Below, in pieces: positions 1-64,000 of a stretch of DNA of 64,000 nucleotides (positions are counted from its first letter, which is position 1; every line of letters begins with the position of its first letter). The notes under the pieces were generated by a model. That model was not told where the DNA came from. It worked only from the letters and a program-made list of their open reading frames with translations, and did not search any database. The DNA is from Anaerolinea sp. (lineage in GTDB: Bacteria > Chloroflexota > Anaerolineae > Anaerolineales > Anaerolineaceae). A program made the position numbers and the translations under genes. Where the stretch lies: contig JARKPU010000051.1 in assembly GCA_029975055.1 (NCBI GenBank), positions 124,001 through 188,000 of the forward strand, given 5' to 3'.

Positions 1-2
1 TG

Positions 3-119
3 GCCGTGCGCCTCAGCCTGATCCAGGAGATCCTGACTCGCCTGGGCGGAAAGATTTGGCTCGAGAGCCAGCCGGGCAAAGGGATGACCATGCATTTCAG
101 CCTGCCGCTGGCGCGGTGA
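3..119 (+). CDS. Sensor histidine kinase, C-terminal fragment (ATPase domain end), truncated by window start
   Basis: Manual translation in frame 3: AVRLSLIQEILTRLGGKIWLESQPGKGMTMHFSLPLAR*, typical HATPase_c G2/C-terminal end. Confidence 0.75.
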   Translation, partial: AVRLSLIQEILTRLGGKIWLESQPGKGMTMHFSLPLAR

Positions 120-146
120 GCCGCGGCCTCCCAGATTGAGTAGCTT

Positions 147-2072
147 ATGATGACCCAGAACCAGGAATTGATCCTTATCGTTGTCTCCGAGCCCCAGGTA
201 ACCTTCTTACTGGAGCGCATGCTCAAGTCGCTGGGGTACGCGGTGCAGTCTTGCCCCGACCGGCAGACCGCGCTGAAGCTCCTGCCGGCCGTCAACCCGG
301 CCCTGGTCTTCCTGGGTGAAAAACTGAGCGACGGCAGCGGCCTTTCGCTGGCCGGCGAGGTGCTGCGGCGCTTCCCCTCCGCGCCGATCATCCTCTTCGT
401 GGCGCAGGAATCGCCGGAGGTTCTAAAATCGGCCATGCGCATGGGCATCACCGAATACCTGTGCCTGCCGCTGCGCGCCGAAGACCTCAACCGGGCCATC
501 AAGAACGCGCTGGAGATCGCCCGGCTGCGCAAAGAGGCCGTGTTGATCGAATCGCGGCGCGCCACCGCCGGGTTGCAGCGCCAGCTGGACGAGCTGGAAA
601 CGCTCACCCGCCTCGGCCGCACGGTGACCGGTTCGCTCGACCTCGACCATGTGCTCACCGCCGTGGTGGAGGCCGCCGTGGAGCTGACCGCCGCCGAAGA
701 AGGTAGCCTGCTGCTGCTGGATGAAGATACCGGCGAGCTGTATATGCGCGCGGCGCGCAACTTCCAGGAAGAGTTCGTGCGCACCTTCCGCATCCCCGTC
801 CAGGATACGCTGGCCGGTTCGGTGATCCGCAACGGGCAGTCGGTGCTGCTGGACGATAACACGCCGCAGAAGATCAAAACCGCCTACCTGGTGCAGAGCC
901 TGCTTTACGTGCCGCTCTCTATGAACGGGCATGTCTTTGGCGTGCTGGGCGTGGATAACCGCCAGAACCGCCTGCCGTTCACCGACCATCACATCAAGCT
1001 GCTCAACGCGCTGGCCGAGTTCGCCGTCATCGCCATCGAAAACGCGCGCCTGTACGCCGCCACGATCAGCGAACAGCGCAAGATGGAAACCGTGCTGACA
1101 AGCGTGCGCGACGGGGTGATCTTGCTCGACCAGGACCAGCGCCTGGTGCTGGTCAACAATGTGGTGCGCGAGGCGCTTGGGCTGGGGGAGGAGCGCCTGA
1201 CCGGGCGGCCCTTCCGCGAGATCTTCAACCAGCCGGCCTTGCTGGAGTTGATCGAGACGCTTGGCAAGACCGTCTCGAACCGCACGGAGCTTTCGGTGGA
1301 AGACGGGCGCATCTTTTCGGTGCAAATCTCGCCGATCCCAGAGGTGGGGTTGGCCTTCACCCTGAGCGACATCACCAGCCTGAAGAAACTCGACCAGATC
1401 AAGAGCGACTTTGTCCACACCGTCTCGCACGACCTGCGCTCACCGTTGACGGCCATCTTGGGCTATGTGGAGCTGATCGAGCGCGCGGGCAACATCAACG
1501 ACCTGCAGCGCGATTTTATCCGCCGCGTGCAGGTGAGCGTCCACAACATCACCAGCCTGGTGGATGACCTGCTCGACCTGGGGCGCATCGAGGCGGGCTT
1601 CGACACGCGCAAGGAATCGGTTCAGCTCGACCAGATCATCCACTATTCGGCCGACGGGCTGCGCAAGAAGCTGGCCGAAAAGGGCCATCACCTGCAGATC
1701 AACCTGCCAACCAGCATGCCGCCCATCCTGGCCAACCCGGTGCAGATGCGCCAGATGATCGACAACCTGCTCGATAACGCGCTCAAATACACGCCTGCGG
1801 GCGGGACGATCACCATCTCGGGGCATGTGGAAAAGAGCCAGGTGATCTTGCAGGTGATTGATAACGGTATCGGCATCCCGTCGCTGGATCTGCCGTATAT
1901 CTTCGATAAATTCTACCGGGCCTCGAACGCCACGCCCGAAATGGCCGGTACCGGCCTGGGATTGGCTATCGTGAAATCGATCATCGAGGGCCACCAGGGC
2001 CGCGTGTGGGTAGATTCGACGGTGGGCGAGGGCACCACCATTACGATCGTCTTACCAGTCAGCGGAGGATAA
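147..2072 (+). CDS. Hybrid sensor histidine kinase (REC + GAF + PAS + HisKA + HATPase)
   Basis: ORF 641 aa; HisKA motif DFVHTVSHDLRSPLTAILGYVELIE, N box NLLDNALKYTPAGG, G boxes DNGIGIP and GTGLGLAIVKSIIEGHQG; N-terminal receiver-like region. Confidence 0.93.
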   Translation: MMTQNQELILIVVSEPQVTFLLERMLKSLGYAVQSCPDRQTALKLLPAVNPALVFLGEKLSDGSGLSLAGEVLRRFPSAPIILFVAQESPEVLKSAMRMGITEYLCLPLRAEDLNRAIKNALEIARLRKEAVLIESRRATAGLQRQLDELETLTRLGRTVTGSLDLDHVLTAVVEAAVELTAAEEGSLLLLDEDTGELYMRAARNFQEEFVRTFRIPVQDTLAGSVIRNGQSVLLDDNTPQKIKTAYLVQSLLYVPLSMNGHVFGVLGVDNRQNRLPFTDHHIKLLNALAEFAVIAIENARLYAATISEQRKMETVLTSVRDGVILLDQDQRLVLVNNVVREALGLGEERLTGRPFREIFNQPALLELIETLGKTVSNRTELSVEDGRIFSVQISPIPEVGLAFTLSDITSLKKLDQIKSDFVHTVSHDLRSPLTAILGYVELIERAGNINDLQRDFIRRVQVSVHNITSLVDDLLDLGRIEAGFDTRKESVQLDQIIHYSADGLRKKLAEKGHHLQINLPTSMPPILANPVQMRQMIDNLLDNALKYTPAGGTITISGHVEKSQVILQVIDNGIGIPSLDLPYIFDKFYRASNATPEMAGTGLGLAIVKSIIEGHQGRVWVDSTVGEGTTITIVLPVSGG

Positions 2073-2077
2073 GCCGA

Positions 2078-3421
2078 ATGAGCATCTTCGATGGCCAGCG
2101 TCTGGACAACGCTACGTTCAAGCTGGATATTGAACGCATGCGCCGGGGTTGGTATAGCGATAAGTACTTCACCAATATCGCCACCATGTTGACGGCACTT
2201 GCCGGGCAGGGGTACACCTATCAAGGGGCGCACCACAAGCTTTCTTCGCAAGCCTCGGCAGAGGGCATTGCCGTGGGCGATATCGAGGTGGAGATGCAAT
2301 GGTTCACCCGCCGCGTGGGCACCACCCTGGTGGTGGGGGTGGATAAGGCGCTGACCATGCTGCGCCACTGCACCGGCTATTACGAGGGCGAGAAGTTCAT
2401 CAACACGGCCGATCAGTTGGAGGTGTGGGCGGTGCACGACGGCACGGTGGTGATCTCGGACGGCGACCCGCTCAACATTCACCCGGTGATCCGCGTGCGC
2501 GGGAGGTACCGCGATTTTGCCATCCTCGAAACCCCCACGCTGGGCATCCTCACGCGCGCCAGCCGCGTGGCGACGAACGTCTATGAGACGCTCATCGCCG
2601 CGCACGGCAAGCCGGTGCTGTTCTTCCCGGCGCGCTTTGACGTGCACGAGGTGCAGGCCGCCGACGGCTATGCCTACAATATCGCCGTGCAACGCGTGAA
2701 TATGGATAACGCCAGCACGCTCGGGCCGTTCGTCTCCACCGATGCGCAGGGCGATTGGTGGGGCGGCGCGGGCGGCGGAACCGTCTCGCACTCGGCCATC
2801 GCCAGCTTCCTGGGTGATACCGCCGCGGCCATGCTGGCCTTCGCCGAGGTGCTGCCCACCAGCATCCCGCGCATCGCGCTGGTAGACTTCAACAACGACT
2901 GCGTGGGCGATTCCCGGCTGGTGTGCCAGGTGATGTTCGAGCGCTACCGCCGATTATGCGAGGCCGGCAACGAGAAAGAAGCCGAGCGCTACCGTCTGTA
3001 TGGCGTGCGCCTGGATACCAGCGCCAGCCTGCGGGATGTTTCGGTGCCGCCCCTGGGCGACCCCGCCCTCGACCTGGGCGTGAACCCCCGGCTGTGCTTC
3101 CTGGTGCGCCAGGGGTTAGACAGCGCCTGGGAAAGCTGGGACCTGCCCGAGGAATGGCGCGAGCGCGCCCGCGAATACTGCCGCAATGTGCGCATCGTCG
3201 TTTCGGGCGGGTTTGGGCCTGAGAAAATCCGCCGCTTCGAGCGTCTGCGCGTGCCGGTGGATATCTATGCGGTCGGCTCGGCGCTCTTCGACAACCACGG
3301 CCCGACGGTCACCGATTACACCGCCGACGTGGTGCGCATCAAGGTGCACGGCGAGTGGATCGACATGGCCAAGGTGGGCCGCCGCTCGCAAGATAACCCC
3401 GACCTGGAACGAGTCTGGTAA
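2078..3421 (+). CDS. Nicotinate phosphoribosyltransferase family protein
   Basis: ORF from internal ATG (MSIFDGQRLDNATFKLDIERMRRGWYSDKYF); AALVDFNNDCVGDS-like and ...IVVSGGFGPEKIRRFE...YAVGSALFDNHG typical of NAPRTase. Confidence 0.85.
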   Translation: MSIFDGQRLDNATFKLDIERMRRGWYSDKYFTNIATMLTALAGQGYTYQGAHHKLSSQASAEGIAVGDIEVEMQWFTRRVGTTLVVGVDKALTMLRHCTGYYEGEKFINTADQLEVWAVHDGTVVISDGDPLNIHPVIRVRGRYRDFAILETPTLGILTRASRVATNVYETLIAAHGKPVLFFPARFDVHEVQAADGYAYNIAVQRVNMDNASTLGPFVSTDAQGDWWGGAGGGTVSHSAIASFLGDTAAAMLAFAEVLPTSIPRIALVDFNNDCVGDSRLVCQVMFERYRRLCEAGNEKEAERYRLYGVRLDTSASLRDVSVPPLGDPALDLGVNPRLCFLVRQGLDSAWESWDLPEEWRERAREYCRNVRIVVSGGFGPEKIRRFERLRVPVDIYAVGSALFDNHGPTVTDYTADVVRIKVHGEWIDMAKVGRRSQDNPDLERVW

Positions 3422-3482
3422 GGGTGCGTCGGCCTTCCGGCTATCATCCTGCCCGGAAAAGCGGGTTGTGCATTTCTGTTCA

Positions 3483-3516
3483 AAAAAAATTGTGGGGCCG
3501 CCCCCACAATTTTTTT
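3483..3516. terminator. Bidirectional intrinsic terminator-like hairpin between convergent genes; also a member of the 32-bp palindrome family
   Basis: AAAAAAATTGTGGGG-CCGC-CCCCACAATTTTTTT. Confidence 0.8.
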
Positions 3517-3536
3517 GTTAACCATTCACGATAGGG

Positions 3537-4727
3537 TTAATCAAAGAACCCGGCGTCTTCCTCGCTGAGGTGCTTCTTCGCCTCTTCGACGATGAAATCA
3601 ACCCCCAGGCCGGGGGTGTCCCACACGTCGATCAGGCTGTTCTTGACGATCGGGTCCGGCAGGCCGGTGATGATGCTGTACCACCAATCGGGGCGCGCCA
3701 CGGGGTATTCGAAGGCGATGTAGTTCTGCGGGAGCGTGGCCGCCACCTGGACGAGGGCGGCCAGGCCGATCAACCCATCGAAGATGCCGTGCGGGGCCAT
3801 GAGAATGCCGTGCAGGTCGGCGTATTCGGCCACCCATTTGAGTTCGGCAATGCCGCCGATATCGGCCGGGTCGGGGCCGATGATGTTGACGGCGTGCGAC
3901 TCGATCAATTCCTTGAAGTTCTGGCGCAGGTAGATCTGCTCGCCGGTGTGGATGGGGGTGGAGGTGCTGCGCGTCACCTCGCGGTAAACATCGGCCAGCA
4001 CGTAGGGCATGTAATCGCCGGTGATCAGATCTTCCAGCCACATCACGTTGAGCGGTTCGAGGGCTTTGGCCAGGCGGATCGCGTCGGGGACCATCCAGCC
4101 GGGGCCGCAATCGAGCGCCAGGCCGATCTCATCGCCCAAGACGGCTTTCATCGCTTCCACGCAGGCGATGACGTGCTTGAGGCCGCGCTCGGTGAGCGGC
4201 CCGCGGTTGGAATGCGGGGGGCCGCCCTGCAGGTCGCCATAGAAGAAGCCCGGCACGCTGCCGGTCATGCCGCTGTGAAAGCCCACGGCGGCTTTGATGA
4301 TGCTGAAGCCCTCTTTGGCGGCTTTCATTTTAGCCATGTTGTCGGCGTAGTCTTGCGGGGAATGCCCGCTCATCGGGAAGCGCACCCCGCCGTTATAGAC
4401 GCGCACGCGGTCGCGCACTTTGCCGCCCAGGAGCTTATACACGGGCACCCCGGCGGCCTTGCCGGCGATATCCCAGAGGGCCATTTCGATGGCGCTCACC
4501 GAGCTGCCCCAGGGCTTGAAGCTGCCCATACGGCGGATCTTGAGCATCACGCGCTCCACGTTGGTGGGGTCTTCGCCGATCAGGTACTGCTTATAGAAGA
4601 GGACGTGCGGCTTCAGGTAGGGCTTGGAATTTTCAGCCTCGCCGTAGCCGTAGATGCCTTCGTCGGTGGTGATGCGCACAACCGGGTTTTGCCCGATGAC
4701 GGCGCATTTCAGGTCGGTGATTTTCAT
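3537..4727 (-). CDS. Mandelate racemase/muconate lactonizing enzyme family (enolase superfamily sugar acid dehydratase-like)
   Basis: 396 aa; MKITDLKCAVIGQNPVVRITTDEGIYGYGEAE..., ALWDIAGKAAGVPVYKLLGG, ALDCGPGW, WLEDL, HTGEQIY. Confidence 0.9.
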   Translation of the reverse strand: MKITDLKCAVIGQNPVVRITTDEGIYGYGEAENSKPYLKPHVLFYKQYLIGEDPTNVERVMLKIRRMGSFKPWGSSVSAIEMALWDIAGKAAGVPVYKLLGGKVRDRVRVYNGGVRFPMSGHSPQDYADNMAKMKAAKEGFSIIKAAVGFHSGMTGSVPGFFYGDLQGGPPHSNRGPLTERGLKHVIACVEAMKAVLGDEIGLALDCGPGWMVPDAIRLAKALEPLNVMWLEDLITGDYMPYVLADVYREVTRSTSTPIHTGEQIYLRQNFKELIESHAVNIIGPDPADIGGIAELKWVAEYADLHGILMAPHGIFDGLIGLAALVQVAATLPQNYIAFEYPVARPDWWYSIITGLPDPIVKNSLIDVWDTPGLGVDFIVEEAKKHLSEEDAGFFD

Positions 4728-4797
4728 TGTTGAGTGCCTCCGGTTGGAATAGAAATATTATAGAGGAAAAATGAAAACCGCCTTGCAGCAACAAAAA

Positions 4798-4823
4798 GGT
4801 GCGGTCGTTTGAACGACCGCACC
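4798..4823 (-). terminator. Intrinsic terminator downstream of DEAD-box helicase
   Basis: Perfect palindrome GGTGCGGTCGTT-TG-AACGACCGCACC followed by TTTTTG on the minus strand. Confidence 0.8.
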
Positions 4824-4847
4824 CGATTGGATTGGAATTCCTGTGGC

Positions 4848-6524
4848 TTAGTTGGCCAGGGTGAGCAGCACGGGCTTTCCGCGCAGGTAATACTTGCCGC
4901 TGCTCGCCTGCAGCACCTGCTGGACGTGCCGCTCGGCCACATCCACGAAGGTGTGCTCGGCGTGAATGTCGATCACGCCGATGGCCCGCCCCGGGATGCC
5001 CACCTCGCTGGCGATGGCCCCGACCACGTCGCTGGGACGCAGGCCGTGCGCGTTGCCGAGGTTCATCAGCAGGCGCACCATGCCGGAACCCGCTTTTTGG
5101 CCCTTGAGGCGGGCGGGCTGCTCGCGGTGCGCCTTTTTGCGCGGGTCGTAGGGCGAGAGGGCCGAAGCATCGGCCTGAGCGAAGGGGCGCCGGGGGCGCT
5201 GCTCGCGGGCAGGCTCGACGATCTCCTCCAGGGGGTGCTCATTCTGGCTGCTGCGCGCCAGCCGGATGGCCGCCGCAGCAATATCTTCCAGGCTCAGGCC
5301 GCTCTGGCTCAGCCGGGCGATCAACGCTTGCTCGGTTCCCTGCCCGGCGGCGCCGAGCTGCTCTTGCAGGCGGCCGATGAAGCGCTCATCGCGGCGGGCC
5401 AGGATTTCTTCGCGGGTGGGGATGGGCATTTCGCGCAGCGGCTGGCGGGTGTAGGCCTCGACGGCCTGGATGCGCCCGCGCTCGCGCGGCACGAAGAAGG
5501 TGATCGCCACGCCCTTTTTGCCGGCGCGCCCGGTGCGCCCGATGCGGTGCACGTAGCTTTCGGCGTCGTCGGGTGAGTCGTAATTGAACACGTGCGAGAC
5601 GTTCTCGATATCCAGCCCGCGCGCGGCCACGTCGGTGGCCACCAGCAGGGTGATGGCGCGCTGGCGGAAGCGGTTGAGCACCGTCTCGCGGCGCGACTGG
5701 TTGAGGTCGCCGTGGAGGGCTTCGGCGGCGAAGCCGCGCCCGGCCAGCCCGTCGGCCAGTTCCTGGGCGCGCAGTTTGGTGCGCGCGAAGATGAGGGCGC
5801 TTTGCACGTCTTCGGTTTCGAGCAGGCGGGTGAGGGCCGCCAGTTTATTTTCCTCGCGCACGCGCAGGTAGCGCTGCTCCGTCTCGGCCACGGTGACCTG
5901 GGCGGGGTTGATTTTGATCTCGCAGGGGTTGGCCACGTATTGCCCGGCCAGCTTGCGCACCGCCTCGGGCATGGTGGCCGAGAAGAGCGCGATTTGCCGG
6001 TCCCACGGCACGTAGCCGAGGATGGTTTCGACATCGTCGATGAAGCCCATTTCGAGCATTTCGTCGGCTTCGTCGAGGACGAAGTAGCGCACGGCGCTCA
6101 GGTCGAGGACGCCCTGGCGGATCAGGTCAATCAGGCGCCCGGGGGTGCCCACCACCACATCCACGCCGCGCGCCAGGGCGCGCTTTTGGATCTGGTAAGA
6201 CTGGCCACCGTAAACGGCGAGGATGCGCGCCGAGCCGCGCGCGAGGCGCTCGGTGGCCTCGACGACCTGGATGGCCAGCTCGCGCGTGGGGGCCAGGACG
6301 AGGGCCTGGACGGCCCCGATCCCCGGTTGGAGGCGCTGCAGCATGGGCAGCGCGTAAGCGGCGGTCTTGCCGGTGCCGGTTTGCGCCTGCCCGACGACGT
6401 TGCGGCCTTCCAGCAGGGCCGGGATGGCCGCCTGCTGGATGGGGGTGGGCTGGGTGAAGCCAATCTGCTCGACGGTATCGACAAAGCGGCCGAGCAGGCC
6501 CAAGTTTTCGAACTCTGGAAGCAT
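4848..6524 (-). CDS. DEAD/DEAH box ATP-dependent RNA helicase with C-terminal DbpA-type RNA-binding domain
   Basis: AQTGTGKTAAYALPML, PTRELAIQ, VLDEADEMLEMGF, FSATMP, HRIGRTGRAGKKG; C-terminal VRLLMNLGNAHGLRPSDVVGAIASEVGIPGRAIGVIDIHAEHTFVDV; AGGAG upstream of the chosen ATG. Confidence 0.95.
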   Translation of the reverse strand: MLPEFENLGLLGRFVDTVEQIGFTQPTPIQQAAIPALLEGRNVVGQAQTGTGKTAAYALPMLQRLQPGIGAVQALVLAPTRELAIQVVEATERLARGSARILAVYGGQSYQIQKRALARGVDVVVGTPGRLIDLIRQGVLDLSAVRYFVLDEADEMLEMGFIDDVETILGYVPWDRQIALFSATMPEAVRKLAGQYVANPCEIKINPAQVTVAETEQRYLRVREENKLAALTRLLETEDVQSALIFARTKLRAQELADGLAGRGFAAEALHGDLNQSRRETVLNRFRQRAITLLVATDVAARGLDIENVSHVFNYDSPDDAESYVHRIGRTGRAGKKGVAITFFVPRERGRIQAVEAYTRQPLREMPIPTREEILARRDERFIGRLQEQLGAAGQGTEQALIARLSQSGLSLEDIAAAAIRLARSSQNEHPLEEIVEPAREQRPRRPFAQADASALSPYDPRKKAHREQPARLKGQKAGSGMVRLLMNLGNAHGLRPSDVVGAIASEVGIPGRAIGVIDIHAEHTFVDVAERHVQQVLQASSGKYYLRGKPVLLTLAN

Positions 6525-6552
6525 ATCTGTGGTACTCCTAAACAACAAAAGC

Positions 6553-6574
6553 GCCCTGCTGGTCACAGCAAGGC
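6553..6574 (-). promoter_or_regulatory. Terminator-like/attenuator hairpin in helicase 5' leader
   Basis: Minus strand GCCTTGCTG-TGAC-CAGCAGGGC followed by GCTTTTGTTGTTT, ~30 nt upstream of the start codon. Confidence 0.5.
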
Positions 6575-6656
6575 ACTCAGAACAAGCACGATCACTGTCC
6601 TGGCGGTTTGCCCGCCAGAGGGGAGATTATAACATAGAATCCATGGGAATGAAGAA

Positions 6657-7230
6657 TTCACCGCGAAGAACGCGAATGGGCGCGAATAAGAGGAATTGAA
6701 CCGCGAAGAACGCGAAGGAAAAGAATCTTATTCGCGTGCCTTCGTGGTTTGATGGCTCTTGAAGAGAGATGGAACCGCGAAGAACACGAATGGGCGCGAA
6801 TAAGAGGAATTGAACCGCGAAGGTCACGAAGGAAAAGAATCTTATTCGCGTGCCTTCATGGTTTGATGGCTCTTGAAGAGAGATGGAACCGCGAAGAACA
6901 CGAATGGTCGCGAATACGAGGAATTGAACCGCGAAGGGCGCGAAGGAAAAGAATCTTATTCGCGTGCCTTCATGGTTTGATGGCTCTTGAAGAGGGATGG
7001 AACCGCGAAGAACGCGAAAGGGCGCGAATAGGAGGAATTGAACCGCGAAGGGCGCGAAGGAAAAGAATCTTATTCGCGTTACTTCGCGTGCCTTCGTGGT
7101 TTGATGGCTCTTGAAGAGGGATGGAACCGCGAAGAACGCGAAAGGACGCGAATAAGAGGAATTGAACCGCGAAGAACGCGAAGGATGAGTGCCTTTTTAG
7201 CGTTACTTCGCATGCTTTCGTGGTTCATTT
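6657..7230. repeat. Tandem array, ~5 copies of a 114-bp unit, each containing an internal inverted repeat
   Basis: CCGCGAAGAAC starts at 6661, 6775, 6889, 7003 and 7127 (spacing 114,114,114,124; the last interval carries a 10-bp insertion TTACTTCGCG). Confidence 0.95.
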
Positions 7231-7284
7231 CCTAAGACCTATTTTGGAAAGTTGGTACAATGGATGAAAAAAACAGAGGTGCGT

Positions 7285-8265
7285 ATGGAATACCGCTTCT
7301 TGGGAAGCACCGGCGTGCAGGTGAGCCAGCTTTGCTTTGGCACCATGTCGTTCGGCGGGGATGCCGATGAGGCGACCTCGGCGGCGCTCTTCCGGCGCTG
7401 CCGCGATGCGGGGATCAATTTCTTCGATTGCGCCAACACCTACGCGGGCGGGCGCTCGGAGGAAATCCTCGGGCGGCTGATGGCCGGCAGCCGCGATGAA
7501 CTGGTCATTACCAGCAAGGTGTACTTCCCCACCGGGCAGGACGTGAACGCGCGCGGAGCTTCGCGGCGCAACATCCTGGCCCAGGTGGAGGGCAGCCTGC
7601 GCCGCCTCGGCACCGACCACCTCGACATCTATTTCATCCATCACTTTGACGACCACACCCCCCTGCCCGAGACGCTGCGCGCCCTGGACGACCTGGTGAA
7701 AGCCGGCAAGGTGCTCTACCCCGCGGCCAGCAACTTCGCTGCCTGGCAGGTGGCCAAAGCCCTTGGCCTGAGCGCGCTGCACGGCTGGGCGGCGTTCGCC
7801 TGCCTGCAGCCGATGTACAACCTGGTGAAGCGCCAGGCCGAGGTGGAGCTGCTGCCGCTGGCGCTCAGCGAAGGCCTGGGGGTGATTCCCTACAGCCCGC
7901 TGGGCGGCGGGCTGCTGACGGGCAAATACGGCCTTGACAAACGCCCCCCAAGCGGCCGCCTGGTGGAAAACGCCATGTACAAAACGCGCTACGCAGGCGA
8001 TTGGGTCTTCGAGGTGGCGGAACGCTTCAGCCGGTTCGCACAGGAGCGCGGCTTCGAACCGGCAGCCCTGGCGGTGGCCTGGGTGGGCAGCCACCCCGCG
8101 GTGACGGCGCCGATCATCGGCGCGCGTAACCTGCAGCAACTGGAAGGCTCGTTGAAATCGGTGGATGTGCCGATGACGCCCGAGCTGCGCGCCGAAATCT
8201 CGGCGCTCTCGCCCGAGCCGCCGCCGGCCACCGACCGCAGCGAGGAAGCCGCACCTGCCCGGTAG
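7285..8265 (+). CDS. Aldo/keto reductase
   Basis: MEYRFLGSTGVQVSQLCFGTMSFG...INFFDCANTYAGGRSEEILGR...RASRRNILAQVEGSLRRLGTDHLDIYFIHHFDD. Confidence 0.93.
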   Translation: MEYRFLGSTGVQVSQLCFGTMSFGGDADEATSAALFRRCRDAGINFFDCANTYAGGRSEEILGRLMAGSRDELVITSKVYFPTGQDVNARGASRRNILAQVEGSLRRLGTDHLDIYFIHHFDDHTPLPETLRALDDLVKAGKVLYPAASNFAAWQVAKALGLSALHGWAAFACLQPMYNLVKRQAEVELLPLALSEGLGVIPYSPLGGGLLTGKYGLDKRPPSGRLVENAMYKTRYAGDWVFEVAERFSRFAQERGFEPAALAVAWVGSHPAVTAPIIGARNLQQLEGSLKSVDVPMTPELRAEISALSPEPPPATDRSEEAAPAR

Positions 8266-8271
8266 GCGCGC

Positions 8272-8910
8272 ATGAAGCTGATCCAATCCGACTACGATGA
8301 CCACTACCATGAAAACTTCCTGCTGCGCGAGACGCCAAACTCTCAGCGCAACCGGCGACGCCTGGCGGCACTGCTAGCCTATAAACAGACCGGCAACCTC
8401 CTGGAAATCGGCTGTGGAAAAGCGGGCTTCTTGCGCCAGGCGGCGCGTCACTTTTCGGTGGAGGGCATCGAAATTTCGCGCAACGCCGTGGAAGATTTGC
8501 AGCCCGACTTCGGCAGCAGCATCCGCCACGCCAACATCGAAACGCACACCCTGCCGCACCGGCGCTATGATGTGATCGCGGCGTTCAACCTGCTCGAACA
8601 CCTGCGGCGGCCCGAGGCGGCCATCCGCCGGATGTACGCCTCGCTGGTGGAGGGCGGCGTGATCATCGGCTCGATGCCGAACAACTTTGGGCTGGTCGGG
8701 GGCGTGGCGACGCTCTTGAGCAACTTCTTCGACCGCACCCACATCTCCACGCTCACGCCTGCCGCCTGGCGGACGCTCTTCCAGCAGGCGGGCTTCCGGC
8801 AGATCGATTTTTTCGGCGAGGTGACCATTGGCCGCAACCGCGCGGTGCACATCCATCACCGGCTGTGGCCGCACCTGAGTTTTAACCTGATGTTCGCCTG
8901 CGTGAAATAG
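8272..8910 (+). CDS. Class I SAM-dependent methyltransferase
   Basis: LLEIGCGKAGFLRQAARHFSVEGIEIS...YDVIAAFNLLEHLRRPEAAIRRMYASLVEGGVIIGSMPN. Confidence 0.9.
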   Translation: MKLIQSDYDDHYHENFLLRETPNSQRNRRRLAALLAYKQTGNLLEIGCGKAGFLRQAARHFSVEGIEISRNAVEDLQPDFGSSIRHANIETHTLPHRRYDVIAAFNLLEHLRRPEAAIRRMYASLVEGGVIIGSMPNNFGLVGGVATLLSNFFDRTHISTLTPAAWRTLFQQAGFRQIDFFGEVTIGRNRAVHIHHRLWPHLSFNLMFACVK

Positions 8911-8927
8911 ACCGGAAGTTTACCGGC

Positions 8928-8980
8928 CTATGGAAAAACCGCGATTTCATGCGCCTGTGGTCGGGGCAGACGATCTCGAG
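8928..8980 (+). pseudogene. Remnant of MFS transporter N-terminus
   Basis: In-frame LWKNRDFMRLWSGQTISS, a characteristic MFS N-terminal signature, with no following transporter ORF. Confidence 0.6.
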
Positions 8981-8994
8981 CGATCTTCTTTGCG

Positions 8995-10332
8995 TTAGCT
9001 TTTCGCTGATTGCCCGGCGCGGATGCCCAGCCCGGCGCTGACGCTGCTGAACGCATCGGAGGCCACCAGCTTACCGGCCCCAAAGATGCGCGCCAGCATG
9101 GCGGTGAAAACCGGTATGTTCGACGACCCGCCCGTGGTGACGACGGCGTCGATCTGCCCGGGTTCGCGCCCGGCGGCCTGCAGCGTCTCGAGCAGCACCT
9201 GCTCGATCTTCTCGCGGTGCTCGCGGATGTCCTGCTCGAACTGCCCGCGCGTGTAGAGCTCCCACAGGTCGATGCCCGCCTCCTTGAGGCGGATCACGCT
9301 GGCGCCCTGGCTGGATAGGGCGATCTTGCCCTCCTCCACGGCGCGGTAGAAGGTGAAGGCCAGGTCGTTGAAGATGAGTGACTCGAGGGCCTTGAGCTGC
9401 ACCGGGGCCACCCCGGCCTTCACCGCCGCCTGCAGGTGGTGGCGCGCGGAGGGCACGCACAGCTCGGGCAGCGAGATCCAATCCGAAACGGCGTTGATCA
9501 ACGCGAGGATCTCGGGGCGGCCTTCCACGCGCCCCAGGCCGAAGTGCGGCAACATGCGCCGGCGGATGATGGCGCTGTCGAAGTCGCTGCCGGCGATGCC
9601 GATGCCCCCCGAGGCGTACACCTCGCGCTCCTGCGGGCTGCCCAGGCGCATGATGGTGATATCCAGCGTGCCGCCGCCGAAATCGAAGATCAGCGCGTCC
9701 TGCGGGCGGCGCAGGGTGCGCTCGTAGAACAGGGCCGCGGCGACGGGTTCGAGCTCGAACTCGACCGACCTGAACCCGGCCTGCCGGGCGGCTTCGGCGA
9801 GCGCCTCCTGGGCGCGCCGGTCGCGCTGCGGGTCATCTGAGAAGCGCACCGGCCGGCCCAGGGTGACCCCCTCGATCTCTTCGCCCAGCAGGGCTTCGGC
9901 GCGGCGCTTCAGCTCGCGCAGGTAGATGGCGATCAGCTCGGTGGTGGAATAGAAGCGCTCGAAAACGCGCGTGCCCTCGTAACCTTCCGAGCGCAGGGCC
10001 GTCTTCAGGTATTGCAGCAGGCGCCCGGGGGCCAACTCGTCAACGTATGCGTACACGTCGGTGACGTAGAACATCTCCGCGCCGTGATATTCCACCTCGC
10101 CGACCCATTTCTTGACGATGCTGCGCTGGCGGCCGATATTCTGCCGGTAATACAGTTCGACGGCTTCCTGCCCGATGAGCGCTTCGCCGTCGCGGGTGAT
10201 GTAGAGGATCGTCTTGACCACTTCGGGGACGAGGTTCTGCGGGTCGATCGGCAGCACGCGCACCCGGCTGCCATCGGAGACAGCCACGCCCGAATTGGAG
10301 GTGCCGAAGTCGATGCCGACGCGCAGGCTCAT
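8995..10332 (-). CDS. Hsp70 family (DnaK-like ATPase) protein
   Basis: MSLRVGIDFGTSNSGVAVSDGSRVRVLPID..., DALIFDFGGGTLDITIMRLG, AVVTTGGSSNIPVFTAMLARIFG. Confidence 0.92.
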   Translation of the reverse strand: MSLRVGIDFGTSNSGVAVSDGSRVRVLPIDPQNLVPEVVKTILYITRDGEALIGQEAVELYYRQNIGRQRSIVKKWVGEVEYHGAEMFYVTDVYAYVDELAPGRLLQYLKTALRSEGYEGTRVFERFYSTTELIAIYLRELKRRAEALLGEEIEGVTLGRPVRFSDDPQRDRRAQEALAEAARQAGFRSVEFELEPVAAALFYERTLRRPQDALIFDFGGGTLDITIMRLGSPQEREVYASGGIGIAGSDFDSAIIRRRMLPHFGLGRVEGRPEILALINAVSDWISLPELCVPSARHHLQAAVKAGVAPVQLKALESLIFNDLAFTFYRAVEEGKIALSSQGASVIRLKEAGIDLWELYTRGQFEQDIREHREKIEQVLLETLQAAGREPGQIDAVVTTGGSSNIPVFTAMLARIFGAGKLVASDAFSSVSAGLGIRAGQSAKS

Positions 10333-10338
10333 CGCGGC

Positions 10339-11502
10339 CTATCCTTGCGGGCTGAAGGCGGCAAAGCTGAGCAGCCCGGCGGCCTGCGAATCGGCGTCCA
10401 CCGCGCCGGAGGCCAGCAGCCCTTCCACCGGGAAGGCCAGCAAGGCCCCGTCGGCGCGCAGGGCCACGCTCCAGTCGGCTTCATCCACGGCGGCGGCGCC
10501 GATGGCGCGCACCCCGGCCTCGCGCCGCGCCGGAGAGAAGACGGCCTGCCCGCGCGACTTGTAGGAGATGGCCGGCTCAAGCCAGGCGGCCTCGCGGTGG
10601 AGCACCTTGCCGACGTTGGTCATCACCAGGATGGAAGCCTTGCTGCCCGGGGAGAAGGCCGCCACCACGTGGTCGCTGACCGAAAGCTGGAGGATTTCCT
10701 CCGGGGCGAAGGGCAGTTTGGCCACGTCCATGCCGAGCAGGTAGCCCTCGCGGGTGGCCAGCGCCAGGCGGCCTTCGCGCGCGCAGAAGACCAGCGCGGC
10801 CGTGCGGTCGGGCTTGCGCTTGACCCCCGCGCCGATGGTGCCGCGCGCCACGAAGCTCTCGAAGGAGGCCTTGAGCATCAGCTTGACGCACCCGCGCCGG
10901 CTGACCTGGGCGCAGGCTTCGTGCATGGCCATGCGCGCGATGGGCAGCACGGCGGCCAGCTCTTCGCCGGGGCGCGCGTCCACGCGGTAAGCGCCCTGCC
11001 AGCTCAAATCGCCTTCCGCCAAAGCGATCTTGCCCGCCGCCAGGGTGATGGCCCGGCCCGAATCGAACACGAAGAGCAGTTCTTCGTGCGGGCTGGTGAC
11101 GAGCAGGCCGGGCGGAGGGGAATCCGGCGGGAGGGGCTGCGTGAAAGCGGCCAGCCGGGCGGCGGGCTTGAGCGCATCCGGCTGGAGGTTGAGGCGCAGC
11201 ACCTGCCCGCGCGGGTTGAAGAGCAGCAGGCTGGCGCCTTCGGGCGCGGCGGCAAGCGCCGGAGCGCCCTGCCCCACCTGCCGCCCGAGCATTTCGAGCT
11301 GATATTCCAGGCTGGCGATGCGCTTCTCGTATTCCTCGGCGCGCTCGCCGCTGCGCAGGGCGATGTTATCGGCGAGGAGCTCTTCGTTCCAGGCGTCGAG
11401 TTCGGCCAGGCGGGCGGCGATGGCGCGCAGGATGCCCGCCGCAGACGCCGGGCGCTCTTCGATCTCGCGGATCCAGGCTTCGATTTGGTCAGAGGTGATC
11501 AC
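10339..11502 (-). CDS. Uncharacterised protein: N-terminal coiled coil plus GyrA C-terminal-like beta-propeller repeats
   Basis: GTG start VITSDQIEAWIREIEERP; coiled-coil-like segment then SRRGCVKLMLKASFESF...VFCAREGRLALATREGYLLGMDVAKLPF...VMTNVGKVLHREAAWLEP. Confidence 0.6.
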   Translation of the reverse strand: MITSDQIEAWIREIEERPASAAGILRAIAARLAELDAWNEELLADNIALRSGERAEEYEKRIASLEYQLEMLGRQVGQGAPALAAAPEGASLLLFNPRGQVLRLNLQPDALKPAARLAAFTQPLPPDSPPPGLLVTSPHEELLFVFDSGRAITLAAGKIALAEGDLSWQGAYRVDARPGEELAAVLPIARMAMHEACAQVSRRGCVKLMLKASFESFVARGTIGAGVKRKPDRTAALVFCAREGRLALATREGYLLGMDVAKLPFAPEEILQLSVSDHVVAAFSPGSKASILVMTNVGKVLHREAAWLEPAISYKSRGQAVFSPARREAGVRAIGAAAVDEADWSVALRADGALLAFPVEGLLASGAVDADSQAAGLLSFAAFSPQG

Positions 11503-11624
11503 ATCGGCCTCCCGACCTTGTATTGTACCGGAAAAGGGGAGAGGAATGCAGAAACGGCTGAAGCCGTTACTACAAGAGAATGGAAGATCCCCTTCTTTGG
11601 CGTAACGGCTCCGGCCGCTTCTTC

Positions 11625-12602
11625 TTACGGCAGGGCTTCGCCCCTCCCGGCGGTGAACAGGCGGTACCACTCCTCGCGGTCCAGCTCCAGCCCGTCTGCG
11701 CGGCAAGAGGCGGCGATGCGCCCCGGCTGGGTGGTGCCGATGATGGCCTGGATGCGCGCGGGGTGGCGCAGGATCCACGCGACGAGCAGCGCCTCGGGCG
11801 GGACGCCCTTCGCGCGGGCCATCTCTGCCAGCAGGGCCGAGGTGCGCGTGATGTGCTCGGCGGGCTTCTCGGGCGCGCGCCCGGTGAGCAGCCCCCAGGC
11901 GAGCGACCCCCAGGACTGCAGGGTGATGTTGTGCAGGCGGCAGTATTCGATGGTCCCCTCGTTGCGCGCCAGCTTGGGGTTATCCTGGTTGAAGACGATG
12001 CCCTCGTCGAGCATGCCGGTGTGGATGACGTTGAAGGCCACCTGGTTGGCGACGATGGGCTGGCGCAGATAGGCGCGCAGCAGCTCGAGCTGGGCGGCGG
12101 TGTGGTTGCTCACGCCGAACCAGCGCACCTTGCCGGCCTGGTGCAGCTCGTCGAAGGCGCGCGCCACCTCCTCCGGCTCTACCAGCGGGTCGGGCCGGTG
12201 CAGGAGGAGCACGTCGAGGTAATCCGTCTTGAGGCGCCTGAGGCTGCCCTCCACCGAGCGCAGGATGTGGGCGTAGCTGAAGTCGAAGCGGTGCGGCGAG
12301 GCCGGGTTTGGCTCGCCCGCAAAGCGGATGCCGCACTTGCTCTGCAGGATGATTTTTCCGCGCAGGTTGGGCGCTTCATCCCAGACGGCCGAGAAGGCCT
12401 CTTCCGATTTGCCGATGCAGTAGATATCGGCATGGTCGAAGAAGTTGATGCCCTCGTCGAGGGCGGCGCGGATGCTGCGCAGGGCCTCTTTGCGCGTGGA
12501 ATCGCTCAACGGGGCGGCGTCCCACGTGCCGCCCAGCGGCATGCAGCCGTAGGCGATGCGCGTGACCTGCAGGTCGGATGAGCCAAGCGGTTGGGTTTGC
12601 AT
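11625..12602 (-). CDS. Aldo/keto reductase
   Basis: MQTQPLGSSDLQVTRIAYGCMPLGGTW...INFFDHADIYCIGKSEEAF...YLDVLLLHRPDPLVEPEEVARAFDELHQAGKVRWFGVSNH. Confidence 0.93.
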   Translation of the reverse strand: MQTQPLGSSDLQVTRIAYGCMPLGGTWDAAPLSDSTRKEALRSIRAALDEGINFFDHADIYCIGKSEEAFSAVWDEAPNLRGKIILQSKCGIRFAGEPNPASPHRFDFSYAHILRSVEGSLRRLKTDYLDVLLLHRPDPLVEPEEVARAFDELHQAGKVRWFGVSNHTAAQLELLRAYLRQPIVANQVAFNVIHTGMLDEGIVFNQDNPKLARNEGTIEYCRLHNITLQSWGSLAWGLLTGRAPEKPAEHITRTSALLAEMARAKGVPPEALLVAWILRHPARIQAIIGTTQPGRIAASCRADGLELDREEWYRLFTAGRGEALP

Positions 12603-12705
12603 GGGGCCTCCAGGATGAACCATAGGAAGAGGGGGCGGTGTGACGCAGCTGTATTATAGCGCAGGGCGGAAGCCCGGCGTGCTCTCGAAATTCTTAGATT
12701 CTTTC

Positions 12706-12734
12706 TTGACAAAAACAAGTATAATTCATATATA
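12706..12734 (+). promoter_or_regulatory. Putative sigma70 promoter of the long-leader phosphodiesterase gene
   Basis: TTGACA (12706-12711) - 17 bp - TATATA (12729-12734). Confidence 0.5.
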
Positions 12735-12865
12735 CAATGTCCGAAAAGGGTGGTTTCTTACAAAACACCTCTCGTGTGCATCGTTCAGGAGGTGATCGCG
12801 ACAAATCTGTCTCTCCGGATAGATCAATACCTGTGTGCTGCCTGCCGGTTGTGCTTTCGTTTTGC

Positions 12866-12897
12866 TGTAAATTGGGGAGCTTGCCCCCCAATTTACA
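12866..12897 (+). repeat. Palindrome-family element A
   Basis: TGTAAATTGGGGAG-CTTG-CCCCCCAATTTACA; upstream GGTTGTGCTTTCGTTTTGC. Confidence 0.85.
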
Positions 12898-13022
12898 GAA
12901 AAAGAATCATGCAATCTGCCTGCCGGTCTTCTTGTGAGGTCCGGCCTGCGACCGGATTGCCGGAAGCGCCCCCACGGACCTTCCCGGCGCCTTGTTGATA
13001 ATCCGACCAGATAAGGAACCCT

Positions 13023-16000
13023 ATGAAACATTCCATGTTCAAGCGGGCTTTCGCGCTCTTTGTCACCCTCGTATTGTGCTTCTCATCGCTCCCCTCCGCC
13101 GTCTTGGCGGCAGCCCCGGCTGAGAATTCGCGCCAGGACGACAAAAACAAGGTCGTCTTTTTTGTTGCCGATGGCATGCGGCAAGACCTGGTGGAGCAGT
13201 TCGCCTCCAAGAAGAACATGCCGAACCTGAGCAAGCTGCTGCGCAACGGCGCGAGCGCCGCAGACGCCGGCCTGCTCACCCAGGCCCCGCCGAACACCGG
13301 CGCAGGGTGGTACAGCCTTGAGACCGGCGCCTGGTCCGGCGTGCATGGCTCGACGAACAACACCTTCGCCATCAACGGCGCCCCGTTTGCCAACCGCACC
13401 GGTTCGTTCGATAACGGCGTGCTCCAGGCGGAATCGCTGGCGCAGGCTGCCGAGCGCGGCGGCAAGAAGGTGGCGCAGATCGAATGGGCCGGCGGGCGCG
13501 TTGGCGTGATCAACGGCCCCACGGTGGACTTCCGCGGCTTCTTCTCCGGGCGCGGCGTGGCGACCAACTTCATCAGCCCCACCGATGATGCGGCCTTCAC
13601 GGCCTCGTTTGGTCTGCAATTCGACCACCCCGCCGGGTTCGCCGGGCAGCCGCCCTTCGCCGGCGCGGCCCCGGCGGATGCTTCGGGCTGGACGAATGTG
13701 CCCAACTCCTTCAGCCCGGCCAAAGAGATGCGCCTGCGCGTGCTGGATTTCGGCGTCGATAAATACGGCCTGAACGCCTACATTTTCGACTCGTCCAACA
13801 ACGGCAAGGTGGATTACGACCGCGTGCTCTTCTCCTTCAGCAAAGACGGTTCGGCCGCCGTTGCCACGCTCAAGCGCGGGCAGTGGGCCGATGTGAAGGT
13901 GACGATCTCGGGCGGCGCGCTCAACGGCAAGACCGCCGGTATGCTGGTGAAGGTCGAAGAACTCAGCCCCGATCTTTCGAAGGTGCGCCTCTTCCACACT
14001 TCGGTGGCGCGCGCCAACGCCTCGTGGTTGAACTGGGGCGGCGAGCCGGGCTTTACCGGTTCGTTTGAAGACTTCGTCGCCGAAAAGTTCCCCTCCTCCA
14101 CCGCCGCCGATTTCGCCATCCTTGAAGCCGGCATCGTCAGCGAGGAGACCTACGTGGAACAGGGCCTCTACTGGGAGACCTTTGCTACCCCGTTGATCAA
14201 GTACATCCTCAAGACCTACCAGCCCGACCTGGCGATGGTGGGCTTCCCGACCACCGACGAGTTCTCGCACCAGTTCCTGGGCTTGATCTCTCCGGTGCTG
14301 CCCTCCGGCGACCCGAACCCGGCCTACGACGACGTGCAGGTGAACGGCACGCCCGACGGCCGCGTGGCCCAGCGCACCAAATTCCTCCAATCGGCCTACG
14401 AAGGCGCGGACCGTGTCTTGGGGCTGGTGCAGTCGCTGATGGACAAAGACGTCACCACCATTGTTTCTTCCGACCACGGCTTTGCCCCGCAGTTCCTCGC
14501 CATCGATGCCAGCAAGGTGCTGGTGGACCTGGGCCTGCTCTCCAAACCGCAGACCTCTAACTGCCGCCCCGCCACCGGTGAGACCATCGGCAAGGCCAAG
14601 GCCTGCTGGGCCGGCGGCACGGTGCAGATTTACCTCAACGTGGCCGGACGCGACCCGGCGGGCGGGGGCTTCACCCAGGTGCCTGCCAACCAGGTGGACG
14701 CCACGGTGGAGCAGATCCGCAACGCCTACCTCTCGCTTTCAGACCCCAACGACTGGACCGGCGACGGCAACCCGGAAACCTGGATGATGATCGACCGCGC
14801 CTACAGCAAGGCCGAGGCGCGCTACATCCCCAACGGGCCCGATAGCTACGCCGATATGGCGCATCCCACGCGCACCGGCGACCTGGTGGTCTTTGCCTAC
14901 CCGCCCTACCAGTTCGACGCCGCCACCCCCGGCACGCTGGTGGCCCGCTCGGCCTTCTTCGGCCAGCACGGTTATGTGCCGGATGTGCAGAACCTGGCCG
15001 CGAATGTGAACATGCGCGCCACGTTCCTGGCCGGCGGCAAGGGCATTCAACCGAACGTGGTGGCGAGCGGCCTGCGCACCATTGACCTGGCCCCCACCAT
15101 CGCTTACTTTATGGGCATCCCGGAACCGCAGCAATCGCAGGGCGTGGTTCGCCTCGACCTGCTGCGCGGCGGCGACGCGCGCACCCTGGTGCCGATCACC
15201 GGCCTGACGGACTTCCACGGCCAGCTCGATCCGACCAACTACGTCATTGACGGACGCAACGTCTCGGTCGGCGGCTCGGCTTTCCTGGCGACGATGTTCG
15301 ACGAGGAATCGGCCCGGTTCCAGGGCCAGTCCTTCCTGTTCGCCTCGGGCGATAACGTGGGCGCTTCTCCGGCCAACTCGGGGCTGCTGCAAGATGCCCC
15401 GGCGATCGACGTGGAAAATGCCTGGGGCCTGATGGCCACTTCTTACGGCAACCACGAGTTCGATTACGGCATTCCCCGCCTGCTCGATCACCAGGCGCGC
15501 GCCAACTTCCCCTTCCTGGGGGCCAACATCGTCGATGAGACCACCCTGCAAAACCCCGATTGGGTGCAAGGCACGCACGTGTTCGACTTTGGCAACACGC
15601 GCGTGGGGGTGATCGGCATCGAATTGAAGGAAACCCCCGAACTGGTCAGCGCGGGCGCTACGGCCGGGCTGGCCTTCCTCGACGAGGTGGATACCATCCG
15701 CACTGAGTCGGCCAAACTGCGCAAGCAGGGCGTCAGGGTGCAGGTGGTGCTCATCCACCAGGGCAGCGCGCTTGGCTCGAACGCCGTGGATGGCGTGGCG
15801 GCGGTTCCCTGGCAGGGGCCGATCATGACCATCGTGAATGGCATTCAGGACACGGAAGTGGATGTCGTCCTGGCAGGCCACACGCACCGCGTCTCGAATA
15901 TGATGGTCGGGCGCATTTTGGTGGCCGAAGGCATCAACGCGGGCGCGAGCTACTCGGTGGTGCAGATGGTCGTCCACGGGCAAAATGTGGAATGGGCCGG

Positions 16001-16730
16001 CGCCGCCACGCGCATCGCCAAGAACCTTGGGGTGGCTGCCCGCCCGGACGTGCAGGCCATTGTGGACGACGCCAACGCCCAGACGGCGGTGCTGCGCAAC
16101 CAGGTGATCGGCACGCAGCAGTTTGATATCCTGCGCGCGCCCACCCGCCTGTTCGAATCGGCGATGGGCAACATGGTGGCCGATGCGATGCGCTTGAAGT
16201 ACCCCGGCGTGGACGCGGCCTACACCAATTCCGGCGGCTTGCGGCAAGATCTGCTGTGCTCGCCGCCCTCGGCGGGCGAACAGCCGTGTGAAATCACCTG
16301 GGGCGAGATGTTCGCCGTGCTGCCCTTTGGCAACCGCACCGTCATCGAAACGCTCACCGGGGCGCAGCTCGAGCAGGCCTTCCTCAACGGCTTCTCGCCC
16401 AAGTGCAACCCGGCCATCGCCACGGGGCGCTTCCCGCAGATTTCGGGCCTGAAGGTGCAATATACCTGCAACGGCTTGAACCCGGTGATCGTGGGAATGT
16501 GGAAGGCGCCGCAAGGCGTGAACGGGCCGCTCACCCCGATCGGCCCGACGGACACGGTGCGCTTCGTCACCAACGACTTTATGTTCACCGGCGGCGATGG
16601 GTACACCATCTTCAGCCAGGGCACCAACGTGCTGCAGCCGGGTGACGACCTGCTGCAGGTGGCCATTGACTACGTGGCCGCCAACTCGCCGGTCGGCCCG
16701 GTGGTGGATGGGCGCATTGTCGGCCCGTAA
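13023..16730 (+). CDS. Secreted bifunctional protein: alkaline phosphatase/type I phosphodiesterase-like domain fused to 5'-nucleotidase (UshA-like) domain
   Basis: 1235 aa; signal peptide [58 protein letters not shown]; then [50 protein letters not shown]. Confidence 0.92.
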
Positions 16731-16762
16731 ACCCGGGGCCGCGGGCGCAGCGTAAGCAAGGC

Positions 16763-16809
16763 GCCGGGGCCGAGTGGGTGAACAACCCGCCCGGCCCCGG
16801 CTTTTTTTT
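16763..16809 (+). terminator. Intrinsic terminator
   Basis: GCCGGGGCCGAGTGGGT-GAAC-AACCCGCCCGGCCCCGGC followed by T8. Confidence 0.85.
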
Positions 16810-16832
16810 GCCAAAATTAACTTGACTGACCC

Positions 16833-18251
16833 CTAAGCCTGGAAGTGCTTCTTCAGCACCTCCTCGAGGGGGCGGTTGGGGACGCAGTTCTTGAAGGCAA
16901 AAGCCTGCAGCAGCGCGTCGATCTGCGCTTCCGTCAGGTCTTTGAACAGGCGCGCGTAGGGCACCTGCAGGAACTGCGCCAGGTAGCCGAACAGGCTGAA
17001 CTGGCCGAAGCGGTTGCGTTCGATGCGCGCGTCCAGGCCGAGCCCGGCCAGGGCTGAATCGATGCCGTCGGCCAGGGCTTTCATCTGCGCGGCCGCAGGG
17101 GTGGCGGGCGCGGGAGAGTCCCAATCGTCCAGCAGGTGCTTGGCCTGGAGGACGGGGTCGATCAGGCGCAGGTAATCGCAGCCGGGGGCCAGGTTGAGCG
17201 TGCCCATCGCGCCGATGTCTTTGAGCGTCCAGATCGTCCAGTGCGCCCCGGCCGATTCGAACACGGAGAGCTGGTCATCCAGGGCGCGCACGCGCTGTTC
17301 GATCTCCTGCGGGGCGGGCCGGTACCACACGCCGAATTCGCCGGCGAAGATGGGCAGGCGCATCCGGCTTGCCAGGCGCGTGCCGCTGTGGGCGGTAAAT
17401 TCGGCGGCGAGCGCGTCGCGGTTCCAGGTTTTGCCGCCGAAGACGCCCGGGTAGGCTCCGCGCGAGGTGGTGGGGGCCGTGTAATTGTGCGTGGAGACGG
17501 CCAGGTTGGCGTCGAAGCTCACGTCCAGCCCGTCGAACTGGGTGGCGAACTCATCGCCTTCCAGGAAGAGAATGTGCTCGCGGTCCACGGCGCGGATGGC
17601 GGCGGCGAGCTTGCGGAAGACGCCGTTGAGGGCCGGCCAATCGTAATAGGAGGGGCGGTACTGCTCGTATTCGAGGCGGGTGACGGGTTCGTTCATCAGG
17701 TCGTAACCGGCCACGGCCGGGTTGCCGGCGTAGCGCCGGGCGATCTCTTGCCAGAGCGCCGCGGCGCGCTCCTGGAAGTGCGGCTGCGAGTAGAGCAGGA
17801 TGTGCACGTGCGCGTTATCGGAGTGCCAATCGGGGTTGTGCCAGCCGGGCACGGCGTGCAGGTCGAGGATGACATAGATGCCGTGGCGGGCGCACCACTC
17901 CACGGCCCGGTCGAGGCGGCGAAAGCCCTCTTCGAGGTATGTGAACGGCCGGGCATCCGCCTCGAAGTGGCGGTAGTTGAAAGGCAGGCGCAGCAGGTTG
18001 GCCCCCAGGCTGCGCATGTAGGCCACGTCATCTTCGGTGAAGAAGTAATCCAGCAGGCGCTCGAAGAAGAAGCCCGCCTTTTGCGGCCCGAGGATGCGCG
18101 CCATGGTGGCGCGCAGGTTGTGCTCGGCGCCGGTGTAGCCGTCGATGAAGTCTTCCATGTTCAGCCAGCCGCCGATGTTAAAGCCGCGCAGGCGCACGGG
18201 CTTGCCTGCGGCGGTGACGATCTGTCCGTCTTGGACGTGAAGCATATCCAT
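16833..18251 (-). CDS. Glycoside hydrolase family 5 (cellulase-like/endoglycoceramidase-like) protein
   Basis: VRLRGFNIGGWLNMEDF, LRLPFNYRHFE, YVILDLHAVPGWHNPDWHSDN, AGYDLMNEP, IFAGEFGVWY. Confidence 0.88.
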   Translation of the reverse strand: MDMLHVQDGQIVTAAGKPVRLRGFNIGGWLNMEDFIDGYTGAEHNLRATMARILGPQKAGFFFERLLDYFFTEDDVAYMRSLGANLLRLPFNYRHFEADARPFTYLEEGFRRLDRAVEWCARHGIYVILDLHAVPGWHNPDWHSDNAHVHILLYSQPHFQERAAALWQEIARRYAGNPAVAGYDLMNEPVTRLEYEQYRPSYYDWPALNGVFRKLAAAIRAVDREHILFLEGDEFATQFDGLDVSFDANLAVSTHNYTAPTTSRGAYPGVFGGKTWNRDALAAEFTAHSGTRLASRMRLPIFAGEFGVWYRPAPQEIEQRVRALDDQLSVFESAGAHWTIWTLKDIGAMGTLNLAPGCDYLRLIDPVLQAKHLLDDWDSPAPATPAAAQMKALADGIDSALAGLGLDARIERNRFGQFSLFGYLAQFLQVPYARLFKDLTEAQIDALLQAFAFKNCVPNRPLEEVLKKHFQA

Positions 18252-18424
18252 GCCAGCCTCCTGTGAGAATGGGGATCGTTGTGATCGCTTATTGGGGATC
18301 TCTTTCGGGTCACCTATATTATAGGCGCCTCTGTCGGCCCGAGTGGCGCGCGGGGGCAAAAACCTGTGAGCGCTTTCAGGTTCCCGGTATACAATAAGGT
18401 ACCTGGATTTTAAGGAGCTTCCCG

Positions 18425-19255
18425 ATGGTTCCAAGCGCTTCGATTGTGTGGATGAGCGTATCGCTGGTTCTGATCTTTGGCTTCCCGATTGCCCTGGCAG
18501 TCTACCTGTGCGTGCGGCGCAAAGCCTCGTTCCTGGCGGTGGCGGTGGGCGCGCTGGTCTTCCTGGTCGTCCAGCTGCTCGTGCGCATCCCGCTGTTGCA
18601 GCAGCTTGGCAAGCTGGATTGGTATCAGAGCCTGGCATCGAACACGCTCTTGTTCGTGCTCTTCCTCAGCCTCACCGCGGGGCTGTTCGAGGAAACCGGC
18701 CGTTACGTGGCCTTCCGCTTTCTGCTCAAAGACCGGCTGGAAACCAAGAACGCCCTGGCCTACGGGGCCGGGCACGGCGGCTTCGAGGCGATTGCGCTGG
18801 TGGGCCTCACCTACATCAACAACCTGGTCATCAGTTTGGCGATCAACAACGGCACCTTCGATACGCTGATCGCCCCATCGCTGGGGGGCAGCGGCGAAAT
18901 GGTCAAGAGCCAGTTCCTCGGCCTCGCGCCGTCGGTGTTCGTGCTGGGGGGCGTCGAGCGCTTCTTGACGATTCTCGTGCACATCGGCATGACGCTGCTG
19001 GTTTACTATTCGGTGCGCTACCGCAGGCCGGTATTTTACTGGCTGGCGCTGCTGGTCCACACGGCGTTAAACTTCGGCGCGGTGATGATCGCCCAGCTGC
19101 CGGGCGGGATGTGGCCTGCCGAGGCGTTCGTGCTGGTGTTTGCCGGGTTGAGTGTGTGGCTGATCCTGCGCTCGCCCCAGGTGGAGAGCCGCCTCGCCCC
19201 CGAACCGGCTGCGCCCGAAGTGCCTGCGGTTGAGTTGGATAGCAAACCCGAATAG
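18425..19255 (+). CDS. YhfC-family/PrsW-like intramembrane metalloprotease
   Basis: Multi-TM; LFEETGRYVAFRFLLK...LAYGAGHGGFEAI...HTALNFGAV. Confidence 0.8.
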   Translation: MVPSASIVWMSVSLVLIFGFPIALAVYLCVRRKASFLAVAVGALVFLVVQLLVRIPLLQQLGKLDWYQSLASNTLLFVLFLSLTAGLFEETGRYVAFRFLLKDRLETKNALAYGAGHGGFEAIALVGLTYINNLVISLAINNGTFDTLIAPSLGGSGEMVKSQFLGLAPSVFVLGGVERFLTILVHIGMTLLVYYSVRYRRPVFYWLALLVHTALNFGAVMIAQLPGGMWPAEAFVLVFAGLSVWLILRSPQVESRLAPEPAAPEVPAVELDSKPE

Positions 19256-19300
19256 AAACCGGGTGCTCCACCTTGACCTTTCAAGGATGGATGCAACATT

Positions 19301-19343
19301 AAAGCGGAGGTTTCGACATTGGATGGGTCGAAACCTCCGCTTT
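19301..19343. terminator. Bidirectional terminator hairpin between convergent genes
   Basis: AAAGCGGAGGTTTCGAC-ATTGGATGG-GTCGAAACCTCCGCTTT. Confidence 0.75.
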
Positions 19344-19362
19344 ATGGTTGACGGTCAATTGG

Positions 19363-20061
19363 CTAAAGGGCTTCGAACGCGCCGGTGAGCATGCCGGGCG
19401 TGTGGAAGAAGCGGTTTTCGCTCTCGCGCGAAAGCTCGATGATATGGTGCATGACGTTATCGGCCACGCTGCGCACGTGCGGATGGTCTTCCACATTGCC
19501 CTGGTAATAGAGCGGCGTGCCGACCGTGACGTTATAGGGGCCGCGCAGGTACCAGTGCCCGTATTCGACGCGCCCGCGCACCACCGAGCGGATGGAGTGA
19601 ATGCGCTCCTTCAACAGGTGAATGCCCACCGGAATGACCGGCGCACCCGAGGCCAGCGCCAGGCGCGCCACGCCTGTGCGCGCCTTGTGGAAGCCCCCCG
19701 TCAGCGGGCTGATCTCTCCCTCGGGGAAGATCATCACCGTGCGCCCGTCCTTCAAGTATTCCAGCGCGGCATCCAGCGCTTCCTGCCCATGGCCGGGCTT
19801 CACCGAGATGTGCCCCGACCGGCGCAGGTATTCGCCCAGGATGGGCACCTGGAAGAGGATGTCATTGATCAAAATGAAGGATTGATGGCGGATGAGAGCG
19901 GCGACGAAGAAGGGATCGGTGGTGGAAGGGTGGTTGGCGGCGATGATCTTCGCCCCCGCAGGAAGTTCCCCCTTGCGCTGGATGTCCATCTTCAACATGG
20001 TGCCGGTATAGGTGCGCACCACCGGCTTCGAGGCCCAATATAAAGCTTTCTCTGCGATCAT
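19363..20061 (-). CDS. 1-acyl-sn-glycerol-3-phosphate acyltransferase (PlsC-like)
   Basis: AANHPSTTDPFFVAALI, FPEGEISPLTGGFHKARTGVARLAL. Confidence 0.87.
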   Translation of the reverse strand: MIAEKALYWASKPVVRTYTGTMLKMDIQRKGELPAGAKIIAANHPSTTDPFFVAALIRHQSFILINDILFQVPILGEYLRRSGHISVKPGHGQEALDAALEYLKDGRTVMIFPEGEISPLTGGFHKARTGVARLALASGAPVIPVGIHLLKERIHSIRSVVRGRVEYGHWYLRGPYNVTVGTPLYYQGNVEDHPHVRSVADNVMHHIIELSRESENRFFHTPGMLTGAFEAL

Positions 20062-20373
20062 GAAATTCCTGTTCAGCGATAAATCGGCTGCGATAATAGG
20101 GTGCTGATTTCTACTATCTGTAAACTGTACCTGGGTTTCCGCCAGGCTGCATCCCGCCTGAGGCATATTCCCCACCATGACCGGGCATACATTTTAGCTC
20201 TGCAAGATACAGGCCAGATGTGACCGGTTTCACCATGATAAACCCTCGACCGGGCGATTCGATGTGAGCCGCCGCCCGGTTTGCGTTTTTGTAAGCCCCG
20301 CGCGGTTTTATGCTAAGATTCAACCGGGCAGCCCCCGGTTTTAAAAAACACTGTCTTTTCTGGAGGTGATGAT

Positions 20374-21477
20374 TTGGAGATTGCGCCGATCAAAGCTCAA
20401 CTGGAGGGCGTGTTCGCCTGCGCCGAGGAGAAGCTGCACCGCCTGGTGGACACCCACCCCGGCCGCTTCCCCATCTATACCACCGGCGGGAAGTGGGACT
20501 TTAGCGGCGAGGCCTGGACGAACTGGTGCGAGGGCTTCCTGGGCGGGCAGCTCTGGCTGCTCCACCTGCACACCGGAAGCCCGTTCTGGCGAGCGCAGGC
20601 CGAGCACTATTCGCGCCTGATCGAGCCGCGCAAGGCCGATACCTCGGTGCACGACCTGGGCTTTCTCTTCTGGCCCACCTGGAAGCGCTGGTATGACCTG
20701 ACCGGCGATGAAAGCTTGCGCGCCGTGGTCATCCAGGCGGGGCAGACGATGGGCCTGCGCTTTCGCGAGAAGGGCGGTTATCTGCGCTCCTTCCTGGCCG
20801 AAGACAGCCTGTTCATTGATATTATGATGAACGTCGGCATCCTCATCTATGCCGCGCAGCAGACCGGCGACCGGGCGCTGGAGGAGAAGGGCCTGCGCCA
20901 CTGCCTGACCACGCGGAAATACCTCGTGCGCGGCGACGGCTCGACGGCGCACGAGGGCATCTTCGACCTGGCGACAGGCGAGTTCCTGCGCCAATCCACG
21001 CAGCAGGGCTGGCGGGCCGATTCCAGCTGGGCGCGCGGGCTGGCCTGGGCGCTCTACGGGTTTGGCACCGTCTTCGGCCTGACGGGCGACGCGCGCTTTT
21101 TGGAGACGGCCGAGGCCTGCGCGCGGTTTTACATTGAAAACACCCCGGCGGGCGGCGTGCCCCCCAACGACTGGGACGAGCCTTCGCCGGCGCTGCCCTG
21201 TGAGAGTTCGGCGGCGGCCATCGCCGCGGGCGGGCTGCTCAACCTGGCGCGTCTGACGGCCGGGCGCGCGGAAAGCAGCCTCTACCGCGAGACGGCGCTG
21301 CACACCCTCGCGACGCTCAGCGGCCCGGCCTTCCTGGCTGCGAACGAGCCCGGTTGGGAGGGTATCCTCAAACACGGCATCTATCACCAGCGCAAGGGTC
21401 TGGGGGTGGATGAATCGGTCATGTGGGGCGATTATTTCTTCCTGGAAGCGTGCTATCAGGTGCTGCATGGAACATAA
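20374..21477 (+). CDS. Glycoside hydrolase family 88 (unsaturated glucuronyl hydrolase-like)
   Basis: WDFSGEAWTNWCEGFLGGQLWLL, VHDLGFLFWPTWKRWYDLTGDE, DSSWARGLAWALYGF; TTG start preceded by GGAGGTGA. Confidence 0.88.
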   Translation: MEIAPIKAQLEGVFACAEEKLHRLVDTHPGRFPIYTTGGKWDFSGEAWTNWCEGFLGGQLWLLHLHTGSPFWRAQAEHYSRLIEPRKADTSVHDLGFLFWPTWKRWYDLTGDESLRAVVIQAGQTMGLRFREKGGYLRSFLAEDSLFIDIMMNVGILIYAAQQTGDRALEEKGLRHCLTTRKYLVRGDGSTAHEGIFDLATGEFLRQSTQQGWRADSSWARGLAWALYGFGTVFGLTGDARFLETAEACARFYIENTPAGGVPPNDWDEPSPALPCESSAAAIAAGGLLNLARLTAGRAESSLYRETALHTLATLSGPAFLAANEPGWEGILKHGIYHQRKGLGVDESVMWGDYFFLEACYQVLHGT

Positions 21478-22240
21478 AGTGGCGCTGGTCACCGGCGGAA
21501 GCCGGGGCATCGGGCGGGCAATCGTGCTCGCGCTGGCCGGGGGCGGTTGGCAGGTGGTGTTCAGCTACCGCAGCAATGAGGCCGCCGCCCAGGAGACGCT
21601 CGAGACGGCCCTGCGCCTGGGCGGGCGCGCCCTGGCGGTGCGGGCCGACCTTGCGGCAGGAGAGGACCGCCGCCGCCTGGCGCAAGAGGCGCTCGGCGTG
21701 AACGGGCGGATCGATCTGCTGGTGAACAATGCGGGCATGGCTCCGCGCCAGCGCACCGATCTGCTGGAGATGAGCGAGGCCAGTTATGAAGAGGTGATGG
21801 CGGCCAATTTGAAGGGGCCGTTCTTCCTCACTCAGCAGGTGGCGCGCCTGATGGCCGGGCAGGTGCGCTCCGGCAGCCCCATCCAGCCGGTGATTATCAA
21901 CATCGGTTCGATCTCGGCCTATACCAGCAGCGTCAATCGCGGGGAATATTGCATCTCGAAGGCCGGAATGGGCATGCTCACGGCGCTGTTCGCCGACCGC
22001 CTGGCGGGAGAGGGGGTGCTCGTCTATGAGGTGCGCCCCGGGATCATCGCCACCGATATGACCGCCGGGGTGAAGGGCAAGTATGACCGCCTGATCGAAG
22101 ACGGGCTGCTGCCGCTGCGGCGCTGGGGCCAGCCGGAAGATGTGGCGCGGGCGGTGCTGCTGCTGGCGGAGGGCGGGCTGCCCTATTCCACGGGCGAGGT
22201 GATCAATGTGGATGGGGGCTTCCATCTGCGTAGGTTGTGA
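21467..22240 (+). CDS. SDR family 3-ketoacyl-ACP reductase-like oxidoreductase
   Basis: MEHKVALVTGGSRGIGRAIVLAL, LLVNNAGMAPRQRTD, YCISKAGMGML; overlaps the GH88 stop by 11 bp. Confidence 0.93.
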   Translation: MEHKVALVTGGSRGIGRAIVLALAGGGWQVVFSYRSNEAAAQETLETALRLGGRALAVRADLAAGEDRRRLAQEALGVNGRIDLLVNNAGMAPRQRTDLLEMSEASYEEVMAANLKGPFFLTQQVARLMAGQVRSGSPIQPVIINIGSISAYTSSVNRGEYCISKAGMGMLTALFADRLAGEGVLVYEVRPGIIATDMTAGVKGKYDRLIEDGLLPLRRWGQPEDVARAVLLLAEGGLPYSTGEVINVDGGFHLRRL

Positions 22241-22249
22241 AGTGAAGAG

Positions 22250-22535
22250 TTGAACCACAGAGGGCACAGAGAGCACGGAGAAGAAAAGAGCTTGAGAGAA
22301 GAGAATAAGAGAAGAATGGAACCGCAGAGGGCGCAGAGAGCGCAGGGAAGAAAAGGGAGGAAGAGAGAGATTGAACCGCGAAAGGACGCGAAGTGACGTT
22401 AAGGAGAGGGGGTAAGAAACAAAATGAGGCATCTCACCTCCTTTCGCCTTCCTTGGCGCTCTTTGCGCCCTTTGCGGTTAAACTCTTTGTCTTTCTCTGT
22501 GTTCTCCGTGCCCTCTGTGGTTAACCTCTTCTCTT
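22250..22535. repeat. Large imperfect inverted repeat (purine-rich left arm, pyrimidine-rich right arm) of ACC(A/G)CRGAGGGCRCAGAGAG-type units
   Basis: Left TTGAACCACAGAGGGCACAGAGAGCACGGAG and GGAACCGCAGAGGGCGCAGAGAGCGC; right GGCGCTCTTTGCGCCCTTTGCGGTTA and TTCTCCGTGCCCTCTGTGGTTAACC. Confidence 0.9.
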
Positions 22536-22567
22536 CCGCTCCGATTTCATAAACCATAAAGGTGCAC

Positions 22568-23998
22568 ATGGATTACCCAAAAATCGCTTCTTTCAAAACC
22601 CCGGCGCAGTTCGCCGCGCGCCTGCAGGAACTTGGGCTGGACCTGCCTTTCGATGAGCAGGTGGCGGCGGCCCCGGCTTCTCCGCTTGGGCAGCCCGTCT
22701 CGGCGGGTGGACTCACGGCGGGCAACCGCTTCGCCGTGCTGCCGATGGAAGGCTGGGACTGCACGCCCGACGGCCGCCCCAGCGAACTCACCGTGCGCCG
22801 CTGGCGGCGCTTTGGGCAGAGCGGGGCCAAATTGGTGTGGGGCGGCGAGGCCGCCGCGGTGCGCTTTGACGGGCGCGCCAACCCCAACCAGCTGGTGATC
22901 TCAAAAGAAACGCTCGGCGAGATCGCCGCGCTGCGCCGGGCGCTGGTGGAAGCGCACATCGCCGCGCACGGCTCGGCGGAGGGGCTGGTGATCGGCCTGC
23001 AGTTGACGCACTCGGGGCGCTATTCCAGGCCGGGCCCCGGCGGCAAGCCCGAGCCGCGCCTGGCCTACGACCATCCGCTGCTCAACCCGCGGCTGGGGCT
23101 GGGCCTGCCTTCGGGGCGCGACTTCAGCGATGACGAGATGGACGAGCTGGTAGAAGATTTTATCGGCGCGGCGGCGCTGGCGCAGGAGGCGGGCTTCGAC
23201 TTTGTGGATGTGAAGCACTGCCACGGCTACCTGCTGCACGAGTTCCTCTCGGCGGTGGAGCGCCACGGGCGCTACGGCGGCAGCCTGGAGAACCGCACCC
23301 GTGCCGCCCGCGCGATCATCGAGGGCATCGGCGCGCGCGCGCCGGGTTTGAAGGTGGGCGTGCGGCTGAGCGCGTTCGACTTCATGCCCTTCCAGAAGGG
23401 CCCGGATGGAACGGGCCAGCCGGTGAGCTGGCAGGGCCGCTACCCCTATGCCTTCGGCGGCGACGGCAGCGGCCTGGGCATCGACCTGACCGAGCCGCTG
23501 GCCTTTTTGGATATGCTGCAAAGCCTGGGCGTGCGCTGGGTGTGCATCACCGCCGGCAGCCCCTACTACAACCCCCACATCCAGCGCCCGGCTGCCTTCC
23601 CGCCGTCGGATGGCTACCTGCCGCCCGAAGACCCGCTGGCAGGGGTGGCGCGCCAGGCGGAGGTGACGCGGCAGCTCAAAGAACGCTTCCCGCAGATGGT
23701 CTTCGTCGGCTCGGCGTATTCTTACCTGCAGGAATACCTGCCCAACGTGGCGCAGGCAGCCGTGCGGCTGGGCAGGACCGACCTGGTGGGCCTGGGCCGC
23801 TCCTGCCTGGCCTACCCCGAACTGCCCGCCGATGTGCTGGCCGGCCGCCCCTTGCAGCGTAAAAAGCTCTGCCGCACCTTCAGCGATTGCACTACCGCCC
23901 CGCGCAACGGGATGGTCTCGGGCTGCTACCCGCTGGACGAGTTTTACAAGGCGCGCCCCGAGGGCCGGCGCCTGCTGGAATTGAAACGTCCGCAGTGA
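22568..23998 (+). CDS. NADH:flavin oxidoreductase (old yellow enzyme family)
   Basis: [66 protein letters not shown]. Confidence 0.92.
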
Positions 23999-24026
23999 CC
24001 GGCGAGTTTGGTTCGCGTTTCGATGC

Positions 24027-24066
24027 GAAAGGCGCTGCAAGGGAAGCCCCCGCAGCGCCTTTCCTT
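24027..24066. terminator. Intrinsic terminator-like hairpin
   Basis: AAAGGCGCTGC...GCAGCGCCTTTCCTTT between convergent genes. Confidence 0.65.
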
Positions 24067-24083
24067 TAACTCGCGCGCTCAGA

Positions 24084-24584
24084 TCAGGCCTTCACCTCGT
24101 TCAATTTGCCGGAGTGCACGTCATAGATGAACCCGCGCACGGGGATGGCCTTGGGAATCCAGGGGTGAGATTGCACGCGCTGGATTTGCTCGCGGACGTT
24201 CTGCTCGAGATCGTCGAAGGAATGAAAGGCCGCCGGGATGACGGCCGTGGTGTGCGTGGCGGCTTGCAGCTTTTGCTTCAACTGCTCATCATGGAAGGTG
24301 AGCATACCGCAGTCGGTGTGATTGATGATCATGAATTCCTGCGTTCCGAGCAGATAGTGCGAGATGATCAGCGAGCGAAGGGCATCTTCGGTGACGACTC
24401 CGCCCGCATTGCGGATGATGTGCGCTTCGCCGGTCTTCAGCCCCAGCGCCTGCTCAACGGTCAGGCGGGCATCCATGCAGGCCACAATCGCCAGCTTGCG
24501 GGCGGGCGGAATGGGCAGGTTCGCCAGGTTGAACGAGCGGGCATAGGCCTGGTTGGCCTGAAGGGTTTCATCAATTGCGCTCAT
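24084..24584 (-). CDS. Beta-carbonic anhydrase
   Basis: IVACMDARLTVEQALGLKTGEAHIIRNAGGVVTEDALRSL, INHTDCGMLTF. Confidence 0.93.
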   Translation of the reverse strand: MSAIDETLQANQAYARSFNLANLPIPPARKLAIVACMDARLTVEQALGLKTGEAHIIRNAGGVVTEDALRSLIISHYLLGTQEFMIINHTDCGMLTFHDEQLKQKLQAATHTTAVIPAAFHSFDDLEQNVREQIQRVQSHPWIPKAIPVRGFIYDVHSGKLNEVKA

Positions 24585-24896
24585 AACAGGTCTCCTATAA
24601 GGTGAAAACGGATAAGATTCGCCGGCCGCAGGACTAAAAACGGCCAACCGGCGCTAAAAGAAAGACGCCTTGCCCCGGGGGGTGGGTGGGGCCGCGTCTT
24701 TCTTCGCCGGTCAGCCGTTATGTGCGGTGCGGGACAGCAGAGCTTGACGAAGGGACGTTACGGCCCCTGCGCCGTACACATACAGCCGGTCAGGTGAAGC
24801 TCGCCAGTGAATGCCATAATTGGAATTTGGACTATTTTACTCGCATTTCTGCGCCTGTCAAGCGGTGTGTCTGGCGCGATTCTGCCCCCGCAAGGA

Positions 24897-24925
24897 TTGA
24901 CACGCCGGTTGAAAAGTTCTACTAT
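24897..24925 (+). promoter_or_regulatory. Putative sigma70 promoter
   Basis: TTGACA - 17 bp - TACTAT upstream of the dioxygenase gene. Confidence 0.5.
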
Positions 24926-24979
24926 TGGATATAAGACAAAAATTATCCTATTATTGGTGCCGGTTTGAAGAAGTGCTTC

Positions 24980-25021
24980 TTTTTTGTAAATCGAGGGATT
25001 TGTCCCTCGATTTACAAAAAA
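24980..25021 (+). repeat. Palindrome-family element B (perfect 19-bp arms)
   Basis: TTTTTTGTAAATCGAGGGA-TTTG-TCCCTCGATTTACAAAAAA. Confidence 0.9.
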
Positions 25022-25059
25022 CACACACAACCCGGTTCGAGGTGAATGGAGGTGCAGGC

Positions 25060-25803
25060 ATGGTATCCAAAACCATTCAGGTTGACGTGGAAAAATACCA
25101 GCGCGAAGGTTACCTGACCGCCCCGGCGGTCGTCTCAGACGAGTATCTCGCCCGGCTTCGCATGGAATCGGACCGTCTGATGCGCCTGTGCTATGCCGAG
25201 CGCGAGCGTTACGCGCGGAGAATCGAGTGGGAGGTGGATCACCTGGCCGAAGAAGAAAAGCGCGGCATGGAAAAGGTCATCCGCAAGCTCGAGCCGATCT
25301 CCGACCTGAGCCCGGTCTTCCGCGAGATGGCCTTCACCCCCGAGATCACCGGGCCGGTGAGTGCCATTTTCGGCGAACCGGTGGACCTCTTCGAGGACAA
25401 GCTCAACCTGAAGCTCCCCGGCGGTTCACCTTACCCCTGGCACCAGGATTGGGTCTGCTGCTGGCGGGCGCACACCGACCAGTTGATCACCTGCTTCATT
25501 TACCTCGATGACGCCGACCTGGAAAACGGCTGCCTGCAGGTGATTCCCGGCAGCCAGCTGGGCAAGCCGATCCTGCCGTTCCGCGCGGGCGGGCATTTCG
25601 AGATCGACCCGGTCTTCGTGCCGCGCGAAAACGCCGTGCCGGTGCCGCTCAAGGCCGGCGAGATGATTTTCTTTGACCCCTACCTGCTGCATTTTTCCGA
25701 TTTAAACCGCGGCAAGGTGCCCCGGCGGGCGATTATCTTCACCTATCACCCCGCGCGGCTTGGGAAGATCAATGAGGGGCGCTTCCCGGCGGATTTTTCA
25801 TAA
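25060..25803 (+). CDS. Phytanoyl-CoA dioxygenase (PhyH) family protein
   Basis: WHQDWVCCWRAHTDQLITCFIYLDDADLENGCLQVIPGSQ...FFDPYLLHFSDLNRGKVPRRAIIFTYHPAR. Confidence 0.9.
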   Translation: MVSKTIQVDVEKYQREGYLTAPAVVSDEYLARLRMESDRLMRLCYAERERYARRIEWEVDHLAEEEKRGMEKVIRKLEPISDLSPVFREMAFTPEITGPVSAIFGEPVDLFEDKLNLKLPGGSPYPWHQDWVCCWRAHTDQLITCFIYLDDADLENGCLQVIPGSQLGKPILPFRAGGHFEIDPVFVPRENAVPVPLKAGEMIFFDPYLLHFSDLNRGKVPRRAIIFTYHPARLGKINEGRFPADFS

Positions 25804-25823
25804 CCTGCCACACGGGCAGGCGT

Positions 25824-25853
25824 AAAGGCGCGGGGACCGGCCCCGCGCCTTTT
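25824..25853 (+). terminator. Intrinsic terminator
   Basis: AAGGCGCGGGG-ACCGG-CCCCGCGCCTTTT. Confidence 0.75.
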
Positions 25854-25912
25854 CATGTGAAGCGCCCGCCATGGGCGCCCCTACGCAGATTGGCCCGCCG
25901 GAGCGGTTTGGG

Positions 25913-26653
25913 TCATCGGATCGTCCTGCCCCCGTCCACGACGATCATCTGCCCGGTGATGTAATCTTCGCGCATCAGGTAAACCACCGCGCGGGCGGCG
26001 TCTTCCGGCTGGCCCGGCTTTTTGAGCGGCGCAGCCTCGGCCAGGCGCTGCCAGCGCTCTTCTTCCCAGCCCTGCGGCTTGAGCAGCGGCCCCGGCAACA
26101 CGGCGTTCACCCGCACCGTTGGGGCCAGGGCCAGCGCGCTCGAACGGGTGAGCATCCACAGCGCGGCTTTGGAGACGCCGTGATGCACAAAAACGCGCGT
26201 TGGCCTGACCGCCGATTCATCCAGCAGGTTGACCACCGCGCCGCCGCCGTGAGCGAGCATCCAGCGCGCGACCGCCTGGGTGAAGAGGAACGGCCCGCGG
26301 GTGTTGATATCCTGCGCCAGGTCCCAGTCTTCGGGGGTGATTTCGAGGAAGGGCGCTTCCGGCATGATCGAAGCGTTGTTCACCAGGCCGTCCAGCCGGC
26401 CCCATTCCCGGAGGACCGCTTCGACCGCCCCCTGCACCTGGGCCGGCGAGGTCTGGTCGCAGCGCAGGTGCAGGGCAGGCACGCCCAGCGCTTCGATCTC
26501 GCGGCGAGTCTGGCGGGCGGCTTCGGTGGAGGTGAGGTAGGTGAAGGCCACGGCGGCGCCCTCGGCAGCCAGCGCCAGGGCGATGGCCTTGCCGACGCGG
26601 TGCGCCCCGCCGGTGACGAGCATGACGGTGCCTTTCAGGCTGGTGATCGGCAT
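25913..26653 (-). CDS. SDR family oxidoreductase
   Basis: MPITSLKGTVMLVTGGAHRVGKAIALALAAEGAAVAFTY, LVNNASIMPEAPF, VSKAALWMLTR; GGAGGGAACC RBS. Confidence 0.92.
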   Translation of the reverse strand: MPITSLKGTVMLVTGGAHRVGKAIALALAAEGAAVAFTYLTSTEAARQTRREIEALGVPALHLRCDQTSPAQVQGAVEAVLREWGRLDGLVNNASIMPEAPFLEITPEDWDLAQDINTRGPFLFTQAVARWMLAHGGGAVVNLLDESAVRPTRVFVHHGVSKAALWMLTRSSALALAPTVRVNAVLPGPLLKPQGWEEERWQRLAEAAPLKKPGQPEDAARAVVYLMREDYITGQMIVVDGGRTIR

Positions 26654-26816
26654 GGTTCCCTCCATTTCTGCCCTGCGCCGCGGGTGCTTCCATTGTACTT
26701 CGAATTAAAAAGGGCGGCGGATGCCTGCTTCAACTCCGGTGCGCCGTGCGCGACAATAAACGCCAATTATTCCTTATTGTATTTGCCAAATGTACCATTA
26801 AAATGAGATTAATCGT

Positions 26817-26884
26817 CCCGGTGATGGGTTCGCCGGGCCAGGGGGAACGAGAAAGTCGGCCAAGGGATATCACCGGAGGGAAAC
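26817..26884 (+). promoter_or_regulatory. Candidate structured 5' leader of the cytochrome c peroxidase gene
   Basis: CCGGTGAT (26818-26825) complements ATCACCGG (26869-26876) overlapping the SD; competing local CCCGG/CCGGG hairpin. Confidence 0.35.
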
Positions 26885-28201
26885 ATGTCGAAAAAAGCCT
26901 GGTTGTTTGGCTTAATGGCCACCGGCTTGCTGGCGCTCCTGCTTGCCTGGCCGGCCAGCGCGCAAAAAGCCGCTGCGCTGAGCCCCATCGAGCAGCTTGG
27001 CAAGGCGCTGTTCTTTGACCAGCAGCTTTCAAAGAACAGCAACCAATCCTGCGCCACCTGCCACGCCCCCGAGACGGGCTTCACCGGCCCGGATTCGGCC
27101 GTGAACGCGCACGGGGCGGTTTACCCGGGCAGCACGCCCAGCCTGTTCGGCAACCGCAGGCCGCCCGCTGCGGCTTATGCCGGAGACAGCCCGAACCTGC
27201 ACTATGACGCCGCCGCCCAGGAGTGGGTGGGCGGGATGTTCTGGGATGGCCGCGCCGACGGCTCGAAACTGGGCGACCCGCTGGCCGAGCAGGCCATGGG
27301 GCCCTTCCTCAACCCGTTGGAGATGGGGCTGGCCTCGGCGGAGGAATTGTGTGCCAAAGTGAAGGCCGGCAGTTACGCCGCGCTGTTCGACCAGGTGTGG
27401 GGTGCCGGCGCGCTGGATTGCGCCAAAGCCGCCCAGGTTTATGAGCAGATCGGCAGGTCCATCGCCGCCTTTGAGCGCTCGGTGGAGGTGAACCCGTTCA
27501 CTTCCAAGTTCGATGCGTTCTGGGATAAGGCGAAAGCCAGGCGGCTGGATGTGACGCGCATCGGCGCCGCGAACTGGACGAAATACCGCAACCTGGGGCT
27601 GACGGATGCGGAGCTTTACGGTCTGGCCGTCTTCAACGACCCGGCTCAGGCCAACTGCGCCGCGTGCCATTCACTCAAGCCCGGTTCCAGGGGCTACCCG
27701 CTCTTCACCGATTTCAGCTATCAGAACATCGGCTTCCCCAGGAACCCTGAGAACCCCTTCTACACCAACCTGGCTTATAACCCCGACGGCGCGGCGTGGG
27801 TGGACCTCGGGCTGGGCGGCTTCCTGGCGAGCGCCGACCCCGCCAACGCGGCCCTGGCCAACGGCAAGATGAAGGTGCCCACCCTGCGCAATGTGGATAA
27901 GCGCCCCGCGGCGAGCTTCGTCAAAGCGTACGGGCACAACGGGGCGATCAAATCTCTGCCGGATGTGGTGGCCTTCTACGCTGCGCGCGCCATGATGGGC
28001 GGCGGCGGGATGATGGGCGGCGGCGGCATGGGCGGAGGCATGGGCGGAGGCGGCATGGGCGGCGGGGGCATGGGCTGCATGATGGCCCCCGACCCGGAGG
28101 TGAACGAGAACCTGGCCGTGCTGAATCACTTCCGCTGCCGCGACCAGGCCAACATCGTCGCCTTCTTGAAGACGCTCTCGGACGGCTACATCCAAAGGTG
28201 A
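26885..28201 (+). CDS. Di-heme cytochrome c peroxidase (MauG/CcpA family) with Met/Gly-rich insertion
   Basis: CATCH heme sites SCATCHAPETGF and CAACHSLKPGS; signal peptide; AMMGGGGMMGGGGMGGGMGGGGMGGGGMGCMM insert near the C-terminus. Confidence 0.92.
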   Translation: MSKKAWLFGLMATGLLALLLAWPASAQKAAALSPIEQLGKALFFDQQLSKNSNQSCATCHAPETGFTGPDSAVNAHGAVYPGSTPSLFGNRRPPAAAYAGDSPNLHYDAAAQEWVGGMFWDGRADGSKLGDPLAEQAMGPFLNPLEMGLASAEELCAKVKAGSYAALFDQVWGAGALDCAKAAQVYEQIGRSIAAFERSVEVNPFTSKFDAFWDKAKARRLDVTRIGAANWTKYRNLGLTDAELYGLAVFNDPAQANCAACHSLKPGSRGYPLFTDFSYQNIGFPRNPENPFYTNLAYNPDGAAWVDLGLGGFLASADPANAALANGKMKVPTLRNVDKRPAASFVKAYGHNGAIKSLPDVVAFYAARAMMGGGGMMGGGGMGGGMGGGGMGGGGMGCMMAPDPEVNENLAVLNHFRCRDQANIVAFLKTLSDGYIQR

Positions 28202-28252
28202 GGTTGACCGCAGGCGAGAGGATATAGCAAAACAGGAGCCGGCCATAATTGA

Positions 28253-28314
28253 AGCACCCCCTCCAGATCTCTCCAATCACCGCCATGGTTTTTGGAGAGG
28301 CCGGAGGGGGCGCT
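28253..28314. terminator. Intrinsic terminator-like inverted repeat between convergent genes
   Basis: GCACCCCCTCCAGATCTCTCCAA...TTGGAGAGGCCGGAGGGGGCGC. Confidence 0.65.
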
Positions 28315-28328
28315 TTTATGGAGCGAGG

Positions 28329-28868
28329 CTAGGCCGATTGTGCCGGTGGAGATTTTTTAACCAGCGAATAGACGACGACGCCAATGCCCGCCAGGATGAG
28401 CAGCGCCGGCCAGAGAATGCCCGCTGCCGTGCCGCGCCGGTAGATGAGCAGCTCGAAGAACGTGCCGAAGATCAGGAACAGCACCAGCCCCAGCCGCACC
28501 AGCCCCCAGCCGCCGCGGCGCGCCCCTTCCGAGCGGCTCCAATAGCCCTGGATGATGCGCCCAACGCCGACGGACGCCACGATGAGCGCCCAGCTGTAGG
28601 CCCAGGTGTCGAAGAGGTCGAAGAGGTTCTGCACGAACAGGATCAGCCCCACCGTGACGATGATGCTGCCCGGGATCGCCAGGCCGCCGCTGGAAGGGCC
28701 GCTCAGGATCATGGCGAGGAAGAAAAGCCCCCCGACGCCGATGATGATCAACGGCCAGAGGGCATCGCCAAAATAGATGCGGAAGAACTGCCCGGCCATG
28801 AAGATCAGGCCGAGGATGATCAGCAATCCCCCGAAGATTGCGCCCGCGCGCGTGCGGTTTTCGTCCAT
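28329..28868 (-). CDS. LiaI/LiaF-like transmembrane protein
   Basis: MDENRTRAGAIFGGLLIILGLIFMAGQFF...LWPLIIIGVGGLFFLAMI...LWPALLILAGIGVVVYSL. Confidence 0.7.
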   Translation of the reverse strand: MDENRTRAGAIFGGLLIILGLIFMAGQFFRIYFGDALWPLIIIGVGGLFFLAMILSGPSSGGLAIPGSIIVTVGLILFVQNLFDLFDTWAYSWALIVASVGVGRIIQGYWSRSEGARRGGWGLVRLGLVLFLIFGTFFELLIYRRGTAAGILWPALLILAGIGVVVYSLVKKSPPAQSA

Positions 28869-28970
28869 GAGCAAAATCCTTTCTTGAGCTGTGAATGACC
28901 GCTTCCGTTTGGAACGGGAAAACCGGATAAAACCAATGCAGCCGCCGGGAAACCGGATGGGCTTTATTGA

Positions 28971-28997
28971 TTGTATCCATTAATTTCGTAGATACAA
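28971..28997. promoter_or_regulatory. Candidate operator palindrome
   Basis: TTGTATC-N13-GATACAA in the divergent intergenic region. Confidence 0.35.
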
Positions 28998-29047
28998 TAA
29001 GTATAGATAATACGGATGGCGGATTTTGACTGTGAGGTAACCTACGA

Positions 29048-29479
29048 ATGGACCCAAACCAACCGATGAACGGCGAGATGTTCACCAGGCGCCTGATCAG
29101 CCTCTGCCTGCGCAGCGGCCTGACGGCCTTTCCCAAAGACGGGCTCGACCAGCACATCCTGCTCAAGAGCGCGGCGCTGGTGGTGGGCAGCCACGAAAGC
29201 TACACCGAGAAGGAGATCAACGAGCGGCTGCAATTGTGGCTGTTGCAGGTCTGCCCGATCAAGAATTTCGACCATATCACGCTGCGGCGCTGGCTGGTGG
29301 ACCTGGGCTACCTCAAGCGCAGTCCCGATGGTTCCAGTTACCAGGTGGCGCGCCCCGGTCCCCGGCCCGAGCTGTTTTCGAGCGAGGTGGAGCAGATTGA
29401 CGTGGCGGGGGTCATCGCCGCCGGGAAGGAAGAGATCGAGCGCCGCAAGCGGGAGTACATGCAGCGCGCAGGCAAGTGA
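29048..29479 (+). CDS. DUF2087-domain protein
   Basis: FPKDGLDQHILLKSAALVVGSHESYTEKEINERLQLW...DHITLRRWLVDLGYLKRSPDGSSYQV. Confidence 0.8.
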   Translation: MDPNQPMNGEMFTRRLISLCLRSGLTAFPKDGLDQHILLKSAALVVGSHESYTEKEINERLQLWLLQVCPIKNFDHITLRRWLVDLGYLKRSPDGSSYQVARPGPRPELFSSEVEQIDVAGVIAAGKEEIERRKREYMQRAGK

Positions 29480-29485
29480 GCCGCG

Positions 29486-31498
29486 CTAGGCCGGGGGTTC
29501 AACGTTCGGAGGGCCGGAGATCCAAACCTGCGCGGCCTCCACCTGTTCCGGCTCGCCGATCAAACCCACCCGGTCGCCGGTCTGGAACACACTCATCGAC
29601 TTGGGGTTTGGAATCAACCGGTGGTTGCGGATTAATGCAACCACCGAGGCCCCCGTGCGCGCGCGGATATCCGCCTCCAGCAGGGTTTTCCCGGCCAGGG
29701 GACTTGCCTCTCCCAGCGTCACCCAGGTGATTTCGATGCTGCCGGCGGCGCTGAGCAAGTCGTGCAGTGTGCGGTGCTCTTCCGATGAATCGATCGCGAT
29801 GTTGTAGCGGTCGTGCCGCACCGCCTCGGCGTACTCGTGCACCTGGCGCAGAGGGAAGCCGAGCTGCAGCAGGGCGTGATGGACCATCTCCAGCCCGCCT
29901 TCCAGCTCGGGGTGGACGACGTGGTTGGCGCCCATCCGGTTGAGCATGTGCACGCCCTCCACCGAAGCGGCGCGCGCGATGATCGGCAGGCGGGGGTTGA
30001 GGTCGCGCGCGGCGGCCACGATCAGCGCAGCGGTATCTTCCTGGGAGATGGTGACGACCAGCGCGCGGGCGCGCTCGAGCCGGGCGTGGGTGATCACCTC
30101 CGAGTTGGCGGCGTCGCCAAAAAGGGCGGTGACGCCGCGCGCGTTGAGGGCTTCCACGCGTTCCACGTCCGATTCGATTGCCAGCAGGGGCACCTCAAGC
30201 GATTGGAGCACGCCCACCAGGTGCTCGCCCACGCGCCCGTAGCCGATGACCACCACATGCCCATCCAGCTGCTCCTCGTTGACCTCGGGGAGCGGTTTAT
30301 ACGACTGGAGCTGCTTCCAGAAGCCCGGCATGCGCTGCAGGGTGCGCTCCAGCGCGGGCAGCAGCTTATACAGAAACGGGTTGACGGTGATGGAGATCAG
30401 CGAGGCGGCCAGGATCAAGCCGTATTGGTTCGCGCTGAGCAGCTGGTTTGAGACCCCGGCCTGCCCGAGGATGAAGGAAAATTCGCCGACCTGGCTGAGA
30501 CCCACCGCGACGACGAGGAACGTGCGCGCCGGGCGCGGGAAGAGCAGCCCCAGCAGGATGACGATGACGAGCTTGCCCGCCACCACCAGCAAAGTGACCA
30601 GCGCCACGTTCCCCAGGTTTTGCCACAGGAAGGCCGGGTTGACGAGCATGCCCACCGAGACGAAGAAAAGCACCGAGAACGCCTCGCGGAAGGCGAAGAC
30701 ATCGGCGCCCACCTGGTGGCTGAGCGGCGAGCGGCTGATGATGGCCCCCGCCACGAAGGCCCCCAGCGCCAGCGAGACGCCGAACAGTTCCGAAGCGCCC
30801 AGCGCGATGCCCAGCGTGACGGCCAGGATGGCCAGGATGAACAGCTCGCGCGAGCGGGTGTGGGCGATGCGGTCGAGCAGCCAGGGGATGAGCCGCACCC
30901 CGGCGAACATCATGATGGCCACGAAGCCGGCCGCTTTGAGCAGGGTGATTGCCAGCGAAGGCCAGTCGAAGCCGCCTGAGGTGGATGCCAGCGCCGGCAT
31001 GAGCACCAGGATGAGCACCGAGAGGATATCTTCCATCACCAGCCAGCCCACGGCGGCCTGCCCGTGCGAGGTGTTGAGGAGCGAGTTGTCCATCAGCCCG
31101 CGCAGAAGCACCACCGTGCTGGCCACCGAAATGGACAGCCCCAGGACGATCCCTGCGGAGACCGGCCAGCCCCACAGGCGCGTCAACCCAAAGCCGAGCA
31201 GGGTGGCAAGGCCGGTCTGGATGAGCGCGCCCGGGATGGCGATATCGCGCACGCGCCAGAGATCGCCAAACGAGAAGTGCAGGCCGACGCCAAACATGAG
31301 GAAGATGACCCCCAGCTCGGCCAGCTGCTGGATGGTTTCGACATCGCCCACGAAGCCCGGCGTGAAGGGGCCGATGCTGATCCCGGCCAGCAGGTAGCCG
31401 ACGATCGACGGCAGCCCGATGCGCCGCGCGACGACCCCCCCAAGGAAGGCCACGACGAGCGCGATGGTGATGTTCATTAACAGCGGCACTTCATGCAT
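29486..31498 (-). CDS. Kef-type cation:proton antiporter with TrkA-N and TrkA-C domains
   Basis: Multi-TM; GVVARRIGLPSIVGYLLAGISIGPFTPG, VVIGYGRVGEHLVGVLQSLEVPLLAIESD, C-terminal TrkA-C-like region. Confidence 0.92.
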   Translation of the reverse strand: MHEVPLLMNITIALVVAFLGGVVARRIGLPSIVGYLLAGISIGPFTPGFVGDVETIQQLAELGVIFLMFGVGLHFSFGDLWRVRDIAIPGALIQTGLATLLGFGLTRLWGWPVSAGIVLGLSISVASTVVLLRGLMDNSLLNTSHGQAAVGWLVMEDILSVLILVLMPALASTSGGFDWPSLAITLLKAAGFVAIMMFAGVRLIPWLLDRIAHTRSRELFILAILAVTLGIALGASELFGVSLALGAFVAGAIISRSPLSHQVGADVFAFREAFSVLFFVSVGMLVNPAFLWQNLGNVALVTLLVVAGKLVIVILLGLLFPRPARTFLVVAVGLSQVGEFSFILGQAGVSNQLLSANQYGLILAASLISITVNPFLYKLLPALERTLQRMPGFWKQLQSYKPLPEVNEEQLDGHVVVIGYGRVGEHLVGVLQSLEVPLLAIESDVERVEALNARGVTALFGDAANSEVITHARLERARALVVTISQEDTAALIVAAARDLNPRLPIIARAASVEGVHMLNRMGANHVVHPELEGGLEMVHHALLQLGFPLRQVHEYAEAVRHDRYNIAIDSSEEHRTLHDLLSAAGSIEITWVTLGEASPLAGKTLLEADIRARTGASVVALIRNHRLIPNPKSMSVFQTGDRVGLIGEPEQVEAAQVWISGPPNVEPPA

Positions 31499-31537
31499 GT
31501 CGGTTCACCTTTCTGAAGGGACAGTGCTCTTGTTTTC

Positions 31538-31569
31538 TGTAACTTGTGGGGCAAGTACCATAAGCTACA
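31538..31569 (+). repeat. Palindrome-family element C
   Basis: TGTAACTTGTGGGG-CAAG-TACCATAAGCTACA; upstream GGGACAGTGCTCTTGTTTTC, downstream ATTCACGATC. Confidence 0.8.
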
Positions 31570-31608
31570 GGAAAAGATATTCACGATCTCTGAAGGTGTT
31601 TCTCGGTT

Positions 31609-32274
31609 TTATCTGCCGGGGCGCGGGGCAAGGCTCTGCAGCTCGCTGCCCGCCAACGGGCGGCGCGAATGCCCGGTGTAAACCCACTCGGGGCGGGCGG
31701 CCTGCAGGCGGGCCAGGCTGCCCGGAAGCTGCTCCCAGCCGGTGGCCAGCAGGTCTTGCAGGCGGGCAGGCGCGCGCGAGATCAGGTCGGCGGCAAAGGC
31801 CACGGCGCCATCCAGCAGCAGGCAGGTGTGGCCGGGCGTGTGGCCCGGGGTGTGCAAGACGGCGGCCTGGAGGCCGAATTCGGCCAGAGTTTCGCCGTCT
31901 CCGCGCGTGAAATCCGGCGCAGCCGGCGGCAGGGGCCAGAGCCGGTTCAGCAGCGGCATTACCAGCCGGAAGACCCACCCATGCCGTCGGGCGGTGCCGA
32001 GCGGCGAGCGGCCCGCGGCCAGGTGGGGCGCATCGGCGGGGTGCACGCCGATGGGCGCGCCGGTGAGCCGGCGCAGCGCCGCCGCGCTGCCGTAGTGATC
32101 GTAATGTGCGTGGGTGATCCAGATCAACCTGAGGTCGGAGCGCCCGAGGGCGCGCATCTTTTCCAGCACGGCCCCTTGTTGGCCGGGGTGGCCGGTGTCG
32201 ATCAAATACAGGCCGTGCGGGTATTCGAGCAGGAAGGAAAGCCCGAAGCCGGTGGGCAGGATGTGGATGTTCAT
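31609..32274 (-). CDS. MBL-fold metallo-hydrolase
   Basis: LIWITHAHYDHYGSAAALRR, VLHTPGHTPGHTCLLLDGAVAFAADL, VYTGHSRRP. Confidence 0.9.
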   Translation of the reverse strand: MNIHILPTGFGLSFLLEYPHGLYLIDTGHPGQQGAVLEKMRALGRSDLRLIWITHAHYDHYGSAAALRRLTGAPIGVHPADAPHLAAGRSPLGTARRHGWVFRLVMPLLNRLWPLPPAAPDFTRGDGETLAEFGLQAAVLHTPGHTPGHTCLLLDGAVAFAADLISRAPARLQDLLATGWEQLPGSLARLQAARPEWVYTGHSRRPLAGSELQSLAPRPGR

Positions 32275-32298
32275 CACCGTCGGTGCGTTTGGGGCGGG

Positions 32299-32973
32299 TT
32301 ACCACCTCACCACCGGGTCGGGCTGGCGCCTGGGCGTGATGATCAGGGCCAGCAGCACGCCGGCCACAAACCCGCCGATGTGCGCCCAGAAGGCCGTGCC
32401 GCCCACATCCCCCGCGCCCAGCGTGAGCACCCCGTTGAACAGCTGCAGCACGAACCAGAGGATGAGCACGAGGCTGGCCGGAACCAGCGTGAGGCGCATA
32501 AAGAAGCCGATGGGGATGAAGGTGAGCACGCGGCTTTGCGGGAACAGCACCAGGTAAGCGCCCAGCACGGCGGCGATGGCCCCGCTGGCGCCCACGGTTG
32601 GGATCTGCGAGCCTGGGTTGGTGAGGATGTGGGTGAGGGAGGCCACCACGCCGCCCACCAGGTAGAAGATGAGGTACTTGATCGGCCCCATCAGGTCTTC
32701 GACGTTGTCGCCGAAGATCCACAGGTAGAGCATGTTGCCGCCCAGGTGCAGCAGCCCGGCGTGCATGAACATGGAGGTGAAGATATCGCCGATGCTGGCG
32801 GCGTTAACCCCGGCGGTGAAATTGGCCGGGATGAGCGCGAACTGGTAAACCAGCGCTTCCTGGTTGGGGCCCGCCAGCCACATCATGATGAACACGAACA
32901 CGTTGGCGGCAATCAGCAGGTAGTTGATGATTGGCACATGCCGGGTGGGAATCTGGTCGCGGATCGGGATCAT
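32299..32973 (-). CDS. Rhomboid family intramembrane serine protease
   Basis: FMHAGLLHLGGNMLYLWIFGDNVED, TVGASGAIAAVLGAYLVLFP, HIGGFVAG. Confidence 0.94.
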   Translation of the reverse strand: MIPIRDQIPTRHVPIINYLLIAANVFVFIMMWLAGPNQEALVYQFALIPANFTAGVNAASIGDIFTSMFMHAGLLHLGGNMLYLWIFGDNVEDLMGPIKYLIFYLVGGVVASLTHILTNPGSQIPTVGASGAIAAVLGAYLVLFPQSRVLTFIPIGFFMRLTLVPASLVLILWFVLQLFNGVLTLGAGDVGGTAFWAHIGGFVAGVLLALIITPRRQPDPVVRW

Positions 32974-33129
32974 GGCGGTGACTCCTTCTGGGGCGGGATT
33001 CGCCGGAGCTCAACCCGGGCGGCGGGTATTCCTGGGTAAATTGTGACCATGCAGCCGAGAATGGGTGCACTTCCGGTAACCTTATGTTACCACAGCGGGC
33101 GACTTTCCAGATCGTGTGTACCTTTTTTC

Positions 33130-33161
33130 TATACTCTTTGGGGTTTGCCCCACAGAGCATA
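33130..33161 (-). repeat. Palindrome-family element D
   Basis: TATACTCTTTGGGG-TTTG-CCCCACAGAGCATA; minus-strand flanks GGGACAGGTGCCGCTAATTTTC and CACACGATC resemble element C. Confidence 0.8.
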
Positions 33162-33186
33162 GAAAATTAGCGGCACCTGTCCCTTT

Positions 33187-33864
33187 CTAAAACGGCAGGT
33201 CGAGCCGGCTGTAGGGGAAGGCGCTGCCGTGGCCGGGGTAGATGGTGCCGGGGCGCAGGCGAGCGAGCTTTTCGATGCTGGCGCGGGCCGCGGCGAGGTC
33301 GTCCATGATCGAGTTCAACGCGGGCGATTTGACGTTTTCGAGCAGGTCGCCGCAGAAGAGGCTGCCATCCTCCGCCAGCACGCCGATGGAACCCAGCGAA
33401 TGGCCCGGGATGTGAACGACAGCCGCTTCCAGGCCGAATTCGGCGAGCGATGCGCCGTCTTCGAGGAGCAAATCTGGGGCGCAGCGGTTGGCCTTGCCAA
33501 ACCCGAACAGGACGGGCGCAGCCGCGCGCAGCAGCCGGCTGCCCTGCTTGCGGTTGTAGAACATATCGCCGCGTTCGAGCATGAGCGAATCGCCCGCGTG
33601 CATGGCGATTTTTACGCCATGCCTGGCGCGCAGGTGCGCGGCGCTGCCCGTGTGGTCGAAGTCGCCGTGGGTGAGGAGCACCAGCCGCAGTGAGCCTGCG
33701 GCGCAGCCGGCGCGCTCCAGTTCGCGTTCCAGCGCCGGGCGGGCCGATGCGGGGCCGGTGTCGATCAAAACCCAGCCGCCGCCTGCCGTTTCGAGCAGGT
33801 AGCAGTTGACGCTGCCCATGCCGAGCGGCAGCGGGAGGGTGATGGTGTGAATTTTTTGCGGCAT
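33187..33864 (-). CDS. MBL-fold metallo-hydrolase
   Basis: LVLLTHGDFDHTGSAAHLRARHG, VVHIPGHSLGSIGVLAEDGSLFCGDLLE, IYPGHGSAF. Confidence 0.9.
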   Translation of the reverse strand: MPQKIHTITLPLPLGMGSVNCYLLETAGGGWVLIDTGPASARPALERELERAGCAAGSLRLVLLTHGDFDHTGSAAHLRARHGVKIAMHAGDSLMLERGDMFYNRKQGSRLLRAAAPVLFGFGKANRCAPDLLLEDGASLAEFGLEAAVVHIPGHSLGSIGVLAEDGSLFCGDLLENVKSPALNSIMDDLAAARASIEKLARLRPGTIYPGHGSAFPYSRLDLPF

Positions 33865-34082
33865 GCTCACCTCGTGAAATGCATGGTTACCTGATTATAG
33901 CCCGAGGCGCGCGTTGCACGGGCGAAGAATACCGGGCGTGCGGCGGCCAGATGCACTTTTCGGGCGGCTGGAGGGTCTCTTCCGTTTGCCCCGCCATGCA
34001 CACCCGAAGCAGTGCACATTTTGTCCGGTCGAATCGAGAGTGCTCATCCGGCAAATCACCCCCCCGGTGGGGTAAAAGCGAA

Positions 34083-34118
34083 CGGCCCCCTCGGTGAGGG
34101 AATCACCGTGGAGGGCCG
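34083..34118 (-). terminator. Terminator-like hairpin at the 3' end of the catabolic cluster
   Basis: CGGCCCCCTCGGTGA...TCACCGTGGAGGGCCG. Confidence 0.5.
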
Positions 34119-34149
34119 CGAGGAGCCGGGTTGGAAATGGCGGCAGGGG

Positions 34150-34980
34150 TTAGATCAACTTGCTGAGGTATTCAAAGCTGCGGATGGCATCCGGCACGGT
34201 GCCGCATTCCACCGAGAAGACGATGTCGTTCGGGCACCGGGTCTTCACGATGTCGATCACCCGCTTCCAGTCTACCACGCCGTCGCCGCAGGCGCAGCCA
34301 ACCGGCGTGCCGGTGACTTTGCCGCGCTCTTCGCCGCTCTGCGCGAAGCTGATATCTTTGGCGTGCAGGTGCACCAGCCGCCCGACGACATGCTCAAGCC
34401 ACTCATATGTGTCATCGGTGCCGGCCAGGTAGCTGTTGCCGGTATCGTAGTTGATGCCAATCGCCGGTGATTTGACCAGGTCGTAGATGCTGTCCAGGCC
34501 CGCCCGCGACTTGCTGTACTGTTGATGCGGCTCAAGACCGATCTTCACGCCGTACCGCTCAGCGACCAGAGAGGCTTCCTTCAGCGTGTACGTCATCAGG
34601 CAGTAATCCATCTCTTTGGTGGTCCATTCCGGCTTGGGGCCTTCGTCGGTGTTCACCACCGGCGCGCCTGCATCGGATGCCCAGCGGATTGCCTGCTTGA
34701 GGTACTCCACGCTGATCTCCGGTTTACACAGCGGAGTGTGTGACGAGAGGCCTGAGAGTTTGATGTTGTGCCTGGCGGCCAGGTCTAACACCCAGCGCGG
34801 GTCGTCATACATCGAGACCGAGTGGAAATAGCGCGCCTCGCTGAGCAGCTCACGGCCCCAGTGTACCATTGGCTCGATATACTGATAGCCGATCTCGGCG
34901 GCCTTTGCAACGCCCCACGCAAAGTCTTTGTCATGGTGGCGCACAAATTCCATATTGACGCCTAAATAAATTTTGCCCAT
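34150..34980 (-). CDS. Sugar phosphate isomerase/epimerase (xylose isomerase-like TIM barrel)
   Basis: VKIGLEPHQQYSKSRAGLDS, IGINYDTGNSYLAG, VHLHAKDISFAQ, GTPVGCACGDGVVDW. Confidence 0.85.
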   Translation of the reverse strand: MGKIYLGVNMEFVRHHDKDFAWGVAKAAEIGYQYIEPMVHWGRELLSEARYFHSVSMYDDPRWVLDLAARHNIKLSGLSSHTPLCKPEISVEYLKQAIRWASDAGAPVVNTDEGPKPEWTTKEMDYCLMTYTLKEASLVAERYGVKIGLEPHQQYSKSRAGLDSIYDLVKSPAIGINYDTGNSYLAGTDDTYEWLEHVVGRLVHLHAKDISFAQSGEERGKVTGTPVGCACGDGVVDWKRVIDIVKTRCPNDIVFSVECGTVPDAIRSFEYLSKLI

Positions 34981-35021
34981 GAGCTTCTCCTTCCAGTTTG
35001 AGGTGGTTCCATCCGGTTGAA

Positions 35022-35900
35022 TTACTTCCTGGCAGCCATGCGCCTGTTGGCGTCATCCACCAGTTCGCGCACAAACGCCAGGCTCCGCTCAATCAACGGC
35101 CCGCCCTGCCCTTCGCACTCCAGGCTGACGATGCCCTCGTAGTTGATGTCCACCAGGATGTCGAAGCATTTGCGGATGTTCTCGCGGTTCACACCATCAC
35201 CGATCGCGCATTGGCTGACGGCGATGCCGGTCAGCTCGCCGCGCAGCGACTGAGCCAGCGATTCGCTCACGTCTTTGATGTGCACATGGGCAACTTTGTG
35301 CCGGAACTTGTTGAGGAACGCAACGGGGTCCTGCCCGGCGATGAAAGTATTGCCGGTGTCCATGTTCATCCGCAGATAGGGGCTGTCCACGAAAGCCAGC
35401 ATTTGCTCCATGAACTCAGGCTTGGTGGTGTAATAGCCGTGCGGTTCGATGTCGATAATGGTTTGGTAGCGCTCGGCGACTTCCACGATCTGTGCATAGG
35501 AGCGCTTCATCATCTCCATGGCCTGGGCATCGGTCAGGCCGGGAGGGGCAAAGCGGTCATCGGTGGTATCGATGTGGTGGCAGCCGGCGATATGTGCCCA
35601 GCGAATGGTGCGCAGAGCATACTCGACGCCCAGGCTGGCGCCTTGCGGCAACGAGAGCGGGAAGGCGGCGTCGATCTGAGAGAAGCGCACGCCGTATTTT
35701 TCCATCTTCTCACACCACATCAAAGGATCTTCCCAAGAAGCAATATGCGGCTGGTATCCAAGACCGTGGATCCAGCTCACGCCATCAATCATGCCGCATT
35801 CAATCCAGTGCACATCATTTTTCTGCGCCCACTGCAGGGCTTGCTCGAAACTCCAATAGGCACTGTTGAATGCGTCTGTATGGAAACCGATCTCGATCAT
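35022..35900 (-). CDS. Sugar phosphate isomerase/epimerase (TIM barrel)
   Basis: TIIDIEPHGYYTTKPEF, LRMNMDTGNTFIAGQ, AHVHIKDVSESLAQ, AIGDGVNRENI. Confidence 0.85.
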   Translation of the reverse strand: MIEIGFHTDAFNSAYWSFEQALQWAQKNDVHWIECGMIDGVSWIHGLGYQPHIASWEDPLMWCEKMEKYGVRFSQIDAAFPLSLPQGASLGVEYALRTIRWAHIAGCHHIDTTDDRFAPPGLTDAQAMEMMKRSYAQIVEVAERYQTIIDIEPHGYYTTKPEFMEQMLAFVDSPYLRMNMDTGNTFIAGQDPVAFLNKFRHKVAHVHIKDVSESLAQSLRGELTGIAVSQCAIGDGVNRENIRKCFDILVDINYEGIVSLECEGQGGPLIERSLAFVRELVDDANRRMAARK

Positions 35901-35944
35901 GGATCGCCAACTCCTTTCGAGTGCTTCAAATCCGGCGAGAAAAG

Positions 35945-35976
35945 AGCCCGCCCGGATCTCGAGCGGGCTCTTTTTT
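35945..35976. terminator. Intergenic terminator-like hairpin between the binding protein gene and the last two isomerase genes
   Basis: AGCCCGCCCGGATCTCGAGCGGGCTCTTTTTT. Confidence 0.55.
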
Positions 35977-35994
35977 ACCCGTTACAGGAAGAGA

Positions 35995-37290
35995 TCAGTT
36001 GATCACATCCTTGTACTTGTTGATGTCGACGTTCTTCCAGGCATCGGGGTAGTTGGTCATGTCCTCGCAACCGCAAGCGGCATAATGCAGCGGGGGCATA
36101 TCCGGATTGAAGTATTTATCCAGATTGTCCTTGGTGACCACCGGCTGGGGCAGAACCCATTTCTTCTGGACGGTTTCACCCTGCAGGAACATCACGGCGG
36201 CCAAAACGGCAGTGCGCCACTGGTAGGTCGCGAAGGTCGGAGCGATGCCGGTCAGGTTGTTCTCCTTCCAGTACTTCAAGAAGTCGTTCTGATCTTCGCC
36301 GACGATGATCGGGAATTTGGCGCCGGCATCTTTGAAGGCATCCAGAATGGAGACGGCGGTGCCGCCGGCATCCATCCATACGGCGTCGATCTTGCCGAAG
36401 CGGTCGATGTAGTCTTGCACGACCGTGTTGGCTTTGAAGCTGTCATAGCCGACAAATTCAACGCCGATGACGTTGATCTGCGGATTCTCTTCAAAGATCT
36501 TCCGGGCCGCACCCCAACGCTGTTCCAGCACATCCACACCCGGTAGGATGCGGAAAGCGAGCACGTTCCCCCCTTGAGGCCCAAGCTGGTCTACCACGAA
36601 TTTCGCGCCCGCAATACCGAAGGCGTAACCACCGATGGAGCGGGTGGAAACAACCGGGCAATCGGTCTGAGCATAGCGGTCGAACTGGACAACCGGCATG
36701 ACCTCGCAAGCCTTCTCCACAATCGGGGTGAGGGCTTCGCTGGTGTTCGAGGCGACGATCAGGATGTCGCATTTGCCGGGGGTGTTGATCAGGTCCTGGA
36801 TGTCGGCAATCTGCTTCTCATCCTTGCCCTGGGCGTCGAGGTGATAGAAGTTCTTGATCAGGCCTTTGGCGCGCAGTTCTTCGACCTGTTCGCGCATATC
36901 AACGTAGCCAACCACACGCCAGGGGTTGTTGACGCCGGCGTTGGAGAAGCACACGTTGTAGGGCGGTTCCTTCTTGGCGAACTCGGCATACTGCGGGTAC
37001 TTCGAGATATCGGTCGGGTTCTCGACCAGATATTGCAGGTACACCGGAGCATCCGGATTCAGCGGCTGCATGCTCATTTGCTTCAACGATTCCTCGTAAT
37101 CGGCATCATTGAAGAATTGGGGGGCAACCTTCGCGGAATCCATCTGCAAGCCTACGTTCTTCGAGGCAGCGGGTTCCTTGGTGGCGGATTCTTTGACGGC
37201 AGTGTCGGTTTTCGCAGCGGGCGCGCATGCGGTCAGCAGCATGGAAAGCACGATCAACAGCGAAACGATGCACAAGAGACTCTTTTTCAT
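35995..37290 (-). CDS. Sugar ABC transporter substrate-binding lipoprotein
   Basis: MKKSLLCIVSLLIVLSMLLTACAPAAK lipobox; periplasmic binding protein type 1-like body; adjacent to ABC permeases and ATPase. Confidence 0.9.
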   Translation of the reverse strand: MKKSLLCIVSLLIVLSMLLTACAPAAKTDTAVKESATKEPAASKNVGLQMDSAKVAPQFFNDADYEESLKQMSMQPLNPDAPVYLQYLVENPTDISKYPQYAEFAKKEPPYNVCFSNAGVNNPWRVVGYVDMREQVEELRAKGLIKNFYHLDAQGKDEKQIADIQDLINTPGKCDILIVASNTSEALTPIVEKACEVMPVVQFDRYAQTDCPVVSTRSIGGYAFGIAGAKFVVDQLGPQGGNVLAFRILPGVDVLEQRWGAARKIFEENPQINVIGVEFVGYDSFKANTVVQDYIDRFGKIDAVWMDAGGTAVSILDAFKDAGAKFPIIVGEDQNDFLKYWKENNLTGIAPTFATYQWRTAVLAAVMFLQGETVQKKWVLPQPVVTKDNLDKYFNPDMPPLHYAACGCEDMTNYPDAWKNVDINKYKDVIN

Positions 37291-37438
37291 GGTTTTACTC
37301 CTCCGAAGCTTTGAGTACAACAGATTGGAACGTTTCGACAAACGCACTGGAAATTTGGGTTTACTTTGCATCACCTCCTGCCCTGTAAAATTCCCGGATG
37401 AAATAACGATCGAGTTAGCATGCAGGGCAGCCGGATTT

Positions 37439-38443
37439 CTACCGCTTCCTGCGAGTGCTTAGAGCAATGTAGGCCACCGCGGCGATAATGATCAGACCTT
37501 GCACGGCGTCCTTGTACGGTTTCGGGAGGCCCAGCAGGTTCAGCAGGTTGAACATCGCTTCCATCGTGAACGCGCCGAAGACCACGTTCATCACATTGCC
37601 GCGCCCGCCGGTCAGCATCACGCCGCCGACCACGCAAGCCGCAATCGACTGCATTTCCAGGCCTTCGCCGATGGTCACGTTTACGCCGCCGTACCCGCCG
37701 ATCAACACACCGCCGATCACGGCAAACACGGCAGAGAGCACGAATGCCATCGTTCTGACCAGCCGCACCCGCACGCCTGAAAGCTGGCTGGCGCGCACAT
37801 TATCGCCGATGGCTAAAACCTGCTTGCCAAAGTTGGTGCGGTGGAAGATGAACCAGGAAAACGCAGCTATGACGATCAAAATCAGCAGCGCCACCGGGAA
37901 CCGGCCAAGGATGGGCACGTTCTCGATATATTCGCGCCCGAAGAAGCGCCAGTTGTCGGTCAGGTAACCCTGGGGAGCGCCGCCCACCCAGTAGAGCGCT
38001 CCGCCCTTCACCAGCAGCAGCATGCCCAGCGTAGCGATGAACGAAGGCACCTTCAAATAGCTGACCACGGTTCCGTTGATCAGGCCGATCAGCACGCCGA
38101 AGCCCAACATGATCAAAATCGAGGGAATCGCGTTAGCCGGATCGTTGTTGAGCAGCTTCGAGCTGCCCAGCACCACCAGGGTGACGATAGAACCGATCGA
38201 AAGGTCAAAGCCACCGGTCGCCAGCACCAACATCTCGCCAATCGCTAAAATGGCCAGCGGCGCAGCCCGGCGCAAGAAATTGAGGATGCCCGGCATCGTC
38301 TGGTAGCTTTGGCCCAGGAAGCCGATACTGATAAAGATGGCGAAGAACAGCGGATAAACCGGCGGAATTTTCTTGATCGCCGCCCAAACTGAGCGCAGGA
38401 TTCTGGAGGCTCCCGCCGAGCTGGTAAACGTCGAGGTAGTCAT
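37439..38443 (-). CDS. Sugar ABC transporter permease (RbsC-like)
   Basis: LAIGEMLVLATGGFDLSIGSIVTLV, SFIATLGMLLLVKG, GGVMLTGGRGNVMNVVFGAF. Confidence 0.92.
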   Translation of the reverse strand: MTTSTFTSSAGASRILRSVWAAIKKIPPVYPLFFAIFISIGFLGQSYQTMPGILNFLRRAAPLAILAIGEMLVLATGGFDLSIGSIVTLVVLGSSKLLNNDPANAIPSILIMLGFGVLIGLINGTVVSYLKVPSFIATLGMLLLVKGGALYWVGGAPQGYLTDNWRFFGREYIENVPILGRFPVALLILIVIAAFSWFIFHRTNFGKQVLAIGDNVRASQLSGVRVRLVRTMAFVLSAVFAVIGGVLIGGYGGVNVTIGEGLEMQSIAACVVGGVMLTGGRGNVMNVVFGAFTMEAMFNLLNLLGLPKPYKDAVQGLIIIAAVAYIALSTRRKR

Positions 38444-38454
38444 TCATCCACTCC

Positions 38455-39450
38455 TTATGCAGCTTCCCGCTTGGAGCGGTAAGTGTAGCTGGCGACGGCA
38501 AGGACGATAATTCCACCGCGCAGAACGGTCTTGAGGTAGGGGTTCACCCCCAATTGGTTGAAAACGGTGTCGAGCACGCCGAAGATCAACACACCTGCGA
38601 GCGTGCCCCACACGCCGCCCTTGCCGCCCGAAAGCGCCGTCCCGCCGACCACCGTGGTCGCAATCGACTCGAGGTCGTAGATGCCGTCAGGGCCAACCCA
38701 CGGCGCACCGGAGCGCAGGCGGCTGACGATGAACAGGCCGGTCAGCACGGCGGTCAGGCTGCAGATGATGTGAGCCATGATCAACACCCGGTCGGTGCGC
38801 AAGCCCGAGAGGCGGGCGACTTCATTGTTGCCGCCCACGCCGTACAGGTGAGAGCCGAATTTGGTGCGGTTGAGCAGAAACCAGCCGGCGAACACCACCA
38901 GCAGCAGCACCAGGATGGAGATCGGGATCGGGCCGATCTGGTTATAGCCGAAGGCTTCAAAGCTGCGCGGGATGCTGCCGGTGTAGTTCGAGAACGTGCC
39001 GTTGATGATGCCTTTCAGGATCAGGCTGGTGCCGAGGGTGGCGATGAACGCATTGACGTTGAGCTTGGTGATGAGCAGGCCGTTCACCAGCCCGATCACC
39101 GCGCCGATGGCGAAGACGATCAAGATCGCTTGCGGCACATTGTTGGGGTCGCCTTGCATGATGAACGAAGACATCACCGCGGTGATGCTGATCGTGTAGG
39201 CGACCGACAGATCGATGGAAGCGCCGATAATCACCAGGGTTTGCCCGACCGCAACGATGCCCAGGGCTACCGAACGGACGATCATATTCATGAAGATGGA
39301 TGGGTTGGTGAAGATCTGGCCATCCGCGAAGATTTGATCCAGCAGACCGCCTACCGCAAACGTAATCACCAGGAAGATATATACCGGCGGGATGCGCAGG
39401 CGCCCGAGGGCCTGTTTCCACTTGTTTTGTGAAACTGTAATCGTCGCCAT
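38455..39450 (-). CDS. Sugar ABC transporter permease (RbsC-like)
   Basis: VAVGQTLVIIGASIDLSVAYTISI, AFIATLGTSLILKGI, GGTALSGGKGGVWGTLAGVLI. Confidence 0.92.
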   Translation of the reverse strand: MATITVSQNKWKQALGRLRIPPVYIFLVITFAVGGLLDQIFADGQIFTNPSIFMNMIVRSVALGIVAVGQTLVIIGASIDLSVAYTISITAVMSSFIMQGDPNNVPQAILIVFAIGAVIGLVNGLLITKLNVNAFIATLGTSLILKGIINGTFSNYTGSIPRSFEAFGYNQIGPIPISILVLLLVVFAGWFLLNRTKFGSHLYGVGGNNEVARLSGLRTDRVLIMAHIICSLTAVLTGLFIVSRLRSGAPWVGPDGIYDLESIATTVVGGTALSGGKGGVWGTLAGVLIFGVLDTVFNQLGVNPYLKTVLRGGIIVLAVASYTYRSKREAA

Positions 39451-39451
39451 A

Positions 39452-41026
39452 TTATTCCTTTCCTGCGGCGGCCACATCGCCAGGTTTATTGCCAGTCGCC
39501 ATGAGCATGATTTCGTTTTCGCTGGATTTAGCCGGGAGCTCGCCCGCGATCTGCCCTTCGTACATCACCAGAATCCGGTCGCTCATCCCGATCACTTCCG
39601 GCAGCTCCGAGGAGATCATCAGCACGGCTTTGCCCTGGCGGGTCAAGTCGCGGATCATATCGTGAATGCTTGCTTTGGCTTCCACATCGATGCCGCGGGT
39701 AGGCTCGTCAAAGATGAAAACTTCAGCGTCTGAAGCCAGCCACCTGGAAAGCACGACCTTCTGCTGATTGCCGCCGCTCAAGAACTGCACTTCGCGGTCA
39801 AATGAGTCGGTCTTGACATCTACCTGCTTGCCCAGGTTCGGCACCAGGTTCGGCGCTTTGCGAATGCCGTTTTTGTTGATCACGCCAAAGATGTTCTGGA
39901 TGGCGCGCACAGTCAGCAGCATATTATCGCGGATGGGCTGTTTGGGGAGCAGCCCCTCGCTCTTGCGGTCTTCGGTCACAAAGCCCAATCCGTTTTTGAT
40001 CGCCTGCGATGGGTTGCGAATGTCGATCGGCTTGCCCCTCAGTTCGATCTCTCCGGTCTTGAATGGCACCACCCCAAACAGCGCCTGGGCCAGTTCGGTG
40101 CGCCCTGAGCCTTGCAGGCCGGCGATGCCGACCACCTCGCCCTTGCGCAGGGTGAAGTTGATATTTTTCAAAATGTGATTGGAGGCATTTTTGACCCGCA
40201 GCACCACCTCGCCGAAATCTTCCGGCGAGCCCAGCGGCGGGAAATAGTGATCGAGCGTGCGCCCGACCATCAGATACACCACATCGGCGGTGGTCACATC
40301 CTGGGTGTTCACGGTCTTGACAAACTTGCCGTCTTTGAGCACGGTGATCACATGGGCGATGTCGAACACCTCTACCAGCCGGTGCGAGATGAAGATTACG
40401 GCCAGCCCGCGGCTGGTCAGCCGCTGAATGAGATCGTGCAGCAGCTGCACCTCGGTGCTGGTGAGGGCGGCGGTCGGCTCGTCCATGATCAACACCTTGG
40501 CGTTGAACGAAATCGCTTTGGCAATTTCCACCAGTTGCTGCTCGGCCACCGACAGGCTGCTGACCACGGCGGTCGGCGAGATGAACTGCTCGACGCCGAT
40601 TTCTTTGAGCAGCACGCGGGCGTTTTCGTTCATCTTTCCGATGTCAATCACGCCGAACCGAGAAGGCTCGCGCCCCAGGAAGATATTCTGAGCCACCGTG
40701 CGCTCGGGCAGCAGGTTGAACTCTTGATAAATAATGCTGATGCCCTTTTGCAGCGCCTCTTGCGGGTGAGAGAATGTTACCCTTTCGCCTTGCAAAAGTA
40801 TTTCGCCCGAATCCGGCACATAAGCGCCCGCCATGATTTTCATCAGGGTTGATTTCCCGGCGCCGTTCTCGCCGACGACGGCGTGAACCTGCCCGGGCAA
40901 GAATTCAACCGATACATCATCCAGCGCCAGCACGCCTGGGAAGCGCTTGGTAATGTGGCGAACTTCCAGAATCGGTTGCAAGGCTGACGGCGTTTGGGTT
41001 GTGCGTGCAAGTGTTTCTTGTGTCAT
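39452..41026 (-). CDS. Sugar ABC transporter ATP-binding protein (RbsA/MglA-like, two NBDs)
   Basis: GENGAGKSTLMKIMAG, LSVAEQQLVEIAKAISFNAKVLIMDEPTAALT, LSGGNQQKVVLSRWLASDAEVFIFDEPTRGIDVEAK. Confidence 0.96.
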   Translation of the reverse strand: MTQETLARTTQTPSALQPILEVRHITKRFPGVLALDDVSVEFLPGQVHAVVGENGAGKSTLMKIMAGAYVPDSGEILLQGERVTFSHPQEALQKGISIIYQEFNLLPERTVAQNIFLGREPSRFGVIDIGKMNENARVLLKEIGVEQFISPTAVVSSLSVAEQQLVEIAKAISFNAKVLIMDEPTAALTSTEVQLLHDLIQRLTSRGLAVIFISHRLVEVFDIAHVITVLKDGKFVKTVNTQDVTTADVVYLMVGRTLDHYFPPLGSPEDFGEVVLRVKNASNHILKNINFTLRKGEVVGIAGLQGSGRTELAQALFGVVPFKTGEIELRGKPIDIRNPSQAIKNGLGFVTEDRKSEGLLPKQPIRDNMLLTVRAIQNIFGVINKNGIRKAPNLVPNLGKQVDVKTDSFDREVQFLSGGNQQKVVLSRWLASDAEVFIFDEPTRGIDVEAKASIHDMIRDLTRQGKAVLMISSELPEVIGMSDRILVMYEGQIAGELPAKSSENEIMLMATGNKPGDVAAAGKE

Positions 41027-41060
41027 TAATCAACCCTCTCCGAGTTGGGCATTCGTTCAT

Positions 41061-41909
41061 TCATGCCAAAATGGATTTCAAGAACTTCAATCCTTGTTGG
41101 GCAATCGCATCCTGGCTGGGAGCGATCTCCCGCCAGATACATACCGCCCGTGCGATCTCTTTTACCTGTGAGGTGAAGGACTCGATCACCACCGGCCCGT
41201 CATAGCGCACGTCCTTCAGCGCCAGGGCAACTTCATCCCAGCGCACCTGACCGGTGCCGGGCACGCCGCGGTCGTTCTCGCAGGCATGGAAGTGGAAGAG
41301 TTTGCCGTTGGCCCGCCGGATCGCGTCGCCGCTGTTCTTTTCTTCCAGATGCATGTGGAAGGTGTCGAGGTGGAAGCCAACGTTATCCATGCCGGTCTGC
41401 TCGATGAAGGCAAGCCCTTGCGAAACAACGTTCAGCATGTCGGTCTCGAAGCGGTTCAAAGTCTCGAGCGCCAGTTTGACCCCTTTGCTTTGGGCATATC
41501 GGGCCATCTCGCGCACCTCGCTCACAGCCCGGTCCCATTCGGCGCGGCGGGCGGCGTCGTCTTCCAGGTGCTGCTTGCCGACCGAGGAATACATCGGCCC
41601 GCACACCGTGGGCGAACCCAGCTCGGCGGCGGCGTCAATCAACCAGCGAATATACACCTTCGCGTTCTGCACCAACTGCGGGTCGCTGCTGGCCAGGTTG
41701 CGGTCGGGGCCGAACGCCCCGCACACAATTGCATCCAGGCCGTTGGTTCGCAGGGCGGCCTTCACGCGCGGCAGGTCGAGCAGAGCCGGGTTTTCGACCG
41801 CCAGTTCGAGGATATCGAACCCCAAAGCCTTGACGTGTGGGGCCAGCTCCTCAACCGCCAGGGTGGTGCAGGGTGAGACCCATACAAAGGTGTTGACGCC
41901 GAATTTCAT
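41061..41909 (-). CDS. Sugar phosphate isomerase/epimerase (TIM barrel)
   Basis: VKLALETLNRFETDMLN, VGFHLDTFHMHLEEKN, FHFHACENDRGVPGTGQVRWDEV. Confidence 0.88.
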   Translation of the reverse strand: MKFGVNTFVWVSPCTTLAVEELAPHVKALGFDILELAVENPALLDLPRVKAALRTNGLDAIVCGAFGPDRNLASSDPQLVQNAKVYIRWLIDAAAELGSPTVCGPMYSSVGKQHLEDDAARRAEWDRAVSEVREMARYAQSKGVKLALETLNRFETDMLNVVSQGLAFIEQTGMDNVGFHLDTFHMHLEEKNSGDAIRRANGKLFHFHACENDRGVPGTGQVRWDEVALALKDVRYDGPVVIESFTSQVKEIARAVCIWREIAPSQDAIAQQGLKFLKSILA

Positions 41910-41930
41910 GCTGCGCTCCTCATCACTCGT

Positions 41931-43241
41931 TCAGACGTCGACCGCCGCGCCGGTTTCGACCGTGAATATGTAGTCAATGGCAAGGTTGACCGCGCCGAGA
42001 ATACCGGCATCCTGCCCGATCTGCGAGAAGATGATTTGTAAATCGCGGGTGGCAAGCGGAAGCGAACGGCCGAGAACGGTCTGGCGGATGGAAGACAGCA
42101 GCAGGTCGCCCAGCCTGCTGACTCCGCCGCCGATCACGATCATATCGGGGTTATAGAAGTTGACCAGGCTGGCCAGCACGTCGCCGATCATTTGGCCGCT
42201 CTCGCGGATGATCTGATTGGAAACGACGTCGCCTTCACGAGCCGCATTGCCCACATCTTCGGCGCTGAGAACGCCGCCATTACGCTCGTAGTAGCTCAGG
42301 AGGATGGCGCTCTTGCCGTCTAGCGCGGCAGCCTTGGCACGCTCGGCGATCGCCGCCCCGCCTGCCATTGCTTCCAGGCAGCCTTTGTTACCGCAGTGAC
42401 ACAGCGGGCCGTTCTTATCCACGTTAATATGGCCGATATCGCCCGCGCAGCCGTTGGAGCCGCGGTAGATGACGCCGTTGCAAATTATGCCGGCCCCGAT
42501 TCCAGTTCCGATTTTGACGAAGATCAGGTTGTTGATTTCTCTGCCTGCACCCTGGCTGACCTCGCCGATTGCCATCACATTCACGTCATTATCGACGACA
42601 ACACTGGCAACGGGGAACCACTGCTGCACGGTCTCGATGATTGGGTAGCGGTCCCAGCCGGGCATGATCGGCGGAGAAACCACCGTGCCGTTCGAGAAAT
42701 CCACCGGGCCGGGGATGCCAATCCCAATCCCGCGCAGGTGGCTGGTGTTCAGTTCGTGGTGCTGCATCAGCCCTTCGAGTAACTCGCACACCCGCCCCAA
42801 GATCTTGAGCGGGCCTTCGCGCACCAGCGCCGGCTCGTGGTGCTGAGCGATGATCTTCCGGGAAAAATCGGCGACTGCCAGATGAATGCTGGTTGCACCG
42901 ATTTCTACGCCCGCCACATAGACGAGCCCGCTGTTCAGGCTATAGGTGCGCGAACGCCGCCCGCCGCTATATTCGGTCGAAGGGTTTTCGATAATGAATT
43001 TCTTTTTGAGAAGCGAGTCGGTGCTGCTGGTTACTTTGGTGCGTGAATGCTCTGTGAAATTGACCAGCTCATTCTTGGTTAACTCACCATGCTTGCGCAG
43101 TAAATCGATCAATTCCTTTTCAGCCGGGGTGATGAACAGGCGGTTGGGCAGGTCACCAGCCTGAACCAGCCAGGCCGGGGTATCGGGCCGGGTTAGGAAC
43201 CGGTTTTTCTTTGCACTCACCTCGCGACTAAGGCTCATCAT
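41931..43241 (-). CDS. ROK family transcriptional regulator
   Basis: N-terminal HTH-like region; GIGIGIPGPVDFSNGTVV, VVVDNDVNVMAIGE, CHCGNKGCLEAMAGG. Confidence 0.92.
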   Translation of the reverse strand: MMSLSREVSAKKNRFLTRPDTPAWLVQAGDLPNRLFITPAEKELIDLLRKHGELTKNELVNFTEHSRTKVTSSTDSLLKKKFIIENPSTEYSGGRRSRTYSLNSGLVYVAGVEIGATSIHLAVADFSRKIIAQHHEPALVREGPLKILGRVCELLEGLMQHHELNTSHLRGIGIGIPGPVDFSNGTVVSPPIMPGWDRYPIIETVQQWFPVASVVVDNDVNVMAIGEVSQGAGREINNLIFVKIGTGIGAGIICNGVIYRGSNGCAGDIGHINVDKNGPLCHCGNKGCLEAMAGGAAIAERAKAAALDGKSAILLSYYERNGGVLSAEDVGNAAREGDVVSNQIIRESGQMIGDVLASLVNFYNPDMIVIGGGVSRLGDLLLSSIRQTVLGRSLPLATRDLQIIFSQIGQDAGILGAVNLAIDYIFTVETGAAVDV

Positions 43242-43283
43242 CGTTTCCGTAAGGCGGGATTTTATCCAGTTCGAGCAAGATGG

Positions 43284-44618
43284 CTAAAGGGTCAGCGTAT
43301 CCAGGCCGAACACTTTGGAGACGATTTCAAGCGCGTTCAAATTGTGGCCGGTGGTGACGATGTAATGATGAGAAACGACATGGTCGATCATCTTCGGGCC
43401 GTTGGGCACTCTGACAACCGCGCCGTTGAGACAATCGGAATTGGCAAATTGAGCATACTTGGGCATTTCACCTTCGAGGATGCTCCAGCGATCGAACGGG
43501 GGCATCAGCTTGACGAGCGTGACGGGGCCTTCCTGCAGGCGGGCGTCGATGGCGTGGGCGTTCTCGTCCACAATCGCCAGCACCTTCTTGCGCAAGGTCC
43601 ACTGAGTGGCAAAAGACTGCGGCACGACGCCGAAATAACCGCAGTGGGCCATCAGGACATGGTCTTTGGGGTCGCCTTCCACATCCGGGAAGCTGGGGAT
43701 GCGCTCGTGCTTGAGCGCCGCCTGTCCCATCAGGAAGGGGTACAGGTTGGTCATCATGAACGGTACGCCGATGGTTTTGTCGATGAGCACCTCGGTGAGC
43801 ATGGTCACCAGGTCGCCTTCGCAGCCCCACACCATGCGCTGGTCATTGTAGAGGAAGTTCCAGGCCAGGCAGGGGGTGGTTTCGCAGAAGCGCGATTCGT
43901 TCAAGCAGTTCATCCCGGCCGCAATGATACCGGGGTCGGAATCCAGGTCTTGCTTGATCTGCATATACAGCTTGACAGCGCTGAGCACTGCACGGCTGCT
44001 CAGCCCGGCGATCGGCGTGACCGCCTGTTTCCTGGCCCATACTTCCTCGGCTGCAGCATCGGGGATGGCACGCGCCCGCTCGGCGAGGTCTTTGAAACTC
44101 TTTTTGACTACCTTCAGGCCGTAACGCGACTCGATGGCCTCCACGCACTCGGGCTCCCACCAGTAGAAACGCTTGAAGATGGCATCCTGGTGGCCGCCCT
44201 CGCTGGCCGGGTTATCCTGGTAAACCAGGAACCGGGCCGTTTTTAACTGGCGTTTGAGCGCCAAAGCGCGGCAGGCAATCCTGGCTTTTTCCAGCGTGTT
44301 GGGGGCGATCAAAGAAACACCCTTGGCGGTCAGGTAGCTGTTGATCTCCCAATCCCACATCGAGACGGTGCCGAACTCGGAGGTGATGATCAGCAGGGGT
44401 TGGGGCAGGGCCTGAAAGTCCTGCAGGCGGCGGAAGGCTTCGCCGAGAAGCTGCGGGAAGAGCACGCCATCGGCTATTTCGGGAACCTGTTTGCCTAATT
44501 CGACAGGTTCAAGGATTTCGGCTTCTTCAGCCAGGAGCTTCTTCAGCTCGTTGGTTTGCCGGACGAAGTCTGGATCGTCCGCACTTTTGATATAAACCGG
44601 AACCAGGACAGCCTTCAT
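43284..44618 (-). CDS. L-fucose/L-arabinose isomerase-like family protein
   Basis: MKAVLVPVYIKSADDPDF...ITSEFGTVSMWDWEINSYL...GMNCLNESRFCETTPCLAWNFLYNDQRMVWGCEGDLVTMLTEVLI. Confidence 0.75.
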   Translation of the reverse strand: MKAVLVPVYIKSADDPDFVRQTNELKKLLAEEAEILEPVELGKQVPEIADGVLFPQLLGEAFRRLQDFQALPQPLLIITSEFGTVSMWDWEINSYLTAKGVSLIAPNTLEKARIACRALALKRQLKTARFLVYQDNPASEGGHQDAIFKRFYWWEPECVEAIESRYGLKVVKKSFKDLAERARAIPDAAAEEVWARKQAVTPIAGLSSRAVLSAVKLYMQIKQDLDSDPGIIAAGMNCLNESRFCETTPCLAWNFLYNDQRMVWGCEGDLVTMLTEVLIDKTIGVPFMMTNLYPFLMGQAALKHERIPSFPDVEGDPKDHVLMAHCGYFGVVPQSFATQWTLRKKVLAIVDENAHAIDARLQEGPVTLVKLMPPFDRWSILEGEMPKYAQFANSDCLNGAVVRVPNGPKMIDHVVSHHYIVTTGHNLNALEIVSKVFGLDTLTL

Positions 44619-44666
44619 TTTCACTCCCAGAATGGTTTCAACCGCCCGAAAAACAGGTAGAGGATG

Positions 44667-44700
44667 GGGATGAGAACCCGGATCACCGGATTCTCATCCC
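44667..44700. repeat. Strong intercistronic hairpin between the Gfo/Idh/MocA and fucose isomerase-like genes
   Basis: GGGATGAGAACCCGG-ATCA-CCGGATTCTCATCCC. Confidence 0.7.
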
Positions 44701-44745
44701 TCCGGTATTTACGATGAGCTGGCGATTAAGAAGGATGGTGAAGGG

Positions 44746-45909
44746 TTACTGAACTTCGGCGACCTTCACCCGGCGGCCTTCCTTGGCCGAAATGAGGCCG
44801 GCTTCGAGGATTTGCATACCCTTCAAGCCATCCAACAGGTTCGGCGTGATGGAGGTGCCTTTTTCGATTGCGTTGAGGAAGTCCACCACGGCATGGGTGA
44901 ACTCATGCTCATAACCGATGATATGACCGGGCGGCCACCACGCGCCGACATAGGGATGTGTGGCATTGGTCACCAGAATATCGCGGAAGCCCTGCGAATC
45001 GGCTGGGTCTTCGAGGTTCAGATACTGCAGCTCGTTCATGCGTTCCAGATTGAACGCCAGCGAGCCTTTGCTGCCGTAGATCTCGAAGAAGTTGTAATTC
45101 TTGCGGCCGCTGGCAAACCGGCTGGCTTCAAACGAACCAAGCGCGCCGTTGGCGAATTCCACCACCATGAAGGCCGCGTCGTCAACCGAAACCTTGCCCT
45201 TATCGCCGCCGCCGGTGCCGGCCTTGAACGTGCCTGCGCCTTGACCCGGCAACGGGCGTTCGGTGATGAAGGTCTTGAGCATCGCCATCACTGAGTCGAC
45301 TTCGCCGACCAGGTAGCGGGCCAGGTCCACCGAGTGTGAGTTCAGATCAAAGTGCGGGCCTGCGCCGGCATACTTGGACTGCAAGTGCCAGGTGAGCGGG
45401 AAGTTCGGATCGGTGATCCAGTCTTGCAGATACGCTCCGCGCCAGTGGTAGATGGTGCCCAGCTTTCCCTCTTCGATCATCTGCCTGGCGTAGGCAATTG
45501 CCGGGGTGCGGCGGTAGTTATGGTTGAGGTAATGCACCACACCGGCTTTTTCGGCGGCTTCGTACATCGCTTTGGCCTCGGCGTAGTTGAGGGCAACCGG
45601 CTTCTCGCAGAAAATGTGCTTGCCGGCTTCCGCCGCGGCGATCACGATGTCTTTATGCAGGTAGGTGGGGGTGCTGATATCGACGATGTCGATGTCTTTG
45701 CGCTCAATGACCTTGCGCCAGTCGGTTTCGACCTCTTCCCAGCCCCAGTTGTTCGCAAACTCCTGGGTGCCGGCCGGGTCTTGCCCGCAGGCCACCTTGA
45801 GGATGGGCTTCAACCCAACCTTGAAGAACTTCGGCGCATTCGTCCAGGCGTTGCTATGCGCTTTGCCCATGAACTTTGTGCCGATGATAGCCACGTTCAC
45901 TGGTTTCAC
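44746..45909 (-). CDS. Gfo/Idh/MocA family oxidoreductase
   Basis: MKPVNVAIIGTKFMGKAHSNAW, DIVDISTPTYLHKDIVIAAAEAGKHIFCEKPVALNYAEAKAM. Confidence 0.94.
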   Translation of the reverse strand: MKPVNVAIIGTKFMGKAHSNAWTNAPKFFKVGLKPILKVACGQDPAGTQEFANNWGWEEVETDWRKVIERKDIDIVDISTPTYLHKDIVIAAAEAGKHIFCEKPVALNYAEAKAMYEAAEKAGVVHYLNHNYRRTPAIAYARQMIEEGKLGTIYHWRGAYLQDWITDPNFPLTWHLQSKYAGAGPHFDLNSHSVDLARYLVGEVDSVMAMLKTFITERPLPGQGAGTFKAGTGGGDKGKVSVDDAAFMVVEFANGALGSFEASRFASGRKNYNFFEIYGSKGSLAFNLERMNELQYLNLEDPADSQGFRDILVTNATHPYVGAWWPPGHIIGYEHEFTHAVVDFLNAIEKGTSITPNLLDGLKGMQILEAGLISAKEGRRVKVAEVQ

Positions 45910-45948
45910 GGGTTCTCTCCTTTTTTGCAGTGCAAAACGGTGAACAGG

Positions 45949-46809
45949 CTAGTTCAGGGTCGCGGCGATGCGCTTGAGCTCTTTTACGCTCAATTCAACC
46001 GCTTCATCTTCGCGATCGACCCAATCGGTGTGCGGGTGATCAATTTCAACCGCCAGGAAGCCCTTGAAGCCGGCCTGATGCAGCAATTGAGCGAGCTTTT
46101 CGTTGTTAATCAGGCCCTTTCCAACCGGCACGCCGGCAAAGAAGAACCAATCGGTTGGCCGGGCGTTCTTGTCGGGATACAGGTCCTTAACATGGGTTGC
46201 TAACACGTACGGGGCCAGCTTTTCCATCCCGGCGATAGGATCGTCTAACAGACGCAGGAAGTTGCCGGTATCGAAATTGAGGCCAAAATACTCCGAGTCA
46301 ACCTCCGTGATGAGCTTGAGAATTTCGTCGGATGTGAAATCGATGTGGTTTTCAACCGCCAGCTTGATTTCGTAGTCTTTGGCCACTTTGACGGCTTCTT
46401 TGAACATCTTTACCAGGGCTTCAATCTGCGGGCCGTGCGGTTCGTGGCGGAACATCAGGCTGGAGCCGACCACACGCATCACTTCCGCGCCAATTGCCTT
46501 GGCATGCGGGATCATGGAGACCATCTCGTTGTAGGCGGTGAAGTTCTTGCCGCGCTCCAGTCCGTCGGGGTGCCCCCAGGCAAAGACGCGGTCAAAACCG
46601 TATTCGTCCAGTTGAGCCTTCAAGTCCTTGAAGAAGGCTGCCTCATAGGACGGGAAGAAGCATGACTCGAGCGAGACCCCATCCACCCCAAGCTCTTTAG
46701 CCCGGGTGAGGAAGTCTTGCATGGTCATATTTTTGGCGGGTGGCTTTTGATCGGGGTACACCTCGCCAAAAAACCGGTGATAGCAATAACTATCGATCCC
46801 TACTTTCAT
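45949..46809 (-). CDS. Sugar phosphate isomerase/epimerase (TIM barrel)
   Basis: MKVGIDSYCYHRFFGEVYPDQ, IKLAVENHIDFTSDEIL, FGLNFDTGNFLRLLDDP, VLATHVKDLYPD. Confidence 0.88.
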   Translation of the reverse strand: MKVGIDSYCYHRFFGEVYPDQKPPAKNMTMQDFLTRAKELGVDGVSLESCFFPSYEAAFFKDLKAQLDEYGFDRVFAWGHPDGLERGKNFTAYNEMVSMIPHAKAIGAEVMRVVGSSLMFRHEPHGPQIEALVKMFKEAVKVAKDYEIKLAVENHIDFTSDEILKLITEVDSEYFGLNFDTGNFLRLLDDPIAGMEKLAPYVLATHVKDLYPDKNARPTDWFFFAGVPVGKGLINNEKLAQLLHQAGFKGFLAVEIDHPHTDWVDREDEAVELSVKELKRIAATLN

Positions 46810-46910
46810 GTTGTTCCTCCTGATAAATATCCATTTTGATTGAGATGGTTCTGATGCCAAAGCAGGGAGTTCGCAGAGCCAGACGATTGTTGGCTCAACC
46901 ACCGATAAAC

Positions 46911-46930
46911 TTGTTATTACAGGATAACAT
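46911..46930 (-). promoter_or_regulatory. GntR-family operator 3; promoter -10 TATAAT (46933-46938), -35 TTGTAT (46955-46960), minus strand
   Basis: TTGTTATTACAGGATAACAT; same spacing relative to TATAAT as the other two sites. Confidence 0.7.
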
Positions 46931-47156
46931 GTATTATAACGATTGATTCGGAAAATACAATAGGGTCAGCAGAAAAAAATACAAAATTCAAACAATAAAG
47001 CACACTTTTGTCTACGCCGGATAAAAGTTCCTTTTCAAAGAAATACCCGCAAGCGAAATCCTCCCTGCCAGGCGGTTTCGAGATTCACCTTCGGGCCGAT
47101 CTCCACGCTGTTTAGCGAGAACACCGCTAATGAATACAAAGGGGTTGCCCCAAAAG

Positions 47157-47203
47157 AGGGCGGACACACGCTTCTTCAAGCGGCTGAAGCGGCGGTCCGC
47201 CCC
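47157..47203 (-). terminator. Terminator-like hairpin downstream of the second transcription unit
   Basis: GGGCGGAC...GTCCGCCC; TCTTTT-containing tail on the minus strand. Confidence 0.4.
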
Positions 47204-47281
47204 CTGTGTATGGCGGTTCTCTCAGCCTGCTGGTTCTTTTTAGGTAGCCCCTCCGAGCGTGAATGGCTTTGTCGCCTCGGT

Positions 47282-48523
47282 TTACGTGTGGTTGACGCGC
47301 AGCTTGCCCTTGACTTTGCGGGTCTGGACAAGCACGTCGGTGTAGTATTTGTTGTAGGTGGCGCAGCCAATCGGGGCCTGCTGGATGAGCAGCTCGAGGC
47401 AGTTATCGCACGTGGTGCAATAATTGATCTCATCTTCACGGCCCTCGCGCAGCTTGAGCGGCAGGAGCGGGTCGGCCAGCGACTGGCGGCCGAGGCCGAT
47501 CATATCCACGTAGCCGCGCTCGATGTTCTTTGCGCCATACGTCAGCAGCGATGCGTCTTCTTGCGAGACGGCCTGCAGCTTGTTCTTACCCTTGCCGAAT
47601 ACCGAGTAATTCGAGCCGATGATGACCGTCTCACGACGGACGTTCTCTTTGAGCACCTTGGCGAAGAACTGGTGCAGGTAGGCGAAGTAGGGGTGGTCTT
47701 TGTCGGCCTGGGTCAGGCTGATGGTGATCGACGGGCTGCCCGCCGACTGGATGAAGAACTGCGCGCCGCGCTCTTCCAGACCTTTAACAAGGTCGATCGG
47801 CTCGGTCAGGTCGATAATCGGCGTGTCGGGGCCGGCTGTGCCGAAGCCGCCCGGGAAGCCTTCCCAAACCGAAATTTTGGAGCCGATCAGGAAGTTGGGA
47901 TCGGGCACCACTTTGCGGATGCGCTCATACAAATCGAAGGCGAACTGGCGGCGGTTTTCCCACGGGCCGCCGTACTTCCACTTGCGGCTGTTATAAGGGC
48001 GCAGCACCTGCGAGCCAAGATAGCCGTGGCAGAACTTCATGTCGATGCCGTCGGCACCGGCTTCGTAGGTCAGTTTGGCGGCCAGGACGAAGTCATCGAC
48101 GATCTTGTCGAATTGCTCTTCCGTGATGACTTCCGCTTCGAAGCCGGGCAGCGGGTTCACCGACAGGCGTTTGGAAAATTCGGGGTTGCTCAGCTCGCCC
48201 GAGTGGGTGAGCTGGAAGATGAACAGCGTTTTCGGGTTGACTTCACGCAGGCGGCTGACAAACCGGGTCAGCGCGGGCAAGTTCTGAGGCATGATAAACA
48301 ATTGGTTCATGCGCGAGCGGTTTTTATCGGTAATGGTAATAGCCTCCAGGCACACCAAACCGGCTTCGCCGCGGAACAGGTTTTCATACCGCTGGTAGGT
48401 GAGATCGGTCGGGTTGCCTTCAGGGTCTGCATCGTTGCACTCCATCGGCTGGATGAAGAAGCGGTTCTGGGCAGTGCGGGTACCGATCTGAATGGGCGAT
48501 AGCAAGACAGCTCGTTTATCCAT
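47282..48523 (-). CDS. NADH:flavin oxidoreductase (old yellow enzyme family)
   Basis: LLSPIQIGTRTAQNRFFIQPMECND, FQLTHSGELSNPEF, GIDMKFCHGYLGSQVLRPYNSRKWKYGGPWENRRQF, CTTCDNCLEL. Confidence 0.9.
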   Translation of the reverse strand: MDKRAVLLSPIQIGTRTAQNRFFIQPMECNDADPEGNPTDLTYQRYENLFRGEAGLVCLEAITITDKNRSRMNQLFIMPQNLPALTRFVSRLREVNPKTLFIFQLTHSGELSNPEFSKRLSVNPLPGFEAEVITEEQFDKIVDDFVLAAKLTYEAGADGIDMKFCHGYLGSQVLRPYNSRKWKYGGPWENRRQFAFDLYERIRKVVPDPNFLIGSKISVWEGFPGGFGTAGPDTPIIDLTEPIDLVKGLEERGAQFFIQSAGSPSITISLTQADKDHPYFAYLHQFFAKVLKENVRRETVIIGSNYSVFGKGKNKLQAVSQEDASLLTYGAKNIERGYVDMIGLGRQSLADPLLPLKLREGREDEINYCTTCDNCLELLIQQAPIGCATYNKYYTDVLVQTRKVKGKLRVNHT

Positions 48524-48624
48524 TCTAGATTCCTTTCTACGTCAATCGGTGGGGTAATATATAAACGGCAAATGGGGTTTGTGGCCTTTTCGGACAGGCA
48601 GCCAAGCCATAATCATTGAATAAG

Positions 48625-49014
48625 TTACAACTTCTCGCAGAACTCGATTGTCACGCCATTGGGGTCGAGGAAGAGCAGCACCCGGGCGCCCAAATCCGGC
48701 AGGTCGCAGGTTGGCAGCGTGATCTCTACACCTGCTGCGCGCAGCTCGCGCTCGTGCGCCGCCACATCCCGCACCTGGAACGCCAGATGGCGGTAGCCGC
48801 GGTCGCTTTCCAGCATCTCCGGGCTGCGGTTCTTACCCCGGTAATCGAACAACTCTAAACGCGCGCCGCCCGGCAACTGGAAGTAGGTGATGTCAAAATC
48901 ACCGCAGTCCACCGTCTGCAGCCGTTTAAAACCCAGGATACGGCTGTAGAAATCATACGATTTCTGAGCATCCAGGCAGTTGATCGAAACATGATCGATG
49001 GCGGTGATATCCAA
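48625..49014 (-). CDS. VOC (glyoxalase/bleomycin resistance) family protein
   Basis: ITAIDHVSINCLDAQKSYDFYSRILGFKRLQ...FQLPGGARLELFDY...GYRHLAFQVRDVAAHERELRAAGVEI...FLDPNGVTIEFCE; TTG start with GGAGG upstream. Confidence 0.88.
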   Translation of the reverse strand: MDITAIDHVSINCLDAQKSYDFYSRILGFKRLQTVDCGDFDITYFQLPGGARLELFDYRGKNRSPEMLESDRGYRHLAFQVRDVAAHERELRAAGVEITLPTCDLPDLGARVLLFLDPNGVTIEFCEKL

Positions 49015-49079
49015 GAAGCGCCTCCACTCTGACAAGTGTGCCGCCCATACACCCCGTATGGGCGGCACACGCGCGGTGA

Positions 49080-50138
49080 CTAGAGAACCTCGCGCTGATT
49101 GATTTCCGGCGAGACAAAGATCTTGAACAGGTCGGGGTTGCGGCGCAGCTCGTGCAGCGCCCACTCCAGGTCTTCCAACGGAACCTTCATGGAGAACAGC
49201 GGCTTGGGGTCGATGCGGCCAAATTCCAGCAGCTTAATGGCATCCGGCCAGTCCGCGCCCTGCCCGGCGCAAGAACCGGTGATCTTCTTCTCGCCCAGCA
49301 CGAACTCGAACGGGCGGATGGCCATGGCGTCCTGTTCACCGGTGATGCCAAAGGACGAGAGCGTGCCGCCGTTGCGCAGCATGGCAAAGGCCTGCTCGTA
49401 AGTTTTCGGCGTACCGACGGCTTCGATCACGTAGTCCGCGCCAAGGCCGCCGGTCAGCTTCTTAACTTCCGCCACGGGGTCTTCGACTTGGCGCACGTCG
49501 ATGATGAAGTCTGCGCCCATCTTCTCGGCGATCTTGAGACGGTGAGTGTTATTGCCGATTACGATCACCGGCGCCGCGGCGCGCAGTCGAGCCAGCGCGC
49601 CGTGCAGCACGCCCAAACCGCAGCCCAGCACCGCAACGCTGCTGCCAATGGTGGCGTTCATTGCCTTTGCGGCATGGATGCAGCAGGAAAGCGGTTCAAT
49701 GAAGGCGCCTTCTTCAAAGCTCAGGTTATCGGGCAGCCTGTGCAGCAGTTTCGCCGGAGCTTTCACGTATTCGGCGAAGGTGCCATTGGTGTGGATGCCC
49801 AGCTGGGTGAAGGTGGTGCACAGCAGCGGGTTGCCCTTCATGCAGTAGAAGCAGGTGCCGCAGGCCATGTTGATATCGGCGGTCACCCGGTCGCCTTCTT
49901 GCCAGCCTTTAACGTTCTTGCCGACCCCGGCGATAACGCCGGAGAACTCGTGGCCCGCGATCATGGGCAGCTTATCGGCTGAATACCAGCCGTTGTAGAT
50001 ACTCCAGTCGGTGCCGCAGATACCGGTGTTCTTGACTTTAATCAACACATCGTCGGGGCCAATTTCCGGGACAGGCACTTCCTTGACCTTGATGGTCTTG
50101 ATGGCCTCAAATACTGCCGCTTTCATCATTTTTGCCAT
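49080..50138 (-). CDS. Zinc-dependent alcohol dehydrogenase (polyol/threonine dehydrogenase-like)
   Basis: NTGICGTDWSIYNGWYSADKLPMIAGHEFSGVIAGVGKNVKGWQEGDRVTADINMACGTCFYC; GCGLGVLHGALA. Confidence 0.93.
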   Translation of the reverse strand: MAKMMKAAVFEAIKTIKVKEVPVPEIGPDDVLIKVKNTGICGTDWSIYNGWYSADKLPMIAGHEFSGVIAGVGKNVKGWQEGDRVTADINMACGTCFYCMKGNPLLCTTFTQLGIHTNGTFAEYVKAPAKLLHRLPDNLSFEEGAFIEPLSCCIHAAKAMNATIGSSVAVLGCGLGVLHGALARLRAAAPVIVIGNNTHRLKIAEKMGADFIIDVRQVEDPVAEVKKLTGGLGADYVIEAVGTPKTYEQAFAMLRNGGTLSSFGITGEQDAMAIRPFEFVLGEKKITGSCAGQGADWPDAIKLLEFGRIDPKPLFSMKVPLEDLEWALHELRRNPDLFKIFVSPEINQREVL

Positions 50139-50168
50139 GGGATTCGCTCCTGTTAGAAAACACAAAAG

Positions 50169-51140
50169 TTAGTTGAACAGGACATCGTTCCGCCCTTCGT
50201 AGGGCTTCTCGATCATCAAGGGCTTGAGAAAAGCAATCGTCTTGGTGATGCCATCCTGGCGGCTCATGGTGACGTCTTCGTGCTCGTAGCTCATCACGTA
50301 GTCGTAGCCGATCAACGACAGCTCGGTGATGACCTTCTTCCACGGCACCGAACCCCAGCCGGGAATGCGGAAGCGGAAGCCGCGGTCGAGACGCTGCCAG
50401 TCGCCCTGCGGGATGACGCCCGAGCGGCGCACGTTGTGCGCCACAATCTCGCCATCCTTGGCGTGCACATGGTAAATGCGCCCGCGCAGCGCGTCGATGA
50501 AGTTCTCGACGTCGATGCCGAGGTAGATCAGGTTGGCGGGGTCAAAGTTGAAGCCGAATTCCTTGCGCCCACCCATCAGCTCGACGGCGCGCAGGGCAGT
50601 TTCGACGTTGTAGATCAGCTCGTTCGGGTGCGGTTCATGGGCAAACTTGACGCCATACTCGGCGAACTTGTCGAGGATTTTGCTCCACCGTTCGACAAAT
50701 TCCACTTCCATGTCCGCCCAGCCTTTTGAATACGGCCAGGGGAAGAAGCGGCCGAAATTCTCGCAGCCCACAAAGCCGGTCACTACCGGAACTTCGAGGG
50801 CATTGGCGGCGGCGGCTGTCTGGACCATGCGCTTCATGCCGTAGGCAATCTTTTCTTCCTTGGTGCCAGGGAAAATTGCATCGGTGTCTTTGCCAAACGG
50901 GCCAAGAACAATCTGGCCTTCGGGGTGGTTGGCCAGGGCTGAGATGATCAGGCCATAATCCTTGACCATCTTTTTGAGCTTTTCGGCGTTATTGCCTTTG
51001 ACGACCTCTTCAATATCCAGGTGGGGGTTGTTGGCGAACGCCGGCAATTCAACTGCCTGGTAACCCAGGCCGGATGCCATTTTGAAGACATCCTCAAGCG
51101 GCTTATCCAGATACGTGGCAGTAAACAGACCGATTTTCAT
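50169..51140 (-). CDS. Sugar phosphate isomerase/epimerase (TIM barrel)
   Basis: VKFAHEPHPNELIYNVETALRAVELMGG, FGFNFDPANLIYLGID, YHVHAKDGEIVAHNVRRSGVIPQGDWQRLDRGFRFRIPGWGSVPWKKVI. Confidence 0.9.
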   Translation of the reverse strand: MKIGLFTATYLDKPLEDVFKMASGLGYQAVELPAFANNPHLDIEEVVKGNNAEKLKKMVKDYGLIISALANHPEGQIVLGPFGKDTDAIFPGTKEEKIAYGMKRMVQTAAAANALEVPVVTGFVGCENFGRFFPWPYSKGWADMEVEFVERWSKILDKFAEYGVKFAHEPHPNELIYNVETALRAVELMGGRKEFGFNFDPANLIYLGIDVENFIDALRGRIYHVHAKDGEIVAHNVRRSGVIPQGDWQRLDRGFRFRIPGWGSVPWKKVITELSLIGYDYVMSYEHEDVTMSRQDGITKTIAFLKPLMIEKPYEGRNDVLFN

Positions 51141-51313
51141 TTTGTGCTTTCCCTTTCTTCCAGAAGATGAATGAGATTCTTGGGGATGCGATTAGCCAGG
51201 GGCGAGACCGTTCATCAGGTTCAGCGAGGTGCGCAGCACGGGGAAGCAAGAAAAACCTCTCACTCCCTACAGGCGCAAGATACAGAGCACCTCCGATGGA
51301 TCCGCAATTAATC

Positions 51314-51334
51314 TTGTTATTACAGGATTACAAC
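51314..51334 (-). promoter_or_regulatory. GntR-family operator 2; promoter -10 TATAAT (51337-51342), -35 TTGACA (51360-51365), 17-bp spacer, minus strand
   Basis: TTGTTATTACAGGATTACAAC adjacent to a consensus sigma70 promoter. Confidence 0.78.
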
Positions 51335-51400
51335 CCATTATAGGAAAGACGGTAGCCTCTGTCAAGCTCCAATCACGAATCGCTTGTATAAATCAGTCGG

Positions 51401-52939
51401 CTACAGGTCCACCTCTCGCAGCGCATCGCTGATTTTGGCCAGGTAACCGGTGGCAAGTTCGAACACTGGCAGAAGCCGTTCGTACTGTGCATTGCGTGCG
51501 GGGTCCGGCTCGACTCGCTCGACAATCTTGTGGATGTCATCGATGTGCGTAAAGTCGCGCCACAACCCGCAGCCCACCGCCGCGATCGCCGCCGCGCCGA
51601 GCGCCGCCGCATCCTGGTCGATGTTGGTCTTGAGGACCGTGGTGTTGAAGACGTCGGCAAAAATGCCCAGGTAGAAGCGGCTCTTGGCGCCGCCGCCCAC
51701 GAACAGGATTTCATCTTCCAGGCGGGTGTACTTTCGCAGCAGGTCGAGGCGCAGGCGCAGGTTCATGGCGATGCCTTCCATTGCGGCGCGGATTAACTCG
51801 GGTTTACCGTGTTTAAGATCCAGCCCGAAGTAAGCGCCGCGCATGTGCACGCTGTCATCCTGCGAAGTTCCGCCCGCCAGGCTGGGGTTAAAGATCAGGC
51901 GATTCGACCCGAGGGGGGCCTTCTCGGCTTCGCGATTCATCAGGACGTACACATCCTGCCCGTTGCGCCCGGCTTCGGCGATCAGCTCGGCGCACAGGTT
52001 ATCTTTGACCCAGGTGTAGGTGGTTCCTGCTGAGAAGATGCTGACCGCCGAGGTGAACAATCGCGGCACAACGTGGGTGAATACATACGGCTTGAGCTTC
52101 CGGTCGAGCACCGGCCGGGCCGAAGAAACGGCGATCCAGGCTGAGGAACCGAGCGAGGTATAGACTCGCCCGTCAAGGATGTTCTTGGCACCCAGCGCCA
52201 TGCAGGAGTTATCTACCCCTCCGGCGACAACCTGCACCTCCTTGGGCAGCCCGAGCGCGGAGGCGGCCGCAGGGGTGAGGGTGCCGATCACCTGCGTGGA
52301 GGGTACAATTTCGGGCCAGACACCGGCGGGGATGCCGCTGGCGGCAATGAAGCGGTCTTCGTACCGCCAACCGGCTAGGTTATAGACGCCGGTGCCCGAA
52401 GCGTAGGAGTAGTCGGTGACGAGCTTGCCTGTGAGCAAATAATTAATGTAGTCCTTGGTGCCGATGACCTTATCTACCTGCCGCCACATCTCCGGCTCAT
52501 GATCGCGGTACCACATCATTTTGAAGACGGTATATAGCGGGGCCGGGAAGCCATTGCCGGTGGTCATATACCACTCATCGGGGTCGATGGCCTGGAAGAA
52601 TGCAGCCGCCTGTTCCTGGGCGCGCATGTCCGACCAGATCGGCGTGGTCTCGCGCAGCAGGTTCCCGGCTTTATCCAGGGGCACCGCGCCCAGGCTGTGG
52701 CCGGAAATGCCAATCGCCAGCACGCGCTGGGGGTCAATGCCGGAGGCAGCCAGCAGCTTGCGGGTGCTTTCGACCACCGCCTGCCACCAGTCGGCCGGTT
52801 TTTGCTCGTGCCAGCCGACCTGCGGATAGTGGGTGGGGTAACCGGTGAAGGCGCTTGCCAGCACGTTGCCGCTTGCATCATACAGTGATGCTTTATTGCC
52901 GCCCGTGCCCAGATCGAAGGAAAGGATGACCTTGTCCAT
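51401..52939 (-). CDS. FGGY family carbohydrate kinase (xylulokinase-like)
   Basis: MDKVILSFDLGTGGNKASLYDASGNVLA, IGISGHSLGAVPLD, FVGGGAKSRFYLGIFADVFNTTV. Confidence 0.93.
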   Translation of the reverse strand: MDKVILSFDLGTGGNKASLYDASGNVLASAFTGYPTHYPQVGWHEQKPADWWQAVVESTRKLLAASGIDPQRVLAIGISGHSLGAVPLDKAGNLLRETTPIWSDMRAQEQAAAFFQAIDPDEWYMTTGNGFPAPLYTVFKMMWYRDHEPEMWRQVDKVIGTKDYINYLLTGKLVTDYSYASGTGVYNLAGWRYEDRFIAASGIPAGVWPEIVPSTQVIGTLTPAAASALGLPKEVQVVAGGVDNSCMALGAKNILDGRVYTSLGSSAWIAVSSARPVLDRKLKPYVFTHVVPRLFTSAVSIFSAGTTYTWVKDNLCAELIAEAGRNGQDVYVLMNREAEKAPLGSNRLIFNPSLAGGTSQDDSVHMRGAYFGLDLKHGKPELIRAAMEGIAMNLRLRLDLLRKYTRLEDEILFVGGGAKSRFYLGIFADVFNTTVLKTNIDQDAAALGAAAIAAVGCGLWRDFTHIDDIHKIVERVEPDPARNAQYERLLPVFELATGYLAKISDALREVDL

Positions 52940-53005
52940 GGATTCACCTGTCGAGAAGGGTGAGGTTAGAAAGCAGGCGCTGTTTTCTGGTCTATGTTTC
53001 GGTCG

Positions 53006-53698
53006 TTACACTTCCACACCGCCCAGGGCGAGTGCGGTTTCGACAATTTCGATGCCGCTTTTGAGGTTGATGCCAAACCGGCGGGCGCCGGCCCGGTACA
53101 TGGCAGCCAGCCCGTCCACGCCGCGGATGCCGCCGGACGCCTTGATCTGCACCCGGTCGCCGACGATGGACTTGACCAGGGTCACATCCTCAAGGGTCGT
53201 GCCACGCGAAGCCCAGCCGGTGCCGGTTTTGACAAAGGCTGCCCCGGCGCGGATGGCGATCTCGCAGGCGGCCCGCACTTCTTCGGGGGTCAGGTACATG
53301 ATCTCGATGATCACCTTCACCGGCAGCGGTCGGGCGGCGGCCACCACAGCGCGCGCATCCGCTTCAACCTCCGTCAGCATGCCCGAACGCAGCATGCCGA
53401 CGTTGATGACCATGTCGATTTCGTCGCAGCCGGCGGCTTTCATCGCCTCGGCCTGGAAGACCTTCACCGCCGTGCTGTCGGAGCCGGAGGGAAAGCTGAC
53501 GTTGCCGACGATGCGCACCTCGGGGTGCCCCTGCAGAAGCTGCTTCGTATAGGGGATGAAACATTCCAGCACCGATACCTGCCCAAAGCCATACCGGATT
53601 GCCGCAGACACCATCTCTTCGATCTCGGCTTTGTTCGAGGTGGTGCGCACGCACGAAAGATCGATCCGTCGGGCAATTTCCTGTGCGGTAATCTTCAT
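53006..53698 (-). CDS. deoC: Deoxyribose-phosphate aldolase
   Basis: ARRIDLSCVRTTSNKAEIEEMVSAA, VGNVSFPSGSDSTAVKVFQAEAMKAAGCDEIDMVINVGML, FVKTGTGWASRGTTLEDV, IKASGGIRGVDGLAAMYRAGARRFG. Confidence 0.92.
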   Translation of the reverse strand: MKITAQEIARRIDLSCVRTTSNKAEIEEMVSAAIRYGFGQVSVLECFIPYTKQLLQGHPEVRIVGNVSFPSGSDSTAVKVFQAEAMKAAGCDEIDMVINVGMLRSGMLTEVEADARAVVAAARPLPVKVIIEIMYLTPEEVRAACEIAIRAGAAFVKTGTGWASRGTTLEDVTLVKSIVGDRVQIKASGGIRGVDGLAAMYRAGARRFGINLKSGIEIVETALALGGVEV

Positions 53699-53709
53699 CG
53701 TAACAGGTC

Positions 53710-54672
53710 CTATCTGGCGCGCACGGTGGAAGCAACTTCGTTCAGGCGGTTGAACAGCTCGGGGGTCAGGTCAAAATGCAGCACCTGGGCGATCACCTGC
53801 GTCCAGCCGTGGACGAAGTACAACCAGCCGTCTTCCACGATGACGTTGCGGGTCTTGACTTGCGCAAGCGCCTGGTGCATGAAATCCAGCTCGCCGCGGT
53901 AGTTGAATTCCCAGGCGATGGCGCGCTCGGGGAACTTGCCTTCCCAGGTGATCGGCGAGCCGGGGGTATCTTTGCCCATGCCCGTCGCGTTGATGATGAT
54001 GCTGCAGGGGGGGAACTGCTCCATCAGCCTGTCGTTCACGGCCGGGTCGGAATTCTGGATGTATTCGATCTCGATGTCGGTTTTCAACCCGCCGACCATC
54101 TCTTTGGCGTGGTCAAGCCGGCCCTGCGAGCGGTTTACGAAGGTGAAGCGCCGCGGGCGGTCGCCCTTGTCTTTCTTGTTGATCAGGTGGAGTAAGGTGG
54201 CGATGGCCGAGCCGCCGGCGCCGAAGCATAACACCTCGCCGCCGGTGCGGGCGAAATAATCCTTGCCAATGATCGCGTCCAGGCTGGCGCCTGAGCTGAT
54301 CGGGTCCTTGGCGTGGCCTTCCAACCGGCCATCGCGCTTCGAGATGCTGGAGACCTCGTCGGTGATCTGGGCGTATGGATCGAGGTAGTCGAACATGTCG
54401 CGGGCAGCGGTCAGCAGGTCGATCTTGTGGGTGGTGACCAGCGCGCCGAGCGAGAGCGGGTCGTATTTAATTTGCGCAACGGCCGCCCGGTAGACTTCGG
54501 GGTCGTCGTGAATTTTGCAGTCGATCCCTTCGAGCACGACCTCTTCGCGCCCGAGGACTTTCATCCACAGCGGAAAGACTTTCACGATCGAAGATTTACC
54601 GGTGGTAACGCCGATAAAATAGAATGTCGGAACAGTTTTCGTCACAATCGGATATGGAATTTTGGTTTGCAT
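53710..54672 (-). CDS. Shikimate dehydrogenase (AroE)-like family protein
   Basis: FIGVTTGKSSIVKVFPLWMKVLG, GALVTTHKIDLL, VLCFGAGGSAIATLLHLI, SIIINATGMGKDTPGSP. Confidence 0.8.
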   Translation of the reverse strand: MQTKIPYPIVTKTVPTFYFIGVTTGKSSIVKVFPLWMKVLGREEVVLEGIDCKIHDDPEVYRAAVAQIKYDPLSLGALVTTHKIDLLTAARDMFDYLDPYAQITDEVSSISKRDGRLEGHAKDPISSGASLDAIIGKDYFARTGGEVLCFGAGGSAIATLLHLINKKDKGDRPRRFTFVNRSQGRLDHAKEMVGGLKTDIEIEYIQNSDPAVNDRLMEQFPPCSIIINATGMGKDTPGSPITWEGKFPERAIAWEFNYRGELDFMHQALAQVKTRNVIVEDGWLYFVHGWTQVIAQVLHFDLTPELFNRLNEVASTVRAR

Positions 54673-54722
54673 GGTTCCCTCCCGGACCTGAATGAAAAAT
54701 TCCATCGTTAACGGTTAAAACT

Positions 54723-55703
54723 TCACACCACGCGGTATTTTGGCTCCTCTCCGCACAGGACGGCCAGACAATCCCGCAGGGCGAACCAACCCATGTTTTT
54801 GGTCGCGCCATCGGTTTGAGCGCCCAGGTGGGGAGTGGCTATCACCTGCGGCAGGTGCAGCAACGGGTTGGCCGGGTCGGGCGGTTCGACCACAAAGGCA
54901 TCCAGGCCCGCCCCGCGCAAATGACCGCTCTCCAGGGCCCGCAGCAGCGCCATCTCATCGATCACCTCACCGCGCGCGGTGTTGATCAGGTACGAGCCTT
55001 TCTTCATGCGCGCCAGGAAATCATCGTTCACCATGCCCCTGGTTTCCGGCGTCAATGGCATGTGCAGGCTGACGACGTCCGAGTTCCGAATCACCTCGTC
55101 CAGCGTGGCAAACTCCACCTGGTTTGCCGCCGCAAATTCAAGGTTCGGACAGGGGTCGTAAGCCAGGATGCGGCAGTCAAAACCCGCAAGCCGCCTGGCA
55201 AGCTGCTTGCCTATGGCGCCCAGCCCCAGGATCCCGACCGTCTTGCCTTCCAGCGACAGGCCGGAAAGGCGCGGCCATTTGCCCTGCCGGACGCTCTCCA
55301 CGCCTTCGGGGATATGGCGCATCAATGCCAGCATCAAGCCCAGCGCCAATTCCGCCACCGACACCGTGTTGGCCCCGGGGGTGTTGGTCACGATAATGCC
55401 CTTTTCCTTGCAGGCTTCCAGGTCAACGTTGTCCACGCCCACGCCGTAGCGGGCAATCACCTTCAGGCGGTCGGCGCATTCAAGCGCAGCGCGGTCGATC
55501 ACGTCCAGGCCTGCCAGGTAAGCATCGACGCCGGGCAGGAGCGCCGCCACTTCCGCAGAGGTCAGCGGCTTGCCGGTTGGGTTGTACTGCACCGAACCGA
55601 CCTGCGATTCAAGCTCGCTTTTCAGGCGCGGGTCGTCTTTCCCGTACGAGGTGGGGGTCACTAAGAAACGCGCTTGTCTGAGGTCCATTTTCGGTTTACT
55701 CAT
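54723..55703 (-). CDS. D-2-hydroxyacid/phosphoglycerate dehydrogenase family protein
   Basis: VIARYGVGVDNVDLEACKEKGIIVTNTPGANTVSVAELALGLMLALMR, KTVGILGLGAIGKQLARRLAGFDCRILAYDP, ATPHLGAQTDGATKNMG; start overlaps the upstream stop (ATGAGTAA). Confidence 0.92.
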   Translation of the reverse strand: MSKPKMDLRQARFLVTPTSYGKDDPRLKSELESQVGSVQYNPTGKPLTSAEVAALLPGVDAYLAGLDVIDRAALECADRLKVIARYGVGVDNVDLEACKEKGIIVTNTPGANTVSVAELALGLMLALMRHIPEGVESVRQGKWPRLSGLSLEGKTVGILGLGAIGKQLARRLAGFDCRILAYDPCPNLEFAAANQVEFATLDEVIRNSDVVSLHMPLTPETRGMVNDDFLARMKKGSYLINTARGEVIDEMALLRALESGHLRGAGLDAFVVEPPDPANPLLHLPQVIATPHLGAQTDGATKNMGWFALRDCLAVLCGEEPKYRVV

Positions 55704-56274
55704 GGGCATAGCGCGGGTTATCGATGATTTCGATGCCATTCTCGCCCTCGACCACCAGCTTGCGGAAGCCCAGCCGCTCGATCGTGCCATAGTCGTGCCC
55801 GGCATTGCCCGGGTAGACAAAGAAGGTAACCAGGTCTGCCTGGCGCGAGGTGCAAACCGAGCGGTGCGCCCAGCGCGGCGGCACGTACAGCACGTTACCC
55901 GGCGCCAGCGGCTGGACACAGGTTTCGCCTTCAGGGGTTTCCATTACCATGAAGCCCTCACCCTGCAGGCAGTAATACACTTCAGCAGTGTCGAGTACGG
56001 TATGGAAGTGGCCTTTGGTCATGAAGAACTCGTTGCCCACCTTGCCCGGGTGCACAATCGAGATGCCCATCAACAGCTCGCCTTCCACCGCAGGGCGCTG
56101 GATTTCATAAACTTCATAGATCACGCGGTCGTCTTCGGCCAGCATGGCCTGGTAGGTTTCGTGGTCGAGGAACTGACCTTTCATAGACGAGAGCGTACGC
56201 CTGATGTGGTTATCGATTCGAGAAGGAACGGCTCCGGGCAGGGGGATGGTAAATGAGAATGGAAAGTCGGCCAC
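55696..56274 (-). CDS. Cupin-type glucose-6-phosphate isomerase
   Basis: GISIVHPGKVGNEFFMTKGHFHTVLDTAEVYYCLQGEGFMVMETPEGETCVQPLAPGNVLYVPPRWAHRSVCTS. Confidence 0.88.
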   Translation of the reverse strand: MADFPFSFTIPLPGAVPSRIDNHIRRTLSSMKGQFLDHETYQAMLAEDDRVIYEVYEIQRPAVEGELLMGISIVHPGKVGNEFFMTKGHFHTVLDTAEVYYCLQGEGFMVMETPEGETCVQPLAPGNVLYVPPRWAHRSVCTSRQADLVTFFVYPGNAGHDYGTIERLGFRKLVVEGENGIEIIDNPRYAHE

Positions 56275-56289
56275 AAATGCCTCCAGGGG

Positions 56290-57257
56290 TCAGGGGGTTA
56301 AACCAGCCAGCCGGCGGGCGATGTTGCCGCCGAGCATCTGCTGGATTGCAGTTTCAGGGATGCCCATGCGCTCTAGGCGCGGCTTGATCTTTGCCGGCAG
56401 GCTCGCCAGCCCGGGGCCGCGCCCGGCAGCCAGGTACTGGCCGGGTTCGGCCATGTCGGTTGCCAGCACGACCCGGTCCGACAACCCGGCTGCGATCATC
56501 TTCTCGAGCAGCGGCCACAGGTTGGCTTCGGGGTCGTACTTGGGGCGGTAAAAAGTGTCATACTCGAGCAGCACGCCATGCTGGGCCAGCTCGCGATGCA
56601 GGCCTGAGTCGGGACGCTTGTCCATATGGCACAGCACCAGTTGTTGGGGCGGCACGCCCTGCGCGCCGAAGAACAGCACGACCCGCTCGGCCAGTGCTCC
56701 CTGCTCGGTGTGGATTTCCACCAGGTCGCCGGTTTGGCGGGCAGCCAGGGCCGCGCCGAGCAGCGCCTGGTGAGGCGTATCGCTCCACAACCGTTCGAGG
56801 GCCACCTTGATAAACCCGGCGCGAATTGACGTTGCGCCCTGCGATTCGCCAAGCTGCCGGGTCAGCTCATTGATGAAGAAACCGGCCGCCTGTTCGGCGC
56901 TGAAGCTGAACAGGGCATGGCCCGGCGCATAGTAGCGCGCGCGGTGGAAGCCGGTGCTGGCGATGATCTGCACGCCCGTGTCGCGCGCGAGTTGAGCCAG
57001 CCGGTTGGCGTCTCGGCCGCAGCCGGGCGGCTGGCAGTCCATCAGGCTCTGCCCGCCTGCTGCCCGGTACAGACGCAGCTCTTCTCGAATTAACTCGTAG
57101 TTGTTGAGCACCGGCGCGGCGGCATCGGCCCGGCGACCGGGCTGATCCAGGCGTGATTATGGCCGTCGGTGATGCCTAACTGCTCGTAGGGCAACTCACC
57201 CAGCACGGTGCGGATGGGTCGCGGAAGGGCAGAAGGAGAAAACGGGGAAACGGCCAC
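56290..57257 (-). pseudogene. Phosphotriesterase/lactonase-family hydrolase with apparent single-base frameshift near 57139-57141
   Basis: N-terminal frame from GTG 57257: VAVSPFSPSALPRPIRTVLGELPYEQLGITDGHNHAWISP; rest in another frame: GRRADAAAPVLNNYELIREELRLYRAAGGQSLMDCQPPGCGRD. Confidence 0.85.
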
Positions 57258-57259
57258 GA

Positions 57260-58303
57260 TCAGGGTTCCAGGACGATTTTGAGCGATTTTCGGTCTTCGG
57301 CAGCGGCAAAGGCGGCCAGGGCCTCGCGCAGCGGGAAGCGTTGACTGACCACATCCGAAAGGTCAATCACACCGGCGTTCACCAGGCGCGAGGCGCGCCA
57401 GCAGTCGTCGGTGCTGCAGGCGGTCGTGCCGGTAACGATCAGCTCCTTATAATGCACCAGGTTGGCGTCTAAGGTGATGGTGGGGCGGTCTTTGGGCAGC
57501 CCGCCGAAGAAGTTGATCCGCCCGCCGATGGCAGCCAGGTGCAGGGCCTGCTCCTGCGCTGCGTGCACAGGCGCAGCCACGATGATCGCATCCGCGCCGC
57601 GCCCGCCCGATTCTTCGAGCACTGCGGCCTGCAGGTCCTCTTCGATCGGGTTGACCACCCGGTCTGCGCCCATGCGTTTCACCTGGGCGGCCCGCTCGGC
57701 CATCGGCTCACTGACGATCACGCGGCCTGCGCCGCGCACTTTGGCGAGCTTGACGTGCATCACGCCGATCGGCCCGGCGCCGATCACCAACACAATTTCG
57801 CCCGGCTGGATGTGAAGCGCGTCTTGTCCACGCAGCACACAGGCAAACGGCTCCATCAGGGCGGCAACGGCCGGGTCGACATCCTTATTGAGCGGGATGA
57901 CGTTGCCTTGCGCCACCGAGTTGGCCGGCACGCGCACATATTCGGCGAACCCGCCGTCGATGGTGATGCCGATGGCGTCATAATTTGCGCACAGGTTGTT
58001 CTTGCCGCTGACACACTGGGGGCAGCGGCCGCATCCCATGTTGGGGGCGATGAACACGCGCTGCCCGAGGGTATAACCTTCCAGCCCGGGGCCGATCTCG
58101 GCGATGTCGCCAACCACTTCGTGACCGGGGATGCGGACGGTACCGGCGGAATACTTGCGGTGATTCCCGTGCAGGATGCGCAGGTCGGTGGCGCAGATGC
58201 TGGCATTTCGCACCTTCACCAGCAGCTCGCCCGGCCCGATCTGCGGAACCGGCACTTCTTCCACCCGCAAGTCATTCGGCCCATGATATACGGCTGCTAA
58301 CAT
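57260..58303 (-). CDS. Zinc-dependent alcohol dehydrogenase
   Basis: NASICATDLRILHGNHRKYSAGTVRIPGHEVVGDIAEIGPGL, FIAPNMGCGRCPQCVSGKNNLC, VLVIGAGPIGVMHVKLA. Confidence 0.94.
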   Translation of the reverse strand: MLAAVYHGPNDLRVEEVPVPQIGPGELLVKVRNASICATDLRILHGNHRKYSAGTVRIPGHEVVGDIAEIGPGLEGYTLGQRVFIAPNMGCGRCPQCVSGKNNLCANYDAIGITIDGGFAEYVRVPANSVAQGNVIPLNKDVDPAVAALMEPFACVLRGQDALHIQPGEIVLVIGAGPIGVMHVKLAKVRGAGRVIVSEPMAERAAQVKRMGADRVVNPIEEDLQAAVLEESGGRGADAIIVAAPVHAAQEQALHLAAIGGRINFFGGLPKDRPTITLDANLVHYKELIVTGTTACSTDDCWRASRLVNAGVIDLSDVVSQRFPLREALAAFAAAEDRKSLKIVLEP

Positions 58304-58326
58304 GGCGCTGCTCGCTTTCTGTAAGA

Positions 58327-59373
58327 CTAATGAGTCTCACCGTTAAGGATTTCGCTCAGATAAACCGGGCGTTCTTCGAGGAAAGACCTGGTTCCTGCCA
58401 GCACCCCCGCCACGGCCCAACGGCCATCCGCGCCGCCCACCTTCGGCTGCTTGCCGGTGCGGATGCATTCGGTGAAGTGCTCAAGCTCGTAGATGTAAGC
58501 CCACTGGAAACGCTGCGGCCAGGTGCGCGTGATGGGGGTGATCAGGCCCTGGTCGCGGTTGGTGCAGACGATCACTGCCTGGCCCTTGAGCTCGCCAATC
58601 TGCATGATGCCCTTATCGCCGATGATTTCCGCGCGGGCGTCATAACCGTAACCGCACGGGCACACGCCCGAAATCAGCCCCAGGCCGCCGCTCTCGAATT
58701 TGATGTTCACCAGCACGTTGTCATAGAAGTTGGGGGTATCGACGTTGTTGGCCGCGCCTTTGAAATTGGCGACCTCGGTATAGACGCGCTGATGATTGGA
58801 GCCCATCAGCCAGCGGGTGGTGTCCCAGTCATGGCTGTTGACCTCGGCCAGCATGCCGTTCGAGGTGCGCAGGTCGCGCGCCCAGGGCGGGGGCAGGCCC
58901 GGCCCGTGGGTGTTGGACTTGATCATCATCGGCGTGCCGATTTCACCGGCTTCGATACGTTCCCAGGCGGCGACGAACTCGGGGTCAAAGCGGCGCATAA
59001 ACCCCAGCTGCAACAACACGCCGTTCTTTTCGACCGCGGCGATGATTTCATCGCACTCGCGCAAGTTGAGCGCCATCGGCTTCTCGAGGAACACGTGCTT
59101 GCCGTGCTCGGCGGCCAATTGGGTGAGCGGCAGGTGCGTGGGGGTGGGGGTGGTGATCACCACGCCGTCGAATTCCACCTTGTCGAGCGCTTCTTCCAGG
59201 CTGGCGAACTGATATTCGATCCCGAACTCGGCTGCGGTTTCTGCGCGTACCGCTTCGACAGGATCTACCAGGGCGACAATTTCACTGCCGGAGACGTGGC
59301 GAGTGAGCGCGCGCGAGTGGTTTTTGCCAACGCGGCCCGCACCAATCATACAAATCCGTACCGGTCTTTTCAC
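58327..59373 (-). CDS. Gfo/Idh/MocA family oxidoreductase (inositol 2-dehydrogenase-like)
   Basis: GTG start VKRPVRICMIGAGRVGKNHSRALTRHV, DGVVITTPTPTHLPLTQLAAEHGKHVFLEKPMALNLRECDEI. Confidence 0.94.
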   Translation of the reverse strand: MKRPVRICMIGAGRVGKNHSRALTRHVSGSEIVALVDPVEAVRAETAAEFGIEYQFASLEEALDKVEFDGVVITTPTPTHLPLTQLAAEHGKHVFLEKPMALNLRECDEIIAAVEKNGVLLQLGFMRRFDPEFVAAWERIEAGEIGTPMMIKSNTHGPGLPPPWARDLRTSNGMLAEVNSHDWDTTRWLMGSNHQRVYTEVANFKGAANNVDTPNFYDNVLVNIKFESGGLGLISGVCPCGYGYDARAEIIGDKGIMQIGELKGQAVIVCTNRDQGLITPITRTWPQRFQWAYIYELEHFTECIRTGKQPKVGGADGRWAVAGVLAGTRSFLEERPVYLSEILNGETH

Positions 59374-59383
59374 GATAAACTCC

Positions 59384-60925
59384 TTACTCAGCCGACTGGC
59401 TGAAGAATTGATGCAGCATGTCTTCCATGCGGATATACCGTTCGACGAGCGGCTGGTAGGCCGTATGACGGCCGGGGTCGGGCTGGAGCGGCGCGCCTTC
59501 GGTTCGCGCAGTTGCGGCGGCATGCCCTGCCAGATCATCGATCACCCCGGCCGCTTTGCCGGCGATCATTGCTGCGCCCCAGGTGCCAAACTCGTTGCCA
59601 TGCAGCCGCTGGTATGCGACGCCCAGCACGTCGGCCTTGATCTGGTTCCAGATTGGGCTGCGCGCCCCGCCGCCGGCCGCCCGCGCCACGGTCAGGTTCA
59701 ACGAGGGCAGCAATTCCAGCAGGATGCGCAGATAGTAGGCGTACTCGTAGGCAATGCTCTCGAGGATGGCGCGGAAGAAATGCGCCTGGGTGTGCGACCA
59801 CGATACGCCGACCCACGCCCCGCGCATCGCCGGGCTGGAAGGGCAGATTCGCCCGCCCAGGTGCGGTGAGAAGAACAACCCGTCTGAACCGGGCTCGACC
59901 GCAGCAGCCAGGTCAATCATGGCCGCGTACATGTCATCCAGCGTCGGCTGGGTCTGCCCGTGGTGTGCGTTATAGAACTGGTCGCGGAACCAGCGTAACG
60001 CCAGCCCGCCCCCGCCCACGTATGCCAGCGGATTCCACAACCCCGGGATGACCGAACGCATGGTCAGCAATGCGCGGTGCCGCGTATCGGCGACGAAGGT
60101 ATCGGTGCAGCCGGCCAGCACCGAGGCGGTGCCGGCCACATCGAAGACCATGCCGGGCTGCACAATCCCCGCGCCGAGCGCGTTGGCGGCGGTATCGCCC
60201 GCCCCGGCAGCGATGGGTGTGCCGGGCGCCAGGCCAAAATCGGCGGCTGCCACGGGGGTCACCTCGCCAATCACCCGCCAGGGCTCGACGATCTCAGGCA
60301 GTTTGGCCCGGTCGAGGCCGAACCGGTCGGTCAGCTCCTCCGACCAGGTTGTGCGCCGTGCATCGGAGAAGCCGGAGAAGTGGATAAAGGTGTAATCGAT
60401 GAAGGCCTGTTCGCCCTTCAAACCGGCCATTTTACCCGCCACAAACGCGGCGGGCATCAGGAACTTGGCGGTGCGGGCGTAATCGGCGGGACGCTCGTGC
60501 TTCCACCACAACATCTTTGGGCCATGGTCGCAGGTTGGGGGGCAGCCGGTCAATTCCGTCACCCGCTCACCGGCCTCGCGGTCCATCCACTCGATGTAGG
60601 GCTGGCAGCGCATGTCCAGCCACGAGTCGAAGCGCGCCACCGGCTGGTAGTTCTCGTCCACCATGCCCACCCCCGCCATCTGAGAGTCAAACGCAATGGC
60701 AGCAATCTCACGCGCATCCACGCCGCTCTGTTCCACGCAGCGGCGCACAGTGGCCGCCGCCGACTCGTAGAAATCGTTGTTTTCTTGCTCGACGATTCCT
60801 GGCTTTGGGTGGCGCAGCGGCACTTCTACGCTGGCTTCCGCCAGCTTCTTTCCATCCGTCTGATATAAAGCAGCCTTCGTACCACTGGTACCCAGGTCAA
60901 CGCCGATCAGGTACTTTTTTGCCAT
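59384..60925 (-). CDS. FGGY family carbohydrate kinase (xylulokinase-like)
   Basis: MAKKYLIGVDLGTSGTKAALYQTDGKKLAEASVEVPLRHPKPGIVEQ, AAGAGDTAANALGAGIVQPG, ARAAGGGARSPIWNQIKADVLGV. Confidence 0.94.
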   Translation of the reverse strand: MAKKYLIGVDLGTSGTKAALYQTDGKKLAEASVEVPLRHPKPGIVEQENNDFYESAAATVRRCVEQSGVDAREIAAIAFDSQMAGVGMVDENYQPVARFDSWLDMRCQPYIEWMDREAGERVTELTGCPPTCDHGPKMLWWKHERPADYARTAKFLMPAAFVAGKMAGLKGEQAFIDYTFIHFSGFSDARRTTWSEELTDRFGLDRAKLPEIVEPWRVIGEVTPVAAADFGLAPGTPIAAGAGDTAANALGAGIVQPGMVFDVAGTASVLAGCTDTFVADTRHRALLTMRSVIPGLWNPLAYVGGGGLALRWFRDQFYNAHHGQTQPTLDDMYAAMIDLAAAVEPGSDGLFFSPHLGGRICPSSPAMRGAWVGVSWSHTQAHFFRAILESIAYEYAYYLRILLELLPSLNLTVARAAGGGARSPIWNQIKADVLGVAYQRLHGNEFGTWGAAMIAGKAAGVIDDLAGHAAATARTEGAPLQPDPGRHTAYQPLVERYIRMEDMLHQFFSQSAE

Positions 60926-61011
60926 GCGCGACTCCCGGTGATGGGGTATGGGGTGTGGATGAAAAGTCTAAAAGTAAATCTTTATCGAATGGCTTCACCA
61001 TCCGACCATGG

Positions 61012-61788
61012 CTAGGATGAAATTCTTGCTTTATCTTGATCGCTGAGGCGAACGAGTTCCACTTCGAAGCGCGAGCGGTCTCCGCGGTGGAGGGCGTGAT
61101 AATACTCGATCGGCAGGTCGGCCTCCCCGTAGGTGACGGAATCGAGCATCAACAACGGCGATCCACGCTCAATGTGCAGCAGTTCGGCTTCGGTTTCATT
61201 TGCCAGCACGGCTTCGATGTAGCGCCGCCCGCGCATCAGCCGGATGCCGCCTTCCTTTTCGAGGAACTCGTAGAGCGAACGGTCGGTCAGGTCCACCGTC
61301 GCCAGGGGCGGGAAGATATGGTAAGGAATATAGGTGGTGACCAGCTGGATGGGTTCGTCGTTGATAAAGCGCAGACGTTGGATGTCGACCACCAACGTTC
61401 CGGGCTGGACTTTGAGGAAACGGGCGACTTGCGGATTGGCCCCAACCACCCGTTGGTGCAACACTTTGGTCACCGGCTTCAGGCCGCGCTCCACCATATC
61501 CTGGTAGAAGCCGGTCAACTTTTGAATGAGGCCCTCGCTGATCTTTGGCTCGGAGATGAAAGTGCCTTTGCCCTTGCGGCGGGTGATCACCCCGGCCAGT
61601 TCCAGTTCGCGCAGAGCCTGGCGCACAACGGTGCGGCTGACGTGATACAGCTCGCACAGCTCCTGCTCGCCGGGGATCTGCTCGCCGGGCAGCCACTTTT
61701 TTTGATGAACCTGCTCTTTGAAGAGATCGATCAGCTGAATGTAGTACGGGATATGACTCTCGAAGTCGATGGCCTGGCCATTTTCCAT
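61012..61788 (-). CDS. GntR family transcriptional regulator (HutC/UTRA type)
   Basis: PYYIQLIDLFKEQVHQKKWLPGEQIPGEQELCELYHVSRTVVRQALRELELAGVITRRKGKGTFI; C-terminal UTRA-like domain. Confidence 0.95.
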   Translation of the reverse strand: MENGQAIDFESHIPYYIQLIDLFKEQVHQKKWLPGEQIPGEQELCELYHVSRTVVRQALRELELAGVITRRKGKGTFISEPKISEGLIQKLTGFYQDMVERGLKPVTKVLHQRVVGANPQVARFLKVQPGTLVVDIQRLRFINDEPIQLVTTYIPYHIFPPLATVDLTDRSLYEFLEKEGGIRLMRGRRYIEAVLANETEAELLHIERGSPLLMLDSVTYGEADLPIEYYHALHRGDRSRFEVELVRLSDQDKARISS

Positions 61789-61808
61789 GAGATTTCCTTT
61801 GGAATGTC

Positions 61809-61833
61809 TTGTTGTAATCCTGTAATTACAACA
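61809..61833 (-). promoter_or_regulatory. GntR-family operator 1 (autoregulatory); promoter -10 TATAAT (61836-61841), -35 TTGACA (61859-61864), 17-bp spacer, minus strand
   Basis: TTGTTGTAATCCTGTAATTACAACA, with inverted arms TGTTGTAAT-N5/6-ATTACAACA. Confidence 0.8.
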
Positions 61834-62116
61834 GTATTATAGGACGTTTCAAGGCGCGTGTCAATAGGTATCGAGAAGGGAGAAAGGCGTGCGGGATTGA
61901 ATCGCCGAGTTCTTTCAAACGCCCCGCCGGCGGCTGCGGAACGAACGGAGCATCATGCCGGGCGATGCGGCCGGCTGCGGGGCGAGCAGCACTTCGCCGA
62001 ATTGCAGCTGCTGTCAGCTCCGGCCGCCGTGACTACCACTTATCTTGTGGATTGATTCTTGGGGGGCAAGATGGTTGCCAGGACTTGATATAAAGTTGTA
62101 TAACCAATTATATTGT

Positions 62117-62881
62117 TCATTTCCCGTTCAGGTCAGAAATGAACAATTCGATCAATGATCGATATATTGGTATCCTTGGTAAATTTCTCTTGTAGTAAAA
62201 ACTCTGCCTTTGGTTAGGATGATACAGTTGAAGCCAGAGAATCTTTTTTTCTTTTGATTGGATTATTCGTACTTCTTGTGGGATTTCTATTTCTTGAGCC
62301 AAAAAACTATCTGGAAATGGAATTTCATTAAATAATGCAGCAACACATTTTTTGGCTTTATCCCCTTGAGATATCAATACATCAGGTTCAAGAATTTGAA
62401 TTTCTCCTTTAGCAAATCTATAGCAATTCCGAAATAAAATATCGCCTGCTTGCGATCTTTGGGGATTGTTCACTGAGCATTTTGCACTATTAACATGCGC
62501 AAAATAATGTTTAGCATCACCAATCTTGATGTCGAGTTTAAATGGCTTCAATAACTGATACACCAGGTTATGTGTTTGATACCAATGTTGGTTTGTCCTT
62601 CCTTCATCCAATCGATAAATCTCTTCTTCGTGATACCGTACATATTCAGGGGTTCTTTGATTAGGGTCGCTCCAGCCACTTCCTGGATCAGCCGATAATA
62701 TCAGAATGCGTGGATAATCATGTAGCTCATACCCGCTACTTACAAAGGCAGATTTAGCTTCGGTGAAAGAAACGCTTCCTTGACTACAATCTGCACGATA
62801 CGGACATTTAAAGTCCAACGAGTAGATAGATTCCGACCGATAATAGCTTTCCAGCTTCTGTAGAAGTGGTGTGATTGGCAT
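62117..62881 (-). CDS. Uncharacterised protein, possibly uracil-DNA glycosylase superfamily, in an AT-rich island
   Basis: RILILSADPGSGWSDPNQRT, PDVLISQGDKAKKCVAALF, LYHPNQRQSFYYKR; four cysteines (CPYRADC, AKC, RNC) reminiscent of FeS-cluster UDGs. Confidence 0.5.
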   Translation of the reverse strand: MPITPLLQKLESYYRSESIYSLDFKCPYRADCSQGSVSFTEAKSAFVSSGYELHDYPRILILSADPGSGWSDPNQRTPEYVRYHEEEIYRLDEGRTNQHWYQTHNLVYQLLKPFKLDIKIGDAKHYFAHVNSAKCSVNNPQRSQAGDILFRNCYRFAKGEIQILEPDVLISQGDKAKKCVAALFNEIPFPDSFLAQEIEIPQEVRIIQSKEKKILWLQLYHPNQRQSFYYKRNLPRIPIYRSLIELFISDLNGK

Positions 62882-63064
62882 GCTCAAGCCTCCCCTATAG
62901 GATTACATGAATTAGCTTCCATTGCTTCTCGATAGCCCCCCAGAAGAACCGCTTACTTGCTTCATATTTACCAAAAAGAATTGATCAATGATACTGCTTC
63001 TTGATTCAAATCTTGGAAATACAGATTGCAGGTGCTGACCGGCCCCCAATGATTGGTCCAATAT

Positions 63065-63301
63065 CTATGTGGTGGTCGGGACGGCTGCGCCGATCAGCGG
63101 AGATGCCAGTTTGGGCATCTGGACCGTTTCGGGCGCCAGAGGATGGGAACCTAAAGCACTGTGAGGCCTGATTGTATTGTACTACTTTCGCCATTGTTCG
63201 ATGAGGATTTTAGCCTCGTTGAGGCTGTAGAAGATTTCGCCGTTCAACAGCTCGTCGCGCAGCCTGCCGTTGAAGCTCTCGATGCAGCCGTTCTGCCCGG
63301 C
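63065..63301 (-). pseudogene. IS3-family-like transposase C-terminal remnant (truncated, in-frame stop)
   Basis: Minus frame AGQNGCIESFNGRLRDELLNGEIFYSLNEAKILIEQWRK*YNTIRPHSALGSHPLAPETVQMPKLASPLIGAAVPTTT; TAG at 63182-63184. Confidence 0.88.
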
Positions 63302-63350
63302 CCTACCAAGTTTTTCGAGAATTTCGCTTCAAACTGCTGATACGGCTCTA

Positions 63351-64000
63351 TCAATCGGCGTTTTCGACCAATGCCCTGGCAGTTTGAATATCCGTGATCA
63401 GCACATTGATGTACCCCCCACGCATTGCGCCACGGATGGCAGCAACCTTGTGCATTCCCCCGGCGACACCCACGGAGCGCTTGATCCGGCGCAGCTGCTC
63501 TAATTCCAGGCCAATCACCCGTTCGTTCAGTCCGTTGAGGATCGGTTGCCCGTTAGCATCGAAGAAGCGCATACAAATATCGCCAACGGCTCCCTTTTGG
63601 CGCAGTTCATTTAGCTCATCACGCGAAAATACATTGCCGCTGCTGGCCAGCATATCCGATGGCTCGACGCTGCCAATCCCCACCAGGCAGAGGGTCATCT
63701 TTTTGAACATTTCAATTGCTTCTGCCACGTAAGGGTCTTGCAAATAAAGATTGCGCGTTTCTGCTGAGACTACCACGCCGGGGGCAGGGAGGAAAACCGC
63801 TTTCCCCTGCACCAGCACAGCCAACCGGCGGACCAGGTGAACGGCGTGCTGCTCCGCAGCCGGGTTGCCCATGCCGCCCAGCACCTGCACGACATAGATA
63901 TTTGCTTCTCTGGCCAGCGGATTCATGGCGTCCACCATGGCCATCAACGTTTTGCTCCATGAGGACAGCCCAATCACCTCATTGGGTTTGATGGTCTGTT
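63351..64000 (-). CDS. SorC/DeoR-type sugar-binding transcriptional regulator, C-terminal part (continues past window end)
   Basis: IYVVQVLGGMGNPAAEQHAVHLVRRLAVLVQGKAVFLPAPGVVVSAETRNLYLQDPYVAEAIEMFKKMTLCLVGIGSVEPSDML, AVGDICMRFFDANGQPI, VGVAGGMHKVAAIRGAMRGGYINVLITDIQTARALV. Confidence 0.92.
   Translation of the reverse strand, partial: QTIKPNEVIGLSSWSKTLMAMVDAMNPLAREANIYVVQVLGGMGNPAAEQHAVHLVRRLAVLVQGKAVFLPAPGVVVSAETRNLYLQDPYVAEAIEMFKKMTLCLVGIGSVEPSDMLASSGNVFSRDELNELRQKGAVGDICMRFFDANGQPILNGLNERVIGLELEQLRRIKRSVGVAGGMHKVAAIRGAMRGGYINVLITDIQTARALVENAD

Follow-up and report, generated by a model that had tools for sequence, protein, structure and literature searches.

Three near-identical operator sites lie at promoters of a carbohydrate gene cluster in Anaerolinea sp., within the 64,000-nucleotide stretch of DNA analyzed here (the window). 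They very probably serve a HutC autorepressor that binds a 12-bp core at all three promoters, helped by a third half-site and relieved by a sugar-type inducing effector. Computational analysis shows the motif, its restriction to the cluster, and its association with the regulator gene.

Three sites in a sugar gene cluster

How are the sites arranged relative to the genes? The cluster lies on the minus strand. Unit 1 (51401..61788) encodes, by Pfam and NCBIfam matches, gntR, an FGGY kinase, an IolG-like Gfo/Idh protein, a zinc alcohol dehydrogenase (ADH), a PTE-like protein, a 2-hydroxyacid dehydrogenase, a shikimate-dehydrogenase-like protein, DeoC, and a further FGGY kinase. Unit 2 (47282..51140) comprises a TIM-barrel protein resembling 2-hydroxy-3-keto-glucal hydratase, a zinc ADH, and an FMN oxidoreductase of the old-yellow-enzyme (OYE) type. 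Unit 3 (34150..46809) carries a TIM-barrel protein, a levoglucosan-dehydrogenase-like Gfo/Idh protein, a 446-aa protein, a ROK protein, a psicose-epimerase-like protein, a sugar ABC transporter, and two more TIM-barrels. Gene order within units 1 and 3 is kept in relatives. The split into three transcription units, as proposed in the first-pass annotation, is plausible, and additional promoters or other control inside the units are conceivable, given the gaps within them and the ROK protein of the cluster. Two proteins stand out as side observations. The 446-aa protein (43284-44624, minus strand) had no Pfam, NCBIfam, or PDB match, a profile search returned no solved relative, and single-sequence structure prediction gave a pLDDT of 37.9, too low to interpret; it is conserved at the same place in relatives (62-71%). 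A 331-aa protein (53710-54705, minus strand) has weak shikimate-dehydrogenase matches only and stays with the regulator in the relatives' gene set.

The first-pass annotation had described three near-identical sites immediately 3' of promoters, and both direct reading and a 20-mer search recovered them. Read on the minus strand, they run TTGACA-17-TATAAT-ACTG-TTGTAATTACAGGATTACAA (site 1), TTGACA-17-TATAAT-GGG-TTGTAATCCTGTAATAACAA (site 2), and TTGTAT-16-TATAAT-AC-ATGTTATCCTGTAATAACAA (site 3). Operator 1 (61812..61831) reads TTGTAATCCTGTAATTACAA on the plus strand, with its core TGTAATTACA at 61821-61830 and the third half-site on the gene side; operators 2 (51314..51333, core 51315-51324) and 3 (46911..46930, core 46912-46921) lie on the minus strand, in the orientation opposite to site 1. 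The promoters of units 1 (61836..61864) and 2 (51337..51365), also on the minus strand, match the sigma-70 consensus at 12/12 positions and are the only such matches within 44000-63500. The promoter of unit 3 (46933..46960, minus strand; read directly) has a weak -35. The near-constant spacing claimed between the -10 element and the site applies to the outer edge of the 20-mer (4, 3, and 2 nt for sites 1, 2, and 3) but not to the 10-bp palindromic core TGTnATnACA (5, 12, and 11 nt, from coordinates): site 1 faces the other way from sites 2 and 3, and therefore the core-to-promoter spacing varies.

How exclusive is the motif to the cluster? A 20-mer search allowing up to 3 mismatches found exactly three matches in the window—the three operators—and 0 in 100 shuffles of the sequence. 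Pattern searches of the 4.59-Mb genome with the 18-mer TGTNATCCTGTAATNACA gave 3 perfect matches, 0 with 1-2 mismatches, and 6 with 3, while the bare 12-bp core YTGTNATNACAR occurred at the three cluster places only. The first-pass annotation had suggested a genome-wide scan for further targets and held that many copies before unrelated genes would speak against the regulon; by the 18-mer and core patterns, the motif is restricted to this one cluster. A promoter-plus-core pattern search of the genome returned one further TATAAT with core TGTTATGACA outside the cluster (L121, G000:C32:49110-49133).

Operator anatomy

The operator motif is tTGTnATCyTGTnATnACAa. On the right it holds a 12-bp inverted repeat in which GT-N4-AC shows the HutC spacing; the TGTnAT on the left forms a direct repeat at a distance of 8 bp and is conserved almost as well as the core. 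In HutC operators GT and AC are separated by 4 nt, and weaker extra half-sites 7-12 nt from the site center have been described in the subfamily (PMC4494728). The core TGTnATnACA has GT and AC 4 nt apart in 3/3 sites, and the operator is probably a HutC-type core, TTGTnATnACAA (GT-N4-AC), accompanied at 8 bp by a third half-site in direct orientation. The sites had been called palindromic, which is probably too simple a description; an asymmetric operator of three half-sites fits better.

Instead of a 12-bp core with an added half-site, the unit recognized by a single dimer might be the full 20-bp palindrome, with 7-bp arms around a 6-bp spacer, as the first-pass annotation implied. Conservation of the outer arms comes close to that of the inner arms, and the outer symmetry is kept in site 3 (TGTTAT...ATAACA). 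We nonetheless regard this reading as unlikely: a 20-bp unit departs from the GT-N4-AC rule, the sites at the ROK promoters of relatives L041 and L067 keep the core with the outer half-site altered, and the site of an outgroup homologue (L071) is of the 12-bp type. Variable positions showed no significant covariation, either in the core or in the outer palindrome, so the choice of the core rests on spacing, the outgroup, and the relatives' ROK sites.

The regulator and its link to the motif

Which protein would bind these sites? The proposed repressor, encoded at 61012..61788 on the minus strand, contains both an N-terminal GntR winged helix-turn-helix (wHTH; Pfam GntR, 2.5e-18) and a C-terminal UTRA domain (1.4e-42), the combination that marks the HutC subfamily, and its nearest solved structures are YvoA/NagR and DasR. 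Homologues at ~50-78% identity occur in many Anaerolineae. The closest (G231, 78%) comes from another family of the order, and the same-genus homologue (G294) reaches just 58%; from these values, acquisition of the gene cluster by horizontal transfer is possible.

The comparison covered about 40 related genomes. In 42 of 52 loci from relatives, the regulator gene has the motif (≤2 mismatches) within ~110 bp of upstream sequence; no upstream site with ≤2 mismatches was found in the other 10, several of whose regulator genes are not first in their operon. Co-occurrence was scored in 300 genomes of the order, using the exact motif TGTNATCYTGTNATNACA and E ≤ 1e-60 for a close homologue. The motif was present in 32 genomes, a close homologue in 43, and both in 27; that is, 27/43 genomes with a close homologue carry the motif compared with 5/257 without (Fisher p 2e-22, which is overstated, as the sampled genomes are related to each other). 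The sites collected had themselves been picked with the pattern. A reversed-pattern control gave 0 in the 300 genomes. In three of the five motif genomes lacking a close homologue (L076, L077, and L085), the site falls, according to ORF lists, between convergent ORFs or next to them, and these matches look like background. Because position and genome co-occurrence tie the motif to the regulator, the GntR protein is well supported as the predicted binder of the three sites. The assignment of the operators to this regulator in the first-pass annotation is thus supported by domains, position in relatives, and co-occurrence, with binding itself predicted from sequence.

The ROK-family protein (41931-43241) is another candidate binder, NagC/Mlc-like and encoded inside unit 3, and several relatives have a motif-bearing promoter immediately before the ROK gene. 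We consider it a very improbable one: the motif is at or near gntR in L047, L065, L105-L108, and L109-L110, in whose retrieved neighborhoods no ROK homologue was detected, and the outgroup homologue L071 shows a classical HutC site in that same position.

For the GntR regulator, we infer binding, repression, a role for the third half-site, and an effector. The 61012-61788 protein would act as a HutC-subfamily autorepressor whose dimer binds the 12-bp core, which overlaps, or sits just downstream of, the predicted transcription start at the three promoters. The third half-site would strengthen binding and perhaps recruit a second dimer. Binding of a sugar, keto-sugar, or sugar-phosphate intermediate to the UTRA domain would then free the DNA, so that the genes for uptake and catabolism are induced together. 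That the sites act instead in RNA, as 5'-leader hairpins or attenuators, is hardly credible, although all three lie in or beside the predicted transcript start and have inverted arms, since the arms are short and A/T-rich with no T-run after them, site 1 is reversed relative to transcription, and the third half-site is a direct repeat.

Operator history and relation to known regulons

Are the operators fixed relative to the genes? Close relatives (L041-L046, L067, L101-L104, L115, and L117-L120) divide the genes between two divergent operons, gntR...OYE and TIM_46809...ABC/TIM, each preceded by one site. The window regulator nests with G231 inside this group (97/91 support), and for that reason the window's collinear layout is most simply read as derived. 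Site 3 looks to have moved together with its operon; its counterpart in relatives sits before the operon orthologous to unit 3. Inspection of five relatives turned up no site in the gap preceding the unit-2 isomerase, and site 2 was found in the window only. A promoter with operator core often precedes the ROK gene in relatives (L041, L042, L044, L067, and L101, between the 446-aa gene and ROK); the window has none there. Operator positions vary while the gene set stays.

The system resembles the NagR/YvoA and DasR dre-site regulons in its GntR wHTH plus UTRA architecture and its short inverted-repeat operators with GT-N4-AC, and differs in the half-site (TTGT rather than TGGT), the central AT rather than TA, the lack of an Arg38 equivalent, the conserved third half-site, and a carbohydrate cluster without obvious GlcNAc genes. 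In NagR, where sugar phosphates relieve repression, Arg38 reads G-5 and Arg48 reads G-4 (PMC4333415). The clade studied here has Gln, Pro, Val, Glu, and similar residues at the Arg38 equivalent (Gln in the window regulator) and T at the corresponding base; the clade, including the window regulator, keeps the Arg48 equivalent and, in its operators, the G that this residue would read. The dre-site pairing of both arginines with two adjacent G is accordingly absent, the operator having TG in place of GG. The outgroup homologue L071 (38% identity) retains the Arg38 equivalent and has TGGTCTAGACCA at the equivalent place. The match between the TGGT-to-TTGT shift and Arg38-equivalent loss is suggestive only, because NagR itself tolerates T at -5 in one half-site.

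The extra half-site falls within 7-12 nt of the site center, as in the HutC sites of Suvorova et al. 2015 (PMC4494728), but is conserved nearly at core level, whereas theirs score about half the core; that study lists no Chloroflexi HutC regulators. A literature search on Anaerolineae GntR regulons yielded nothing about this one. More speculatively, and less likely than not, a Chloroflexota HutC clade might depend on an obligate operator of three half-sites (a 12-bp inverted core and an 8-bp direct half-site) bound by two cooperating dimers; its specificity would have shifted when the Arg38 contact was lost, and its operators would relocate upon operon rearrangement.

What might the regulon control? 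The cluster seems to encode a sugar 3-oxidation/elimination pathway: the levoglucosan-dehydrogenase-like protein of unit 3 and the 2-hydroxy-3-keto-glucal hydratase-like protein of unit 2 suggest that an anhydrosugar or glycoside undergoes C3 oxidation, elimination, and hydration. It shares with the levoglucosan genes lgdA-lgdB1-lgdB2-lgdC (PMC10066097, PMC7676230) an LgdA-like Gfo/Idh protein, glucal-hydratase-like and other TIM-barrels, and a sugar ABC transporter, but has many extra genes (FGGY kinases, PTE-like, 2-hydroxyacid dehydrogenase, DeoC). The LgdA-like protein scores 355 bits against the solved LGDH 6a3f and, at 395 bits, falls far below the equivalog cut-off of 650 for NCBIfam NF052479, so we assign no single substrate.

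Taken together, sequence comparison supports well a local, conventional regulon with a slightly unusual operator. It offers a testable regulator-operator pair for a phylum without HutC regulators in the comparative study cited above, a natural residue-base substitution series in which Arg38 loss accompanies TGGT to TTGT, and operators that can be traced as operons are rearranged. It further defines a coherent set of genes, the inducer of which would show what sugar is degraded.
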